From Clostridia bacterium (GTDB lineage: Bacteria; Bacillota; Clostridia; Oscillospirales; CAG-272): a stretch of DNA of 57,311 bases. Positions within the stretch are counted from its first letter, which is position 1. Each line of letters begins with the position of its first letter. Made by a program: the position numbers and the translations under genes. Positions 1-57,311 of this stretch are shown piece after piece. The notes below the pieces were generated by a model that was not told the DNA's origin, did not search any database, and saw only the letters and a program-made list of their open reading frames with translations. The DNA is taken from positions 1-57,311 of the forward strand of contig JAFTXO010000011.1 in the NCBI GenBank assembly GCA_017461765.1, read 5' to 3'.

Positions 1-130
1 TGACTCCGATGGAGTTCCATCGCGCCGCAGCGTGACGAAAATCTCCCCCTGCTGCGCAGCAGGGGGAGATGAAAGAATCTTTTTTAAATTGTAAATTCTT
101 TTTGTTTTTTTCACTGTCTACTTGACAGGG
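1..130. repeat. Palindromic intergenic repeat, cut by window edge
   Basis: A perfect 15-bp-arm palindrome lies at 41-70 (arms rich in CCCCCTGCTGC / GCAGCAGGGGG). It is preceded by a small hairpin at 9-20 and followed by an AAAGAAT/ATTCTTT pair around 72-103 and a CTGTC...GACAG hairpin near 115-129. No gene fits. The stacked palindromes look like a MITE or other repetitive extragenic element, but the left end is missing and no second full copy is in the window, so the class is not settled. Confidence 0.45.
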
Positions 131-179
131 GGCACATCAATTTGCGTTAGTCCCTTTATTATATTTTTTGAAAAAAATA

Positions 180-208
180 TTGCGTTTTTTATTATAATAT
201 GATAAAAT
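180..208 (+). promoter_or_regulatory. Possible promoter of thrH
   Basis: TTGCGT at 180-185 and TAAAAT at 203-208 are separated by 17 bp. The region is very AT-rich, so alternatives (TATAAT near 193) cannot be excluded. The thrH ribosome site (GGAG, 236-239) follows. Confidence 0.4.
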
Positions 209-249
209 AGTTGTATTAAAATTTACATATGATATAGGAGAACTATAAA

Positions 250-858
250 ATGAGTGATATGAACATTGTATGCTTGGACCTTGAGGGCGTTTTAGTGCCT
301 GAAATCTGGATTGCTTTTGCTGAGGCAAGCGGTATTCCCGAGCTTAAACGCACGACACGTGACGAGCCTGATTATAATAAGCTTATGAAATGGCGTCTCG
401 GCATTTTGAAGGAGCACGGTCTTGGACTTAAGGAAATTCAGGACACGATCGCAAAAATAGATCCGCTCCCCGGCGCTAAGGCTTTTCTTGACGAGCTTCG
501 CACGCTTTCTCAGGTTATTATTATAAGCGACACGTTTACGCAGTTTGCCGCGCCTCTTATGAAGAAGCTCGGTATGCCGACAATATTCTGCAATACTCTT
601 GAGGTAGAAGAGAGCGGCGAGATCACAGGCTTCAGAATGAGAATAGCAAATTCCAAGCTTTCAACGGTAAAGGCACTTCAATCCGTTGGCTTTGAAACCA
701 TCGCAGCAGGCGATAGCTATAACGACCTTGGTATGATCAAGGCGTCGAAGGCGGGCTTCCTCTTTAAGAGCACTGACAAAATAAAGGCAGATAACCCTGA
801 GCTTGAAGCATTCGAAACCTTTGATGAGCTTCTTAATGCTATCAAAAAAGCACTTTAA
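250..858 (+). CDS. thrH: ThrH-type phosphoserine phosphatase / homoserine phosphotransferase
   Basis: A 202-aa HAD-superfamily phosphatase of the ThrH group. In the family, ThrH removes phosphate from phosphoserine and can pass it to homoserine, linking serine and threonine synthesis. The N-terminal nucleophile motif reads CLDLEGVLVPE (D-x-E rather than the usual D-x-D, as is typical of ThrH). Motif II is IISDTF near residue 95 and the acidic motif is GDSYNDLGM near 155. Length matches the family (about 200 aa). GGAG sits 10 bases before the ATG. The gene stands alone, with a terminator shared with the convergent gene downstream. Cytoplasmic. The assignment is strong; substrate preference cannot be read from sequence. 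Confidence 0.9.
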   Translation: MSDMNIVCLDLEGVLVPEIWIAFAEASGIPELKRTTRDEPDYNKLMKWRLGILKEHGLGLKEIQDTIAKIDPLPGAKAFLDELRTLSQVIIISDTFTQFAAPLMKKLGMPTIFCNTLEVEESGEITGFRMRIANSKLSTVKALQSVGFETIAAGDSYNDLGMIKASKAGFLFKSTDKIKADNPELEAFETFDELLNAIKKAL

Positions 859-867
859 CTTTAATAT

Positions 868-899
868 AAAAAAGACTTTGCGCAATCAAAGTCTTTTTT
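868..899. terminator. Bidirectional intrinsic terminator
   Basis: AAAAAGACTTTG / CAAAGTCTTTTT form a stem around a CGCAAT loop, with A and T runs on both sides. It sits between thrH and the convergent deacetylase and can stop transcription from either side. Confidence 0.85.
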
Positions 900-910
900 A
901 TTGTAGTATA

Positions 911-1864
911 TCAGCTGCAACGCTTTAGAGTTACGTTGGTATTTGGCATAATATCAAGGTACGCTATGCCGTTTTTGGGAGCGACGGTCTGCTCACCGTT
1001 TTCGCAAATAACGCACACAGGGGCGGGCGTTTTTATCTCGATCGTGATCGGATGATCGAAAATTTCACTATCGAGCGTGTTTTCGGCTCTTAAGGTGTAG
1101 CAACCGTCCTTTTCAATTACTGAAAGAGAGCTGTTTTTTGCCTCGGTTATGTATTTTACCGCATCATTGAAGGAGCATACCCAAAGCTTATCCGACATTT
1201 TGGCAAGATATTCGCACTCCTCCTTGAAGTTATCAGCCTTTTGAGCGTGGAATATATCCTGCTCCTTGTGAGTTATCCAGTGGTTTACCTGAACGCTCCA
1301 GCCGTTTGAGGAAATGATCCTTTCAACCTCTTTTTCGATCGGAGAAATATCCTTAAAATCGAATCTACCCACGAAGGAGTGTACGAAATTCATATAAAAT
1401 CCGTCATCATACGGATGATTAGTCTCGCCCTCTACTGCACGGTGAGCGTAATAAAATTCGTCCAAAACTCTTGACCCCTCGGGAGTATGACCGCCTCCGC
1501 AGCCGACATACGTAAAGATCCTTGTGCCGTATATCTTTTCAAGGGCTTCCTTTGAGCTTTTTGCATCGTTGTATCTTTTTTTAAGGGGAGTTTCCTCGTT
1601 CATACCAACCATGTGGTCAATGCCGTGAGATGCGATATCGCAAATTCCCTCTTTCAAAAGAGCGCGCCACATATCTATAAGACCCTCATGCAAGAAATTC
1701 ACGGTCTGAGCAGAGGTGAATTTCATATTGAGAGAGTATCGTTTGTTTATATCTCTTAAGATATCAGCAACCTCAAGAGTGCTTTCCTTATAACAGCCGT
1801 CATCAAACGAGAGCGAAAATGCGCCCGCCTTACCGCCGTAGTATTTTGATATTGAAAATTCCAT
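911..1864 (-). CDS. Polysaccharide deacetylase family (NodB-fold) protein
   Basis: A 317-aa protein with a NodB homology fold. The metal and catalytic motif FSLSFDDG is near residues 16-23 and the metal-binding histidine motif SHGIDH is near 95-100. These enzymes remove acyl groups from polysaccharides or peptidoglycan. There is no signal peptide, so it may act inside the cell on imported sugars; the substrate is unknown. A beta-rich C-terminal tail (about residues 240-317) follows the barrel. The start is set at the ATG 9 bases after AAAGGCGGG; upstream in-frame starts lack a ribosome site and would extend into the promoter. Transcribed alone, divergently from the permease at 2006. Confidence 0.75.
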   Translation of the reverse strand: MEFSISKYYGGKAGAFSLSFDDGCYKESTLEVADILRDINKRYSLNMKFTSAQTVNFLHEGLIDMWRALLKEGICDIASHGIDHMVGMNEETPLKKRYNDAKSSKEALEKIYGTRIFTYVGCGGGHTPEGSRVLDEFYYAHRAVEGETNHPYDDGFYMNFVHSFVGRFDFKDISPIEKEVERIISSNGWSVQVNHWITHKEQDIFHAQKADNFKEECEYLAKMSDKLWVCSFNDAVKYITEAKNSSLSVIEKDGCYTLRAENTLDSEIFDHPITIEIKTPAPVCVICENGEQTVAPKNGIAYLDIMPNTNVTLKRCS

Positions 1865-1896
1865 AAATATCCCGCCTTTCGCATATGTATATAAAT

Positions 1897-1925
1897 ATTT
1901 TAACATCGCGGATATAAAAAGTCAA
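1897..1925 (-). promoter_or_regulatory. Promoter of the polysaccharide deacetylase gene
   Basis: On the minus strand, TTGACT (1920-1925) and TAAAAT (1897-1902) are separated by exactly 17 bp, 33 bases before the start codon. The fit to sigma-A is good. Confidence 0.6.
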
Positions 1926-1946
1926 TTGAATATATTTAAAAATATA

Positions 1947-1975
1947 TTGACATTTGCGAAAAAAAGTGATATAAA
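1947..1975 (+). promoter_or_regulatory. Promoter of the anion permease gene
   Basis: TTGACA (1947-1952), 17-bp spacer, TATAAA (1970-1975); ribosome site AGAGAGG and ATG follow at 2006. It is divergent from the deacetylase promoter. Confidence 0.65.
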
Positions 1976-2005
1976 TTTAAGGTTGAAAAGAGAGGTTAGC
2001 AGAAT

Positions 2006-3112
2006 ATGAAGAAAGTAGCAGTCTTTTTAAAGGGGCATATAGTGTTCGTTATAGCGACTCTTTGTGCCATTGTAACATCGATAATAGTACCGCCCGATAA
2101 GGAGTATTTGGGATACATAGATTTTAAAACATTAGCGTGCCTTTTTGCGACCCTGTGTGTCGTTTGCGCACTTAAAAATATCAAATTTTTCTCGATAGTT
2201 TCCCGAAAAATCATACACTCCACCCCGAATTTTAGAATTTGCGTGCTTGCGCTCATATATATAACCTTCATAGGCTCACTCTTTATAGCGAACGATATGG
2301 CGCTCATCACCTTCTTACCGCTCGGCTGGTACGTCCTTTCCGAAACGGGAAACGAAAAATACACCCCGTATCTTTTCGTTTTGCAGAATATATCGGCAAA
2401 CCTCGGTGGAATGCTCACTCCGTTCGGAAATCCGCAAAACCTCTACCTGTATACGAAATTTGATATCCCTACAGGCGAATTTATGAAAATCATGCTCCCG
2501 CCGTTTCTTTTTTCGGTCGCACTACTTACTGTGTGCGCTATGTTTTTCCCAAAAACAAAGATGGAGCTTAAGGGTAAAGAATATTTCGTATTCAAGCCGA
2601 AACGAACGGTAATATACCTTATCCTCTTTGCAATTTCAATTATCATGGTATTCTCGGTAATACCGTATTATATAGGTCTTGCGATAATCTTTGTCAGCGT
2701 TCTCATCCTTGACAGGTACGCGCTTTTAAGAGTAGATTATCCTTTACTGCTCACATTTTTGATGTTCTTTATTTTCGCGGGAAATATGTCGAGGATCGAT
2801 GCGGTAAGAGAGCTTTTCTCGTTCCTTCTTGAAAAGAACGCGCTCGTTTTTTCGTCGCTTTCCTGTCAGATAATATCAAATGTGCCTTCTGCGATATTGC
2901 TATCGCAGTTCACCACGGATTACCGCTCACTCCTTTACGGCGTGAACATAGGCGGAACGGGAACAATAATTGCGTCCCTTGCAAGTCTTATCACTTTTTC
3001 GGAGTTTTGCCGTGTGCGCCCGAAGGAAAAAAAGAAATACTTCGGCATATTTACGCTATTTAATATCGGCTTTTTCGTACTTTTGCTCGGACTTTGCCTG
3101 CTCCTTGTGTGA
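2006..3112 (+). CDS. SLC13 / CitMHS / ArsB-like anion permease
   Basis: A 368-aa integral membrane protein with about ten hydrophobic segments. The segment LGGMLTPFGNPQNLYLY (about residues 133-149) matches the conserved hairpin of the ion transporter superfamily (SLC13, citrate and ArsB-type permeases), and the second inverted repeat has ISNVPSAILLSQF and GTGTIIASLASL near 290-330. It is shorter than classical DASS carriers and close to clostridial citrate transporter-like proteins. The transported anion (dicarboxylate, arsenite or other) cannot be told. It has its own promoter. No ArsR or lyase gene is adjacent, so arsenic export is not supported by context. Confidence 0.75.
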   Translation: MKKVAVFLKGHIVFVIATLCAIVTSIIVPPDKEYLGYIDFKTLACLFATLCVVCALKNIKFFSIVSRKIIHSTPNFRICVLALIYITFIGSLFIANDMALITFLPLGWYVLSETGNEKYTPYLFVLQNISANLGGMLTPFGNPQNLYLYTKFDIPTGEFMKIMLPPFLFSVALLTVCAMFFPKTKMELKGKEYFVFKPKRTVIYLILFAISIIMVFSVIPYYIGLAIIFVSVLILDRYALLRVDYPLLLTFLMFFIFAGNMSRIDAVRELFSFLLEKNALVFSSLSCQIISNVPSAILLSQFTTDYRSLLYGVNIGGTGTIIASLASLITFSEFCRVRPKEKKKYFGIFTLFNIGFFVLLLGLCLLLV

Positions 3113-3259
3113 GAAAGAGCCCTTTTATGACAGTAATCTGAAATAATACTGAAGAATTTAAAAACTTTTAAAAAAACTCTTTTATTTTTGAAAGTTATAT
3201 GATAGAATATAGGCTGTATAAATTTTAAAATATATATATAAATTATTTAGGAGATAAAA

Positions 3260-5083
3260 ATGATACGTGAAGATTTAAGAAACATTGCGATTATAGCCCA
3301 CGTTGACCACGGAAAAACAACGCTTGTAGACGGAATGCTCAAGCAAGGCGGCGCTTATCACGAAAATCAGGCGACAACCGAAAGAGTAATGGACTCAAAC
3401 GATCTTGAAAAAGAGCGCGGAATTACAATACTTGCAAAAAACACTGCTATTCACTACGCAGGCAAGAAGATAAATGTTATCGACACCCCCGGCCACGCTG
3501 ACTTTGGCGGCGAGGTGGAGAGAATTCTTAAAATGGTAAACGGCGTTATTTTGCTCGTTGACGCGGCAGAGGGCCCTATGCCTCAGACAAGATTTGTTCT
3601 TCAGAAGGCAATGGAGCTTAATCATAGAATTATCGTCGTTGTAAACAAGATTGACCGTCCCGATGCGAGAATTCAAGAGGTCATCGACGAGGTGCTTGAG
3701 CTTCTTATAGATCTTAACGCAACAGACGATCAGCTTGACTCTCCTATGCTTTTCTGCTCGGGAAGATCGGGTACTGCTTCACTCTCTCCTGACATTGAGG
3801 GCGAGAACCTTATCCCGCTTCTTGATACTATAATAGATTATATTCCCGCACCCGAGGGTGAGGCGGAAGAGCCCCTTCAGCTTCTTGTTTCCTCTATCGA
3901 TTACAGCGACTACGTAGGAAAGATCGGTATCGGCAGAATAGAAAGAGGTACGCTCAAGGTAAATCAGGAGGTAAGCGTTTGTAACTACCACTCCGATGAA
4001 AAGCCAAGACGCGCAAAGATAATATCGATTTATCAGTTCGACGGACTTTCACGCTCTTCGGTACAGAGCGCAACAGTCGGAGATATCGTTTGCTTCTCAG
4101 GTGTTGAGGAGCTTTCAATAGGAGATACGCTTTGCTCTACCGATTGCATCGAGCCCCTTGAATTCGTAAAGGTTTCCGAGCCTACTATGGAAATGACCTT
4201 CTCGGTAAACGACAGCCCGTTTGCAGGCAGAGAGGGTAAATTTGTAACCTCGCGTCAGATAAGAGACCGCCTTTACAGAGAAACACTTAAGGACGTTTCG
4301 TTAAGAGTGACCGACGGCGACACGACGGATTCTTTTAAGGTTGCGGGCAGAGGCGAGATGCACCTTTCAATACTTATCGAAAATATGAGAAGAGAGGGCT
4401 ACGAGCTTTGCTGCTCGACACCTCACGTTCTTTACAAGACGATCGACGGCATTCTTCACGAGCCTATGGAAAGAGTTTCGATAGACGTTCCCGACGACGC
4501 ATCCGGAGCTGTAATTCAAAAGCTCAGTGCAAGAAAGGGCGAGCTTCTTGAAATGGGCAAGGCGGGAAGCAGAACGAGAATAGAATATCTTATCCCGTCA
4601 AGATGCCTTTTCGGATACAGAAGTGAATTTATGACCGATACCAAGGGCGAGGGCGTTATAAATACTCTCTTTGACGGCTACCAACCCTTCAAGGGCGACG
4701 TTATCACAAGATATACAGGCTCGCTTATAGCTTCCGAGCAGGGCGAGGCAACCTCGTACGGTCTTTACAATACACAGGATAGAGGAGCTATGTTTATCGG
4801 CGTTCAGACTCCCGTTTACGAGGGAATGATCGTTGGCGAATGTCCTAAAATGGAGGATATCGTAGTAAACGTATGTAAAAAGAAGCACCTTACGGCTATC
4901 CGTTCAAAGGGCGCGGACGAAGCGCTTATCCTTACACCCCCAAGAGTTCTTTCACTTGAGCAGGCTATTGAGTATATAGCCGAGGATGAGCTTATCGAGG
5001 TAACTCCCAAATCCTTGCGCTTGAGAAAGAGAATACTTGATACCGCATTAAGACTCAAATCACAGGCAAAGCTTGCAAAATAA
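3260..5083 (+). CDS. typA: Translational GTPase TypA/BipA
   Basis: A 607-aa protein of full family length. GTPase motifs are in order: G1 AHVDHGKTT (14-22), G3 DTPGHADFGG (near 76), G4 NKID (near 130). EF-Tu-like domain II, two EF-G-like domains and the TypA-specific C-terminal domain follow (ILTPPRVLSLEQAIEYIAED near 555). TypA binds the ribosome, helps 50S assembly and is needed under stress or cold. The ribosome site is TAGGAG before the ATG. The gene downstream starts 24 bases on and is probably cotranscribed. Very secure. Confidence 0.97.
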   Translation: MIREDLRNIAIIAHVDHGKTTLVDGMLKQGGAYHENQATTERVMDSNDLEKERGITILAKNTAIHYAGKKINVIDTPGHADFGGEVERILKMVNGVILLVDAAEGPMPQTRFVLQKAMELNHRIIVVVNKIDRPDARIQEVIDEVLELLIDLNATDDQLDSPMLFCSGRSGTASLSPDIEGENLIPLLDTIIDYIPAPEGEAEEPLQLLVSSIDYSDYVGKIGIGRIERGTLKVNQEVSVCNYHSDEKPRRAKIISIYQFDGLSRSSVQSATVGDIVCFSGVEELSIGDTLCSTDCIEPLEFVKVSEPTMEMTFSVNDSPFAGREGKFVTSRQIRDRLYRETLKDVSLRVTDGDTTDSFKVAGRGEMHLSILIENMRREGYELCCSTPHVLYKTIDGILHEPMERVSIDVPDDASGAVIQKLSARKGELLEMGKAGSRTRIEYLIPSRCLFGYRSEFMTDTKGEGVINTLFDGYQPFKGDVITRYTGSLIASEQGEATSYGLYNTQDRGAMFIGVQTPVYEGMIVGECPKMEDIVVNVCKKKHLTAIRSKGADEALILTPPRVLSLEQAIEYIAEDELIEVTPKSLRLRKRILDTALRLKSQAKLAK

Positions 5084-5107
5084 AAATTTAAAAGGGCAGG
5101 ATAAAAG

Positions 5108-6364
5108 ATGTTTTCCGATAAATTGTTGCAGATAGCTTCAAGCGCCGAAAAGGAGCTTGCGCCTATCTTTGCAAAGATAGATTCAATATCTCTTGACAAT
5201 ACAGAAAGAATACTTGATGCGTATAAGGGGTATAGAGTTTCCGACTCAATGTTTTCGGGAACGACGGGCTACGGCTACGACGATGTGGGCAGAGATACGC
5301 TCGATCAGGTATACGCAAGCGTTTTCGGCGCTGAGGCGGCTTTCGTGCGTCATAGCATAGTGAGCGGAACACACGCTCTCACAATAGGACTTTTCGGACT
5401 TTTACGTCCGGGCGATATAATGCTTTCCGTTACCGACCGTCCTTACGATACGCTTTGCGATGTCGTTGGAATAAACGGTGCAACGGGAGACGGCTCGCTT
5501 GCAGATTTCGGCGTAGGCTACGAGCAGGTAAATTTCAAGGACGGCAAGATCGATTTCGACGGCATAAACAAAAAGCTTGCTAAGCTCGGAGAAAGAGTAA
5601 AGGTCGTATTTATCCAGCGCTCGAAGGGATATCTCGACCGTCCGACGCTCACTGTTGAGCAAATAGGCGAGATCGCGACGTTCGTTCATACACGCTCCAA
5701 TGCTTACGTGGTCGTAGATAACTGCTACGGTGAATTTACAGAGGTAAGAGAGCCTACGATGGTGGGAGCAGATATGATAATCGGCTCGCTTATAAAAAAT
5801 CCCGGCGGCGGAATTGCCGAGAGCGGCGGATATATTGCGGGTACGAAGAAGGCTGTTGAGCTTGCTTCCTACCGTCTTACCTCTGTCGGCAGCGGAACTG
5901 AGGTCGGTGCATCGCTCGGTCAGAACAGAAATATGTTCAAGGGCTTCTTCCTTGCTCCTCACGTAGTGGCGCAAGCAAAGAAAACAGCGCACTTTGCGGC
6001 GTATGTTCTTGAAAAGCTCGGCTTTGACGTTTATCCCGGATACAATGAAATGCGCTCAGACATAATCCAGACGGTTAGATTCGGATATCCCGACGGACTT
6101 ATAAAATTCTGTCAGGGAATACAGAGCGCAAGCCCGGTTGACTCGTTTGTAACTCCTATGCCTTGGGCAATGCCCGGCTATAACGACGAGGTAATAATGG
6201 CTGCGGGAGCGTTTACTCAGGGCTCATCTATCGAGCTTTCGGCTGACGGCCCGTTAAGAGAGCCGTATACTGCGTTTTTCCAGGGAGCGCTCACCTATGA
6301 GAGCGGCAAGATCGCTATTTTAAGAGCGGCGCAAAAGCTCCTTGACGATAAAAACAATGCTTAA
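5108..6364 (+). CDS. Methionine gamma-lyase family (YnbB-like) PLP enzyme
   Basis: A 418-aa member of the Met_gamma_lyase family (PF06838), once called aluminium resistance protein. It has an aspartate-aminotransferase type I fold; the likely PLP lysine is in GSLIKNPGGG near residue 236, with the glycine-rich GSGTEVGASLG stretch after it. Its true reaction in Firmicutes is poorly known; sulfur amino acid breakdown is assumed from the family name. The ribosome site is AGGGCAGG before the ATG. Its stop overlaps the rlmH start by 8 bases, so the two are translationally coupled. The family call is strong, the function weak. Confidence 0.85.
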   Translation: MFSDKLLQIASSAEKELAPIFAKIDSISLDNTERILDAYKGYRVSDSMFSGTTGYGYDDVGRDTLDQVYASVFGAEAAFVRHSIVSGTHALTIGLFGLLRPGDIMLSVTDRPYDTLCDVVGINGATGDGSLADFGVGYEQVNFKDGKIDFDGINKKLAKLGERVKVVFIQRSKGYLDRPTLTVEQIGEIATFVHTRSNAYVVVDNCYGEFTEVREPTMVGADMIIGSLIKNPGGGIAESGGYIAGTKKAVELASYRLTSVGSGTEVGASLGQNRNMFKGFFLAPHVVAQAKKTAHFAAYVLEKLGFDVYPGYNEMRSDIIQTVRFGYPDGLIKFCQGIQSASPVDSFVTPMPWAMPGYNDEVIMAAGAFTQGSSIELSADGPLREPYTAFFQGALTYESGKIAILRAAQKLLDDKNNA

Positions 6365-6839
6365 TGTAAAAATTATAGCGACAGGCGAATTTAAGGAGCA
6401 ATACTTTAAGGACGCCTGCGCGGAATATAAAAAGCGCCTTAGTGCTTGGTGCAAGGTTGACGAATATATATTCAGAGAGATAAAGCTTCCCGATGATCCT
6501 TCGGATACTCAAATTTCAGAGGCGCTGAGGACAGAGGAAAAAATAATTCTTGAAAAAATACCCCAAAAGGCGTACGTTATAGCTATGTGCGTTGAGGGCA
6601 AGCAGCTCTCGTCAGAGGAGCTTGCAAAAAAGATAGAGGATATACAAAATTCGGGGAAAAGTGAGATAGTATTTATAATCGGCTCGTCCTACGGTCTTTC
6701 CGAAGGAGTAAAGGCGAGAGCCGATCTTCGCTTATCTGTTTCAAAGCTCACGTTCCCGCACAGACTTCTAAGAGTAATGCTTTATGAGACCGTTTACCGT
6801 TCGGTATCGATACTTAACGGTTCAAAATATCATAAATAA
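6357..6839 (+). CDS. rlmH: 23S rRNA pseudouridine-1915 N3-methyltransferase RlmH
   Basis: A 160-aa SPOUT-family methyltransferase that uses SAM to methylate pseudouridine 1915 in helix 69 of 23S rRNA. The SAM-knot signature is visible: FIIGSSYGLSEGV near 107-119, LTFPHRLLRVMLYETVYR, and the typical end NGSKYHK. The start MLNVKIIATG is the standard RlmH N-terminus and overlaps the previous stop by 8 bases; the longer reading adds five residues without homology. The glycine-rich loop has SSY where most relatives have GSD or GPD. Confidence 0.93.
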   Translation: MLNVKIIATGEFKEQYFKDACAEYKKRLSAWCKVDEYIFREIKLPDDPSDTQISEALRTEEKIILEKIPQKAYVIAMCVEGKQLSSEELAKKIEDIQNSGKSEIVFIIGSSYGLSEGVKARADLRLSVSKLTFPHRLLRVMLYETVYRSVSILNGSKYHK

Positions 6840-6855
6840 TGCAGAAGGAGAAAAA

Positions 6856-8316
6856 ATGAAGCCAATTAGACTTTTACTTAGTTTGATGATGCTTGCGGTG
6901 ATATTTGTTTCCTGCGATAACGAGGAAAAAAGTCAAAAGCCTGTGTGCTATCACCTTGAGATCGAGAACGGACAATGCACTAACTGTTCCATGCAAGTCG
7001 AGTACGATAAATACAAGTACGAGCTCTCCGAAGATGAAGATTACTACATAATTGCAGAATATCTGGGCGAAAAGGAGGATGTTATCCTTCCCGAAGAATA
7101 TAATAAGCTGCCCGTTAAGGAGATAGACTCTAAAGCCTTTGAGTACAGCTCTGTTGAAAAAGTAAGAATTCCCGAGGGAATAACGAAGATAGGCGCAAAG
7201 GCGTTTAATTCAAGCGTTATTTTGAAAAGCGTCGTTTTGCCAAGCACTCTTGAGAAGATAGGCGCTGAGGCGTTTGCTTACTGTAACGAGCTTGAAGGTA
7301 TAACTATTCCCGCGAGTGTTACCGAAATAGGTGACGAGGCGTTTATGTCCTGCGAGATGCTAAAGGAGGTTACCTTCGAGGAGGGAGTTACATCGATTTC
7401 CGACAGTATGTTTGCGGGCTGTACATCGCTCGAGACTGTAAAGCTTCCCGAAAGCCTTGAATATATAGGCAACGGCGCATTTTCGGGCATAAAGAGCTTT
7501 GAGGGGCTTACATTTGCAAAGAAAAGCGAAAAATATTCGGTAAGCTCGGAGTGCCTTATAAATACGGAAAATCAGCTCGTTATATCGGGTAATGCAAAAA
7601 GCGTTATACCCGCCGACGAAACGGTAGTCGGTATTGCCGAAAGAGCATTTGCTTATTCTGATATCACTGAGATCGAATTGCCGGAAAATATTGTAGGTAT
7701 CGGCTATGAAGCGTTTGCATTCTGCAAATCGCTTTCCCACGTGGGTCTTTCTCCTGCGATGACAGAGATAGCTGATCAAGCCTTCCGCAGCTGTACATCA
7801 CTCAAAACAATGAATTTGCACGAGGGTATTGTAAGAATAGGAAAGTACGCATTCGATTACTGCACCGCGCTTGAGGGAGTTTCACTTCCGAATACTCTTG
7901 AAACTATCGACGAGGGTGCTTTCTACGAATGTGTGACCATGCGTCAGTTTGATATGCCCAACAGTGTAAAAGCACTCGGTGAAAGCGTATTTTACGGTTG
8001 TAAATCTCTTGAAAAGGCAAATGTATCGTTTTATGTAACCGAAATCCCCAAGAGTACCTTTAACGGCTGTTCCTCGCTTTCCGAGCTCGCAATACCAAAC
8101 GGTGTCGAGACAATAGGAAAATATGCGTTCAGCGACTGTATCTCTCTTGAACAAATGGTTTTTCCGGGAACGGTAAAATCAATAGAAAAATACGCATTCA
8201 ACGGTTGCACGAAGCTTATAACGATCTATTTCTCCGGAGCAGAAGCAGTCTGGGAAACGGTTGACGTTCAAGAGGATCTTTCGAGCTTCAAGGTCGTTTG
8301 CGACTATATAGGATAA
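6856..8316 (+). CDS. BspA-type leucine-rich repeat lipoprotein
   Basis: A 486-aa protein with an N-terminal signal ending FVSC, a workable lipobox, so it is probably a cell-surface lipoprotein. After a short C-x-H...C-x-x-C segment (residues 33-46), about fourteen repeats of roughly 23 residues follow, of the type IGxxAFxxCxxLxxVxLPxxL, characteristic of TpLRR/BspA (LRR_5) domains. These bind proteins or glycans; no ligand can be assigned. One repeat near 215-265 is irregular and includes an insertion. The start follows AGAAGGAG. It lies just after rlmH and before mnmG in the same direction. Confidence 0.82.
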   Translation: MKPIRLLLSLMMLAVIFVSCDNEEKSQKPVCYHLEIENGQCTNCSMQVEYDKYKYELSEDEDYYIIAEYLGEKEDVILPEEYNKLPVKEIDSKAFEYSSVEKVRIPEGITKIGAKAFNSSVILKSVVLPSTLEKIGAEAFAYCNELEGITIPASVTEIGDEAFMSCEMLKEVTFEEGVTSISDSMFAGCTSLETVKLPESLEYIGNGAFSGIKSFEGLTFAKKSEKYSVSSECLINTENQLVISGNAKSVIPADETVVGIAERAFAYSDITEIELPENIVGIGYEAFAFCKSLSHVGLSPAMTEIADQAFRSCTSLKTMNLHEGIVRIGKYAFDYCTALEGVSLPNTLETIDEGAFYECVTMRQFDMPNSVKALGESVFYGCKSLEKANVSFYVTEIPKSTFNGCSSLSELAIPNGVETIGKYAFSDCISLEQMVFPGTVKSIEKYAFNGCTKLITIYFSGAEAVWETVDVQEDLSSFKVVCDYIG

Positions 8317-8346
8317 ATAGAATTTTTAGCTTAGCGGAGGAAAAAA

Positions 8347-10227
8347 ATGACGGAAAACAAAACGCAGCTTGCCGTAATAGGTGCAGGCCATGCAGGAGTC
8401 GAGGCATCACTCGCGGCAGCAAGACTCGGTGTTGATACGGTGCTTTTTACGATGTCGCTCGATGCTATCGCGAATATGCCCTGCAATCCGTCGATCGGCG
8501 GCACTGCGAAGGGACATCTCGTTTACGAAATAGACGCCCTCGGCGGTCAGATGGGTATCTCCTCCGACGAGGTCACGCTTCAGGCAAGAACCTTAAATCT
8601 CGGTAAGGGTGCGGCAGTGTATTCAAAGAGAATACAGGCTGACAGAATGAAATACCGTGCTATTATGAAATCGGTAATAGAAAACACCCCGAATTTAAGA
8701 GTCGTTCAAGCGGAAATAACCGATATCGAGACCTGCGAGTGCGGCGGAAAAAAGAAAATATGCAAGGTAAAGACTCGCCTTGGCGTTGAATATTCGGTCG
8801 AGGCGGCGATCATATGCACAGGCACTTATTTAAACGGTGTAGTTCATACAGGCTCGGTTTGCTATCCTTCAGGGCCTGATTCACTCATGGCGGCAAGCTT
8901 TTTGACAGATGCACTCGTGCGTGAGGGTATTTCTATGATGCGCTTTAAAACGGGTACTCCTTCAAGAATACACGCTGACAGCATCGACTTCTCAAGGCTT
9001 GAGGTACAGCTCGGTGATAAAGACACCCTGCCGTTTTCGTGGAAAACCGACGAGGACGCATATATGCAGGGAGAGCAAATGCCCTGCTACATAGTTTATA
9101 CAAACCAAAATACACACAATATAATCAAGGAAAATATAAAAAGAAGCGCACTTTATTCGGGTAACATTCACGGCACAGGGCCGAGATATTGCCCGTCTAT
9201 CGAGGACAAGATAGTGCGCTTTGCCGACAAGGAAAGGCATCAGCTCTTCGTAGAGCCTATGGGCATTGACACAAAGGAAATATATCTCCAAGGCTTTTCT
9301 ACCTCAATGCCGATCGATGTTCAGGAGAGAATGGTACATTCTCTCGAGGGCTTTGAAAACGCCAAAATAATGCGTTATGCCTACGCGATTGAATACGATT
9401 GCACCGATCCTGAGGAGCTTTATCCAACGCTTGAATACAAAAAGATCGACGGTCTTTACGGCGCGGGTCAGTTCAACGGAACATCGGGCTACGAGGAAGC
9501 GGCGGCTCAGGGACTTGTTGCGGGAATAAATGCGGCTCTTAAGATAAAGGGAGAGGAACAGCTTATTCTGCCTCGCTCGTCATCGTATATCGGTACGCTG
9601 ATCGACGATCTCGTTACAAAGGGGACAAAAGAGCCTTACAGAATGATGACCTCGCGTTCCGAGTACAGACTTCTTTTAAGACAGGATAACGCCGATAAGC
9701 GCCTTACGCCGATAGGCAGAAGGGTAGGACTCGTAAGCGACGAGCAATGGGAGCATTACAAAAAGCGCCGGGAGGCTATCGATAACGAGATCGAAAGAAT
9801 AAAGCACGTAATTATCCGTCCGAGTGACGCGCTTAATTCGTTGCTTGAGGAACGCGGAACATCACCGATATCTACCCCCGTCTCACTTTACGAGCTTCTT
9901 AAAAGACCTCAGCTTGACTACGAGGCTTTGGCAAGCTTCGATAAAGAACGCGCTACTCTTAAGCCCTCGATAATATTTGCATCTCAGACCGAGATAAAAT
10001 ACGAGGGATATGTAAAAAAACAGCTTCTCGAGGTAAAAAAGAGCGAGAAGATGGAGCAAAGACCTATTCCTGCGGATATTGATTATATGCAGATCGCAGG
10101 ACTCAGAATTGAAGCAAGACAAAAGCTCGATAAGGTAAGACCGCAAACACTCGGTCAGGCGTCGAGAATAAGCGGTGTCAGTCCTGCTGATATATCGGTG
10201 CTTCACATATATCTTTCAACCAAATAA
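8347..10227 (+). CDS. mnmG: tRNA uridine-5-carboxymethylaminomethyl modification enzyme MnmG (GidA)
   Basis: A 626-aa FAD protein of full length. The FAD-binding motif VIGAGHAGVEASLAAARLG is at 10-28; the conserved MPCNPSIGGTAKGHL and GTGPRYCPSIEDKI segments follow. With MnmE it adds the aminomethyl-type group at C5 of the wobble uridine in several tRNAs. The C-terminal helical domain ends in ISGVSPADISVLHIYL, as expected. MnmE is not in the window. mnmA, which thiolates position 2 of the same uridine, is at 29365. The ribosome site is GCGGAGG. Confidence 0.97.
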   Translation: MTENKTQLAVIGAGHAGVEASLAAARLGVDTVLFTMSLDAIANMPCNPSIGGTAKGHLVYEIDALGGQMGISSDEVTLQARTLNLGKGAAVYSKRIQADRMKYRAIMKSVIENTPNLRVVQAEITDIETCECGGKKKICKVKTRLGVEYSVEAAIICTGTYLNGVVHTGSVCYPSGPDSLMAASFLTDALVREGISMMRFKTGTPSRIHADSIDFSRLEVQLGDKDTLPFSWKTDEDAYMQGEQMPCYIVYTNQNTHNIIKENIKRSALYSGNIHGTGPRYCPSIEDKIVRFADKERHQLFVEPMGIDTKEIYLQGFSTSMPIDVQERMVHSLEGFENAKIMRYAYAIEYDCTDPEELYPTLEYKKIDGLYGAGQFNGTSGYEEAAAQGLVAGINAALKIKGEEQLILPRSSSYIGTLIDDLVTKGTKEPYRMMTSRSEYRLLLRQDNADKRLTPIGRRVGLVSDEQWEHYKKRREAIDNEIERIKHVIIRPSDALNSLLEERGTSPISTPVSLYELLKRPQLDYEALASFDKERATLKPSIIFASQTEIKYEGYVKKQLLEVKKSEKMEQRPIPADIDYMQIAGLRIEARQKLDKVRPQTLGQASRISGVSPADISVLHIYLSTK

Positions 10228-10251
10228 CGATTAAGAAAAGAGGACACGAAT

Positions 10252-11475
10252 ATGGCAATTATCAATGTAAAGGAGCACGGCGTAAAGGGTGACGGAAGCG
10301 TGCTTGAAACTCTCGCAATACAAAGCGTTATAGACAAGGCTGAAAAGGGAGATATCCTTCTTTTTCCGAAGGGCTATTATATAACGGGAACTATCGCATT
10401 AAAGAGCGATATAACCGTAAGACTTGAAAAGGGCGCTGAGCTTGTCGGCTCGCGTAACATTGAGCATTACCGCGATTGCGGCTTCTACCACAACGAAATG
10501 AAAAAGACGATCTCTCTTATATACGCGCTCGATTGCGAAAATATCGTTATCGAGGGAGAGGGAAAGATCCAATTCAGCGGCGACGCGTTTGCCGATATAG
10601 ATACATACCTTCCTCACTATCATAACGGAGAGGCAGTTGAAAGGGATATTGCCGAGCAAATGGTCGTTGCGGTTCTTAACAGACCCACACAGCCCGTATT
10701 CTTCAACAACTGTAAGAATATCGTAATAAGAGGTATTCGTATCTTTAATTCACCCTGCTGGACACTCGTTTTCTCGAACAGCGAAAACATCGTTGTCGAG
10801 GATGTTTATATCGACAATCACAACCGTTTTGCAAACAATGACGGCGTTCACTGCTCGGCATCTAAGAATATAGTCGTAAGAAATTCGACGATCCTTTGCG
10901 GTGACGACTGCTTTGCGGGAACTTGTATCACGAACTGGAATGGCGTTTGTGAAAATATTCTTATAGAGAACTGTCTTATGTCCTCTCGCAGTGCGGCGAT
11001 CCGATTCGGACATCTTGAAAGCAAGGTAAGAAATATCGTTGTAAGAAATATAAAGGTAATTCGCTCAAACAGAGCAATTGCAGTATTTGCAGGAGATAAC
11101 GGCTCGGTAGAAAATGCTACCTTTGAAAATATCGAAGCAGATACGAAGATCTACGCAGGATATTGGTGGGGAAAGGGCGAGCCTATCGTCGTATGCGCCG
11201 CTAATGCAAACGGCAGAATAGACGATATAAGCTTCAAAAACTGCAATTTCGTTCACGAAAATCCCGCAGTTATCGTAGGCAAGGACAACAACGTAACAAA
11301 CATTTCCTTTGAAAAATGCACCTTCAAGGCTGAAAAGGGTCATACGCATCCTATCTATCAGAATAAGATGGATCTTCAGCCGAACATTCCCGATCTTATC
11401 GACGCTCCGTTCGAATTCGGAGATTCGATCTATGTCGACGAGGCAGAGGTTACGGTTGATTCCGAAAGCATATAA
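10252..11475 (+). CDS. Glycoside hydrolase family 28 (polygalacturonase-like) protein
   Basis: A 407-aa right-handed parallel beta-helix protein. GH28 active-site signatures are present: NNDGVH near 200 (general acid Asp), GDDC near 222, and RFGH near 249. It probably hydrolyses galacturonan or a rhamnogalacturonan oligomer. There is no signal peptide, so it likely acts on imported oligosaccharides. The N-terminus INVKEHGVKGDG is typical of pectate-lyase-like GH28. It is 24 bases after mnmG and ends in a strong terminator, so it may be the last gene of that unit. Confidence 0.85.
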   Translation: MAIINVKEHGVKGDGSVLETLAIQSVIDKAEKGDILLFPKGYYITGTIALKSDITVRLEKGAELVGSRNIEHYRDCGFYHNEMKKTISLIYALDCENIVIEGEGKIQFSGDAFADIDTYLPHYHNGEAVERDIAEQMVVAVLNRPTQPVFFNNCKNIVIRGIRIFNSPCWTLVFSNSENIVVEDVYIDNHNRFANNDGVHCSASKNIVVRNSTILCGDDCFAGTCITNWNGVCENILIENCLMSSRSAAIRFGHLESKVRNIVVRNIKVIRSNRAIAVFAGDNGSVENATFENIEADTKIYAGYWWGKGEPIVVCAANANGRIDDISFKNCNFVHENPAVIVGKDNNVTNISFEKCTFKAEKGHTHPIYQNKMDLQPNIPDLIDAPFEFGDSIYVDEAEVTVDSESI

Positions 11476-11510
11476 TCAAAAACCACGCGACTCGCGTGGT
11501 TTTTGATTAT
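11472..11510 (+). terminator. Strong intrinsic terminator after GH28 gene
   Basis: A near-perfect hairpin with arms of about 18 bp (AAAACCACGCG / CGCGTGGTTTT) starts at the stop codon. The symmetrical A/T arms could also stop opposite transcription. Confidence 0.88.
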
Positions 11511-11546
11511 ATAAATATATAAAACATAAAAAAGGAAGAAAACCGA

Positions 11547-11575
11547 TTGAAAATGCTAAAGAAGTATGATAAAAT
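11547..11575 (+). promoter_or_regulatory. Probable promoter of the GH30 operon
   Basis: TTGAAA (11547-11552), 17-bp spacer, TAAAAT (11570-11575). About 110 bases of leader follow before the GH30 start, with no clear riboswitch. Confidence 0.55.
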
Positions 11576-11692
11576 GAATTTGATCGGTATTATAAAAAGG
11601 TTAAATTTTGTCTTGCTTTGATATCGATTTGTCGAGACGGTGATCTTGGTATGTTGTAAAATGTATTTAGAAGAACTAAAAGGAGAACTCAA

Positions 11693-12967
11693 ATGATCAT
11701 ATCTACAACAGAACAAAACAAATGGCAAGAGGGAAAATGTACTGACAAGACAGGAATAAAGCTTTCCTTCGGTAATAAAAAACAGAGCATTCGTGGATTT
11801 GGGACTTGCTTCAGCGAGCTTGGCGCAATAGCACTCGATAAGCTTTCAAAGGAAGATAAAAAGGCTTTTCTTGACGAGCTTTTTGATAAGGATAAGGCAA
11901 ACTTCAACTATTGCAGAACTCCTATGGGAGCGAGCGATTTTGCAACCGACTTTTATTCGTATAACGAAACAGACGGCGATTACGAAATGAAGAATTTTTC
12001 TATCGAAAGAGACAAAAAGTATCTTCTCCCTCTTATAAAGGAAGCACTTTCCCGTCAAAGTGATATGCAAATGTTCGCATCACCCTGGTGTCCGCCTCTT
12101 TGGCTCAAAACAAGAAAGGTATACAGCAGCGGTATTTTCAACGCAACTGATGAAAACTTCAAGGCGTATGCGCTCTATTTCAGAAAATACGTTGATGCGT
12201 ATCATAAAGAGGGCGTTCCGCTTATTCATATCCATCCGCAGAACGAGCCGTGCAGCAATCAGATATTCCCCTCGTGTGTATGGAGCGGCGAGATGCTCAC
12301 ACGATTTATAGGTTATTATCTCGGAAAAGCACTTGAGGGCTCAGGCGTTGATATCTTTTTCGGCACGATAAACGGTCCTGAGGGGGACGACAGATGGCCT
12401 ATATCGAGATATTATCAGTATCTCGGAACTGCTATGCAGGACGAAAATGCAAGAAAATACATAAAGGGCGTAGGCTATCAGTGGGCAGGAAAGTGGTCGC
12501 TTTTCAGCACAGCCGACGATTATCCCGAGCTTGAAATGATCCAGACGGAGAGCGAATGCGGAAACGGAGATAACTCCTGGGATCAGATGCTCTATATCTA
12601 CGAAATGATCCGTATATATTTCAGAGAGGGCGTATCGGCTTACGTATATTGGAATATTGCTCTTGAGGGCGACGGAAGCAGTACGTGGGGCTGGAAGCAG
12701 AATTCTCTTATAAGAGTAAACGGCAATAAGGGTACACTTACCCCCGAATTTTATATGATGAAGCATCTTTCGCATTTCGTAAAGCGCGGTGCTAAATACG
12801 TTGAGGTAAAGGGTGAATTTTCTTCGAACTGCGTTGCATTTGAAAATCCTGACGGAGAAAAGATACTCGTAGTTTCCAATCCTCACAGAACAGAAAAGAC
12901 GATCACTATCGAGGAAAAATCGTATCTTCTTCCCGCAAGATCGGTAAATACGGTGGTTATAAAGTAA
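11693..12967 (+). CDS. Glycoside hydrolase family 30 (glucosylceramidase-like)
   Basis: A 424-aa GH30 protein. A (beta/alpha)8 barrel opens with IRGFGTCFSELGA, and FASPWCPPLWLKT is near 130. The acid/base Glu is E185 in HPQNEP. The nucleophile lies in QTESECGNG (E286 or E288). A short beta-domain ends the protein. GH30 enzymes cleave beta-glucosides, beta-xylosides or related linkages; the substrate is not clear. No signal peptide is seen, so it is cytoplasmic. The ribosome site is AAAGGAG. It is first in an operon with the ADP-ribosylglycohydrolase-like and alpha-galactosidase-like genes. Confidence 0.88.
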   Translation: MIISTTEQNKWQEGKCTDKTGIKLSFGNKKQSIRGFGTCFSELGAIALDKLSKEDKKAFLDELFDKDKANFNYCRTPMGASDFATDFYSYNETDGDYEMKNFSIERDKKYLLPLIKEALSRQSDMQMFASPWCPPLWLKTRKVYSSGIFNATDENFKAYALYFRKYVDAYHKEGVPLIHIHPQNEPCSNQIFPSCVWSGEMLTRFIGYYLGKALEGSGVDIFFGTINGPEGDDRWPISRYYQYLGTAMQDENARKYIKGVGYQWAGKWSLFSTADDYPELEMIQTESECGNGDNSWDQMLYIYEMIRIYFREGVSAYVYWNIALEGDGSSTWGWKQNSLIRVNGNKGTLTPEFYMMKHLSHFVKRGAKYVEVKGEFSSNCVAFENPDGEKILVVSNPHRTEKTITIEEKSYLLPARSVNTVVIK

Positions 12968-12979
12968 AAGGAGAACAAT

Positions 12980-14344
12980 ATGAAAATAAAACCTCAATCG
13001 AATATGTTTTCTTCCTGGGAGGTTTATTCTAAGGAGATAAATACAGAATATCGTCAATGTCTTGAAGAGGGCTTGGATGTAGAGGGATATCAGGATCTTT
13101 TTACGGCTATCGCAAAAATGCCTGAGGGCGAGAAGAAGGATGAATTTGCAGCTCTTCTCGGTGATCTTGTGCTTGAGCTTCCGACAAAAGAGGGATATGA
13201 ATATATAGAGCCCTCAGATCTTGACGGAATAAGGGCGCAGAGAAATCTTGAGCTTTATAAAAAAGAAAACACATCAAAGACAGATCTTAAAAAGAAAATA
13301 GCGGGCGCTTGGTACGGCAGAATTTGCGGTTGCTTGCTCGGTAAGCCGATCGAATGTGCTTGGACGAGAACGATACACGCTATTTTGAAATCAAGTGGAA
13401 ATTTCCCACTTTCAAGATATATAAAATCAACAGATGTTACAGACGAAGTGGCTGAAAAATATAATTGTGCTTGGATAAGAACAAGACCCTGTATCGATAA
13501 AATATCCGACTGCGCTCCCTTTGACGATGATACGAACTACACGGTAATGGCACAGTGTATGCTGGATGATTACGGCGACACCTTCACTCCGCGTGACGTT
13601 ATGGAAACGTGGATAAAATATCAGGGCAGAAATGCTTACTGTACCGCTGAAAGAGTTGCGTACAGAAATTATCTTATGCACTATATGCCGCCCGACACGG
13701 CGCTTTTCCAAAACCCTTACAGAGAGTGGATCGGCGCGCAGATACGAGGTGACTATTACGGATATATAACCGCCGATCCCGAAAAGGCGGCTGATATGGC
13801 TTGGAGAGACGCATCGATATCTCACGTAAAGAACGGAATTTACGGCGAGATGTTTATCTCCGCAATGCTCGCTTGCGCTCATACGCTTGAAAATATCGAG
13901 GACGTGATCTATGGCGGTCTTTCACAGATACCTCAAAATTCAAGACTTTACGTTCAGATAAATGAGCTTATAAACGATTATAAAAACGGTACATCACAAG
14001 AGGATGCGTTTAATAAGATCCATTCAAGATACAATAACGAAAATGGGCACGATTGGTGTCATACCATATCAAACGCGCTTATCGTTGTAGCCTCGTTGCT
14101 TTATGGAAAGGGTGATTATTCAAAATCGATCTGTATGGCTGTCGAAACGGGCTTTGATACCGACTGTAACGGTGCGACGGTAGGATCTATAATCGGTATG
14201 ATGTACGGCATCGATATAATAGATGAAAGGTGGACAGCTCCTATAAACGGCAAGCTTGAAACACAGATACTCGGACATGAGAAGGTGTCGATCGATTCTC
14301 TTGTTGAGAAAACACTTACGCATATCGAAAAATTTAATTCCTGA
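12980..14344 (+). CDS. ADP-ribosylglycohydrolase family protein
   Basis: A 454-aa protein of the DraG/ARH family. After an N-terminal extension of about 100 residues, the ARH fold starts with KIAGAWYGRICGCLLGKPIE. The first metal motif is FDDDTNYTVM near 178 and the second is FDTDCNGATVGSIIGMMYG near 390, the paired Asp clusters that bind two Mg ions. Family members remove ADP-ribose from proteins or act on other N-glycosidic or ribosyl bonds. Here it sits 12 bases after a GH30 gene and 9 before an alpha-galactosidase, so a role on a sugar or nucleoside-like substrate in glycan breakdown is at least as likely as protein de-ADP-ribosylation (inference). Confidence 0.85.
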   Translation: MKIKPQSNMFSSWEVYSKEINTEYRQCLEEGLDVEGYQDLFTAIAKMPEGEKKDEFAALLGDLVLELPTKEGYEYIEPSDLDGIRAQRNLELYKKENTSKTDLKKKIAGAWYGRICGCLLGKPIECAWTRTIHAILKSSGNFPLSRYIKSTDVTDEVAEKYNCAWIRTRPCIDKISDCAPFDDDTNYTVMAQCMLDDYGDTFTPRDVMETWIKYQGRNAYCTAERVAYRNYLMHYMPPDTALFQNPYREWIGAQIRGDYYGYITADPEKAADMAWRDASISHVKNGIYGEMFISAMLACAHTLENIEDVIYGGLSQIPQNSRLYVQINELINDYKNGTSQEDAFNKIHSRYNNENGHDWCHTISNALIVVASLLYGKGDYSKSICMAVETGFDTDCNGATVGSIIGMMYGIDIIDERWTAPINGKLETQILGHEKVSIDSLVEKTLTHIEKFNS

Positions 14345-14353
14345 GGAGAAAAT

Positions 14354-16021
14354 ATGAAATTAAGAATACCCGATTACGTTGCGCTTTATCATACGGGTGA
14401 GCCTGAAAATAAGCTTATAACCCCTTGGGGCGCACGATTTGGCGGCGGCAAGGAAGAATTTTATAACACGGACGGAAAGAGCGTTCTTGAATGTGAGAAC
14501 GGAAAAATCGTTTTCGAGCTTCAAAACGATGAGCTTAATGTGCTTGCAACCACCTTTGAGTACGGCGCAAAATACGTTCAACTCCGTTGGAACGAAAAAA
14601 CGAGAAAGGATGTAAAAATCCTTGGAGATGCTTACGAGCGCGGATACGGAGACCTTCAATGGCAAAGCATACGCCCCGAAAGATGTATGCCTTGGTATAT
14701 CGCAGCATCAAACGGCTCTGACAGCGAGCGTGATTACAGTAAAAGATTTACCGAATGCTTCGGCGTTAAGGTCTGCCCGAATGCTATGTGCTTCTGGCAA
14801 TACGATACTGAGGGTGTTACGCTTTGGCTTGATATAAGAAATGGCGGAAGCGGAACTGAGCTTAAAGGCAGAATGCTCGAATGTGCGACCGTTCTTTTCA
14901 AGGAATATAAGCAAACGAGCGCGTATAAGGCATTACAGGCGTTTTGCTCGGAAATGTGTCCTGAGCCTTATTTGCCGGATCATAAGGTTTACGGCTCAAA
15001 CAATTGGTATTACGCATACGGAAAAAGCTCGCACGAGGAGATAATCTCCGACACCAAGCTTCTTATGAAGATGTGTGAAAATTGCGAAAACGCTCCGTAT
15101 ATGGTAATTGACGACGGCTGGCAGCCAAATCCCGTTGATGCTCCGTGGCATACGGGAAATGAGCGCTTCCCCGATATGAAGGCTCTTGCAGATACGATGC
15201 GTTCCTTGGGCGCGCGTCCGGGCATTTGGGTAAGATACCTTATAAACGGCAAGGACGGCAGTGAAAGAAAGATAGAAGTGCCCGAGAGCTGGTATCTTTC
15301 AAGAAACGACAGAACATTTGATCCCTCGCACCCCGAGGTTTTGGAGTATGTAAAAAACACAACTCAAACTCTCACTAAAAAGTGGGGCTATGAGCTTATA
15401 AAGCACGATTTTTCCACCTTCGATATTTTCGGAAAGTGGGGATTTGAGATAAATGATAAGATAACAAATGACGGCTGGAGCTTTTACGATAAGAAAAAGA
15501 CGAGCGCCGAGATAGTAAAGAACTTTTACAGTGTTATCAAGGAAAACGCAAACGGAGCAGTTATAATCGGATGTAACTGTATAGGACATCTTTGCGCCAC
15601 ATATCATCAGCTCAACCGCACAGGCGACGACACAAGTGGCTTTGAATGGTCAAGAACCGCAAAAATGGGAGTTAATACATTGGCGTTCAGAAACTGTCAG
15701 AACGGACGCTTCTTTATGTCGGACGCGGACTGTGTCGGAATTACGGGAGCTATACCGTGGGAGCTTAATAGAGAGTGGCTCATGGCACTTTCACAGAGCG
15801 GATCTCCGCTTTTCGTGTCGTGCAAGCCGGGCATACTCGGCGAAAACGAGCTTAAGGAGCTTAAGAGCGCATATGAGATCGCATCAAGACAGGCAGACGA
15901 GCTTATCCCTCTTGACTGGATGGAAACGACTACTCCCGAAGTATATCTCTTGAACGGAAAGACGGTTAATTTTAATTGGTACACCAAACGCGGAAACGAA
16001 AGCTTTTCCCAGTGGCTGTGA
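14354..16021 (+). CDS. Alpha-galactosidase-like (GH36/GH27 clan) glycosidase
   Basis: A 555-aa protein with a clan GH-D barrel: YMVIDDGWQPN near 251-261, then ELIKHDFSTFD near 345 carrying the likely nucleophile Asp, and FMSDADCVGITG near 455 carrying the likely acid/base Asp. The N-terminal 200 residues form the beta-sandwich seen in GH36. The C-terminal beta-domain is short compared with 700-aa GH36 enzymes. Substrate is probably an alpha-galactoside. It is the third gene of the GH30 operon; the ribosome site is GAGGAG. No clear terminator follows before the mscL promoter. Confidence 0.82.
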   Translation: MKLRIPDYVALYHTGEPENKLITPWGARFGGGKEEFYNTDGKSVLECENGKIVFELQNDELNVLATTFEYGAKYVQLRWNEKTRKDVKILGDAYERGYGDLQWQSIRPERCMPWYIAASNGSDSERDYSKRFTECFGVKVCPNAMCFWQYDTEGVTLWLDIRNGGSGTELKGRMLECATVLFKEYKQTSAYKALQAFCSEMCPEPYLPDHKVYGSNNWYYAYGKSSHEEIISDTKLLMKMCENCENAPYMVIDDGWQPNPVDAPWHTGNERFPDMKALADTMRSLGARPGIWVRYLINGKDGSERKIEVPESWYLSRNDRTFDPSHPEVLEYVKNTTQTLTKKWGYELIKHDFSTFDIFGKWGFEINDKITNDGWSFYDKKKTSAEIVKNFYSVIKENANGAVIIGCNCIGHLCATYHQLNRTGDDTSGFEWSRTAKMGVNTLAFRNCQNGRFFMSDADCVGITGAIPWELNREWLMALSQSGSPLFVSCKPGILGENELKELKSAYEIASRQADELIPLDWMETTTPEVYLLNGKTVNFNWYTKRGNESFSQWL

Positions 16022-16098
16022 TTAGCGTGATACTCCTTTTTGCGCGCATTACCGTTTCTTATAAATAATATTGGATAATACAAAAATCTGCATAGATA

Positions 16099-16127
16099 TT
16101 GACAAAACGGGCGAGGGAGTGTATAAT
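16099..16127 (+). promoter_or_regulatory. Consensus promoter of mscL
   Basis: TTGACA (16099-16104), a 17-bp spacer and TATAAT (16122-16127): a perfect sigma-A promoter about 34 bases before the mscL start. Confidence 0.85.
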
Positions 16128-16160
16128 TTTATTATAAAGTTTAATATAAAGGAGAGACAA

Positions 16161-16790
16161 ATGAAAAATTTCTTTGGCGAATTTAAAAAATTCATAACCC
16201 GCGGAAATGTAATTGATATGGCTGTCGGCGTTATCGTCGGCGGTGCGTTTACCGCTATCGTAAACGGTCTTAGCAACTACGTTCTTAAACCGCTTATCAA
16301 TTATCTTATGTTCCTTATAAGCGGCGGCAAGGGCAATCCGCTCGAGGCTGTATATACGTTCCTACATACCGTACCTCAGGTTGATGAGACAGGCGCTGAG
16401 ATCGCAGGAACTATCGATCTTACAAAGTCGATCTACATCGACTGGGGATCATTTATCAACGCAATAATAAACTTCTTCCTTATCGCGTTGGTTCTTTTCG
16501 TAATCGTAAGAACAATAAACTCGATAAGAACAAAGCAGGATGAAATCAAGGCAGGCATCAGAGCCGCTAAGCCCACAAAAGAAGAAATATTGGAAATGAA
16601 GGCGGCAGGTATCAGCCTGAGAAAGAGAGAAGAGGTTAAAGCGTTCCTTGAGGCTAAGGCTCAAAAGAAGGCTGAGGAAGAGGCAGAGGCGGCAAGACTT
16701 GCCGAGGAAGCGGCTGCAAAGGAAAGAGAGCTAAACCCCACAACTGAGGATCTTCTTAAGGATATTATAAAAATCCTCGAAGCAAAATAA
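16161..16790 (+). CDS. mscL: Large-conductance mechanosensitive channel MscL
   Basis: A 209-aa MscL. The N-terminal helix FKKFITRGNVIDMAVGVIVGGAFT and the pore-lining TM1 are classic; TM2 is FINAIINFFLIALVLFVIV near 125-143. It opens under membrane tension to release solutes in osmotic shock. It is longer than the usual 130-150 aa: a charged Ala/Glu/Lys-rich C-terminal helix (about 165-200), predicted coiled coil, extends the cytoplasmic bundle. The start follows GGAGAG; the in-frame extension upstream overlaps the promoter and is rejected. Single-gene unit with its own promoter and terminator. Confidence 0.95.
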   Translation: MKNFFGEFKKFITRGNVIDMAVGVIVGGAFTAIVNGLSNYVLKPLINYLMFLISGGKGNPLEAVYTFLHTVPQVDETGAEIAGTIDLTKSIYIDWGSFINAIINFFLIALVLFVIVRTINSIRTKQDEIKAGIRAAKPTKEEILEMKAAGISLRKREEVKAFLEAKAQKKAEEEAEAARLAEEAAAKERELNPTTEDLLKDIIKILEAK

Positions 16791-16840
16791 ACAAAAATGC
16801 TGTCGCATTATGGTCGTACCCTAAAGGACAGTTTTGCAAG

Positions 16841-16878
16841 AATACGGTATATTTCGAAAGAGGTATGCCGTATTTTTT
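16841..16878 (+). terminator. Terminator of mscL
   Basis: AATACGGTAT / ATGCCGTATT hairpin with one wobble pair, followed by a T run. Confidence 0.8.
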
Positions 16879-16976
16879 GTATTTGTGTCCGCAAATGCAG
16901 TGATTGTTAAGAAAAAATGATATTGTCGATTTGTGATTTCCCTGGAAGGTAATTTTATAAAATTCCCAGAAAAGTA

Positions 16977-17005
16977 TTTACAATTTATCAAGAGCGTGTT
17001 ATAAT
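16977..17005 (+). promoter_or_regulatory. Promoter of structured RNA copy 1
   Basis: TTTACA (16977-16982), 17-bp spacer, TATAAT (17000-17005). A 14-bp AT palindrome lies just upstream (about 16950-16963) and may be an UP element or operator. Confidence 0.8.
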
Positions 17006-17011
17006 ATCCTC

Positions 17012-17196
17012 GCGACGTAAACTGAATAACACAACACTACCATGGTTAACATGGGATAAGTATACCTTTTTCCTTTTGGTAAAAATGTATGCTCCCTTTT
17101 TGTATGCTTTTCCGTGTTATATGGTAGTGTAAAAAAGTTTGCGTCGCGGCATGGAGCTACGTTTTTCGGTGCGTAGCTTCGGTTACGCACCTTTTT
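17012..17196 (+). ncRNA. Structured RNA gene, copy 1 (unidentified family)
   Basis: Predicted RNA of about 185 nt. A 12-bp closing stem pairs 17012-17023 with 17136-17147 (one G-U). An asymmetric loop (10 nt and 5 nt) follows, then a 10-bp stem pairs 17034-17043 with 17121-17130, and an inner rod (AACATGG with CCGTGTT; AGTATAC with GTATGCT). After the closing stem comes a terminator hairpin at 17168-17191 with a TTCG tetraloop and T run. No open reading frame of note. Length and rod shape recall 6S RNA, but the central bubble is too small to assign it. I do not recognise the family. Confidence 0.75.
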
Positions 17197-17265
17197 GTAT
17201 AATGGAAACCACGTGTCGATTTGTGCTTTTCTCGGAACGTAATTTTATAAATTTCTCGGATAGTA

Positions 17266-17294
17266 TTTACAAAACTAAAAAATGATGATATAAT
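17266..17294 (+). promoter_or_regulatory. Promoter of structured RNA copy 2
   Basis: TTTACA (17266-17271), 17-bp spacer, TATAAT (17289-17294). The upstream AT block matches the one before copy 1. Confidence 0.8.
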
Positions 17295-17299
17295 AAAGA

Positions 17300-17496
17300 C
17301 GCCAAACAATCTTAATATCATAGTTATAGGTCTTTTTCTCTTTATGGGGAAACTATAGCTTTTTTCGCTATAAAATTAAGCAAATACGTTTTGATAAAAA
17401 CGCGACTCCTGCTTGATTGTATAGCGAACCTATGCTATGAAGAGATTGTTTGGCGACAATTGGAGTTTGCGTTTTTCGGTGCGTGGCTTCGGTTGC
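17300..17496 (+). ncRNA. Structured RNA gene, copy 2 (unidentified family)
   Basis: Predicted RNA of about 197 nt. A perfect 13-bp closing stem pairs 17300-17312 with 17443-17455. The next stem pairs 17318-17331 with 17428-17440 around a TT/G interior loop. Inside are a TATAGC/GCTATA hairpin, a second stem AATTAAGCA/TGCTTGATT, and a CGTTTT/AAAACG hairpin within that stem. The 3' terminator at 17468-17491 has the same TTCG loop as copy 1, with several pairs changed together (UA to UG, AU to GU), so pairing is kept. Same family as copy 1; function unknown. Confidence 0.75.
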
Positions 17497-17526
17497 GCAC
17501 CTTTTTATTTGCTGATAGGGGGATAT

Positions 17527-17745
17527 ATGAGTAAGAATATTGAAATAAGAGTAACAGATATTACGGGTGCAGAGCTTATGCCTGGGGAGCCTACCGTTTG
17601 TCTTGGTAACGGAGAGCAAGGTTTTGAGTGTTGCTGCGACGAGTGCGACTATTATTTGCTTTGCTTCCCCGAATTTGCTCCAAAAAGCAAAGAAGAAAAT
17701 ATTGCTATGAATAATTGTAAGACGAACTCTAAAGGACTACTTTGA
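17527..17745 (+). CDS. Small Cys-rich protein, 72 aa, unknown function
   Basis: A 72-aa acidic protein: an N-terminal beta-like part (IEIRVTDITGAEL), PGEPTVCLGNGEQ, then a compact cysteine cluster FECCCDECDYYLLCFPEF with seven Cys in all within about 30 residues. It could bind zinc or an iron-sulfur centre; similar short proteins occur in Clostridia without known function (recollection, not searched). The ribosome site TAGGGGGGAT precedes the ATG; a longer in-frame start would lie inside the upstream RNA and is rejected. It begins 31 bases after the copy 2 terminator, so it depends on readthrough or an unseen promoter. Confidence 0.65.
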   Translation: MSKNIEIRVTDITGAELMPGEPTVCLGNGEQGFECCCDECDYYLLCFPEFAPKSKEENIAMNNCKTNSKGLL

Positions 17746-17778
17746 AATTTAATAAAAAATAATACCTACCGACAAAAA

Positions 17779-17812
17779 AGAGGGCAGAGAATGTAATCAT
17801 TCTCTGCCCTCT
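17779..17812. terminator. Bidirectional terminator
   Basis: AGAGGGCAGAGAATG / CATTCTCTGCCCTCT perfect stem with a TAAT loop, flanked by A and T runs, between the 72-aa gene and the convergent MFS gene. Confidence 0.88.
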
Positions 17813-17903
17813 TGTGCTGCTTTGATCAAAGACGAGCCTATGGTTAAGCCGTTTATTCATCTGTTAAGTCGGTTAAAAAAGTGCTTAAGAAGCCACAGCA
17901 TTA

Positions 17904-19148
17904 TCAACAGTCTTTTTTTGACTGATTATTTTTTGATTTCCATATTATCAAATATACAAATATAGCAATAAGCGAAACGATAAAGCCGACAAGCATACCC
18001 GCCTTCATTCCTATTTGCTCGCAGGAAAGGCTGAGAGTGTGTGAAAGCTCCTTAGCAAGATCACTTTTTGAAACACAGTCAGTGATTATTCCCACAAGCT
18101 GAGGCGCGATTGAAGCTCCGAGGTCTCCGCCGGCAGCCATCATTGCGTATATAAACACTCCCGCCGTCGGGAAACGCTCCGCCGCAACGATCAGGCTTCC
18201 GGGCCACATCATCGATACACAAAATCCCGTCATCGCGCAGGCAATAAGACCGATGATAGGTATGTTTGAAACTACGGCGACAAGGTAACAAGCGCTCGAG
18301 CCAATAGCTCCAAAGCATAAGACCCTGCCGATATTTTTTCCGCATTTTGAATACAAGGTGCGCCCAAATCCCAAAGCTAAGGCGAAAAGAGCAACTCCAA
18401 ATATATCACCCCAAACCTTTGGTATGCCAAGAGCCTGCTCTGAATAGCTTGAGCTCCACTGAGCCATAGTACATTCGGCAGCGCCGCCAAGAAAGATAGC
18501 TAAAACGCACATCCAAAGCCAGCCCTTTTTAAGAAAGCCGAGTGTTCCCGATATCTTTTCGGGCTTTTCAAGCTCAGGGAGCTTAGCTCCGAGAAAAAGG
18601 GAAGCTGAAAAAATCGGTACAAGTGTAAATAAAAGCGATAGCACCCACCAATAATTCGCATCAAACGCCAAGAGAAACAGAGTGCTTATAATAATCACCG
18701 CAACGACGCCCCAAGCATAGATCGAATGAAGCTTGCTCATTTCGTGCTCGGGATTTTCACTCGGGATCGCCGCAATAACGGGGCTGATAAGAACCTCTGC
18801 AAAGCCACCCGAGGCGGAAAATACGATTGTACCGATAACTAATCCCAAATAAACGTTGCTTGCAAAAATAAACGGAGAGAGCGAGTAGATAAGAAGTCCC
18901 GACAAGGTTAAGATCGGAGTGATCTTCACCGCCTTTGACATATTTATCTTGTGAGAAAAGAAGGAGAATATCAAGTCTATCGAGAGCTGTGTTACAAAAT
19001 TTATGAGAACCAAAAGTCCTAACAAGGAATAAGATATCCCATAAAGAGAACGGAAGGTCAGAAATAATATAGGCGAAAGATTTCCCACAATAGACATGGA
19101 AATGTTAGCGGAATAGCAGGCAAGCTTTACCCTTTTGTATTGTTGCAT
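17904..19148 (-). CDS. MFS transporter
   Basis: A 414-aa major facilitator with about twelve hydrophobic segments and a central loop (about 190-210, KLPELEKPEK) between the two halves. The first half resembles sugar or FucP-like MFS proteins. It starts 19 bases after the putative glycosidase gene and is clearly its operon partner, which suggests uptake of the glycoside or oligosaccharide that the enzyme acts on (inference). The ribosome site is AGAGGTAG. The C-terminus is Lys/Ser-rich and cytoplasmic. Confidence 0.82.
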   Translation of the reverse strand: MQQYKRVKLACYSANISMSIVGNLSPILFLTFRSLYGISYSLLGLLVLINFVTQLSIDLIFSFFSHKINMSKAVKITPILTLSGLLIYSLSPFIFASNVYLGLVIGTIVFSASGGFAEVLISPVIAAIPSENPEHEMSKLHSIYAWGVVAVIIISTLFLLAFDANYWWVLSLLFTLVPIFSASLFLGAKLPELEKPEKISGTLGFLKKGWLWMCVLAIFLGGAAECTMAQWSSSYSEQALGIPKVWGDIFGVALFALALGFGRTLYSKCGKNIGRVLCFGAIGSSACYLVAVVSNIPIIGLIACAMTGFCVSMMWPGSLIVAAERFPTAGVFIYAMMAAGGDLGASIAPQLVGIITDCVSKSDLAKELSHTLSLSCEQIGMKAGMLVGFIVSLIAIFVYLIIWKSKNNQSKKDC

Positions 19149-19166
19149 AGTCTACCTCTTTTCAGA

Positions 19167-21110
19167 TTATTTGCGAATAAAAACGACCACAGGGTCAAGT
19201 GTGTTGCAGGGAGTGTCAAGAATATATTTGCCGTTTTCATATGTGAACGGTATTTCCTTGATTTCTCCGTTTGGCATAAGCTTTTCGAATTTCGAAGCCT
19301 TAAAGGAGCAGACAAGCTCCGTTTTTTCTATGGGATCAAGACCGATATTGAAAATAGCGCAGAAAAGACCTCCATCCTCCATATCGGCAGCCTTGAGATA
19401 TATTTCCTCATCTCCCGGATAATAAACGGGAAGCTCGTTTGTTGATTTAAGCATATTTATAAGCTGAAGCTTTCTTGAATAGGTGAGGAATGAAAACGCC
19501 TCTGAGATATTAAAATCAGCCACAGGAGTGCCCGAAAAAACGAAAACAGTTCCGCCAAGCTCGTTTTTGTAAACGGTAGAGCCGGGAAAGAGCGGCTCGT
19601 AATTTTTATAATCAACAGTGTTGCAAACAAATGAGTCAGCCTCGACACTTTCGTAAAGCGGAACAAGCTCCTTAAGCTTCATTTGTATTTTTATATGAGC
19701 GCCGTTTTCTTTGAGTATTTCACGCACAGGCTGCTTTCCGTGCCACTCACGCACATCGACGCCGATGTATTTGGCAAAGCCGCGCTTTACGAGATTTTGC
19801 GCCGTGTCCGATGCCAAGAAAACGGGGCCTTTTAAAAATTCCAACACTTCCTCGTCGCTGAGCTTGGTGTCGAAATCACCCTCTAAGCACAAAACTCCGC
19901 CACTCTCGCTCGAAAAATACATAGGAATTCCGAGCCTTTCAAGAACACAAAACGCCCAGCCGTCGTTTTCTTCCTTCACTCTGCCGTACGTAAAATCGGG
20001 AACGGAAGGGGTAAATATCTTGCAGCCGCGCCATTTGAGCGTGGGAGTGAGCTCGGCGAGCTTTTCATAAAATCCGCGATTTTTGCTCAAAATGCGTCTG
20101 TATGCGCGTCCGCTTTCGGGCTCGTAGGTTATAAGGCGCGTTATCCAGTGCTTAGCGCCGTTTGCACCCTCTAAGATACTTCCCGTATAATGTGTATGTA
20201 ATGACATAGCGCCCGTGCTGTATCTGTTTTGCGGGCAGGTGTCGCTTTCTGCAAGCAGAACATCAACCTTTCCCTTAAGCTTGGCTATTTGTGTTGCGGC
20301 ACGCTGAAATACTCGGCTGAAAAATCTTGCACCTGCGGGGGCGTAATTTCCATTGTTTATTCTCACAACGGTAGGATTTCCTTCTCCCGCGAGCACGCTT
20401 GCGATCTCGTAAGCGAACTCTGCATTGTTTCCGCAACAGCAATACGAGGCGGGGAGTGTCGGATCTACGCTGTCGAAGCCCGCACGCATGACCTTAGCAG
20501 TCTCGATAAGCGACTCCTTTTGAGTTTCGATGTAAATATCGGTGTATTCCTTGGCTCTGTCGCTTTTTTCGTTTACTATCTGCCAAAGCTCTCTGTCGGT
20601 AAGCGATGTGTTAGCCCGCTTATTGAAGCGTTCCATGTGCAAAGGACAAGCGCATCCCTCGCCCTTATACCAGATAAGACGAAAATCGTCGTCTATCATT
20701 ACGCACTCCGGATGGCAGGATGCGATCGTTGCCATAACATTATAAATATATTCCTTAAATCCCTCGTCGCAGGGACAAACGACACGCGTTGCAACTCCGT
20801 CACAGAAGTTTACGTGAGTCTGGTAGGGGAACATCTCACCGAGTATCCAGCCGTGACCTACTGTAGCCTGAACTAAAATTCCGCATTTAAGTCCCATTTC
20901 GGCAAGTCTGTTTTTAAACATTTCGAATTTTTTGCATAAGATGCTCACCTTGTCAGAGGGCGGATTACCCTCGGGAACGAGCGTCATCTGAAACAGAGCG
21001 CACGAAGCAACTCCGCTTTCGTACTGCTCCTTGATATCCTGACATATCTCCTCAAGATGCTCGGTGTCAAGCGGCATTATGCTATATGAATATAATGAAT
21101 TTTTATTCAT
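19167..21110 (-). CDS. Putative TIM-barrel glycoside hydrolase, unknown family
   Basis: A 647-aa cytoplasmic protein that I cannot place in a named GH family. It begins with a barrel-like region (FQMTLVPEGNPP, GILVQATVGHGWILG, CVMIDDDFRL near 138-147). LLAESDTCPQNRYSTG near 295-310 has a candidate catalytic Glu, and a C-terminal beta-rich part ends near TLDPVVVFIRK. The barrel, acidic residues on strand ends and the C-terminal beta-domain resemble GH42- or GH5-like enzymes. It is cotranscribed with an MFS transporter. The start follows GGAAAGG and is promoter-proximal. The enzymatic role is inference. Confidence 0.6.
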   Translation of the reverse strand: MNKNSLYSYSIMPLDTEHLEEICQDIKEQYESGVASCALFQMTLVPEGNPPSDKVSILCKKFEMFKNRLAEMGLKCGILVQATVGHGWILGEMFPYQTHVNFCDGVATRVVCPCDEGFKEYIYNVMATIASCHPECVMIDDDFRLIWYKGEGCACPLHMERFNKRANTSLTDRELWQIVNEKSDRAKEYTDIYIETQKESLIETAKVMRAGFDSVDPTLPASYCCCGNNAEFAYEIASVLAGEGNPTVVRINNGNYAPAGARFFSRVFQRAATQIAKLKGKVDVLLAESDTCPQNRYSTGAMSLHTHYTGSILEGANGAKHWITRLITYEPESGRAYRRILSKNRGFYEKLAELTPTLKWRGCKIFTPSVPDFTYGRVKEENDGWAFCVLERLGIPMYFSSESGGVLCLEGDFDTKLSDEEVLEFLKGPVFLASDTAQNLVKRGFAKYIGVDVREWHGKQPVREILKENGAHIKIQMKLKELVPLYESVEADSFVCNTVDYKNYEPLFPGSTVYKNELGGTVFVFSGTPVADFNISEAFSFLTYSRKLQLINMLKSTNELPVYYPGDEEIYLKAADMEDGGLFCAIFNIGLDPIEKTELVCSFKASKFEKLMPNGEIKEIPFTYENGKYILDTPCNTLDPVVVFIRK

Positions 21111-21145
21111 TTGTAAGCCTTTCCTTAAAAGATTATTATATCATT

Positions 21146-21173
21146 ATTCTATCATAAAATAATTAAAAGTCAA
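21146..21173 (-). promoter_or_regulatory. Promoter of the glycosidase-MFS operon
   Basis: On the minus strand, TTGACT (21168-21173) and TAGAAT (21146-21151) with a 16-bp spacer, about 35 bases before the start. Confidence 0.5.
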
Positions 21174-21232
21174 TATGAAAATAAATATAATTAATGCTCC
21201 GCTTGCGCTAAGTGTCTTGAAAATACGAAATC

Positions 21233-21261
21233 TTTACTTTTTGTCAAAAGCGTGCTATAAT
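21233..21261 (+). promoter_or_regulatory. Promoter of the 176-aa membrane protein gene
   Basis: TTTACT (21233-21238), 17-bp spacer, TATAAT (21256-21261); the start codon is 34 bases downstream. Confidence 0.6.
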
Positions 21262-21294
21262 GATAATATAAGATTTAAATAAAGAGGAATTTTC

Positions 21295-21825
21295 ATGACC
21301 GATCATAAAATAAAAATAAATTGGAAGAACGGCGTTCTTTGGTTTGCTTTAATTCAAATCGAAATTATTGCAGTTTCTTTTTTGTTGGGGGGCATTATAA
21401 ACATAATCGTAGGATTTTTCGTTGATACAGGCCCGGCGAAGGATATTGTTTTGTTCATGGCGCTTCTTTTTGTTGAGATGATGATAAAATTTTTTATATT
21501 TTTTGCATCCTTTCAAAACAATAGAAATTTCACATTTAAGCAATTTTGCCTTGATTATACGTTGACCTTTGTTTTGAGATTTATTATTTCGATAATATTT
21601 AGATTTTACACATTTGCCGCGGGCGCATCTCTTAGTTTGTCGGGAGCTTTGCTTGCCGGTGCGTTTACAAGTGAAGAAATCGTTTCACCCGATCAGGTTC
21701 CGATTATATATTTTATATCCCTTTTTGTTTTAATGGAATTGATAACAATACTTGTATCCTTTACCGCAAACAAGCTTAGCATCACATTAAAAAAGAAATT
21801 AAAAAAGAGCTTACATAAGGAATGA
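21295..21825 (+). CDS. Four-helix membrane protein, unknown function
   Basis: A 176-aa protein with four hydrophobic segments (about 14-39, 48-68, 84-103 and 135-160) and a Lys-rich C-terminal tail (LKKKLKKSLHKE). No known motif is recognised. It has its own promoter and an AGAGG ribosome site. It is convergent with the broken pdxR. AT content is higher than in its neighbours. Confidence 0.6.
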   Translation: MTDHKIKINWKNGVLWFALIQIEIIAVSFLLGGIINIIVGFFVDTGPAKDIVLFMALLFVEMMIKFFIFFASFQNNRNFTFKQFCLDYTLTFVLRFIISIIFRFYTFAAGASLSLSGALLAGAFTSEEIVSPDQVPIIYFISLFVLMELITILVSFTANKLSITLKKKLKKSLHKE

Positions 21826-21914
21826 TCTTCGCCATCTTACCTCCGCTTATGACGTCTTACACGGTTTATGTGCCTTTCAAAATCACCGTTTGATATCAGC
21901 TCCGCCAATACATA

Positions 21915-22916
21915 CTATATATAGGTAGGAACGGTACAGGAATAAAAGCCGAGCTTTTTTTCAAAATCGGAAACAAGGCATTTCGGAAGAACCATATATC
22001 CCACGCGCAGAGCGGGGGATATTGTTTTTGAAAAGGTATTCATATAGATCACGTTTTCATTTGACGAGGCTGCAAAAAGAGTTTCCTCGGGCTTTCTTGA
22101 TATTGAAAACTCCGACTCGAAATCGTCCTCAACTATATATCTGCCGTTAATGCTTGCCCAGCGAATATATTCGTGACGCTTTGAGGCTGAGGCGGAAATT
22201 CCGCTTGGGTAGCTTCGATAGGGCGTGATGTGCAGAATATCGGCGTCACAGCTCCATAGAGCCCCACTTTCTATTCCGTCTTGACCGAGAGGGAGCATTT
22301 CGTACTTAACATCAGATGCTTTGTATACCTGCTCGATCTTTTTGTAGGAAGGGGCTTCGATTGCGTATATACGGGCTCTTCCGAGCAATTCCACAATAAG
22401 CGTGTAAAGATATTCCGAGCCCGCTCCTATAATGATCTGGTCGGTGTCGCAGGTAATTCCTCGGCTTCTTAAAAGATATTGCCGTATAGCCTCGCGAAGC
22501 TCGTCGCATCCCGAATTTGCGGATCTTTCAAGGATAGTCTCGCCTAAATCGCTCATAACCCTTCTCATTGTTTTTGTAAGGACGGAGAAGGGAAATTCCA
22601 AAGATGTATCCGATCTGTGAGCTTTCGAAGATAAAAGCGGAGCTTTTCGGCTCGAAGAGGAAGCGAAGCCGTCGTTCGGACGAAAGATCACAAAAAATCC
22701 GCTTCGCTCCTTTGCTTCAACATATCCTTCATCGCAAAGCAGAGCATAGGCGTGCTCCACCGTTATCGTGCTTATTCCTAACTCTTCTGCAACTATCCTC
22801 TTGGAAGGGAGCTTGCTGTTATACTGATAAACTTCCGCAACAATATCGTCACGAACCTGTCTGTATAGCTGAATGTATGCGGGAGCAGGATCGTTTTCTC
22901 TGATAATATATTTCAT
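21915..22916 (-). pseudogene. pdxR: PdxR-like MocR/GntR regulator, C-terminally truncated
   Basis: A 333-aa reading frame: a GntR winged-helix domain (YIQLYRQVRDDIV, LPSKRIVAEELGIS, residues 12-80), then an aminotransferase-fold domain with the PLP lysine in NTFSKTISPALRVGYMV near 305. Relatives run to about 450-480 aa. Here an in-frame TAG (21915-21917) stops the protein just after FYSCTVPTYI. Beyond it, 25 codons still encode the expected family sequence (VLAELISNGDFERHINRVRR) before a TAA at 21837-21839; the final 60-80 residues are absent. Two lesions therefore mark it as decaying or truncated. It is divergent from pdxST, the usual place for PdxR, an activator of PLP synthesis. The start is taken at the ATG beginning MKYIIRENDPAPAY; a TTG start 45 bases upstream has no ribosome site. 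Confidence 0.75.
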
Positions 22917-22943
22917 CTGGTTATATAAAATTCTCCAATTCTG

Positions 22944-22995
22944 ACTATTTTCATATGCCAAAAATCATTATATACTATTTTCATCAGGAAATCAA
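22944..22995. promoter_or_regulatory. Overlapping divergent pdxR/pdxS promoters with direct-repeat operator
   Basis: Two perfect 11-bp direct repeats (ACTATTTTCAT) lie at 22944-22954 and 22974-22984, 30 bp apart, on the same face of the helix. On the minus strand TTGATT (22990-22995) and TATAAT (22967-22972), 17-bp spacer, form the pdxR promoter. On the plus strand TATACT (22971-22976) with a weak TTTTCA (22948-22953), 17-bp spacer, can serve pdxS. The first repeat covers the weak pdxS -35, fitting activation; the second lies inside the pdxR promoter, fitting autorepression. Confidence 0.6.
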
Positions 22996-23010
22996 GGAGG
23001 ATTTTTCAAA

Positions 23011-23886
23011 ATGTCAACAAACAGATATGAATTAAATAAAAATCTCGCTCAGATGTTAAAGGGCGGTGTAATTATGGATGTTACCACTCCCGAGCAGGCA
23101 AAGATAGCAGAGGCTGCAGGCGCATGCGCAGTTATGGCGCTTGAGAGAATTCCTGCGGATATTCGCGCAGCAGGCGGCGTTTCCCGTATGAGCGATCCTA
23201 AAATGATCAAGGGTATTCAAGAGGCAGTATCAATTCCTGTTATGGCAAAATGCCGTATCGGTCACTTTGCGGAAGCACAGATATTGCAGGCGATCGAGAT
23301 CGATTATATCGACGAGAGTGAGGTTTTGTCTCCCGCAGACGATAAATATCATATTGATAAAACGAAATTCGATGTTCCGTTTGTTTGCGGAGCAAAGGAT
23401 CTTGGCGAGGCGCTTCGCCGTATAAACGAGGGAGCTTCCATGATACGTACCAAGGGCGAGCCCGGAACTGGAGATGTCGTTCAGGCGGTAAGACATATGA
23501 GAATGATGCAGGCTGAGATCCGCCGTATCGGCTCTATGGCTGAGGATGAGCTTTTTGATACCGCAAAGCAGCTTGGAGTTCCTTATGAGCTTGTACAGTA
23601 TGTTCACGAGCACAAAAAGCTTCCCGTAGTAAACTTTGCCGCAGGCGGTGTGGCAACTCCCGCAGATGCGGCGCTTATGATGCAGCTTGGCGCTGAGGGC
23701 GTGTTTGTTGGATCGGGTATTTTCAAGTCGGGAAATCCCGAAAAGAGAGCTTCTGCTATTGTAAAGGCGGTAACCAACTTCAATGATGCCAAGCTTCTTG
23801 CAGAGCTTTCCGAGGATCTTGGAGAAGCAATGGTCGGAATAAACGAGCAGGAGATCGAGCTATTGATGGCGGAAAGAGGCAAATAA
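23011..23886 (+). CDS. pdxS: Pyridoxal 5'-phosphate synthase lyase subunit PdxS
   Basis: A 291-aa (beta/alpha)8 enzyme of full length. It builds PLP from ribose 5-phosphate, glyceraldehyde 3-phosphate and ammonia supplied by PdxT. Motifs seen: [27 protein letters not shown], the active-site lysine segment [15 protein letters not shown] near 80, [24 protein letters not shown] near 150 and [19 protein letters not shown] near 213. AAGGAGG ribosome site. It overlaps pdxT by one base. PLP is the cofactor of at least seven enzymes encoded in this window. Confidence 0.97.
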
Positions 23887-24458
23887 TGAAAATCGCGGTT
23901 CTTGCAGTACAGGGCGCTTTTATCGAGCATGAGCAAATGCTTTCAAGGCTTGGGGTAGATACAATCGAGCTTCGCCAAAGGAGCGATCTTGAAAAGCATT
24001 TTGACGGCTTGATCATTCCCGGAGGAGAGAGCACGGTACAGGGTAAGCTTCTTCGTGAGCTTGGTATGCTTGACGAGCTGAAGGCTCGGATAGAAAATGC
24101 TCTTCCCGTATTCGGAACTTGTGCAGGACTGATATTGCTTGCAAAGAAGATAAAGAATGACGAGCGTGTTCATTTCGGAACTATGGATATCGTTGCGTTA
24201 AGAAACGCTTACGGACGTCAGCTCGGCAGCTTTTATGACGAAAATGAATTTGAAGGCATAGGAAAAATACCGATGACCTTTATAAGAGCTCCTTATATCG
24301 AGTCTGTATCGGGCAATGTGGAGGTTTTGGCAAGGTCGGGCGGAAATATTGTCGCGGCACGCCAGAAAAATCAGCTCGTAACCTCGTTTCACCCTGAGCT
24401 AAACGATGATTTATCCGTACATAAATATTTTATTGATATGATTAAAAATTCAAAATAA
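23886..24458 (+). CDS. pdxT: Pyridoxal 5'-phosphate synthase glutaminase subunit PdxT
   Basis: A 190-aa class I glutamine amidotransferase partner of PdxS; it hydrolyses glutamine and channels ammonia to PdxS. The substrate loop is [12 protein letters not shown] near 45-56, the catalytic Cys is in [13 protein letters not shown] near 78, and the His/Glu pair is in [10 protein letters not shown] near 170. Full length. Its start overlaps the pdxS stop (TAATG), so the two are translationally coupled. Confidence 0.97.
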
Positions 24459-24498
24459 TAAGATAATAATATAATTAGTATAGTAAATAAGAATGTAT

Positions 24499-24527
24499 AG
24501 GGCAGAGATAAAAATCTCTGCCCTTTT
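24499..24527 (+). terminator. Terminator of pdxST
   Basis: AGGGCAGAGAT / ATCTCTGCCCT stem with a short A loop, followed by TTTT. Confidence 0.85.
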
Positions 24528-24594
24528 CATACGCTTTAATGAGTGATTTTCGATATATTTTTTCGTAATAAAAATTTTTTGAAAAAATTTAATA

Positions 24595-24655
24595 TACCTA
24601 TTGACAAAGTAGGTAAATAGTGCTACAATGTAAATACCTACTTAATAAGTGTGCA
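24595..24655 (+). promoter_or_regulatory. Promoter with two Rrf2-type operators for leader-metY-cysK
   Basis: TTGACA (24601-24606), 17-bp spacer, TACAAT (24624-24629) is a near-perfect promoter. Around it lie two 21-bp sites: 24595-24615, with TACCTA and TAGGTA arms, which swallows the -35; and 24635-24655, which begins TACCTACTTAATAAGT and covers the start point. They are 40 bp apart. The layout fits repression by an Rrf2 (CymR/IscR-like) dimer; an Rrf2 gene lies at 35658. Confidence 0.75.
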
Positions 24656-24670
24656 AAAGAGGTGTAACCT

Positions 24671-24736
24671 ATGAACAACTACTTTCAAAGCCTTGTAAGG
24701 GCTAATTTCCGATTCGGACGAATGTGTCGATGTTGA
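24671..24736 (+). CDS. Leader peptide, 21 aa, ending Cys-Arg-Cys
   Basis: A short ORF with a strong ribosome site (AGAGG, 8 bases before ATG), directly after the regulated promoter. Pattern M-x-N-Y-F-x-x-L-V-R-x-N-F-R-F-G-R, then M-C-R-C and TGA. A second ORF at 49696 encodes the same pattern with different codons, so the peptide itself is under selection. The end of the peptide has two Cys codons and two Arg codons. It lies 84 bases before metY with no obvious terminator hairpin between. The likely role is regulation by cysteine-tRNA level or by nascent-chain stalling (inference). Confidence 0.75.
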   Translation: MNNYFQSLVRANFRFGRMCRC

Positions 24737-24820
24737 AGCTTAAATCTCATACTCAAATAAAAAAGAAGAAAACCAAAAAAACAACATCACATATTATGTA
24801 TAATGAAAGGAAATTTAATC

Positions 24821-26107
24821 ATGTCTAATAATTATAAATTTGAAACACTTCAGCTTCACGTTGGTCAAGAAACCGCAGATCCCGCAACCGATGCTCGCGC
24901 AGTACCGATCTATGCGACAACATCTTATGTATTTCACGATTCCGCTCATGCGGCGGCACGCTTCGGTCTTGCAGATGCAGGAAATATCTACGGCAGACTT
25001 ACAAACTCCACACAGGACGTTTTTGAAAAGAGAATAGCCGCACTTGAGGGCGGTGTTGCCGCACTTGCTTTAGCTTCGGGCGCTGCCGCTATTACATATA
25101 CTTTGCAGGCTCTCGGTCAGAACGGCGGTCACTTCGTAACACAAAAAACGATCTATGGCGGAAGCTACAATCTCCTTGCACATACACTCCCGAATTTCGG
25201 TATTACCGCAACATTTGTAAATATTCACGATCTTAAAGAGGTAGAAGCAGCAATTCAGGATAATACAAGAGCTATCTATATCGAAACGCTCGGAAACCCC
25301 AATAGCGATATTCCCGATATTGACGCACTTGCAGAGCTTGCACATAAGCACGGCTTGCCGCTCGTTGTTGATAATACCTTCGGAACACCTTATCTTATCC
25401 GTCCTATCGAGCACGGCGCAGATATCGTTGTACACTCCGCAACTAAGTTTATCGGCGGACACGGAACAACGCTTGGCGGCGTGATCGTAGATTCCGGTAA
25501 ATTCGATTGGACGGCATCGGGTAAATATCCCGCAATTGCAGATCCCAACCCGTCCTATCACGGTGTATCGTTTGTGAAGGCGGTAGGTCCTGCGGCATTC
25601 GTTACTTACATTCGTGCAATCTTGCTTCGTGATACAGGCGCAACTATTTCGCCTTTTGCGGCATTCTTGCTCCTTCAGGGAACGGAAACGCTTTCTTTGA
25701 GACTTGAGCGTCATGCGGAAAATACCAAAAAGGTAGTCGAGTTCCTTGTAAATCATCCTCAGGTAGAGAAGGTTAACCATCCCTCCTTGCCCGACCATCC
25801 CGATCACAAGCTCTATCAGAAATATTTCCCGAACGGAGGCGCATCGATCTTTACATTTGAGATCAAGGGCGGCGTAAAGGAAGCACATAAATTTATCGAT
25901 AGCCTTAAGATCTTCTCATTACTCGCTAATGTTGCAGATGTAAAGAGCCTTGTTATCCATCCCGCAACCACCACACACAGCCAGCTTACAGAAGCGGAGC
26001 TTGAGGATCAGGGCATTAAACCAAACACTATCCGTCTTTCTATCGGTACAGAGCATATTGATGATATCATTGCCGACCTTCAGAACGGCTTTGATGCAGT
26101 AAAATAA
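24821..26107 (+). CDS. metY: O-acetylhomoserine sulfhydrylase MetY
   Basis: A 428-aa Cys/Met-metabolism PLP enzyme. It makes homocysteine from O-acetylhomoserine and sulfide (or a sulfur-carrier thiocarboxylate in some bacteria). It opens with [35 protein letters not shown] is near 82; the PLP lysine is in [18 protein letters not shown] near 208. Length matches the MetY group (about 425-430) rather than shorter MetB/MetC. The start follows AAAGGAA; six upstream codons are rejected. It is followed by cysK 18 bases on. Confidence 0.94.
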
Positions 26108-26125
26108 TTTTGAGAGGTAATAATC

Positions 26126-27058
26126 ATGTCTAAAATATATACATCCGCGGATCAGCTTATAGGAAAAACTCCGATTTTGGAGCTTACACATATTGAAAAA
26201 GAGCTCGGACTTAAAGCAAAGGTACTTGCAAAGCTTGAATATTTCAATCCCGCGGGATCAGTAAAGGACAGAATAGCAAAAGCAATGATTGACGAGGCAG
26301 AGGCCTCTGGCAAGCTTAAACCCGGCTCAGTGATTATCGAGCCGACCTCAGGTAACACGGGTATCGGTCTTGCTTCTGTTGCGGCATCAAGAGGATATAA
26401 AATAATTATTGTTATGCCCGAAACGATGTCAGTTGAGCGCAGACAGCTTATGAAAGCCTACGGAGCAGAGCTTGTGCTCACCGAGGGCGCAAAGGGAATG
26501 AAGGGCGCAATTGCAAAGGCAGAGGAGCTTGCTAAGGAAACACCGAACAGCTTTATCCCGGGTCAGTTCGTAAACCCTGCAAACCCCAAGGCTCACAGAG
26601 AGCATACAGGTCCTGAAATTTATGAGGATACCGACGGAAAGGTTGATATCTTCGTAGCAGGTGTAGGCACAGGTGGAACTGTAACAGGCGTTGGTGAATA
26701 CCTTAAGTCAAAGAACCCGAATGTAAAGGTGGTTGCCGTAGAGCCCGCTTCCTCGGCGGTTCTTTCAACAGGCGTTGCAGGACCGCATAAGATCCAGGGC
26801 ATCGGCGCAGGCTTTGTTCCCGATGTTCTCAACACAAAGGTTTATGATGAGATCATTCCCGTATCCAACGAGGATGCGTTTGCAACAGGAAAATTGATCG
26901 GTAAGAGCGAGGGCGTGCTTGTCGGAATTTCCTCAGGAGCGGCTACCTATGCGGCAATAGAGCTTGCAAAACGTCCCGAAAATGCAGGAAAGACCATCGT
27001 AGTACTTCTTCCCGATACAGGCGACAGATACCTTTCCACACCTCTTTTTGCGGAATAA
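26126..27058 (+). CDS. cysK: Cysteine synthase CysK
   Basis: A 310-aa O-acetylserine sulfhydrylase. It makes cysteine from O-acetylserine and sulfide. PLP lysine in [15 protein letters not shown] near 43, substrate loop [12 protein letters not shown] near 70, PLP phosphate loop [15 protein letters not shown] near 177. Full family length. The AGAGG ribosome site follows metY directly; both share the operator-controlled promoter and end at the terminator at 27068. Confidence 0.96.
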
Positions 27059-27067
27059 ACTGAAAAT

Positions 27068-27104
27068 AATCACCGGTACCTGTTGATGCGAGTGCCGGTG
27101 ATTT
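27068..27104 (+). terminator. Terminator of metY-cysK
   Basis: AATCACCGGTAC / GTGCCGGTGATT stem (one wobble pair), then a T-rich tail. Confidence 0.82.
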
Positions 27105-27148
27105 TATTAAATAATGATATTAATATAGAAATTATGGAGACAATAAAT

Positions 27149-27706
27149 ATGATACCGACGCCAAAAGAATCATTTGAATTATTAAAGGAATATAACAAGG
27201 GCGAGTTTCATCTGAAGCACGCAAAAACCGTCGGCGGAGTGATGCGATGGTACGCGAACGAGCTTGGCTACGGGGACGAGGCTGATTTTTGGGAAACGGT
27301 CGGTATTTTGCATGACCTTGATTTCGAACAGTATCCCGAACAGCACTGTATAAAAGAGCAAGAGCTTTTGAAAGATCACGGAGTAGACGAAAGAATAATT
27401 CACGCCACCGCAAGCCACGGCTACGCTTTAACTGTGGATATAAAGCCCGAGCATGAAATGGAAAAGGTGCTTTACGCGGTGGACGAGCTTACAGGACTTA
27501 TCTGGGCTGTCGCTATTATGCGACCGTCGGGAAGCTTTGAGGATCTGGAGCTTAAATCCGTGAAGAAAAAATACAAAAATTTAAATTTTGCCGCAGGATG
27601 CTCAAGAGAGGTCATCGAGCGCGGAGCAAATATGCTCGGCTGGACACTTGATGAGCTGATAACAAAAACAATTGTTGCTATGCGTACAATAGAAAAGGAG
27701 TCTTGA
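27149..27706 (+). CDS. HD-domain protein
   Basis: A 185-aa HD phosphohydrolase-like protein. The HD pair is in ETVGILHDLDFEQYPEQHC near 50-67, preceded by a conserved His (FHLKHAKTVGGVMRW), and another metal residue lies in IHATASHG near 88. The substrate is unknown; relatives are often annotated hydrolase or deaminase without proof. The start is the ATG 9 bases after GGAG; upstream codons are rejected. It lies two bases before the cysteine desulfurase gene and is probably cotranscribed. Confidence 0.75.
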   Translation: MIPTPKESFELLKEYNKGEFHLKHAKTVGGVMRWYANELGYGDEADFWETVGILHDLDFEQYPEQHCIKEQELLKDHGVDERIIHATASHGYALTVDIKPEHEMEKVLYAVDELTGLIWAVAIMRPSGSFEDLELKSVKKKYKNLNFAAGCSREVIERGANMLGWTLDELITKTIVAMRTIEKES

Positions 27707-27707
27707 A

Positions 27708-28919
27708 ATGAACTGTTTGAACGGATGTAGAAATATATATATAGATAATGCTGCAACGACCAAGATGAGCAAATCTGCAATTAACGCAATGCTGCCGTAT
27801 TTAGACGGTATTTACGGAAACCCCTCAAGTCTTCACAGCGAGGGACAAAAGGCAGCAGAGGCGCTTGTCGGCGCAAGAGAGCGAATTGCAAAATGCCTTG
27901 GATGCACATCGAGAGATCTGACCTTCACCTCGGGCGGCAGTGAAGCGGATAATCAGGCAATAGTTTCCGCTGCGCGTATCGGTGAGAAAAAGGGAAAGAA
28001 GCACATCGTTTCTACCGCCTTTGAGCATCACGCCGTTTTGCATACGCTTGAAAGACTTAAAAAGGAAGGCTTCGAGATAACTCTTCTTGATGTTCACGAA
28101 AACGGACTTGTAACTCCGGAGCAGGTTGCTGAGGCGATCCGCCCCGATACCTGTCTTGTTACAGTTATGTACGCAAACAATGAGATAGGAACTATTCAGC
28201 CGATTGCCGAGATAGGAGCGATTTGCCGCGAAAGGGGCGTGCTTTTCCACACCGATGCGGTACAGGCGGTTGGACATTTGAAAATCAATGTCACGGAGCA
28301 AAATATAGATATGCTCTCACTTTCAGCGCATAAGTTCCACGGCCCTAAGGGAATTGGCGTTTTGTATGCAAGAAAGGGAATACCCCTTACCAACCTTATA
28401 GAGGGTGGTGCGCAGGAAAGAGGTAAGCGCGCGGGAACGGAGAATATTCCCGCCATAATGGGAATGGCAACAGCGCTTGAGGAAGCGTGTGAAAATATAG
28501 ATAAAAATACAAAAAAATTAACCGCACTAAGAGACAGACTTATTTCGGGTCTTTCCGAGATACCGCATTCTATCCTGAACGGAGATGCGAAAAAGAGGCT
28601 TCCCGGTAATGTAAACTTCTGCTTTGAGGGCATTGAGGGAGAATCGTTGCTTCTTTTGTTGGATGACAAGGGAATTTGCGCATCATCAGGCTCTGCCTGC
28701 ACGTCGGGATCTCTTGATCCGAGCCATGTGCTCCTTGCAATCGGCAGAGTGCACGATATTGCTCACGGCTCTCTAAGGTTGAGTCTTTCCGAGGAGAACA
28801 CTGAAGAGGAGATCGAATATACGATCGGAGCGGTCAAGGAAGTTGTAGAATATTTACGCTCAATTTCTCCGATATGGCGAGATCTTTCAAGCGGTAAAAA
28901 GAAATTTATTATAAAATGA
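27708..28919 (+). CDS. nifS: Cysteine desulfurase, NifS/IscS type
   Basis: A 403-aa class V aminotransferase-fold enzyme that takes sulfur from cysteine as an enzyme persulfide. N-terminus IYIDNAATTKMSKSA; PLP lysine in LSLSAHKFHGPKGIGVLY near 210; catalytic Cys in ASSGSACTSGSLDPSH near 330, the long-loop group I type. It is followed by nifU and mnmA, so it should feed Fe-S scaffold assembly and tRNA thiolation. Its C-terminus has a short extra tail (RDLSSGKKKF). The AAAGGAG ribosome site fixes the start. Confidence 0.93.
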   Translation: MNCLNGCRNIYIDNAATTKMSKSAINAMLPYLDGIYGNPSSLHSEGQKAAEALVGARERIAKCLGCTSRDLTFTSGGSEADNQAIVSAARIGEKKGKKHIVSTAFEHHAVLHTLERLKKEGFEITLLDVHENGLVTPEQVAEAIRPDTCLVTVMYANNEIGTIQPIAEIGAICRERGVLFHTDAVQAVGHLKINVTEQNIDMLSLSAHKFHGPKGIGVLYARKGIPLTNLIEGGAQERGKRAGTENIPAIMGMATALEEACENIDKNTKKLTALRDRLISGLSEIPHSILNGDAKKRLPGNVNFCFEGIEGESLLLLLDDKGICASSGSACTSGSLDPSHVLLAIGRVHDIAHGSLRLSLSEENTEEEIEYTIGAVKEVVEYLRSISPIWRDLSSGKKKFIIK

Positions 28920-28930
28920 GGTTATACGAG

Positions 28931-29365
28931 ATGGCATTATACAGTGAAAAGGTTATGGATCATTTCCGCAATCCCCGCAATGTCGGAGTAATTGAAAATG
29001 CAGACGGCGTTGGCGAGGTAGGCAACGCAAAATGCGGAGATATTATGAAAATCTATTTGAAGATAGAAAACGATATTATAGTCGATGTAAAATTTGAAAC
29101 CTTCGGTTGCGGAAGCGCGATCGCATCAAGCTCAATGGCAACAGAGCTTATAAAGGGCAAGCCTGTATCGCAGGCATTGGAATTAACAAACAAAGCGGTT
29201 GTAGAGGCGCTTGACGGTCTTCCCGCACATAAGCTTCATTGCTCGGTGCTTGCCGAGGAAGCTATAAAGGCGGCGCTTAAGGATTACTACGATAAAAACG
29301 GTATCGAGTACGACCGCAGTCTTTTCCCTGACTGCGCAAGCTGCGGTCACTGCTGTGAAATATAA
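28931..29365 (+). CDS. nifU: NifU/IscU-like Fe-S cluster scaffold
   Basis: A 144-aa IscU-fold scaffold. It starts MALYSEKVMDHFRNPRNVG. Cluster ligands are Cys in NAKCGD near 36, FGCGSAIASS near 62 and HCSVLAEEA near 105, in the usual spacing. It accepts sulfur from the NifS just upstream and iron to build clusters. Unlike plain IscU it ends in a four-Cys tail, DCASCGHCCEI, of unknown use. The start was chosen after GAGG; five upstream codons overlap nifS. The stop overlaps the mnmA start by one base. Confidence 0.92.
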   Translation: MALYSEKVMDHFRNPRNVGVIENADGVGEVGNAKCGDIMKIYLKIENDIIVDVKFETFGCGSAIASSSMATELIKGKPVSQALELTNKAVVEALDGLPAHKLHCSVLAEEAIKAALKDYYDKNGIEYDRSLFPDCASCGHCCEI

Positions 29366-30426
29366 TGAAGGCTCTTATTGCAATGAGTGGGGGAGTCGAT
29401 TCCTCACTTGCGGCAAAATTGATGATCGAGCGTGGATTTGAATGTATCGGCTGTACGATGAAGCTGTATCAAAACGAGGATGCCGGTATCGAGCGCTCGC
29501 GTACCTGTTGCTCCCTTGACGACGTCGAGGATGCAAGAAGCGTCTCTTACAAGCTCGGAATGCCGTTTTACGTGTTTAATTTCACGCAGGATTTTAAAAA
29601 TACAGTTATACGTAATTTTATCGAAGGCTACGAAAAGGGCGTTACTCCAAATCCTTGTATCGACTGCAACAGATATATGAAATTCGATAAGCTGTATGAG
29701 CGTGCCAAAGCCTTGGGATGCGATTATATTGTAACGGGACACTATGCAAGGATCGAAAAGCAAAACGGAGAATATGTGCTTAAAAAGGCTCTTGACGAAA
29801 CAAAGGATCAGACTTATGTTCTGTATTCCTTAACGCAGGAGCAGCTTGCGCACATTCAGTTTCCGCTCGGAGAAATGAAAAAAACGCAGGTGCGTGCGCT
29901 TGCCGAGCAAAGCGGATTTATAAATGCAAATAAGCCGGACAGTCAGGATATCTGCTTCGTTCCCGACGGTGATTATGCCCGTGTGATAGAGCTTCACACG
30001 GGTAAAAAATCGATGCAGGGTAACTTCGTTGATGCACAGGGAAATATCCTCGGCAGACACAAGGGAATTGCTCATTATACCTTGGGACAGAGAAAAGGAC
30101 TCGGTATTTCAAGCACAGAGCCGTTATATGTTTGTAAAATATGCTCGCAAAGCGGTGATGTGGTTCTCGGAGGAGGTAAGGAGCTATTCGGCAATGAGGC
30201 AAATGTATGTGATTTTAACTGGATAAGCCCCTCATCACCAAAAGACACCTTTCGCTGTAAGGTTAAGATACGCTACCGTCAGCCCGAGCAGTGGGCAAGT
30301 GTTACTCCGACGGGCGACAGCACCGTTCATATCACCTTCGACGACCCTCAAAGGGCGATTACTCCCGGTCAGGCGGCTGTATTGTATGACGGCGATACCG
30401 TTCTTGGCGGAGGAACTATTAAATAA
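29365..30426 (+). CDS. mnmA: tRNA-specific 2-thiouridylase MnmA
   Basis: A 353-aa enzyme that activates U34 of Lys, Glu and Gln tRNAs with ATP and inserts sulfur. PP-loop AMSGGVDSSLAAKLM at 6-20. Catalytic Cys in NPCIDCNRYMKF near 97; the second Cys in DSQDICFVPDG near 195. C-terminal beta-barrel domains follow. A TusA-type or NifS-type donor is needed; NifS of the same operon is the likely source. It acts on the same uridine as MnmG at 8347. Translationally coupled to nifU. Confidence 0.96.
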   Translation: MKALIAMSGGVDSSLAAKLMIERGFECIGCTMKLYQNEDAGIERSRTCCSLDDVEDARSVSYKLGMPFYVFNFTQDFKNTVIRNFIEGYEKGVTPNPCIDCNRYMKFDKLYERAKALGCDYIVTGHYARIEKQNGEYVLKKALDETKDQTYVLYSLTQEQLAHIQFPLGEMKKTQVRALAEQSGFINANKPDSQDICFVPDGDYARVIELHTGKKSMQGNFVDAQGNILGRHKGIAHYTLGQRKGLGISSTEPLYVCKICSQSGDVVLGGGKELFGNEANVCDFNWISPSSPKDTFRCKVKIRYRQPEQWASVTPTGDSTVHITFDDPQRAITPGQAAVLYDGDTVLGGGTIK

Positions 30427-30450
30427 TTAAATAACAGAAGGTAAGCTGGT

Positions 30451-32013
30451 ATGATAACCAAACGATTCTATATTGGCGGTATGAGCTGTATAAACTGCCA
30501 AAGCAAAATAGAAAATAAATTAAAAGACCTAAACGGTGTGAAATCTATTCGTGTAAGCTACCGAACAGGAGCGGCGGATATTGAATTTGACACCGATAAA
30601 ATTTCCTTTGCCCGTATAGAGCAAGCTAACAAAAAGCTTGGATACGAGGTAAGAAGAGAGGGAAAAAGCACAAAATCAAACATTATAAGAGCGATCTGCC
30701 TTTTGGCAAGCGTTATTATCTTATACATAGTGCTTGAGCAATTTGGTATTTTGAATTTACTCGTTCCGAGTCAGCTTGCAAATAGCGGCATGGGATACGG
30801 AATGCTTTTCGTTGTGGGACTTTTGACATCCGTACACTGTATTGCGATGTGCGGAGGCATAAATCTTTCTCAGTGCTTACCGACAAAGGGATTGGAGGAC
30901 TGTGAGAAAAAAGCAACTGCGTTTCTGCCTGCCGTCTTATATAATCTCGGAAGAGTAATTTCTTATACTTTTATCGGATTTATTTTAGGACTTATAGGAT
31001 GGCTCATCGGAGGAGGCTCGGGTATCGGAGTTCCTACGGTTTTGCAGGGAGCTTTGAAGATCGTAGCAGGTATATTGATGATCGTTATGGGAATAAATAT
31101 GCTTGGAATATTTCCTTGGTTGCGTAAGCTTAATCCCCGTATGCCTGCTTTTATATCAAAAAAGATAGAAGCTCAAAAGCTAAGAGCCACAAGACCGTTC
31201 GTTATAGGGCTTTTGAATGGCTTGATGCCGTGTGGACCGCTACAATCGATGCAAATATTGGCGCTTGCCTGCGCAAATCCTTTTGTCGGCGCGCTTTCTA
31301 TGCTATTATTCAGCTTGGGAACTGTTCCGCTTATGCTCGGACTCGGCTCTCTTATATCGGTGCTTGGTATGCGCTTTACTCATACTATTATGAATATCGG
31401 CGCTGTTTTGGTTACCGTTCTCGGCTTTGCAATGCTTGCTCAGGGAGGCAGTCTTTCGGGATGGATATCATCGGAAATCCTTTTGTTCATAATTATCGCA
31501 CTTTCGGTTATAGGTATTGTATCGATAATTCCGTTTTCAAAAAAGCCATATCGGATAGTTAGCGTTGCTTTATCCTTTGCCGTTTTTATTACGGCGGGAG
31601 TTATTTGGCAATGCTCAAAGCGCGATGAAGCGCCGAGCGGTGATGAAATACAGGTCGTTGACGGATTTCAGATCGTCAACAGTACACTCTCTTCCGGAAG
31701 ATATCCTTCGATAACGGTAGAGGCGGGAGTTCCCGTTAAATGGATCATCAATGCACCGAGCGGAAGCATAAACAGCTGTAATTACAGAATGCTCGTTCAG
31801 GAATACGGCATCGAATACACATTTAAAAACGGTGAAAATGTTATTGAATTCACGCCGACAGAGACAGGTACGTTTTATTATACGTGCTGGATGGGAATGA
31901 TCAGAGGAAGCATCACTGTAACGCAGAAAAGCAGTGATGATACAGTGTCCTCAAGCAACGTCTCTACGCTATCCAGAAGCGACTCCCAAGGCGCGGTCGC
32001 TCAAATATCTTGA
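30451..32013 (+). CDS. HMA - TauE/DsbD-like membrane - cupredoxin fusion (copper handling)
   Basis: A 520-aa three-part protein. Residues 1-65 form a heavy-metal-associated domain with GGMSCINCQSKIE. Residues 75-390 hold about seven to eight membrane segments of the sulfite exporter TauE/SafE or DsbD_2 type (SVHCIAMCGG, GLMPCGPLQS, with conserved Cys). Residues 405-490 form an extracellular cupredoxin-like domain with candidate copper ligands in YTCWMGM. Such fusions are found beside copper ATPases in Firmicutes. It probably binds copper on both faces of the membrane or passes it to CopA (inference). CopA follows 21 bases on. Confidence 0.82.
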   Translation: MITKRFYIGGMSCINCQSKIENKLKDLNGVKSIRVSYRTGAADIEFDTDKISFARIEQANKKLGYEVRREGKSTKSNIIRAICLLASVIILYIVLEQFGILNLLVPSQLANSGMGYGMLFVVGLLTSVHCIAMCGGINLSQCLPTKGLEDCEKKATAFLPAVLYNLGRVISYTFIGFILGLIGWLIGGGSGIGVPTVLQGALKIVAGILMIVMGINMLGIFPWLRKLNPRMPAFISKKIEAQKLRATRPFVIGLLNGLMPCGPLQSMQILALACANPFVGALSMLLFSLGTVPLMLGLGSLISVLGMRFTHTIMNIGAVLVTVLGFAMLAQGGSLSGWISSEILLFIIIALSVIGIVSIIPFSKKPYRIVSVALSFAVFITAGVIWQCSKRDEAPSGDEIQVVDGFQIVNSTLSSGRYPSITVEAGVPVKWIINAPSGSINSCNYRMLVQEYGIEYTFKNGENVIEFTPTETGTFYYTCWMGMIRGSITVTQKSSDDTVSSSNVSTLSRSDSQGAVAQIS

Positions 32014-32034
32014 AAATGAGAAGAGAGGATTTAT

Positions 32035-34554
32035 ATGAAGCAATATAATGTTACGGGAATGAGCTGTGCGGCTTGCAGCACAAGAGTAGAAAAGGCCGTA
32101 TCAAAAGTTCCCGGTGTAACCTCTTGCTCGGTAAGCTTGCTTACAAATTCTATGGGAGTTGAGGGTACTGCCACGACGGAAGATATTATTGCTGCCGTGG
32201 AGCAGGCAGGCTACGGCGCATCTTCCAAGGATACGCAGACATCGGCAAAGTCAACGCTCGTATCTGAGGATCTGTTGGCGGATAAAGAAACTCCCGCACT
32301 CAAAAAGCGCTTGATCGCGTCGGTGGTGCTTCTTGTCGTTTTGATGTATCTTTCTATGGGGCACATGATGTGGGGATGGCCGTTGCCGTCATGGTTTGAT
32401 GATAATCACGTGGCAATGGGGCTTGTGCAGCTTTTGCTTTCGGGTATGATTATGGTAATCAACCAGAAATTCTTCATCAGCGGCTTTAAGAGCCTTTGGC
32501 ATAAAGCGCCAAATATGGATACCTTGGTAGCTATGGGCTCTGCGGTGTCCTTCCTTTACAGCGTTTACGTGCTGTTTGCTATGACAAGAGCGCAAGTGGA
32601 CGGTAATACGGAAGCGGTCATAATGTATATGATGGACTTCTATTTCGAAACGGCGGCGATGATCTTGACACTGATAACAGTGGGGAAAATGCTTGAGGCT
32701 CATTCAAAGGGTAAAACGACAGATGCTTTGAAAAGCCTTATGAAGCTGTCACCTAAAACAGCCGTTATTTTAAAAGACGGAGTTGAGGCTACCGTTCCGA
32801 TAGAGCAGGTACACAAGGGCGATATTTTTGTCGTTCGTCCCGGAGAAAATATTCCCGTTGACGGAATTGTAATCGAGGGAAGCAGTGCAGTCAACGAGTC
32901 AGCACTGACAGGAGAAAGCATTCCCGTTGATAAAGCGGTAGGAGATACGGTTTCTGCTGCTACCGTCAATCAGGCGGGCTTTATCAAATGCGAGGCAACA
33001 AGAGTCGGAGAAGACACTACGCTTTCGCAAATCATTCAGATGGTCAGTGATGCTGCGGCAACAAAGGCGAAAATATCTAAGGTTGCAGATAAGGTTTCGG
33101 GCGTTTTCGTTCCAATCGTGATCGTAATTTCCGTAATTACGGCGATTGTATGGCTCATTGTGAGACAGGATATCGGCTTCGCTCTTGCCCGTGCTATTTC
33201 CGTGCTGGTTATAAGCTGTCCGTGTGCATTGGGACTTGCAACACCCGTTGCAATTATGGTGGGCAACGGAAAAGGTGCTAAAAACGGCATATTGTTCAAA
33301 ACCGCTGTTTCCCTGGAGGAAGCGGGAAAAATCCGGATCGTAGCCTTGGATAAGACGGGAACGATTACAAGCGGAGACCCAAAGGTAACCGATATTATTC
33401 CCGCCGACGGAATAACGGATGAGGACTTTCTTATGATGGCATCCTCGCTGGAGCAAAAGAGCGAGCACCCCTTGGCAAAGGCGATATTGCAGGAAGCAAA
33501 AATGCGCTCACTTCAAATGGCAGAGGTTTCTGATTTTCAGGCGCTTACGGGAAACGGACTTACCGCGGTGCTTAACGGAAAGAAGCTGCTTGGCGGAAGT
33601 ATGAAATTCGTTAGTGCTCAGATATCGGTACATCAGACCTTTTTTGAAAAGGCAAAGCATCTTGCCGAAAGCGGAAAAACACCGCTTTTGTTTGCAGAGG
33701 ATGATCACTTGCTTGGCTTGATTGCTGTTGCTGACGTGATCAAGGAGGACAGTGCATCGGCAGTTAAGGAGCTTCAAAATATGGGCATTCGTGTCGTGAT
33801 GTTGACGGGAGATAACGAGCAGACCGCCAAAGCCATCGGAAAAGAGGCAGGCGTTGATGAGGTTATTGCGGGTGTTTTGCCCGATGGCAAGGAGCGTGTG
33901 ATTCGCGATCTGCAAAAGCAGGGTAAGGTTGCCATGGTTGGCGACGGCATAAACGATGCCCCTGCCTTGACAAGAGCTGATATCGGTATTGCTATTGGAG
34001 CGGGAACGGATATTGCAATCGATGCGGCGGATATCGTTTTGATGAAAAGCAATCTCAGTGATGTTCCTGCGGCAGTTCGCTTAAGCAGGGCAACTCTTAG
34101 AAATATCCATGAAAATCTTTTTTGGGCGTTTATTTATAATATTATCGGTATTCCGCTTGCCGCAGGCGTATTTGTTGCAATCGGGCTTACGCTCAATCCT
34201 ATGTTTGCGGCTGCCGCTATGAGCTTATCAAGCTTTTGCGTTGTTACCAATGCATTGCGTCTGAACCTATTTAAAATACGCAGTACAAAAAAAGACAGAA
34301 AAATAAGATCCGTCTCATGTAAAGCATCTTCGTACAAGGAAAATTACGAAAAGATACTGAATATTGAGGGGATGATGTGCGCGCACTGTGAAAACAGAGT
34401 AAAAAATGCGCTTGAAGCACTTTCCGAGGTAGATCTTGCAACAGTCAGATATGATAGCGGAACTGCTAAAGTAACGCTTAATGCACCGCTTGAGGACAGT
34501 ATACTTGTGAGCGCCGTTGAAAAAGAAGGCTACAGTGTAAAATCCGTTCAATAA
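32035..34554 (+). CDS. copA: Copper-translocating P-type ATPase CopA
   Basis: An 839-aa P1B ATPase. N-terminal HMA domain with [12 protein letters not shown]; actuator TGES in [11 protein letters not shown]; ion-binding [11 protein letters not shown] in a membrane helix; phosphorylation site [16 protein letters not shown] and [10 protein letters not shown] in the catalytic domain. It exports Cu(I). It has a second HMA domain at the far C-terminus ([16 protein letters not shown], about 775-790), an unusual place, after the last two helices. The AGAGG ribosome site fixes the start. It is paired with the HMA/cupredoxin protein. Confidence 0.95.
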
Positions 34555-34638
34555 TTTTTAATACGGAAGGCGGGGCTTTGACCGTTTCAAATTTGGTTTT
34601 GTCTTTTCCCGCTTGCTATATAAAGAAAGGATATTTTT

Positions 34639-34860
34639 ATGATTTTGAGTTTTTCCGACATTACGGAGTTTAAAAAAGCGATCGATCAGAGATTTTCTAT
34701 CAAAATACACTTTCACGACTGCTGCGGAGGACAGCATTTTACGGTTGATGAGATGACTGAGGAGCTTAAGGAATATATCGCATCATACTTTGCCGAGCGC
34801 AAGCTGAAGGTGCGTTTTTCGGAAGACAGTAAACACTTCTCCGTGGAGGAACTTTCATAA
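34639..34860 (+). CDS. Small RDAC-like protein, 73 aa
   Basis: A 73-aa acidic protein with KIHFHDCCGGQHFTVDEM near the centre and a C-terminal helix-strand. It resembles short Firmicute proteins called RDAC family, where the motif reads RDAC; here it is HDCC (recollection, not searched). Function unknown; the paired Cys and two His could bind a metal, and copA lies just upstream. AAAGG ribosome site. Its stop overlaps the tcdA start by one base, so the two are coupled. Confidence 0.65.
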   Translation: MILSFSDITEFKKAIDQRFSIKIHFHDCCGGQHFTVDEMTEELKEYIASYFAERKLKVRFSEDSKHFSVEELS

Positions 34861-35627
34861 TGCTGAATCAATTTTCAAGAACCGAGCTTATATTCGGTAA
34901 GGAAGCGATGGAACGGCTTGCTAACGCTCGTGTTGCAATATTTGGAATCGGCGGAGTTGGTGGATATACTGTAGAAGCGTTGATTCGGTCGGGCGTGGGA
35001 GCGATCGATCTCATTGACGATGACAAGGTTTGCCTTACAAATATCAACCGTCAGATCTATGCAACGAGAAAGACGGTTGGAAAATATAAGGTGGACGTTG
35101 CTGCTGAGCGTATTGCCGAGATAAATCCAAATGCTACTGTTCGTACCTATAAAACATTTTACACACCCGAAACAGCGGAGCAATTTGATTTTTCGCAGTA
35201 CGATTACATCGTAGATGCCATTGATACCGTGACAGGAAAGATTGCGCTTGTTATGAATGCCAAAGCCACAGGAACTCCAATCATCAGTTCTATGGGCGCA
35301 GGAAACAAGGTCGATCCCACGGCATTTGAGGTAACGGATATTTATAAGACTTCGGTTTGCCCTCTTGCCAAGGTTATGCGTTATGAGCTTAAACGAAGGG
35401 GAGTCAAAAGGCTCAAGGTCGTATATTCAAAGGAAAAGCCGATCACTCCAATCGAGGATATGGCAATAAGCTGTAAGGCTCACTGCATTTGTCCTCCGGG
35501 TACAGCAAGAAAATGTACTCAAAGAAGGCAAGTTCCGGGCAGTAACGCCTTTGTTCCCTCGGTTGTTGGTTTAATTATCGCAGGAGAGGTAATCAAGGAT
35601 CTAACCAAGTTAAAAATACAAAAATGA
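34860..35627 (+). CDS. tcdA: tRNA threonylcarbamoyladenosine dehydratase TcdA (ThiF family)
   Basis: A 255-aa E1-like enzyme. FSRTELIFGKEAMERL start, nucleotide loop GIGGVGGYTVEALIRSGVG near 29-47, DDDKVCLTNINRQI, and the TcdA-type Cys segment CKAHCICPPGTARKC near 205. In the family it uses ATP to cyclise t6A37 to ct6A, helped by a CsdA/CsdE-type sulfur relay, which links it to the desulfurases nearby. It differs from the MoeB-like E1 enzymes at 37634 and 43975, which carry zinc CxxC pairs. Confidence 0.9.
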   Translation: MLNQFSRTELIFGKEAMERLANARVAIFGIGGVGGYTVEALIRSGVGAIDLIDDDKVCLTNINRQIYATRKTVGKYKVDVAAERIAEINPNATVRTYKTFYTPETAEQFDFSQYDYIVDAIDTVTGKIALVMNAKATGTPIISSMGAGNKVDPTAFEVTDIYKTSVCPLAKVMRYELKRRGVKRLKVVYSKEKPITPIEDMAISCKAHCICPPGTARKCTQRRQVPGSNAFVPSVVGLIIAGEVIKDLTKLKIQK

Positions 35628-35657
35628 TCGTTTACGGAAAAGAGAGGAATATCAAAA

Positions 35658-36113
35658 ATGACAATATCGACGAAAGGCAGATATGCACTGAAAATAATGA
35701 TAGATCTTGCGGAAAACGGTGACGGTTCTTATATTCCGATGAAAAAGGTCGCGCAACGTCAGGGACTTCCGCATAAGTATTTGGAACACATTCTGCCTGT
35801 GTTGACTCAAAATCACATCGTTGAAGGGCAGCACGGCAAGGGCGGCGGATACCGCTTGACGAGGAAACCCGAAGAATACACCGTGGGCGAAATTCTTCGC
35901 TTGGCAGAAGGAGACCTTGCCCCCGTTGCCTGCCTTGAGTGCGGAGCAGAGCCTTGCAAAAAAGTGAATGAGTGCCGTACAATATCAATGTGGAAAAATT
36001 TGCAGTCTTTGATTGACGGATATTTTGACGGTATCACAATCAAGGATCTTACGCGCAACGGCGAGAACAACACAAGCGGAATTGATATTTCATTTTTGGA
36101 TGCAGCATTATGA
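35658..36113 (+). CDS. Rrf2-family transcriptional regulator (CymR/IscR-like)
   Basis: A 151-aa winged-helix regulator: STKGRYALKIMIDLAEN, then MKKVAQRQGLPHKYLEHIL (HTH), and HGKGGGYRLTRKPEEYTVGEIL (wing). It has a Cys cluster CLECGAEPCKKVNEC near 95-109, typical of redox or Fe-S sensing in IscR relatives. Given the surrounding sulfur genes, it is the best candidate to bind the two 21-bp sites at 24595-24655. Its last codons overlap the LysR gene (ATGA). The AGAGG ribosome site fixes the start. Confidence 0.9.
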   Translation: MTISTKGRYALKIMIDLAENGDGSYIPMKKVAQRQGLPHKYLEHILPVLTQNHIVEGQHGKGGGYRLTRKPEEYTVGEILRLAEGDLAPVACLECGAEPCKKVNECRTISMWKNLQSLIDGYFDGITIKDLTRNGENNTSGIDISFLDAAL

Positions 36114-37048
36114 CAATACACCAATTACATTACGTGATCACAATTTCCGAGACGGGCTCCTTTAATAAGGCGGCGGAAATTCTCTATGTAGCACAGCCAT
36201 CTCTGACAAGCTCAATAAAAGAACTTGAAAAGGAACTCGGTATTTCTATCTTTCACAGAAGCGGAAGAGGCGTAACGCTTACCAATGACGGAGTGGAGTT
36301 CGTGCTGTACGCCCGTCAATTATATCAGCAATATGAATCGCTTATGCAAAAGTACGGGAAGATGGGTACGCTGAAAAAGAAATTCGGAATTTCCACACAG
36401 CACTATTCTTTTGCGGTAAAAAGCTTTGTCGAGATGGTGAAGAAATTCAATACGGCGGAATATGAATTTGCCATCAGAGAAACGAAAACAAGAGATATTA
36501 TAGATGACGTAAGCACCGGTAAAAGCGAGATCGGAATTATATATTTGAGCAATTTCAACCGTATGGCAATTACGAAGCTGTTGCACACGAAGGATCTCGA
36601 ATTTCATGAGCTGACTGCTTGCGAAGCTTATGTATATCTGTGGAAGGGACATCCTCTGGCGAGCTGCAAGTCAATCCGTTTTGAACAACTCAATGAATAT
36701 CCTTGCCTGTCCTTTGAGCAGGGAGATAACAGCTCCTTCTATTTTGCCGAAGAAATACTCAGCACCAACGAGTACGCGAGAACAATCAAAGCGAATGACC
36801 GAGCGACGATGCTGAATCTGATGATCGGTCTGAACGGCTATACACTTTGCTCGGGTATCATTTGTGAGGAATTGAACGGCAGTGATTACATTGCAGTTCC
36901 GTTTGAGCACGAGAATTTGGAAAGTGCAGATCGAATGGTGATCGGTTATATTACGAGAAAAAATATGCCGCTCAGCCGTATGGGAGCCCTTTATATTGAC
37001 GAAATTAAACAGTATTTAGACGAATATCATAAGCCTGCTGAGGCGTAA
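36110..37048 (+). CDS. LysR-family transcriptional regulator
   Basis: A 312-aa LTTR. N-terminal HTH (LHYVITISETGSFNKAAEILYVAQPSL, residues 5-31), linker helix, then a periplasmic-binding-like effector domain. It overlaps the Rrf2 gene by four bases and ends just before a terminator and an LTTR-type dyad at 37108-37121. The same dyad recurs before the 47366 operon, so it likely activates both, with a sulfur metabolite such as O-acetylserine as co-inducer (inference; CysB/CysL precedent). Confidence 0.9.
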   Translation: MTIHQLHYVITISETGSFNKAAEILYVAQPSLTSSIKELEKELGISIFHRSGRGVTLTNDGVEFVLYARQLYQQYESLMQKYGKMGTLKKKFGISTQHYSFAVKSFVEMVKKFNTAEYEFAIRETKTRDIIDDVSTGKSEIGIIYLSNFNRMAITKLLHTKDLEFHELTACEAYVYLWKGHPLASCKSIRFEQLNEYPCLSFEQGDNSSFYFAEEILSTNEYARTIKANDRATMLNLMIGLNGYTLCSGIICEELNGSDYIAVPFEHENLESADRMVIGYITRKNMPLSRMGALYIDEIKQYLDEYHKPAEA

Positions 37049-37050
37049 AG

Positions 37051-37092
37051 CGATACCGTACATTCTTGTATGAATGGTACGGTATCGTTTTT
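37051..37092 (+). terminator. Terminator after the LysR gene
   Basis: CGATACCGTAC / GTACGGTATCG stem plus ATTC/GAAT, then TTTTT. Same type as the hairpin at 47209. Confidence 0.88.
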
Positions 37093-37107
37093 ATTATAGG
37101 ATTAATC

Positions 37108-37162
37108 TATACCTCGGTATACTTATCATGTATTGGACAAAGAACGTGACCGGTAGTATAAT
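37108..37162 (+). promoter_or_regulatory. LysR dyad and promoter of the carrier/encapsulin operon
   Basis: TATACC-TC-GGTATA dyad (37108-37121), then TTGGACA (37133-37139) and TATAAT (37157-37162). Dyad and -35 are 11 bp apart, as at 47263. The first gene's ribosome site GAGG follows near 37191. Confidence 0.78.
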
Positions 37163-37202
37163 AATGGTATCAAAAATCTTTGCTTTATATGAGGCGAGCG
37201 GA

Positions 37203-37634
37203 ATGTTGGTTTTGAGTAGTGAGACGCAAAAAGCTTTATATTTTCACGCCGAAACGGAATACCCGGAGGAATGCTGCGGAATCCTGCTCGGCAAGCGGGA
37301 AAAAGAGAAAAAATTCGTATATAAAGCAATTTGTACAGAGAACGTAGGAAATAAAAAACTGAAAACGACACATTTTGTAATGGATCCTCTTGAGATTGCA
37401 AAGACGGAAGCGTCGGCAGAGCAGGAAGGACTTGAAATCGTCGGATTTTATCATTCGCATCCGAATTATGCGGCATCGGCATCAAGAGAAGATGCATTTT
37501 ATATGCTTGCAGGTTACTCATATCCCATTATTTCAATCAGTGACGGTGCGTATCAAATGGCTTGCTTTGAAAAAGGTTCACCGACGAGTGTCGAGGTAAA
37601 AGAAGAGAAAATCATGATACAAGGAGAGACATAA
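37203..37634 (+). CDS. JAMM/MPN-family (M67) metallopeptidase, first copy
   Basis: A 143-aa zinc peptidase. Catalytic Glu E23 in PEECCGILLG; zinc motif H84-S-H-P followed by S-x-x-D in HSHPNYAASASRED. Bacterial JAMM peptidases of this size trim residues behind the C-terminal GG of ubiquitin-like sulfur carriers. The next gene, coupled by a one-base overlap, encodes a MoaD domain whose GG is internal, so it is the likely substrate. The start is the ATG 8 bases after GAGG; longer readings begin inside the promoter and are rejected. Confidence 0.87.
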   Translation: MLVLSSETQKALYFHAETEYPEECCGILLGKREKEKKFVYKAICTENVGNKKLKTTHFVMDPLEIAKTEASAEQEGLEIVGFYHSHPNYAASASREDAFYMLAGYSYPIISISDGAYQMACFEKGSPTSVEVKEEKIMIQGET

Positions 37635-39097
37635 TGCAGATACAGGTATATATATCGGCAACACTCAGAGCCTTTGCCGAACGCAAGGCAAAAGTGGAAA
37701 TAGAGGGAAGTACGGTTCGTGAGGTGCTGGGGCGGTTGCAGGATGAGTATCCCGAAAGCAAAAAGGCTTTATTTGAGGAAAGCGGTGCGCTCCGCCCATT
37801 TGTGAGCGTTTTTGTAAACGAAGCGCCTATTGCGACGGATTCGGAGTATGATACAGCTTTGAAGGAAACCGATAAGATCCTATTATTGCCCATTATTGCG
37901 GGGGGCGCTCCTACAGAGAGTGTGATCTCGGATGAACGGAGAAAGGAAGTATCTCTTGATGATGCGGAGATTGAACGGTTTAACAAGCATTTGATGCTCC
38001 GTGATATCGGCGTGAAAGGACAAAAGCGTATCAAAGCGGCGAAGGTTCTGATCGTCGGTCTTGGCTCTCTCGGTTCACCTGTTGTGCAGTATTTGGCGGC
38101 AGCGGGAGTGGGAACCATCGGAATTGCCGATTTTGATGAGGTATCTCTCGGAAATCTGCAAAGCCAAGTCATTCACGGCACACGAGACGTGCATCGTCCA
38201 AAAACAGCATCGGCAAAGGATACGATTAAGGCGATCAATCCCAAAATCAAGATCGAAGCGTACAATGAGAAGCTTGAGTCCGACAACATTGCGAATATTA
38301 TCGGTGAGTATGATGTTGTTGTGGATTGTACCGACAATTATAAGTCACGGTACTTGATAAACGATGCCTGCGTATTGCTCGGTAAGCCTGTCGTTTTTGG
38401 TGCGATGTATCAATTTGAGGGACAGGTAAGCGTTTTTGATGCGAAATCTGGACCATGCTTCCGATGTCAGTTTCCATCACCGCCGCCTGTGGGACTTGTT
38501 CCTACCTGTTCCGAGGGCGGAGTAATCAGTCCCTTGCCGGGACTCATCGGCAGTATTCAGGCAAACGAAGTCTTAAAGCTGATTATAGGTGGCGGAGAGA
38601 CTTTGATCGGAAAATTACTTGTGGCTGACACGTGGAATCTTCATTCCTCTGTTTTGAACATCCACAAGAGTGAGAATTGTCCGATATGTGGAAGCAATCC
38701 CACAATTACAGAAATAGAAGACTTTGACTATGAGGACTTTTGCGGACTGCGACAAACAGAGGAAGAAACGCCCGTAGAAGTGATCACCGCTGAAGAATTG
38801 GTTGCAAGAATCGAAAGGGGGGATACCATCACGATTGTGGACGTAAGAGAGCCCCATGAGAGAGCAATTCATCGCTTCCCGAATGCGATCGTTATTCCGA
38901 TTGGACAGTTGGCAAGACGGCAAAAGGAGCTTGATCCTGATATTGACACCGTTTTTATCTGTCGAGAGGGCAAGAGAAGCATTTTGGCAATCAATACGTT
39001 GAGAGATGCCGGATACAAAGGACCCATGTATAGCCTCGCGGGCGGCATTGAGTCGGCAAAGAATATCATTTTCTCTCACGAAGGTGCATGGCTGTAA
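37634..39097 (+). CDS. MoaD - MoeB/ThiF - rhodanese three-domain fusion
   Basis: A 487-aa fusion. Residues 1-91 are a ubiquitin-like MoaD domain ending LPIIAGG at 90-91, followed directly by more protein. Residues 112-360 are a MoeB-type E1 with VLIVGLGSLGSP, ATP/adenylation residues, zinc pairs CFRC and CPIC, and the catalytic Cys in VPTCSEGGV. Residues 378-487 are a rhodanese with the persulfide Cys in VFICREGKRS. So carrier, activating enzyme and sulfur donor are in one chain. The GG must be freed by cleavage to act as a thiocarboxylate; the JAMM peptidase upstream is the obvious candidate. MoeB-rhodanese fusions are known; the extra N-terminal carrier is less common. Confidence 0.9.
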   Translation: MQIQVYISATLRAFAERKAKVEIEGSTVREVLGRLQDEYPESKKALFEESGALRPFVSVFVNEAPIATDSEYDTALKETDKILLLPIIAGGAPTESVISDERRKEVSLDDAEIERFNKHLMLRDIGVKGQKRIKAAKVLIVGLGSLGSPVVQYLAAAGVGTIGIADFDEVSLGNLQSQVIHGTRDVHRPKTASAKDTIKAINPKIKIEAYNEKLESDNIANIIGEYDVVVDCTDNYKSRYLINDACVLLGKPVVFGAMYQFEGQVSVFDAKSGPCFRCQFPSPPPVGLVPTCSEGGVISPLPGLIGSIQANEVLKLIIGGGETLIGKLLVADTWNLHSSVLNIHKSENCPICGSNPTITEIEDFDYEDFCGLRQTEEETPVEVITAEELVARIERGDTITIVDVREPHERAIHRFPNAIVIPIGQLARRQKELDPDIDTVFICREGKRSILAINTLRDAGYKGPMYSLAGGIESAKNIIFSHEGAWL

Positions 39098-39107
39098 GTT
39101 TTCTTTA

Positions 39108-39136
39108 TTGTGAACGCATAACCCACGCATTAGAAT
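39108..39136 (+). promoter_or_regulatory. Possible internal promoter before the encapsulin gene
   Basis: TTGTGA (39108-39113), 17-bp spacer, TAGAAT (39131-39136), in the only sizable gap (87 bp) of the operon, before a GGAG ribosome site. Confidence 0.4.
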
Positions 39137-39184
39137 GAAAGAAACTTCACATAAAAATTTATAGAAAATAGGAGATTTAGAACA

Positions 39185-40132
39185 ATGGCAAAAGAAGAAC
39201 AAGCAATCAAGGCATTAGGGGCACGTGCCGCGTATAATTTGGCGAATGTCACCAAGACGAAGCCCCAATACGGTGCGATTACACCGAAATGGCTCACAAA
39301 GCTTTTGGAATTTAAGGGACTTGAAACAGGTATCTATCGTGTAAACAAGGTCGTTGAGGGTGATACGCCTCTTGACGTTTTGTGCAGCCAGACCAAAAAA
39401 ACCGATATTATTCCCGACGGTTACATAGAGTATGAGGAAGAACCCAGAGAGTATCGTCTCAGCTCGATTTCCACCATTATCAATGTCAATACGGCAATCG
39501 AGGATGTGTACAGCGCACCCTACGATCAGGTAAAGGAGCAGCTTGCTCTTGCCATCGAGAGCCTTCGTGAAAGACAGGAGAGTCAGCTCATCAACAATGA
39601 TGACTACGGACTTCTCAAAAACGTACCCGAATCCCAGAGAATCCAGTCTCGCACCGGCGCGCCCACGCCAGACGATCTCGATGAGCTTATTACAAAGGTT
39701 TGGAAGGAGCCTTCTTTCTTCCTCGCTCACCCCAGAGCTATCGCGGCATTTGAAAGAGAATGCACAAAACGTGGCGTTCCGCCCGTAACGGCAAATATTG
39801 CGGGTGGTACCTTCATTCTTTGGAGAGGTATTCCGATCATTCCTACCGACAAGCTTTTGGTAGATGGACTCAAGAACCCCAAGAGCCAGAGCGGTAAGAC
39901 CAATATTCTTCTGGTTCGTACAGGAGAGGCAAAGCGCGGTGTTATCGGTTTGTATCAGGCAGGCATGAAGAATGAACAGTCTAGAGGGTTGTCTGTAAGA
40001 TTCAGAGGCATTGACGACAAGGGTGTTGCATCTTATCTGTTGTCTCTCTATTGCTCTGCGGCGATTCTTGCAGATGATGCAATTGCCGTACTTGAGGATG
40101 TTGAGGTAGGCGAATATTATGACTACGAATAA
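39185..40132 (+). CDS. Family 2A encapsulin shell protein (SrpI-like)
   Basis: A 315-aa HK97-fold shell protein of encapsulin family 2A. Recognised by GARAAYNLANVTKTKPQYG, ITPKWLTKLLEFKGLE, EYRLSSISTIINVNTAIEDVYS, FFLAHPRAIAAFERECTKRG, LWRGIPIIPTDKLLVDG, and a C-terminal GVASYLLSLYCSAAILADDAI. There is no cyclic-nucleotide-binding insert, which separates 2A from 2B. In Synechococcus and Acinetobacter, shells of this group enclose a cysteine desulfurase, and sulfur storage has been reported. The next gene, overlapping by 14 bases, is that cargo. The GGAG ribosome site is 8 bases before the ATG. Confidence 0.93.
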   Translation: MAKEEQAIKALGARAAYNLANVTKTKPQYGAITPKWLTKLLEFKGLETGIYRVNKVVEGDTPLDVLCSQTKKTDIIPDGYIEYEEEPREYRLSSISTIINVNTAIEDVYSAPYDQVKEQLALAIESLRERQESQLINNDDYGLLKNVPESQRIQSRTGAPTPDDLDELITKVWKEPSFFLAHPRAIAAFERECTKRGVPPVTANIAGGTFILWRGIPIIPTDKLLVDGLKNPKSQSGKTNILLVRTGEAKRGVIGLYQAGMKNEQSRGLSVRFRGIDDKGVASYLLSLYCSAAILADDAIAVLEDVEVGEYYDYE

Positions 40133-41870
40133 TTTTGAAGGGAATGCCGTCTCTTTGGGGTTGCCTTCGGAATTAGAGCTTACCGAACTTGCGAATCAGT
40201 TGTTTCCGGATATTGACGGAAGTCTTTTTCAGCCTGAGGCTTGCGCGGACGGTATCGAAAAGCTTGTTACCACAGGGGATACAGGTGTCGTTGATACTGC
40301 CGCAGGCAAGGCTACAAGGGTATTCGGAGGACAGCTCGGTGCAGAGGATTTCGAGAATATTCTCGTAGAACTGAAATATGATGAACTGTCGGGCGTCAAG
40401 GTCGAGTATCCTGCCTTTACGGATGTTGGAGGTACCTATCAACCGCTTGAGGATCACACTGCGGCATATGCGTATGCGGAGCCGGAGAGAAAGCAGACCG
40501 TAGGATATTCACCTCGCGTCATTTCCCAGCATCAAGCGGATTCTGATGATGAGATACAAGCTCGTACTACGGCAGATGACAACAACGTGATCTCTGCCAA
40601 GGATAACGGAGGCGTGAAAGCCGATGCGGTTGGCGGTCAGAAAAACAACAGTCAGATCGTGATCGGAACCAAGACGCTGGAGCAGATTCGCCGAGATTTT
40701 CCGATTTTACAGGAAAAGGTCAATGGCAACCCGCTTATTTGGCTTGATAACGGTGCTACCACCCAACGCCCGAAGCAGGTAATCGATAGACTCAGCTACT
40801 ATTACGAGCACGAGAACTCCAATGTGCACAGAGGCGCACATACACTGGCGGCAAGATCTACCGATGCCTATGAAAAGGCAAGACAGACCGTTGCGGACTT
40901 CATTGGGGCTCCCTCTAAGGACAATATCGTTTTTGTGAGGGGAACCACAGAGGGAATCAACTTAATCGCGCATTCCTATGTAAAGCCCTTGCTACAGCCC
41001 GGCGATGAGATCATCGTATCGCTTCTTGAGCACCACGCAAATATTGTTCCGTGGCAGCTCGTAGCACAGGAGACGGGGGCAGTCATCAAGGTTATTCCCG
41101 TGGATGAGACGGGACAGCTGATACTTTCGGAATATGAGAAGCTGTTTACGAAGAGGACGAAATTTGTCTCGGTTACTCACGTTTCCAACGTTCTCGGAAC
41201 GATCACTCCCGTTGCGGAGCTGATCGCAATTGCTCACGCTCACGGTGTTCGCATTCTCATTGATGGCGCACAGTCTATTGCACACATCCCCGTGAATGTC
41301 AGCGCACTTGATGCCGATTGGTTTGTATTTTCGGGACACAAGATCTATGCGCCAACGGGTATCGGTGCTATATACGGTAAAAAAGAGGTTCTTGAGGAAG
41401 CCAAGCCATATCACGGCGGCGGTAATATGATCAAGGACGTTACCTTTGAGCGAACGGTGTACAATCCCGCCCCCAACAAGTTTGAAGCAGGAACAGGCAG
41501 TATTGCCGATGCGGTGGGCTTGGGTGCGGCTCTTGAGTATCTGAATGGGATCGGTATGGCGGCAATCAGCCAATATGAGCACGAGCTTGTTAGCTACGGC
41601 ATGAAGGAGCTCGGTAAGATTGAGGGACTTCATCTGATTGGCACGGCACGCAACAAATCAAGTGCATTGTCCTTTGTGATCGACGGTATTTCCAATGATG
41701 CTGTTGGGCAGAAGCTGGATCAGAACGGCATTGCCGTGCGTGTCGGTCATCACTGCGCACAGCCGATTTTGAGGCACTACGGTCTGGAGGGCGTTGTGCG
41801 TCCCACTCTGGCACTATATAATTCCTTTGAGGATATCGACACACTCGTCAAGGTGCTCAGATCATTATAA
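40119..41870 (+). CDS. Encapsulated cysteine desulfurase (family 2A cargo, SufS-like)
   Basis: A 583-aa protein. Residues 1-187 are low-complexity and probably disordered, with a short hydrophobic motif near the start (GLPSELELTELANQLFPDI) of the kind that docks cargo in the shell. Residues 188-583 are a SufS/CsdA-type desulfurase: IWLDNGATTQRP, NVHRGAHTLAARST, PLP lysine K408 in SGHKIYAPTGIGAIYG, catalytic Cys C546 in VRVGHHCAQPILRHYG. It turns cysteine into alanine and a bound persulfide. The start lies inside the shell gene, which ties its translation to the shell. There is no SufE or SufU beside it; TusA and the rhodaneses may be the acceptors. Confidence 0.93.
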   Translation: MTTNNFEGNAVSLGLPSELELTELANQLFPDIDGSLFQPEACADGIEKLVTTGDTGVVDTAAGKATRVFGGQLGAEDFENILVELKYDELSGVKVEYPAFTDVGGTYQPLEDHTAAYAYAEPERKQTVGYSPRVISQHQADSDDEIQARTTADDNNVISAKDNGGVKADAVGGQKNNSQIVIGTKTLEQIRRDFPILQEKVNGNPLIWLDNGATTQRPKQVIDRLSYYYEHENSNVHRGAHTLAARSTDAYEKARQTVADFIGAPSKDNIVFVRGTTEGINLIAHSYVKPLLQPGDEIIVSLLEHHANIVPWQLVAQETGAVIKVIPVDETGQLILSEYEKLFTKRTKFVSVTHVSNVLGTITPVAELIAIAHAHGVRILIDGAQSIAHIPVNVSALDADWFVFSGHKIYAPTGIGAIYGKKEVLEEAKPYHGGGNMIKDVTFERTVYNPAPNKFEAGTGSIADAVGLGAALEYLNGIGMAAISQYEHELVSYGMKELGKIEGLHLIGTARNKSSALSFVIDGISNDAVGQKLDQNGIAVRVGHHCAQPILRHYGLEGVVRPTLALYNSFEDIDTLVKVLRSL

Positions 41871-41936
41871 AAATGTAGCCATAAGGGATGTGAGCCTGTC
41901 GGTTCAAGTCTCCTACGGTATGGATTGGAGCTCTAT

Positions 41937-43184
41937 ATGGAATTCAACACAAAAGTACTACACGGCAAATCAGTAAGACGCCCCTGTGACGGCGCCACAC
42001 TTCCTACCATCAGTCAGGTGAGCGCATTTTCGTATGAAACCGCCGAAGAACTGGAAAAGGTTTTTACAAACAGAGCACCGGGATTTGCATATACGAGAAT
42101 CGGCAATCCTACGGTAGATGCTTTTGAAAAAAGGATCTGTGAGCTTGAGGGCGGTCTTGCCGCTACTGCGTGTTCTTCCGGTATGGCGGCGATCACAGCG
42201 GCACTGCTGAATATATTACAGTCCGGAGACGAGATAATTGCAGGCGCGGGGCTTTTTGGCGGTACGATCGATCTGTTTGGCGATCTTGAAGCGTACGGTA
42301 TTAAAACCAGATTCGTAAAGCAAGTAAATGCTGAACAGATAGAAAAGAATATTACGGATAAAACAAAAGTCATATTCGGTGAGCTGATTGGCAATCCCGG
42401 GCTTGATGTGATGGATGCTTCGAGTGTTGCCGCTCTTGCCCATAAAAACGGTATTCCGCTGATGGTGGATGCCACAACGGCGACACCGTATCTTGCCCGT
42501 TCCATCGAATACGGTGCAGATATCGTGATCCATTCTTCATCCAAATATATCAACGGAAGCGGCAACTCGGTCAGTGGAATTATCATTGACAGCGGTAATT
42601 TCAAGTGGAATACGGAAAAGCATCCCGCACTTGCAAAATACAAAAAGTTTGGTAATTTGGCTTTTACCGCAAGGCTTCGAGGCGATACTTGGAGAAATAT
42701 CGGCGGATGTCTTGCACCGATGAACGCATATCTGAACATTGTCGGTCTTGAGACCTTGGGGCTTAGAATGCAGAGGATCTGCGATAATGCGCTTGCCCTT
42801 GCAAAAGCTTTGGAAGGCATCGATGGCATCAGCGTCAATTATCCCGGACTTGAGAGTAGTCCTTATTATCCTCTTGTAAAAAGTCAGTTTGATGGAGACG
42901 GCGGAGGTATTGTGACACTCAGGGCAGGCACAAAGGAGCGGGCATACCGCCTCATGAACTCTTTGAAATACGCCTTGAAGGCAACAAATATCGGGGATAC
43001 AAAAACCTTGGTGATCCACCCCGCCTCAACCATTTACCTGCATAGCACGGAGGAACAGAAGAACAACGCGGGCGTATATGATGATACGATCCGAGTCAGC
43101 GTCGGTATAGAAGGCGAGGCGGACTTGATAGAAGATTTTGTCGAGGCAATTAAGCGTCTTGACAAAACGGAAGGAGAAGAATAA
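41937..43184 (+). CDS. O-acetylhomoserine sulfhydrylase-like PLP enzyme
   Basis: A 415-aa Cys/Met-metabolism PLP protein: FNTKVLHGKSVRRPCDGATLPTIS, FAYTRIGNPTVDAFEKRICELEGG, CSSGMAAITAAL, and PLP lysine in VIHSSSKYINGSGNSVSG near 205. It differs from the MetY at 24821 and is closer to a second MetY/MetZ-like group. Next to a carrier, E1 and JAMM set, it may use a carrier thiocarboxylate as sulfur source, as reported for Wolinella MetY (inference). The start is the ATG six bases after GGAG; a TTG start four codons earlier is rejected. One base overlaps tusA. Confidence 0.85.
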   Translation: MEFNTKVLHGKSVRRPCDGATLPTISQVSAFSYETAEELEKVFTNRAPGFAYTRIGNPTVDAFEKRICELEGGLAATACSSGMAAITAALLNILQSGDEIIAGAGLFGGTIDLFGDLEAYGIKTRFVKQVNAEQIEKNITDKTKVIFGELIGNPGLDVMDASSVAALAHKNGIPLMVDATTATPYLARSIEYGADIVIHSSSKYINGSGNSVSGIIIDSGNFKWNTEKHPALAKYKKFGNLAFTARLRGDTWRNIGGCLAPMNAYLNIVGLETLGLRMQRICDNALALAKALEGIDGISVNYPGLESSPYYPLVKSQFDGDGGGIVTLRAGTKERAYRLMNSLKYALKATNIGDTKTLVIHPASTIYLHSTEEQKNNAGVYDDTIRVSVGIEGEADLIEDFVEAIKRLDKTEGEE

Positions 43185-43429
43185 TGGCAGCTTATGAAAT
43201 TAACGATACGGTGGATATTACGGATGTAAACTGTCCGATCACATTTGTAAAAGCAAAGGTAGCACTCGACGAGCTTGAGGACGGCGAGGTTCTGAAGGTT
43301 CATATGAACGGTGGAGAGCCCGCAAACAATGTGCCGAGAAGCTTCAAGGAAGAAGGTCATGAGGTTCTTGAACTTATGGAGAATGCTGACGGTACATTCG
43401 ATCTCATCGTCAGAAAGGTAGGAGATTAG
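43184..43429 (+). CDS. TusA-family sulfur carrier
   Basis: An 81-aa TusA/SirA-fold protein. The persulfide Cys is in ITDVNCPITFVKAKVAL near 20 (CP-x-T in place of the usual CP-x-P), followed by DGEVLKVHMNGGEPANNVPRSFKEEGH. TusA proteins take persulfide sulfur from a desulfurase and pass it on. Here the desulfurase is the encapsulated one or a rhodanese. It ends in TAG, showing that TAG is a normal stop in this genome. Confidence 0.9.
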   Translation: MAAYEINDTVDITDVNCPITFVKAKVALDELEDGEVLKVHMNGGEPANNVPRSFKEEGHEVLELMENADGTFDLIVRKVGD

Positions 43430-43432
43430 TGT

Positions 43433-43750
43433 ATGGCACAGAGAGTGACTTATCATGAGTTTCAGGAAAAAGTAGTCGCTTTTTCGGGGCTTTCACTGGT
43501 TGACTTTTATTCTGATACCTGTGTTCCGTGCAAACGGATGTCACCTGTGCTCGCCGCACTGGAAGCCCAGTATCCGAAAGGACTTTATATCGCGAAGGTC
43601 AATGTGGCGTATGAGCGTGAGCTGGTGGAGGAATATGGGATCCGTTCCACCCCCACGTTTCTGCTTTTCAAAAACGGCGAGGTAGTTGACCGTTTTTCGG
43701 GCGCAAAAAGAAAAGAAGATCTGGAAAAGATCATTGAAGCTAATATATAA
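43433..43750 (+). CDS. Thioredoxin
   Basis: A 105-aa thioredoxin. Active site SDTCVPCKRMSP near 30, where the usual W before the first Cys is T and the inner pair is VP rather than GP. The cis-Pro is in IRSTPTFLLFKNG near 76. It probably reduces persulfides or disulfides in the sulfur relay, with the TrxB-like enzyme at 45218 as its reductase. Starts three bases after tusA. Confidence 0.9.
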   Translation: MAQRVTYHEFQEKVVAFSGLSLVDFYSDTCVPCKRMSPVLAALEAQYPKGLYIAKVNVAYERELVEEYGIRSTPTFLLFKNGEVVDRFSGAKRKEDLEKIIEANI

Positions 43751-43768
43751 AAAATTCGAGGTGAGAGT

Positions 43769-43975
43769 ATGAAGATTACAGTATCGGGCGAGGTAAAGGA
43801 AGTCAAGGAAGGACTGACTATAGCAGAGCTAATTGAACAGCAGAATGTGGAGAATCCGCAGTACGTATCGGTATCTGTCAACGATGAATTTGCAAAGAGT
43901 GAAGACTTTGCCACTTATGAACTGAAGGATGGAGATAATGTGGAGTTCCTGTACTTTATGGGAGGTGGTCGATAA
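43769..43975 (+). CDS. ThiS/MoaD-like sulfur carrier with C-terminal GGGR
   Basis: A 68-aa ubiquitin-like carrier: EVKEGLTIAELIEQQN, VSVSVNDEFAKSED, ELKDGDNVEFLYFMGGGR. Active carriers must end in Gly-Gly for adenylation and thiocarboxylate formation. Here Gly-Gly is followed by further residues (Gly-Arg or Arg, depending on which pair is used), so trimming is required. This matches HcyS of Wolinella, where the HcyD JAMM peptidase removes an extra residue. An E1 gene (overlap of one base) and a JAMM gene follow. Confidence 0.87.
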   Translation: MKITVSGEVKEVKEGLTIAELIEQQNVENPQYVSVSVNDEFAKSEDFATYELKDGDNVEFLYFMGGGR

Positions 43976-44781
43976 TGGCATTTACGAATGAGCAGTTGGA
44001 ACGGTATTCGCGCCATATCATTCTGAAGGAGATCGGCGTAAAGGGGCAGAAAAAGCTACTGAACGCCAAGGTGCTCATTATCGGAGCAGGAGGACTCGGC
44101 GCACCTGCGGCAATGTATCTTGCGGCTGCGGGAGTCGGAACCATCGGTATCGTGGATGCCGATGAGGTGGATCTCTCCAATCTTCAAAGGCAGATCATTC
44201 ACGCCACCGAGGATGTCGGTAAGCCCAAGGTACAGTCGGCAAAAGAGACGATGAATAAAATGAATCCCGATGTAACCGTCAATGCCTATCATGAGTTTGT
44301 CACCTCTGAAAATATTTTGGATCTGATCAAGGATTATGACTTCATTATTGACGGAACCGATAATTTTCCCGCAAAGTTCCTGATAAACGATGCTTGTGTT
44401 ATGGCAAAGAAGCCATTTTCCCACGCGGGAATCATTCGATTTAAGGGACAGCTTATGACTTACGTTCCCGGCGAGGGACCTTGTTACCGTTGCGTGTTTG
44501 AAAATCCGCCTCCCAAGGATGCGGTACCTACCTGTAAGCAGGCAGGCGTTATAGGAGCAATGGGTGGTGTCATCGGAAGTCTTCAAGCAATGGAAGCGGT
44601 GAAATATATAACAGGTGTTGGAAAGCTTTTGACAGGTTCCATACTGACATTTGATGCAACCACTATGAACTTCCGTAAAATTCCGATACCAAAGCCAAAT
44701 CCGAATTGTGCCGTATGCGGAACACATCCGACGATCACAAAGCTTATCGACTATGAGCAGGCTGAATGTGACGGCGTGTAA
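43975..44781 (+). CDS. MoeB/ThiF/HesA-type adenylyltransferase
   Basis: A 268-aa E1-like enzyme. RYSRHIILKEIGVKGQKKL start, VLIIGAGGLGAPAAMYLAAAG near 33-53, DEVDLSNLQRQIIH, zinc Cys pairs CYRC and CAVC, and active Cys in VPTCKQAGV near 185. It adenylates the GG end of a ubiquitin-like carrier, most likely the ThiS-like protein just before it. No rhodanese domain, unlike the E1 at 37634. Counterpart of HcyF in the Wolinella pathway (inference). Confidence 0.9.
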   Translation: MAFTNEQLERYSRHIILKEIGVKGQKKLLNAKVLIIGAGGLGAPAAMYLAAAGVGTIGIVDADEVDLSNLQRQIIHATEDVGKPKVQSAKETMNKMNPDVTVNAYHEFVTSENILDLIKDYDFIIDGTDNFPAKFLINDACVMAKKPFSHAGIIRFKGQLMTYVPGEGPCYRCVFENPPPKDAVPTCKQAGVIGAMGGVIGSLQAMEAVKYITGVGKLLTGSILTFDATTMNFRKIPIPKPNPNCAVCGTHPTITKLIDYEQAECDGV

Positions 44782-44796
44782 AGAGGTACGTCGGCT

Positions 44797-45207
44797 ATGA
44801 TCAGAATATCAAAAGAGGATTATCAGAAAATCATCAATCATGCACTTTCAGAGCTGCCGAATGAAGCCTGCGGCTTGATTGCGGGAAGAATTGACGGTGA
44901 AGATAAACGAATCGAGAGGGTGTATCTGCTCACAAATACAGATCAGTCGAACGAGCATTTTTCCCTTGACCCGAAGGAACAGCTCGCCGCTATCAAGGAT
45001 ATGAGAGCGAGCGGCTATCTTCCTCTCGGCAATTGGCATTCCCACCCCGAAACGCCGTCAAGACCCTCGGAGGAGGACAAACGGCTTGCCTATGACAAAA
45101 ACGCAAGCTATTTGATCCTTTCACTTATGGATCGCGAAGCTCCCGTGCTGAATTCGTTTCATATTGAGGGAACGGATGCAGCCAAAGAAGAGCTGATCGT
45201 TGAGTGA
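44797..45207 (+). CDS. JAMM/MPN-family (M67) metallopeptidase, second copy
   Basis: A 136-aa zinc peptidase. Catalytic Glu E23 in PNEACGLIAG; zinc motif in NWHSHPETPSRPSEED with the JAMM spacing. Similar in size to Mec of Mycobacterium and HcyD of Wolinella, which process or hydrolyse sulfur carriers. Likely substrate: the GGGR carrier at 43769, or a carrier-amino acid adduct. It shares only motif-level similarity with the first copy at 37203, so the two probably serve different carriers. Confidence 0.9.
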   Translation: MIRISKEDYQKIINHALSELPNEACGLIAGRIDGEDKRIERVYLLTNTDQSNEHFSLDPKEQLAAIKDMRASGYLPLGNWHSHPETPSRPSEEDKRLAYDKNASYLILSLMDREAPVLNSFHIEGTDAAKEELIVE

Positions 45208-45217
45208 CGGTGGCAAA

Positions 45218-46117
45218 ATGAGAGATCTACTTATCATAGGAAGCGGTCCTGCCGGAATGTCCGCTTCCGTTTATGCTAAAAGAGCAAACTTAGATGTATT
45301 GGTTGCGGAGAAAGAGTATCTCGGTACAGGGCAGATCGCAGAGAGCGCGCAGGTTGACAATTATATCGGACTTGTCGGAAAAAGTGGCTACGAGCTTGGT
45401 GAAATCTTCCGTCAGGATGCGGAGAGGCTGGGTGTAGAGTTTTATGAGGGCACTGCGATCAAAATTGAATGCGGTGACGGTTATTGGATCACAAGGTTTT
45501 ATAACGGAGAAGCTGTCGAATCAAAAACAATCGTTTACGCTGCGGGTGCTACGCACAGAAAATTGGGTGTGCCCGGCGAAGAGAATTTCATAGGAAACGG
45601 CGTATCCTTTTGCGCCTATTGTGACGGTTCTTTGTATGAGGACAAAATCGTCGCGGTAGTTGGCGGCGGTGATACGGCGCTTGACGATGCATTATACCTT
45701 TCGGATATTGCAAAGAAGGTATATCTTATCCATAGAAGAGACGAGTTCAGGGCTTCGGAAAATCGTGTACTCAAGGTAAAAGCCAAAGCGAATATTGAGC
45801 TGATCTTATCGGCAACGGTTTCGAAAATCATCGGAAATGACAGGGTGACAGCGGTTTTACTTGCCAACGGAAGCCGACTATCCATTGACGGTGTTTTTGT
45901 TGCGGTGGGTATGATTCCCGAGTCGCATCTTTTGAAGGATATTGTTCAGATAGATGAAAACGGTTACGTTATTACGGATGAAACCGGAGAAACGAATGCT
46001 CTCGGCTTGTTTGTGGCGGGAGACGTGAGAACGAAAAAGCTTCGTCAGGTCGTGACCGCAGTATCGGACGGAGCAAATGCCGCCATATCGGCGGTAGAAT
46101 ATTTGAAAAGTAAGTAA
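45218..46117 (+). CDS. Thioredoxin reductase-like FAD/NADPH oxidoreductase
   Basis: A 299-aa TrxB-type flavoprotein. FAD motif IIGSGPAGMSASVYAKRA near 6-23, redox pair in CAYCDG near 131, NADPH motif VVGGGDTALDDALYL, the phosphate-binding HRRDEFRAS, and the second FAD motif LFVAGDVRTKKLRQV. It should reduce the thioredoxin at 43433, giving the operon its own reducing power. The ATG chosen is 18 bases after a TTG that lacks a ribosome site. Confidence 0.92.
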   Translation: MRDLLIIGSGPAGMSASVYAKRANLDVLVAEKEYLGTGQIAESAQVDNYIGLVGKSGYELGEIFRQDAERLGVEFYEGTAIKIECGDGYWITRFYNGEAVESKTIVYAAGATHRKLGVPGEENFIGNGVSFCAYCDGSLYEDKIVAVVGGGDTALDDALYLSDIAKKVYLIHRRDEFRASENRVLKVKAKANIELILSATVSKIIGNDRVTAVLLANGSRLSIDGVFVAVGMIPESHLLKDIVQIDENGYVITDETGETNALGLFVAGDVRTKKLRQVVTAVSDGANAAISAVEYLKSK

Positions 46118-46142
46118 AGCGGTGTAAAGTGAGGTAGGTAAG

Positions 46143-47186
46143 ATGAGCATAAATGAAACCGAAGAGCTTGAGGTGAAAAACATTTCGGCAGAGGATTTTG
46201 CTAAATTGGATTTTTCAAGGGTCACGCTTCTTGACCTGAGAGAAGAAGCCGAGGTATTGGTCGCGGGTATTGACGGTGCGATCAATATTCCTTTTTCCCA
46301 GACAGCACGGCGACTTGACGAAGTTCCAAAGGATATTCCCGTATATGTATTTTGTCGCACGGGGGATTGGAGCGAGGAGGTAGCCGAAATTCTTGCGGAC
46401 CGAGGATATGATGCTTACAATCTTGTCGGTGGGTTCAAGGCTTATAAGGAATATCTTGCCAGCTATAAGCCAATCAAAATTGATGCGAAGGGGCTCAAGT
46501 GTCCCGGACCTATCGTAAAGGTAGCAGATACCGTCAAGAGCCTTGCAGACGGTCAAAAGGTCGTTGCGGAAGCGACCGAGGATGCTTTTGCGTCCGATAT
46601 TGCCGTGTGGTGCCAAAGAACAGGCAACCATCTTGAAAAGCTGGAAGTTGATTCCGGCGTGATCACAGCCGTCATCGAAAAAAGAACGAAGCCCGCTGAA
46701 AACGTAACCGCATTACCGGACGGCAAAACCTTTGTCGTATTCAGCGGGGATCTCGATAAAACGATTGCCGCCTTTATTATGGCAAACGGTGCTGTCGCTA
46801 TGGGCAGGAAGGTCACTATTTTCTTTACCTTCTGGGGGCTCAATATTTTGAGAAAGCCCAAAAAGGTAAAGGTAAAAAAGACATTCATTGAAAAAATGTT
46901 CGGCTTTATGATGCCCAGAGGTACAAAAAAGCTTGGTCTTTCTCGAATGAATATGGGAGGAGCAGGCGCGAAGATGATTCGTGCCGTTATGAAGAGCAAG
47001 GGCGTGTCCTCGCTGGAGGAATTGATTCAGAATGCCATCGATCACGGCGTGAAACTTGTTGCTTGCCAGATGTCTATGGACATTATGGGAATTAAAAGAG
47101 AAGAGCTTATTGACGGTGTGGAGCTCGGCGGTGTTGCAACCTTCCTCGGATCAGGCGAGCAGTCTAATATGAGCTTGTTTATTTAA
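46143..47186 (+). CDS. Rhodanese - TusA - DsrE fusion protein
   Basis: A 347-aa protein with three sulfur-transfer domains. Residues 1-105: rhodanese, Cys in VYVFCRTGDWS near 70. Residues 112-185: TusA-like, Cys in DAKGLKCPGPIVKVA near 120. Residues 195-347: DsrE/DsrF-like, with FVVFSGDLDKTIAAFIMANGA and a candidate Cys in KLVACQMSMDIMG. The order resembles the C-terminal half of larger CoA-disulfide reductase fusions. It can pass persulfide sulfur between its own domains. Last gene of the operon, followed by a terminator. Confidence 0.9.
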   Translation: MSINETEELEVKNISAEDFAKLDFSRVTLLDLREEAEVLVAGIDGAINIPFSQTARRLDEVPKDIPVYVFCRTGDWSEEVAEILADRGYDAYNLVGGFKAYKEYLASYKPIKIDAKGLKCPGPIVKVADTVKSLADGQKVVAEATEDAFASDIAVWCQRTGNHLEKLEVDSGVITAVIEKRTKPAENVTALPDGKTFVVFSGDLDKTIAAFIMANGAVAMGRKVTIFFTFWGLNILRKPKKVKVKKTFIEKMFGFMMPRGTKKLGLSRMNMGGAGAKMIRAVMKSKGVSSLEELIQNAIDHGVKLVACQMSMDIMGIKREELIDGVELGGVATFLGSGEQSNMSLFI

Positions 47187-47208
47187 TATATTTACTATAT
47201 GTATAAAA

Positions 47209-47247
47209 ACGATATCGCATCCCGAACAAGATGGCGGTATCGTTTTT
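47209..47247 (+). terminator. Terminator of the carrier/encapsulin operon
   Basis: ACGATATCGC / GCGGTATCGT stem (one wobble pair) and TTTTT. Its stem sequence resembles the terminator at 37051. Confidence 0.86.
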
Positions 47248-47262
47248 GTTATAGCTTTAATC

Positions 47263-47317
47263 TATAACTCGGTATATGTATCGTGTATTGGACAAATGGC
47301 GCTTGGGGTAGTATAAT
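47263..47317 (+). promoter_or_regulatory. Second LysR dyad and promoter
   Basis: TATAAC-TC-GGTATA dyad (47263-47276), TTGGACA (47288-47294), TATAAT (47312-47317). Spacing and sequence closely repeat the 37108-37162 module. Confidence 0.78.
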
Positions 47318-47365
47318 ATCTACATACTTAAAGGGTAGTTAATTTATCGGATCGAGGTGATACAA

Positions 47366-48502
47366 ATGGAATTTGATACGCTGTGCTTACACGCAAACGG
47401 GGATAAGAGAAACGGATACGGAGCTATCGCCACACCAATATACCAATCGGCAACGTTTGTACATGAGAGTGTTGAAGAAGTTTCGGAGTACAGCTACTCC
47501 AGACTTTCGAATCCTACAAGAGCACGTCTTGAAAAAACGGTAGCGTCTTTGGAAAACGGTACGGCAGCATTTGCATTTTCATCAGGCATGGCGGCGATAT
47601 CCGCGGTTATGAAGCTCTTTTCAGCCTCGGACCACATAATTGCATCGGATGATCTTTACGGTGGAAGCTTAAGGCTTTTCCGTAACGTCAATATGGCAGA
47701 GGGGATGACGTTCGACTTTGTAAACACAGCAGATATCAAAGCGGTGGAATCGCTGATTGGTGAGCATACTAAAGCCATTTACGCGGAAACGCCGAGTAAT
47801 CCGCTGATGCACGTTTCGGATATTGCGGCACTTGCGGAGCTTGCTCACAGATACGGTTTGCTACTGATTGTGGATAACACCTTTTTAACGCCATATTATC
47901 AGAATCCGCTTGACTTGGGAGCCGATATCGTGATACATAGCGGAACTAAGTACCTCGGCGGACACAATGATACATTAGCGGGCTTTGCGGTTGTAAAAAG
48001 CTCTGAGCTTGCGGAAAGAATCGCATACGTTTACAAGACCATCGGTGCAGCGCTCTCTCCCTTTGATTGCTTTTTGATCGAAAGAGGAATAAAAACCTTA
48101 CCTCTTCGAATGGATAAGATAAGCACAAATGCAAGAACGGTTGCACGGTGGCTTCGATGTAGAAAGGAAGTCAAAAAGATCTATTATATCGGCTTCGAGG
48201 ATCACAAGGGCTATTCAATATCGCAAAAGCAGTCAAGAGGCTTTGGCGGTATGATCTCCTTTGAGGTAGAAAGTCGGGAGCTTGCCGAGAATATCTTGGC
48301 AAATGTAAAGATTATTCAGTATGCCGAAAGCCTTGGCGGAGTGGATAGCCTGATTACCTATCCGATGCGCCAGACGCACGCTGACGTACCGGAAAAGGAA
48401 AGGCTTGAACGAGGCATCAACGACCGCTTCCTGAGACTTTCCATCGGTATCGAAAACGAAAAGGATCTGATAGAAGATTTAAGGCAGGCATTTGAACAAT
48501 GA
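47366..48502 (+). CDS. Cystathionine gamma-synthase/lyase-like PLP enzyme
   Basis: A 378-aa MetB/MetC/MccB-group enzyme. FDTLCLHANGDKRNGYGAI, YSYSRLSNPTRARLEKTVASLENG, and PLP lysine in DIVIHSGTKYLGGHNDTLAG near 200. Length fits cystathionine gamma-synthase or gamma-lyase (about 380). Gamma- versus beta-activity cannot be decided by eye. The AGGTGA ribosome site fixes the ATG. It overlaps the MalY-like gene by four bases; together they could interconvert cysteine and homocysteine or break down cysteine. Confidence 0.87.
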   Translation: MEFDTLCLHANGDKRNGYGAIATPIYQSATFVHESVEEVSEYSYSRLSNPTRARLEKTVASLENGTAAFAFSSGMAAISAVMKLFSASDHIIASDDLYGGSLRLFRNVNMAEGMTFDFVNTADIKAVESLIGEHTKAIYAETPSNPLMHVSDIAALAELAHRYGLLLIVDNTFLTPYYQNPLDLGADIVIHSGTKYLGGHNDTLAGFAVVKSSELAERIAYVYKTIGAALSPFDCFLIERGIKTLPLRMDKISTNARTVARWLRCRKEVKKIYYIGFEDHKGYSISQKQSRGFGGMISFEVESRELAENILANVKIIQYAESLGGVDSLITYPMRQTHADVPEKERLERGINDRFLRLSIGIENEKDLIEDLRQAFEQ

Positions 48503-49677
48503 GATACGATTTTGATACGATACACAATAGAAAAAATACAAATAGCTTAAAATACGATTTCGCAAAGGAAAGAGGCAAATCCGACGATCTGATTCCTTTG
48601 TGGGTTGCGGATATGGATTTTCGTGCACCCGATGAAGTGATTACCGCACTGAAAGAAAAGGCGGAGCACGGAATCTTCGGATACTCCGAGCCAAAGGCGG
48701 ATTATTTTGAGGCACTTGAAAATTGGTTTTCTACCCGTCATGGCTGGAAAGTCGATGGACGAAGGTTTGTGCAGACCTGCGGAGTGGTATTTGCGATCAG
48801 CGCACTTATAAGAGCTATCACAAATGTCGGTGATGCCGTGCTTATCTGCCAGCCTGTTTATTATCCCTTTGCACAGACGGTCATCGATAACAACAGAAAG
48901 CTGATCGTCAGCGAGCTTAAAAACGATAACGGCTATTATACCGTAGATTACGCGGATTTTGAGAGAAAAATAAAAGAAAACAAGGTTAAGCTTTTTATTC
49001 TCTGTAATCCTCATAATCCCGTGGGACGTGTCTGGACAAAGGAAGAGCTTACAAGGCTCGGAAGGATATGTCTCGAGAACGGTGTGTTCATAATCTCCGA
49101 CGAGATACACTGTGATTTCACCTACGAGGAAAACAAGCATACCGTGTTTGCAACATTGGGAAGAGATTTTGAAGAAAGCTGTGCGGTATGTACCGCTCCC
49201 ACAAAAACCTTCAATCTTGCCGGTCTTCATCTTTCGAATACTTATATATACGACGATAGCCTTCGCAGAAGATTTATTAAAGAGCTCGCAGCTCAGGGCT
49301 ACAGTCAATCAAACATCATGGGTCTTATTGCTTGTCAAACGGCGTATACATACGGAGCTGATTGGCTTGACGAGCTGAAAATTTACCTTAAGCATAATCT
49401 TGCTTTTGTTCGCGAGTATCTTATAGAAAACATCCCAAGGATCAAGCTTGTTGAGCCGCAGGGAACTTACCTTGTATGGCTTGATTGCAGGGGCTTGGGA
49501 CTTACGGATAATGAGCTTAAACACTTTATTCAGGACGAAGCTAAGCTCTGGACCGATGACGGATATATTTTCGGTGCAGGGGGAAGCGGATATGAAAGGA
49601 TCAATATTGCGTGCCCAAGAAGCATTTTGAAGTCGGCTTTGAAAAATCTGAAGCACGCGACAGATAAAATACAGTAA
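48499..49677 (+). CDS. MalY/PatB-type cystathionine beta-lyase
   Basis: A 392-aa aminotransferase class I/II protein of the PatB/MalY group (C-S beta-lyase). It starts YDFDTIHNRKNTNSLKYD; LIPLWVADMDFRAPDEV is the family hallmark; CNPHNPVGRVW near 173; PLP lysine in TAPTKTFNLAGLH near 235. It cleaves cystathionine or cystine to release homocysteine or sulfide plus pyruvate and ammonia. Coupled to the MetB-like gene. Confidence 0.92.
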   Translation: MRYDFDTIHNRKNTNSLKYDFAKERGKSDDLIPLWVADMDFRAPDEVITALKEKAEHGIFGYSEPKADYFEALENWFSTRHGWKVDGRRFVQTCGVVFAISALIRAITNVGDAVLICQPVYYPFAQTVIDNNRKLIVSELKNDNGYYTVDYADFERKIKENKVKLFILCNPHNPVGRVWTKEELTRLGRICLENGVFIISDEIHCDFTYEENKHTVFATLGRDFEESCAVCTAPTKTFNLAGLHLSNTYIYDDSLRRRFIKELAAQGYSQSNIMGLIACQTAYTYGADWLDELKIYLKHNLAFVREYLIENIPRIKLVEPQGTYLVWLDCRGLGLTDNELKHFIQDEAKLWTDDGYIFGAGGSGYERINIACPRSILKSALKNLKHATDKIQ

Positions 49678-49695
49678 AAAGAGTAATATACGAAA

Positions 49696-49752
49696 ATGAT
49701 AAATTATTTCGAGATGTTGGTAAGATACAACTTCAGGTTTGGACGATGTTAA
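49696..49752 (+). CDS. Leader peptide, 18 aa, ending Cys
   Basis: Short ORF encoding MINYFEMLVRYNFRFGRC. It shares 13 of its first 17 residues with the peptide at 24671, though many codons differ (Leu CTT/TTG, Arg AGG/AGA, Asn AAT/AAC, Arg CGA/AGG, Phe TTC/TTT). It lies 18 bases after the MalY stop and 40 bases before the cystine symporter-like gene. Its ribosome site is weak (AAGAG). No terminator hairpin separates it from the transporter. A regulatory leader is the best reading. Confidence 0.75.
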   Translation: MINYFEMLVRYNFRFGRC

Positions 49753-49792
49753 AAAATAGCATCAAATAACCTTTTAAAATATTGGAGGACTT

Positions 49793-51163
49793 ATGGAATT
49801 TTTATTGAGCATTAACTGGATAGCTCTTTTCGCACTTGCAATAGTGGGTCTGTTGTTTGTGCTGATACACTATCTTTCGGAAAGATTAAATTGGACGCTT
49901 GTCATTCTGTTCTCGCTGTTTTTGGGTGCGGTTGTCGGAATTGTCTTTGCGTCGGAAAATAATACATATCTTGTATGGATAGATCTGATCGGTAATATTT
50001 ACGTAAACGTAATTACCGCGCTTGCCGCACCGATCATACTTATATCTATCATATCGAGCTTTGTATCTCTTAAAAACAAGGATTCGGTAAAATCAATCGG
50101 CGTGCGTTCCGTATTTTGGTTACTTTTGTCTGCGGCGGGCGCGATTGTACTCAGCTTGCTCGGAGGCTTGGTATTCAAGCTTTGGGATGCATCTGCGGTA
50201 TTTAAGGATATTGCCTCGGTCAGCGATTCCACCGTTTCCGCATACGGAGGACTCAAAAAGTCCTTTAGCGACGTGCTTCTGGGACTGTTCCCGTCAAATA
50301 TCATAGGAGATATTCAGGGAAACAACATCGTAGCGATCATCATTATCGCGGCGGCGATAGCACTCGCTTACCTGAGCGTTTCGTCAAGAGAAGGAGAAGA
50401 GGGCGTTGTCTCCTTCAAAAAGCTTATTGAAGCAATAAAAAAGATCGTTTACAGAATTCTTGAATTTATTATCGATCTTACCCCCTACGCCGTGCTTTGC
50501 CTGATCGCATCAAGCGCAAGTAGCATTTTCTCGGATATCGGCACGATTTTGCAGCTCTTGCTTTTGGTTGGCATTATCTATGTCGTTTCATTCCTTCACG
50601 CTTATGTGTTCAACGGATTTTTAATTAAATTCGTGGCAAAGCTCAATCCTATAAAATTCTTTAAAAAGATATTCCAAGCGCAAGCAACCGCCTTTACAAC
50701 GCAGAGCAGCATAGGAACGCTTCCCGTGACTATCGACAGCCTAAAGCGTAAGGTGGGAGTTGATGAGGAGATCGCAAACTTTACAGCGCCCTTGGGAACA
50801 ACGATAGGAATGCCCGGATGTACTTGCATATGGCCCGTTCTTCTCGTTATGTTCTTTGTCAATGCCGCGGGCTTGAATTGGAGTGTCGGAGATTACATTA
50901 TACTTGCAGTTATAACTCTCGTTCTTTCACTTGGAAGTGCAGGAGTTCCGGGTATCGCGGTCGTATCCTCGATTGCCGTATTCAGCGCTCTTAATCTGCC
51001 GATTGCCGCCGTTATTCTTTTACTCCCTATAAATACAGTATCGGATATGGCAAGAACAATGAACAACGTAACTGCCGCAGCAGTATCAACAGCTATCGTT
51101 GCCCGCAAGGAAGGACAGCTTGATGATAATATATTTAATGAAGAGGAGGAACAGAAAGTATGA
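49793..51163 (+). CDS. Cystine / dicarboxylate:cation symporter (TcyP-like)
   Basis: A 456-aa DAACS-family symporter. About eight membrane helices with two re-entrant loops; FTTQSSIGTLPVTIDSLKRKVG near 302-323 is the first hairpin motif, FTAPLGTTIGMPGC the helix-7 region, and LGSAGVPGIAVVSS the second hairpin. Within the superfamily these signatures are closest to TcyP-type L-cystine carriers. Context (Cys-ending leader, cystathionine enzymes, sulfur operon) supports cystine uptake. Ribosome site TTGGAGGAC. Overlaps the next gene by four bases. Confidence 0.88.
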   Translation: MEFLLSINWIALFALAIVGLLFVLIHYLSERLNWTLVILFSLFLGAVVGIVFASENNTYLVWIDLIGNIYVNVITALAAPIILISIISSFVSLKNKDSVKSIGVRSVFWLLLSAAGAIVLSLLGGLVFKLWDASAVFKDIASVSDSTVSAYGGLKKSFSDVLLGLFPSNIIGDIQGNNIVAIIIIAAAIALAYLSVSSREGEEGVVSFKKLIEAIKKIVYRILEFIIDLTPYAVLCLIASSASSIFSDIGTILQLLLLVGIIYVVSFLHAYVFNGFLIKFVAKLNPIKFFKKIFQAQATAFTTQSSIGTLPVTIDSLKRKVGVDEEIANFTAPLGTTIGMPGCTCIWPVLLVMFFVNAAGLNWSVGDYIILAVITLVLSLGSAGVPGIAVVSSIAVFSALNLPIAAVILLLPINTVSDMARTMNNVTAAAVSTAIVARKEGQLDDNIFNEEEEQKV

Positions 51164-51702
51164 GTAACAACGCTAAAGCAAAAAAGCTTTCTTTTGAGAT
51201 CAAGCTTATAATTTTAATTGCTGCTCTGGCTGTAGTATTTTTGGTCCTCAGTATTATCTCGGCTGCACATTCGGTAAATAGAACAGTTGACGCCATAGAC
51301 GCTATCGGAACGGTAGAGTATACCGACGCAAGCAAGGAAAAGATCGATCTTGCACTGTCCTATTACAATGAATTGGACACTAACATTGGATTGCAGGAAA
51401 GGATCACTAATGCCGAGCAGCTTACCAATGCGAAAATAGAATATGTTCGTCTCGGCATAAAAAAAGCATATCTTGCCGATAAAAACGGTGAGGAGGAAGA
51501 AACCGTAAAGCAATATGTCAAGGATGCCCGTGCAAGCTTTGACGAATATTGTAAAACGGGTGATTGCACAAATATCAGTAATTATGCTGATCTTGTAGCC
51601 TTAGAGGAAAAATACGGCTCAGGACAAACAAATGCTTCGGAAGGCTCATCGCCCTCTGATAGCAGTGGCGGCTCGACTGATGAGGAGATCGAGCTCTGCT
51701 AA
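51160..51702 (+). CDS. Membrane-anchored extracellular protein, 180 aa, unknown
   Basis: One N-terminal membrane segment (about 14-36), then an outside domain predicted helical (about 55-130) with a single Cys pair (YCKTGDC), and a Ser/Gly/Asp-rich tail ending in Cys. No family recognised. Its start overlaps the symporter stop, so it is made with it; it may be an accessory protein of cystine uptake (inference). Confidence 0.65.
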   Translation: MSNNAKAKKLSFEIKLIILIAALAVVFLVLSIISAAHSVNRTVDAIDAIGTVEYTDASKEKIDLALSYYNELDTNIGLQERITNAEQLTNAKIEYVRLGIKKAYLADKNGEEEETVKQYVKDARASFDEYCKTGDCTNISNYADLVALEEKYGSGQTNASEGSSPSDSSGGSTDEEIELC

Positions 51703-51738
51703 AAATATTCAAGAATTAAACCCATAGGAGAAATAATC

Positions 51739-53460
51739 ATGTTAAATATTAAAAATAAATCAAAATCGATTATTGTCGCGCTGGCGCTTTTGGCGGCAAT
51801 ATTGATAGCACCTCTTTCAGTACTTCGTGTATCTGCGGCAGAGGCATCAAGCGCAAGCTTTGATATCGACAAATCATATTACAGTGACGATTATGAGCAT
51901 CTTGCAGATAAGGATGTTGTATTTCAGAACATAACCTACGAGGAAGCGGTTTATCTTTTCCAACAGAAGGGCAACTATCTTATTTTCCTCGGCGGACCGT
52001 GGTGCGGAAACACGAATGCGGTAATCGATTATATTAACGATGCCGCAAAGGCTGCGGGTGTAACGACCGTTTATAATCTTGACCTTGTTCTTGACGGAAA
52101 CGCCGGATATAACAATCTCGGTAAAGAGATAGCTCCCAATAAGAACGCTCATATACGTGAAAGCAATTCAAGCTCTCTTGACGGAGCAGATTATAACTAT
52201 CTCTACGCAGAGCTCGTAACACGCTATCTTACAAACCTCAACGATTGGGTGGAATATACTAAGGATAGCAGTAGCGCATTGATCTATACAGATGCTGATA
52301 TCGCCGTTCCGAAGGTTCAAGTTCCGTTCCTTTTCATCTATAACAAGGACAATACCGTAAACTATAAGGGCGAAAGCGTAGAAGGCAAGACATATCCTAT
52401 CGTTTACGGTTACGAAAAAATGCTTAATCGTGACGAAGAGGGCTTATATACAACAAGCCGCGTATATAACACCGAAACCGAAAAATATGATAGAGTAACG
52501 ACAAGAGTAGACGATGCTACTTACATTCAGGAATTAAATGACGCAATTTTCAGCCACATAGGAACAGGTGAGGGCAAGCTTACACTTTCGTCCTTTACCT
52601 CTGCCGATTACATAAGACTTGCTTATAATGAAAGAGCAGGCAAGAAGATATTTGAAGACGGTCAACAGATCAATATAGAAACGATCACATATAAACAGCT
52701 TGATTGGTTGCTTCAGCAGGACGGCACGTATCTCATACTCTTCGGCGGTGCTTGGTGCGGAAATACACAGGCTGTAATCGATATCATAAACGATTATGCC
52801 GTTGCAAATAATGTTACAGTATATAACTTCGATACAAAGCTTGACGGAGGTTATGCAAAATACAAATGGGGCTATTCTCAGGAAGTACACATAAGAGACA
52901 ATAATAATCCGTTTTCATACTTGTATGTAAGCCTTGTAAATACTTATTTGCCTTATATCAAGACTGAATATGATATTACAAAAGAGGGTCAATATATCTT
53001 CTATAAGGATCAAAACGATGCTGAGGTAAAGGCAAACAAGCTTCAAGTTCCGTATTTCTTTACTTACGATAAGTCTAATGTTGATAAAGACGGACACAAT
53101 GCACCTATTGTAAGCTATGTTGAAAAAATGTATACTTTAAAATCCGAGCGTGACGATTATATAGGTCTTGAAGCAAACTATATCGATTACACGACAGCCG
53201 CATTTGATGTCGTATCAGCCTATGGAAGCAAGGTAGGCGCGACGGTTAAGAACATTGAGCAGCCGAATGATCTTATCAAGGCTCAGGATGACGGTCAGAA
53301 TGAAGGTCAGAATAATGAAAATAACAGCAGTAATACAGGAAAGATCGTAGCTGCGGTTATAGGAGTTATAGTCGTTATTGCCATTGTGGCAGCTGTTATA
53401 GTAATTGGAAAGAAAAAGTCCTCTGACAACGGAGATAAATCTGATAATCAAAATCTATAA
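51739..53460 (+). CDS. Surface protein with two thioredoxin-like WCGN repeats
   Basis: A 573-aa secreted, membrane-anchored protein. Signal peptide 1-33 (ending VSAAEA), then two similar domains of about 230 residues: GGPWCGNTNAVIDYIND near 92 and GGAWCGNTQAVIDIIND near 335. Each starts with a YLIFLGG or YLILFGG strand like thioredoxin, but the CxxC is reduced to a single Cys followed by GN. A linker rich in Asn/Glu/Gln and one membrane helix (about 533-556) with a Lys-rich cytoplasmic end follow. Joined to the cystine carrier gene, it may bind or reduce cystine outside the cell (inference). Confidence 0.78.
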   Translation: MLNIKNKSKSIIVALALLAAILIAPLSVLRVSAAEASSASFDIDKSYYSDDYEHLADKDVVFQNITYEEAVYLFQQKGNYLIFLGGPWCGNTNAVIDYINDAAKAAGVTTVYNLDLVLDGNAGYNNLGKEIAPNKNAHIRESNSSSLDGADYNYLYAELVTRYLTNLNDWVEYTKDSSSALIYTDADIAVPKVQVPFLFIYNKDNTVNYKGESVEGKTYPIVYGYEKMLNRDEEGLYTTSRVYNTETEKYDRVTTRVDDATYIQELNDAIFSHIGTGEGKLTLSSFTSADYIRLAYNERAGKKIFEDGQQINIETITYKQLDWLLQQDGTYLILFGGAWCGNTQAVIDIINDYAVANNVTVYNFDTKLDGGYAKYKWGYSQEVHIRDNNNPFSYLYVSLVNTYLPYIKTEYDITKEGQYIFYKDQNDAEVKANKLQVPYFFTYDKSNVDKDGHNAPIVSYVEKMYTLKSERDDYIGLEANYIDYTTAAFDVVSAYGSKVGATVKNIEQPNDLIKAQDDGQNEGQNNENNSSNTGKIVAAVIGVIVVIAIVAAVIVIGKKKSSDNGDKSDNQNL

Positions 53461-53483
53461 TGATTAGAAAATTATAGATATCA

Positions 53484-53526
53484 ATATACTTTCTCTTTTC
53501 ACAACCGAAGGGAGAAAGTATATTTT
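53484..53526 (+). terminator. Terminator of the cystine transporter operon
   Basis: ATATACTTTCTC / GAGAAAGTATAT perfect stem and short T run. Confidence 0.78.
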
Positions 53527-53564
53527 AATGTATACTAAATATAAAAATATAGGAGGCTTGGAAA

Positions 53565-53810
53565 ATGGAAAAGCACGTTGAATATAAGACAAGCGGCGTG
53601 TGCTCAAAAGCTCTTGAATTCGATCTTATAGACGGATATGTATATAATGTAAGATTTAAAGGCGGTTGCAAAGGAAATACTGCGGGGCTCGGAGCTCTTG
53701 CAGAAGGAGTAAAGGCAGAGGAGCTCGTAAAAAGACTTAAAGGCATCAAATGTCAAGGAAATAATTCCTGCCCCGATCAGCTCGCACGCGCAATCGAGCA
53801 AAATCTATAA
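53565..53810 (+). CDS. TSCPD-domain protein
   Basis: An 81-aa TSCPD-domain protein (the small stand-alone form found in Clostridia, related to the C-terminal domain of some ribonucleotide reductases). KTSGVCSKALEFDLIDG, RFKGGCKGNTAGLGALAEG and CQGNNSCPDQLARAIEQ carry four Cys that likely bind a metal. AGGAGG ribosome site. Specific role unknown. A terminator follows. Confidence 0.88.
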   Translation: MEKHVEYKTSGVCSKALEFDLIDGYVYNVRFKGGCKGNTAGLGALAEGVKAEELVKRLKGIKCQGNNSCPDQLARAIEQNL

Positions 53811-53880
53811 TACATACCTAAAAGCATATTAGCTCGGTAATCATTACAGAGCTTTTATAAATCCCCTTTATACTTTAAAA

Positions 53881-53913
53881 ATGAAAACAGCACTCTGTGA
53901 GTGCTGTTTTCAT
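53881..53913. terminator. Terminator after the TSCPD gene
   Basis: ATGAAAACAGCACTC / GAGTGCTGTTTTCAT perfect 15-bp stem, TGT loop; A and T runs allow use in both directions. Nothing gene-like is seen from here to 54053. Confidence 0.82.
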
Positions 53914-54053
53914 TTGTTGGCGCAGGAAAAGAGATGAAAATCGAACTGTAATAAGTAATATTTTGGTGAAGCAGATTAATTTTTATGGAGAAAACAAAAT
54001 TAAAGGTGCATAGAACGATTTCTTGTCTTTTCCTCGGCTTCTTGTATCTCGCT

Positions 54054-54320
54054 TTAAAATATTTTTTCAAAAACTATTAGCATCAAAAAAATCAAGCAAA
54101 CTAACAGAATAGTTATTCCTGCAGAACATAAAATATTAATTTTGAAATTCAATTTAGTCTTTTTATTTAAAATGCTAAGTGAAATAAAAAATAACAATAT
54201 AACAAAAAGCAAAGATGCAAGTCCAATTATTCCTTCTTTTATTCCACCACCCATACCTTTGCCTACTAACGCATCAAAGCATCCAATTATACAATACAAA
54301 ATATATTTTACGATTTCCAT
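54054..54320 (-). CDS. Small membrane protein, 88 aa, unknown
   Basis: 88 residues with three hydrophobic segments (about 5-20, 27-51 and 62-84) and a Gly-rich stretch (GKGMGGGIKEG). The AGAGGTGA ribosome site sits 6 bases before the ATG, which supports a real gene. AT-rich relative to the operons upstream. No family recognised. Confidence 0.6.
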   Translation of the reverse strand: MEIVKYILYCIIGCFDALVGKGMGGGIKEGIIGLASLLFVILLFFISLSILNKKTKLNFKINILCSAGITILLVCLIFLMLIVFEKIF

Positions 54321-54397
54321 CTATATTCACCTCTAAAATATAAACAAGAAAAATAAGAAGTGTTTTTTCTCTCGTTCCGTTTTTTAAATCCATTTGT

Positions 54398-54426
54398 ATA
54401 GTAACATATTATTTTAAAAAATGCAA
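54398..54426 (-). promoter_or_regulatory. Possible promoter of the 88-aa gene
   Basis: Minus strand TTGCAT (54421-54426), 17-bp spacer, TACTAT (54398-54403). Confidence 0.38.
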
Positions 54427-54790
54427 CAAAATAACACTATTTTAGGATAATTGTCAATCGGGATACATTTCCTGCGGAAATGAGTCACGCCGAGGTCTTT
54501 GTGTGCGAGCACCCAGACACCTTGCGGCGGACTTGCGCACCCCATTTGCATTGATACGCAATACAAAGGTGGGTTCGTACCCTCTTCCTGCACCAACAAA
54601 CAAAAAACCTTAACCGAGGGTTCGGTTAAGGTCTCTCTTGGCGCAGAGGGAGGGATTTCGTTCTTGTATTTTGCGAAACATTAAGTGCTAATCATTTATT
54701 TTTGTTTCGCAAAATCCTTCGGTCACCGCTACGACTCGTTCCCCGAAAGAGTCGCTTAACGCTGCGTTCGAATCCCTCCATTTTGTTTGT
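54427..54790. other. Hairpin-rich tract with tRNA T-arm-like strings, no gene
   Basis: No credible protein gene. A perfect hairpin ACCTTAACCGA / TCGGTTAAGGT is at about 54607-54632. GGAGGGATT (54649-54657) pairs with AATCCCTCC (54771-54779) and encloses a 13-bp stem (54668-54680 with 54703-54715) and a CGACTC/GAGTCG stem (54732-54754). GGGTTCGTACCC at 54571 followed by CACCA, and GTTCGAATCCCTCCA at 54766, look like tRNA T-arms and 3' ends, but no complete cloverleaf could be drawn. Possible remnants of repeated integration at a tRNA 3' end. Confidence 0.4.
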
Positions 54791-54799
54791 GATAAAAAC

Positions 54800-54831
54800 A
54801 AAGGACACCCACTTGGAGTGTCCTTTATTTT
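54800..54831 (+). terminator. Terminator-like hairpin
   Basis: AAAGGACAC / GTGTCCTTT stem followed by ATTTTT. First of three terminator-like hairpins in 150 bp. Confidence 0.65.
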
Positions 54832-54845
54832 TGGCGCGCCAATGG

Positions 54846-54891
54846 GAACCTAAAACGAACACCTTGTTTGAGTTTAGGTTCTTTTGTTTTT
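54846..54891 (+). terminator. Terminator-like hairpin
   Basis: GAACCTAAA (54846-54854) pairs with TTTAGGTTC (54873-54881), then a T-rich tail. Confidence 0.55.
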
Positions 54892-54926
54892 ATTGGAGTT
54901 TGTTGTTCTGCGTATAAGAGTTTTTG

Positions 54927-54950
54927 AACAGGGTTTTTGCCCTGTTTTTT
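54927..54950 (+). terminator. Terminator-like hairpin
   Basis: AACAGGG / CCCTGTT with a 6-base loop and a T run. Confidence 0.65.
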
Positions 54951-55017
54951 CTATTGTTAATCACTTGCTTAGGTGCGTTAAAATTTCATTTTAGAGTGGC
55001 TTTTATGCCGCGAAAGA

Positions 55018-55142
55018 CGATTGACAAGAGTAGGGAGTGTGGTAGGCTATTTCAAGCCGAAAGGCAAACGAAACCCCTCGGGGTTGATGTCTTGGCTCTT
55101 TTATGCCTGACATCCACACTCCCGAGAGGCTCTTGTCAATTG
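55018..55142. ncRNA. Strongly folded element of unknown type beside the recombinase
   Basis: A 13-bp outer stem (55018-55030 with 55130-55142, one wobble) and a 10-bp stem (GGGAGTGTGG 55033-55042 with CCACACTCCC 55114-55123) enclose three more hairpins: GCC-GAAA-GGC (55056-55065), AACCCC-TC-GGGGTT (55072-55085), and ATGTC/GACAT (55087-55113), the last stacked directly on the 10-bp stem. It lies 31 bases past the recombinase stop. It could be a structured RNA, a replication or transfer origin, or a recombination site. Confidence 0.45.
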
Positions 55143-55172
55143 TTCCGTGGAATAAATGCTACTCGTTAATTA

Positions 55173-56666
55173 TTAGATTAGCATTTCTATTATATAATCA
55201 TTTCTTTCTTCTGTATAAAAGCAAAAGCCCTGACTTCCGTCAGGACTTGTTGTATTATTGGGCATATTGTAGTGAATTTCTATTTTATCATCAAACACTA
55301 CTATTTCTTTGATTAAAATACATATCAAGGACTTTAATTCAAGATTTAATGATGTTTCAATAAAGGTGCGTATTTCCTTTTCAGTAAATTCAACTGCACA
55401 TTTACTTCTTTCTATGAGTATTTTCCTTTCTAATTCCTCAATAGTATTTTCAAGCTCATTTAATCTTTTGTTAGTGGTATTTGACATTATACCTCTTTCA
55501 AGTGCTTTTACTAAATTGTTAAGAGCATTTTCAGCTTTTTTCTTTTCATTAGTAAGCATATTAAGTACTACATTATTGCTTGCAAGCTCTTTTTGTGCAT
55601 CAAGTATTCTTTTTACTACTAATTTGATTACCTTTTCTTTGCACATATTTTCTAAAATAGAGTCAACTAAAAGCTTTTCAAGACTTTCTTTTGTTTCTGT
55701 TTTCTTATTGCAACCATTATTCAATTTTCTGCCTTGGCATTTGTAATAGTGCTTCTTTGCACCTGTTTTAGATGTGCCACTTTCAGCATTCATTGATTTG
55801 CCACAGTAACCACATTTTAATTTTCTGCTAAATAGGTATTCAACAGTTACACTATTTTTTCCGTGTTTGTAACAGGTTTGCTTACTTTTAACTCTTTCAA
55901 ATAAATCAGTAGGCACAATTTGAGGGTAAATGTTAGTATAGATTTCCTCTTCGTGCTTGCATATACCGATATATTTTTCATTGCGGAGCATTTTGTAAAC
56001 TGTTGTTCTTGCAAATGGCTTACCTCTGTTCATTATGCCTTTGCTTTCTAATTGCTTCATAATATCTTTGATTTCAATTCCACTTGCACATTGTTCAAAG
56101 ATAAATCTTACAATTTCAGCTTCTTCATCTGCTATGTAGATTTTCTTTTCAATTACCTTGTAGCCATAGAGTAGGCTTCCGCCTTGAAAGTTACCTTTAA
56201 TTCTTGTTTCTCTCATACCTCTTTTAACTTTTTGGCTAAGTTCTGCTGAATAGTATTGATTCATACCTTCAAGCATAGATTCAAGAATAATGCCCTCTGG
56301 TGTTTCTGGAATATGCTCACAGGCTGATATTACTTTTACACCGTTTGCTTTCAAAATATGCTTGTACTTAGTGGATTCATACTTGTTTCTTGAAAATCTA
56401 TCAAGCTTATATACAAGTACATAATCCCATTTTCTGTGTTTGCTATCAGTAATCATTTGTTGGAAAGCAGGTCTATGGTCATTTGTTCCTGTCATAGCTC
56501 TGTCAATGTATGTACCAACGATTATAATTTTTTCTCTTTCTGCATATTCGTTGCACACTCTTAATTGTCCTTCGATTGATTGCTCAGTTTGATTATCACT
56601 TGAATAACGAGCATAAATTACAGCTGTTTTCAACTGATTTGATTGTGATTGATAACTTTTTTCCAT
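55173..56666 (-). CDS. Large serine site-specific recombinase
   Basis: A 497-aa recombinase. N-terminal resolvase domain: AVIYARYSSDNQTEQSIEGQ with the catalytic Ser, YIDRAMTGTNDHRPAFQQM, VYKLDRFSRN. A Recombinase domain follows (GGSLLYGYKVI, INRGKPFARTTVYKMLRNEKYIG-like segment near 245), then a zinc ribbon (KLKCGYCGKSMNAESGTS ... CQGRKLNNGCNKK) and a coiled coil near 390-450. It catalyses insertion and excision at attachment sites. The AAAGGAG ribosome site fixes the start; 37 upstream codons are rejected. It is much more AT-rich than the flanking genes, a sign of transfer. Confidence 0.93.
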   Translation of the reverse strand: MEKSYQSQSNQLKTAVIYARYSSDNQTEQSIEGQLRVCNEYAEREKIIIVGTYIDRAMTGTNDHRPAFQQMITDSKHRKWDYVLVYKLDRFSRNKYESTKYKHILKANGVKVISACEHIPETPEGIILESMLEGMNQYYSAELSQKVKRGMRETRIKGNFQGGSLLYGYKVIEKKIYIADEEAEIVRFIFEQCASGIEIKDIMKQLESKGIMNRGKPFARTTVYKMLRNEKYIGICKHEEEIYTNIYPQIVPTDLFERVKSKQTCYKHGKNSVTVEYLFSRKLKCGYCGKSMNAESGTSKTGAKKHYYKCQGRKLNNGCNKKTETKESLEKLLVDSILENMCKEKVIKLVVKRILDAQKELASNNVVLNMLTNEKKKAENALNNLVKALERGIMSNTTNKRLNELENTIEELERKILIERSKCAVEFTEKEIRTFIETSLNLELKSLICILIKEIVVFDDKIEIHYNMPNNTTSPDGSQGFCFYTEERNDYIIEMLI

Positions 56667-56731
56667 TTTGATTTCTCCTTTAATTAAACTTTTTTTAATT
56701 TGTCTTTCGACAGGAAAAACCAAAAACGGAA

Positions 56732-56809
56732 TTGACAGGGCTGTCAACGGGTCCCAAAAAATATTTTGCTCAAACACCTATTATTTGATAGTCTTATCAA
56801 AATATTTTT
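56732..56809 (-). promoter_or_regulatory. Nested palindromes upstream of the recombinase gene
   Basis: TTGACAG-GG-CTGTCAA (56732-56747). Then arm 56756-56768 (AAAATATTTTG) pairs with 56798-56809, while TTTGATA-GTCT-TATCAAA (56784-56101 region, 56784-56801) uses part of the same arm, so the two folds exclude each other. They may be operators, recombinase sites or an attenuator. Confidence 0.4.
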
Positions 56810-56894
56810 CCCTTGACAGAAATGGCAATTTCGTTTAACCCCCACCGGGCGAAAGACAAATTAACACATAGTCTGTTAAGCATAAGCTTTAACC

Positions 56895-57023
56895 TCATTT
56901 CTTTGAATTTTTTATTAGCTCCGTTATTCTTTCTAACAGAGTTAAATATAGCTGACTTTCATTTTTCAAAAGCTCGGCTATGTTTTCTTGCCCAATAGCA
57001 TCAACTTTAATTTCATTGTTCAA
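56895..57023 (-). CDS. Small ORF upstream of the recombinase, 42 aa
   Basis: TTG start 7 bases after AAAGGAG; encodes NNEIKVDAIGQENIAEL then a helical LLERITELIKNSKK end. Small helical proteins of this type often accompany mobile-element recombinases. Function unknown. ATG-start readings extend into sequence without a ribosome site. Confidence 0.5.
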   Translation of the reverse strand: MNNEIKVDAIGQENIAELLKNESQLYLTLLERITELIKNSKK

Positions 57024-57235
57024 TTTTGCACTCCTTTCTAAAAATTCTACTACTATTTTACAACTAAAAGCTCTTCGATACAATATGACGAAATACTGCT
57101 TTAACTATTGATTTTCCCAACTTTTAAACCATATTCACTTAATCACTTGTATATATACAAGCACACGCCTAACTGTCAATGCCTTTACATAGCTAATACT
57201 TTCCTCAACTGTCGCAATATACAGACACTACAACA

Positions 57236-57264
57236 TTGACATTTATTTTGAAATATTGTAAAGT
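57236..57264 (+). promoter_or_regulatory. Promoter of the gene leaving the window
   Basis: TTGACA (57236-57241), 17-bp spacer, TAAAGT (57259-57264). Confidence 0.5.
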
Positions 57265-57284
57265 TATATATGGGTGATAATTTA

Positions 57285-57311
57285 GTGAAAGATATTAAAG
57301 AAATACGACAA
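57285..57311 (+). CDS. Start of a possible XRE-type regulator, partial
   Basis: A GTG start after GGGTGAT encodes KDIKEIRQ, the typical opening of an XRE helix-turn-helix protein, then the window ends. Divergent from the recombinase, as repressors of mobile elements often are. Only nine codons, so this is tentative. Confidence 0.35.

Follow-up and report, generated by a model that had tools for sequence, protein, structure and literature searches.

By which route sulfur leaves the compartments formed by family 2A encapsulins and what purpose it serves are questions on which a locus of a Clostridia bacterium (CAG-272) bears; we analyzed it within a window of 57,311 nucleotides (the whole stretch of DNA under study; assembly GCA_017461765.1, contig JAFTXO010000011.1, forward strand, on which all features given below with start and end positions lie). 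In these gut bacteria, a virus-like shell with a sulfur-extracting enzyme is encoded beside a fused, probably protease-released carrier, which suggests a route of sulfur from the shell to cysteine and homocysteine. The clade offers a genetic answer, in that the constant partner of the shell is predicted to make protein thiocarboxylates, with the carrier attached and protease genes beside it.

The presence of a family 2A shell and a desulfurase cargo inside a sulfur operon, as proposed in an earlier sequence-only reading, was confirmed by profile searches. The shell gene (positions 39185 to 40132; 315 amino acids) matched the whole length of model NF041162 (489.8 bits, cut-off 380). The 2A model was covered from position 1 to 295, whereas the 2B model scored 377.9 bits, below its cut-off of 400, and a Pfam scan of the 315 residues found neither the cyclic-nucleotide-binding insert that marks family 2B nor any second domain. 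The best solved relatives are 8t6r (E = 4e-112) and SrpI (6x8m); the AlphaFold model had a pLDDT of 42.6, and nothing was concluded from it. The cargo gene (40119 to 41870; 583 amino acids) overlaps the shell gene by 14 nucleotides and encodes an N-terminal extension of ~185 residues followed by a SufS-type desulfurase domain (~residues 187 to 581; SufS subfamily, 546 bits, cut-off 475.1), with Lys408 and Cys546 kept in 78/78 sequences. Its best model, NF041166 ("family 2A encapsulin cargo desulfurase"), scored 784 bits, just below the cut-off of 800, and was matched only from model position 172 onward, leaving its N-terminal part unmatched. We therefore call the desulfurase cargo because of its domain and its position, directly downstream of the shell in all 77 testable loci, and not because of the NF041166 cut-off. 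For the N-terminal targeting motif of the LARLANEFFS type, the window has the candidate LTELANQLFPD, and LxxLAN occurs in 55 of 78 sequences, a pattern that is a poor test and misses Synechococcus elongatus and Azospirillum too; the second published motif, AASPYYFLDG, was not seen in the window in a check by eye. The shell probably assembles and takes up this cargo, and the notion of stored sulfur is carried over from work with other family 2A shells.

Related loci were surveyed as the best 80 of 237 relatives, largely from gut Clostridia and including three Treponema, and the counts therefore describe this shell clade and not all of family 2A. By record title, the 80 loci represent 77 isolates (same-isolate pairs L049/L057, L056/L060, and L093/L095), and each count leaves out loci whose flank on the side in question was too short. 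We set aside a shell match of 19 bits in genome G514 that contains two stops, and weak JAMM matches (<26 bits) in the window's own genome and in G490, G145, G286, and G311. A MoaD-MoeB-rhodanese fusion gene (37634 to 39097 in the window; ThiS, ThiF, and Rhodanese domains above cut-off) immediately precedes the shell gene in 78/78 testable loci. A JAMM protease gene is found upstream in 56 of 70 loci and missing there in 14, and a CysE gene is near in 57 of 73. The gene orders are diverse, with 56 among the 80 loci, the outer genes being shuffled while fusion, shell, and cargo stay fixed. The conserved core is [JAMM]-MoaD.MoeB.Rhd-shell-desulfurase-[CysE], of which the window operon lacks CysE. 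A search of 299 genomes from a single family found the fusion and the shell in an identical set of six, with seven copies each, side by side; this linkage is far beyond chance, although related genomes are not independent. A single strong JAMM match was found in each of two Ruminococcus flavefaciens genomes and in G430; the 20.9 kb of L095 contain no such match. Gene order in L018, an independent MAG from roe deer cecum, agrees with that of the window except that MetY was not found there between cargo and TusA, and this agreement argues against an assembly artifact.

Five further Bacillota shells lack the fusion, so the arrangement does not extend to family 2A as a whole. The idea that the fusion is unique to shells was likewise rejected, because nine Bacillota genomes without a shell gave matches across the MoaD-E1 junction, although weaker ones (64 to 92 bits versus 146 to 209 bits for shell-linked fusions). 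Five of these nine fusions were examined; a JAMM gene lies beside all five and a cysteine synthase gene beside four, and the junction Gly-Gly is present in L164 to L166, while the search pattern did not span the junction in L163 and L169. In Aliarcobacter, the unfused counterparts follow one another in the same order, next to cysM-like and cysE genes. Thirty-two plasmid records had a shell match, of which five were examined; four other plasmid 2A loci showed no annotated carrier genes.

Both carriers look like precursors that would need processing before use. In the fusion, Gly90-Gly91 at the MoaD/MoeB junction is invariant (80/80) and is followed by a variable linker, with Ala or Ser directly after the glycines in 73 of 80 sequences; all four Gly codons are in use at both sites. 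Residues 88 to 93 have a pLDDT below 50 in the structure model, and rhodanese Cys443 is kept in 79/79. The JAMM1 gene (37203 to 37634; Prok-JAB above cut-off; start codon chosen by eye in an ORF opening at 37074) abuts the fusion gene; its HxH..SxxD motif is kept in 57/57, and its best solved relative is 2kcq. Because the glycine pair is invariant, we propose that JAMM1 may cut the fusion after Gly91.

The second carrier is encoded downstream of the cargo, where the genes named in the sequence-only reading are all present. They are a MetY-like O-acetylhomoserine sulfhydrylase gene (41937 to 43184; start by eye, ORF opening at 41925; Cys_Met_Meta_PP above cut-off, but 404.9 bits against the OAH_OAS_sulfhy model, cut-off 495.1), followed by genes for TusA sulfurtransferase (43184 to 43429; PF01206 above cut-off), thioredoxin (43433 to 43750; PF00085 above cut-off), a ThiS-type carrier (43769 to 43975; TIGR01683, 66.7 bits, cut-off 37.45), a MoeB/ThiF-type activating enzyme (43975 to 44781; PF00899 above cut-off), the JAMM2 protease (44797 to 45207; Prok-JAB, 90.5 bits), and a thioredoxin-reductase-like flavoprotein (45200 to 46117; TIGR01292, 310 bits, cut-off 343.45). 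That reading had omitted the JAMM gene abutting the fusion and a rhodanese-TusA-DsrE2 fusion gene (46143 to 47186; three Pfam domains above cut-off). The window ThiS ends in MGGGR, one residue past the glycines. Such a tail is present in 52/52 carrier-cluster ThiS proteins but in 0/7 ThiS proteins from thiamine operons of such genomes; the thiazole-operon ThiS of L013 was left out of the count and used as a control. A profile search of the window genome gave just two ThiS-family matches, the MoaD part of the fusion and this ThiS. The JAMM2 motif is kept in 49/49 sequences (best solved relative, 2kks, E = 4e-47), and we propose that JAMM2 may trim the ThiS tail. JAMM genes beside both the fusion and ThiS fit carrier release or trimming. 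The invariant junction glycines before a variable linker and the tailed ThiS in a carrier cluster are new here.

The sequence-only reading would have failed if the carrier genes were not conserved with the shell, and the survey did not bear this out. Of the full carrier and reducing system that had been read beside the shell, the carrier part held, with the fusion constant and ThiS, MoeB, and JAMM2 within ~10 kb in 24 of the 35 loci with full flanks, whereas the reducing genes are optional (thioredoxin in 15 and TrxB in 10 of the 35). A "complete" pathway was too strong a term, as none of the window operon's genes was recognized as a serine acetyltransferase gene (a CysE homologue lies elsewhere in the genome) and a sulfite reductase was not found here by blastp with that of G430 as the one query. 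The cysteine synthase gene nearest to the cluster is at 26126, outside the operon, and just 9 of 35 full-flank loci have one.

As to the use of the carriers, molybdopterin is unlikely as the MoaD target and was rejected, since MoaE was found in 0/14 genomes (the window's own being 81% complete) by a search positive in 11 of 14 control genomes. Thiamine as the sole use of ThiS was also rejected, because full-length ThiG (>300 bits) occurs in only 7 of 14 genomes and those seven have a separate, tailless ThiS in the thiG operon. The linkage to CysE, together with shell-less relatives beside cysteine synthase, points to cysteine, and MetY points to homocysteine. That protein carriers receive the sulfur and pass it on into homocysteine or cysteine synthesis, as first suggested, is the best-supported reading, the flow itself being what we infer.

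A LysR-type protein (36110 to 37048; HTH_1 and LysR_substrate above cut-off), encoded at the same place in L018, is likely the regulator of the cluster, and CTATANCTCGGTATA is a candidate target sequence for it. The element CTATACCTCGGTATA, 12 bases, then TGGACA-N17-TATAAT occurs at 37107 to 37162, and a second copy, CTATAACTCGGTATA, with its promoter at 47262 to 47317 (both 11/12 promoter matches). The element has only these two occurrences in the genome (37107 and 47262), so that one putative promoter element was shown to be common to two units of the cluster. The second unit encodes a cystathionine gamma-synthase/lyase-like protein (47357 to 48502; Cys_Met_Meta_PP) and a PatB/MalY C-S lyase (48499 to 49677; PatB, 457 bits, cut-off 340). 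The promoter scan as a whole was no better than shuffles (27 versus a mean of 27.6; terminators, 18 versus 16.4), and the two 11/12 matches alone were taken further. In a check for an RNA switch, Rfam gave no match within the window at gathering scores.

We give about even chances to a family 2A encapsulin with a dedicated protein-thiocarboxylate relay as its sulfur outlet. The shell would enclose the desulfurase, which would take sulfur from cysteine, as shown for homologues. The exiting sulfur would be carried as a persulfide by the fusion's rhodanese domain, which may replace the single-domain rhodanese known beside other 2A shells. A JAMM1 cut after Gly91 would free a MoaD ending in Gly-Gly, which the MoeB domain would adenylate and the rhodanese sulfur would convert to MoaD-COSH, by a chemistry with precedents in MoaD, CysO, and MoaX. 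MoaD-COSH may then serve as sulfur donor for a cysteine synthase that uses O-acetylserine supplied by CysE. In this way, cysteine would be drained into the shell in times of plenty and remade in need, and a parallel ThiS-MoeB-JAMM2-MetY branch, with the ThiS tail trimmed by JAMM2, would lead to homocysteine. Assembly, storage, and cleavage are inferred steps, as are the direction of flow and the acceptor enzyme, and desulfuration followed by resynthesis is a futile cycle unless the two are separated in time. More tentatively, and at somewhat less than even probability, we speculate that stored sulfur exits not as free sulfide but on a JAMM-released ubiquitin-fold carrier, born inactive as a fusion to E1 and rhodanese, which unloads the compartment to cysteine synthase, and that precursor cleavage could switch between storing and spending.

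It is also conceivable, though unlikely, that there is no store and that the shell does no more than tune or protect the desulfurase, whose persulfide passes straight to rhodanese and carriers. Encapsulation raises S. elongatus desulfurase activity ~sevenfold (PMC8049743), and the constant partner of the shell here is a sulfur acceptor, but later papers describe desulfurase encapsulins as sulfur stores. Alternatively, the shell might be a sink for excess cysteine sulfur, with the carriers running separately on sulfide toward cysteine and homocysteine. In genome G430, genes for CysD and CysN and a sulfite-reductase-like gene lie next to the carriers, which could there be supplied with sulfide made from sulfate, and the ThiS, MoeB, and JAMM2 genes lie close in only the 24 of 35 loci. 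Such a sink is nevertheless improbable, as a fusion with its own rhodanese adjoins the shell in every testable locus and homologues of CysD and CysN are scarce (seen in 6 and 7 of 86 loci, respectively).

The genes might instead be neighbors through shared transfer or regulation, without a shared reaction, and the shell and fusion distances do correlate (rho = 0.74), while the shell is absent from 28 other searched genomes of the genus, as after transfer. A fixed fusion-shell-cargo core amid shuffled outer genes argues against this sulfur island, to which we assign only a slight probability. Very improbable is a further role of MoaD as a ubiquitin-like modifier on shell, desulfurase, or other proteins that JAMM1 would remove: JAMM1 and JAMM2 reach 67 and 76 bits against the desampylase model (below its cut-off of 130), and the MoaD domain, with 51.7 of 60 bits, falls a little short of the SAMP1 model, but the fused rhodanese and the surrounding sulfur enzymes point to sulfur transfer.

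The preferred relay has parallels in several known systems. The Wolinella succinogenes HcyS-HcyF-HcyD-MetY pathway reportedly makes homocysteine with a ThiS-like carrier bearing an extra C-terminal residue, an E1 without rhodanese, a JAMM protease, TusA/SirA, and an O-acetylhomoserine sulfhydrylase; the window genes likewise encode a tailed ThiS-like carrier, E1, JAMM, and MetY in one cluster. Unlike that pathway, the window adds an encapsulin and a second carrier, and no sulfite reductase was identified in its operon. Class 4e operons (PMC1779556) are akin to the Wolinella pathway. The CysO-MoeZR-CysM-Mec+ system of Mycobacterium tuberculosis (PMC3227635) likewise combines a MoaD-like carrier, a rhodanese E1, and a JAMM protease, all present here, and some relatives of our locus have a cysteine synthase gene for the putative acceptor; here, by contrast, the carrier is fused to E1 and coupled to an encapsulin, and CysE implies O-acetylserine, whereas CysM uses O-phosphoserine. 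Shell-less MoaD-MoeB(-rhodanese) clusters of other Bacillota, with cysteine synthase and JAMM, share the MoaD-E1 fusion with JAMM but have no shell found in their genomes and are akin to class 4c of PMC1779556.

JAB release of fused ubiquitin-like domains was predicted in 2006. A comparable in-frame MoaD fusion is MoaX of M. tuberculosis (PMC4326299), which is cut after Gly-Gly to become active, as is predicted here; the next residue is Ser in MoaX and Ala or Ser in most of our fusions. In MoaX, MoaD is joined to MoaE and the protease is unknown, whereas our fusions join it to E1-rhodanese and mostly have a JAMM gene next to them. The precedent for a desulfurase 2A shell is SrpI/CyD of S. elongatus (PMC8049743 and PMC8346489), which has the same shell family, an overlapping or adjacent desulfurase with a long N-terminal extension, and the CysE and rhodanese partners already described for such shells. 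The compartment type is known, and what is new is the operon arrangement, in which the rhodanese is fused to E1 and MoaD and the cluster includes JAMM, ThiS, MoeB, and MetY genes, joining the fields of encapsulins and ubiquitin-fold sulfur carriers.

The family 2A encapsulin shell gene (39185-40132, plus strand; family 2A model score 489.8 bits, above the cut-off of 380) is followed by its cysteine desulfurase cargo gene (40119-41870, plus strand; cargo-desulfurase model score 784 bits, below the cut-off of 800), and all neighbor genes named in the sequence-only reading were present around the pair. Beyond those neighbors, we found a JAMM protease gene (JAMM1, about 37203-37634, plus strand) upstream of the MoaD-MoeB-rhodanese fusion (37634-39097) and a rhodanese-TusA-DsrE2 fusion downstream (46143-47186, plus strand), the latter a further candidate sulfane-sulfur relay. 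The cluster genes discussed are all on the plus strand, from 34.6 to 49.8 kb, with intergenic gaps of -14 to 170 bp; the window is a complete contig (57,311 bp) of a 1.65-Mb MAG that is 81% complete. Genes for a TcdA-like ThiF protein and an Rrf2-type regulator (34860-36113, plus strand) lie directly upstream of the LysR-type regulator gene (36110-37048), in the same order as in an independent roe deer cecum MAG (L018). The operon holds neither CysE nor a cysteine synthase. The plus strand also carries a second block of sulfur genes (24803-30426), made up of MetY-type, CysK, HD-domain-like, IscS-type desulfurase, and MnmA ORFs as named by inspection and blastp; ordinary sulfur enzymes are thus present alongside the encapsulin cluster.

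A scan of named GTDB genomes recovered 237 shell relatives, and our locus counts cover the nearest 80. These best 80 are 85 to 97% identical, and their titles name Lachnospiraceae, Ruminococcus, Pseudobutyrivibrio, other Clostridia, and three Treponema, many from rumen or cecum. Locus genes were named by their best blastp match to proteins of the window or of G430, a shell-bearing genome of the same phylum, so that divergent genes may escape, and each adjacency count was limited to loci with enough flank on that side. By this rule, the fusion was directly upstream of the shell in 78/78 loci and the desulfurase directly downstream in 77/77, while a JAMM gene preceded the fusion in 56 of 70 loci (missing in the other 14) and CysE was nearby in 57 of 73. 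Among the 35 loci with full flanks, 34 had any JAMM gene, 28 CysE, 24 MetY, and 24 TusA; ThiS, MoeB, and a second JAMM gene (JAMM2) occurred together in 24, with MetY as well in 22. Thioredoxin (15/35), TrxB (10/35), CysK (9/35), sulfite-reductase-like genes (7/35), and rhodanese-TusA-DsrE type matches (9/35) were less frequent. From these adjacency and full-flank counts, the carrier genes proposed to accompany the shell are indeed conserved with it, whereas the accompanying reducing genes are not. Gene order was variable, with 56 different orders among 80 loci. Cargo Lys408 and Cys546 were invariant in 78/78 sequences, the rhodanese cysteine of the fusion was conserved in 79/79, and the JAMM motif was intact in 57/57 JAMM1 and 49/49 JAMM2 sequences.

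The linkage also held in both directions. Of 299 genomes sampled from the P. xylanivorans family, six gave strong fusion matches (146 to 195 bits; seven copies), and the same six had the shell above its cut-off (seven copies), with about 1.6 kb from the start of each fusion to the shell downstream of it, although shared ancestry makes these counts non-independent trials. The shell of one genome, G573, was split across two contigs. In the phylum sample, fusion matches above 100 bits were restricted to the window's own genome and G430, both shell-bearing. Shell and fusion distances were correlated (rho 0.74), and median distances across the 80 loci were far lower for the shell (0.11) than for the cargo (0.30), fusion (0.39), and JAMM1 (0.68), which suggests transfer of, or strong constraint on, the shell.

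The shell is rare among relatives, being found in 1 of 96 searched (the own genome alone), in none of 28 other genomes of the genus, and, across the phylum, in 7 of 398 (the own genome counted). Among the six other shells of the phylum sample, that of G430 was 86% identical and had carrier genes; the remaining five (45 to 70% identical) had shell and desulfurase but no fusion within the stretches examined, and one (L012) had a single rhodanese match about 5 kb away. Where two loci share an isolate name (L093/L095, L049/L057, and L056/L060), a single genome or MAG carries both shell copies, as confirmed for L093/L095 (G634).

Both carriers have the look of precursors. Across an alignment of 80 fusions (the window and 79 loci), Gly90-Gly91 was invariant, with all four Gly codons used at both sites, and was preceded by P-x-[IVM]-A with one exception at P and one at A. 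The next residue was Ala or Ser in 73/80, followed by a linker with insertions and deletions; in the AlphaFold model (mean pLDDT 80.5), residues 88 to 93 fell below 50. Thiocarboxylation is not possible on an internal Gly-Gly, so the conservation of this pair speaks for release of the MoaD carrier at the junction. MoaX is active only once cut between GG and Ser (available text of PMC4326299), and in a proposal by Iyer et al., fused ThiS/MoaD domains are liberated by JAB proteins (available text of PMC1779556). Carrier-cluster ThiS proteins carried 1 to 6 residues beyond the glycines in 52/52 cases (the window, L013, and 50 loci, 47 with JAMM2 and three at a contig edge), and ThiS of thiG/thiH operons ended in GGG in 7/7 (six genomes' operons and L013). 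The two carriers were the sole ThiS-family matches in the own genome. With JAMM matches of at least 41 bits taken as strong, the own genome, the L018 genome, and nine isolate genomes (from Lachnospiraceae and, in one case, Treponema) each had two. A single strong match was present in G430, in the fusion-less G286, and in each of two R. flavefaciens genomes, and none was found in G145 or G311, which have fusion-less shells.

Upstream of JAMM1, CTATANCTCGGTATA lies 12 bases ahead of a promoter-like TGGACA-N17-TATAAT, and the same arrangement recurs upstream of a cystathionine enzyme gene. With one mismatch allowed, CTATANCTCGGTATA had two sites each in the own and L018 genomes, all four mismatch-free and at the cluster; a reversed-pattern control gave two and zero matches, respectively. 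Window shuffles with two mismatches averaged 0.40 matches and reached two in 5/100, and among 173 loci, exact matches were confined to those spanning these sites. As both units share this element and promoter, JAMM1 to DsrE2 is probably a single unit co-regulated with the C-S lyase unit, and the adjacent LysR gene likely encodes the regulator. In L018 (7700-8000), a small ORF ending in TVTLIVQDGRVIQIEKTDKIRLKS, presumably YezD/DUF2292-like, lies between promoter and JAMM1; none was seen in the window.

MoaE was found in 0/14 genomes searched, and cysteine synthase and CysE homologues were each present in 14/14. The fusion may be the usual rhodanese partner of 2A shells to which a dedicated E1 and carrier have been added, and would supply cysteine synthase along the lines of CysO-MoeZR-CysM-Mec+, the precedent given in the available text of PMC3227635. 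Shell-less MoaD-E1 fusions of other Bacillota may be its source; in the five examined (L163 to L166 and L169), JAMM (5/5) and cysteine synthase (4/5) lay within 8 to 12 kb. The second branch, ThiS (43769-43975), MoeB (43975-44781), JAMM2 (44797-45207), and MetY (41937-43184), would be the known homocysteine route, reported from W. succinogenes. It corresponds to class 4e in the available text of PMC1779556. For sulfur storage, shell assembly, carrier cleavage, and direction of flow alike, we rely on inference. Storage is reportedly the subject of Benisch et al. 2024.

Our search, made without most subscription papers and supplements, found no paper linking an encapsulin with a sulfur carrier or thiocarboxylate; among the papers listed, encapsulin and JAMM co-occur only in the very long review PMC12857756, with one mention of each. 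The Aliarcobacter cibarius plasmid pACIB (L128) carries an unfused version in the order of the fusion loci (cysM-like, JAMM, MoaD ending AGGI, MoeB, rhodanese, shell, desulfurase, cysE, cysK), with a shell about 70% identical. At 5215-7973, upstream of its shell, an IS5-family transposase gene intervenes between the MoeB-like and rhodanese ORFs, and the E1-rhodanese gene therefore appears split in this strain. Further plasmid 2A loci, those of Variovorax, Azospirillum, and Synechococcus, have rhodanese, SAT, or CysK but no annotated carriers, and that of Methylosinus has none of these. Operons in which a family 2A desulfurase is partnered by SAT and rhodanese have been described before (available text of PMC8346489), and thiocarboxylate carriers, like operons that combine JAMM and carrier genes, are known in their own right; their joining to a family 2A desulfurase operon would, short of proof, be a new variant.
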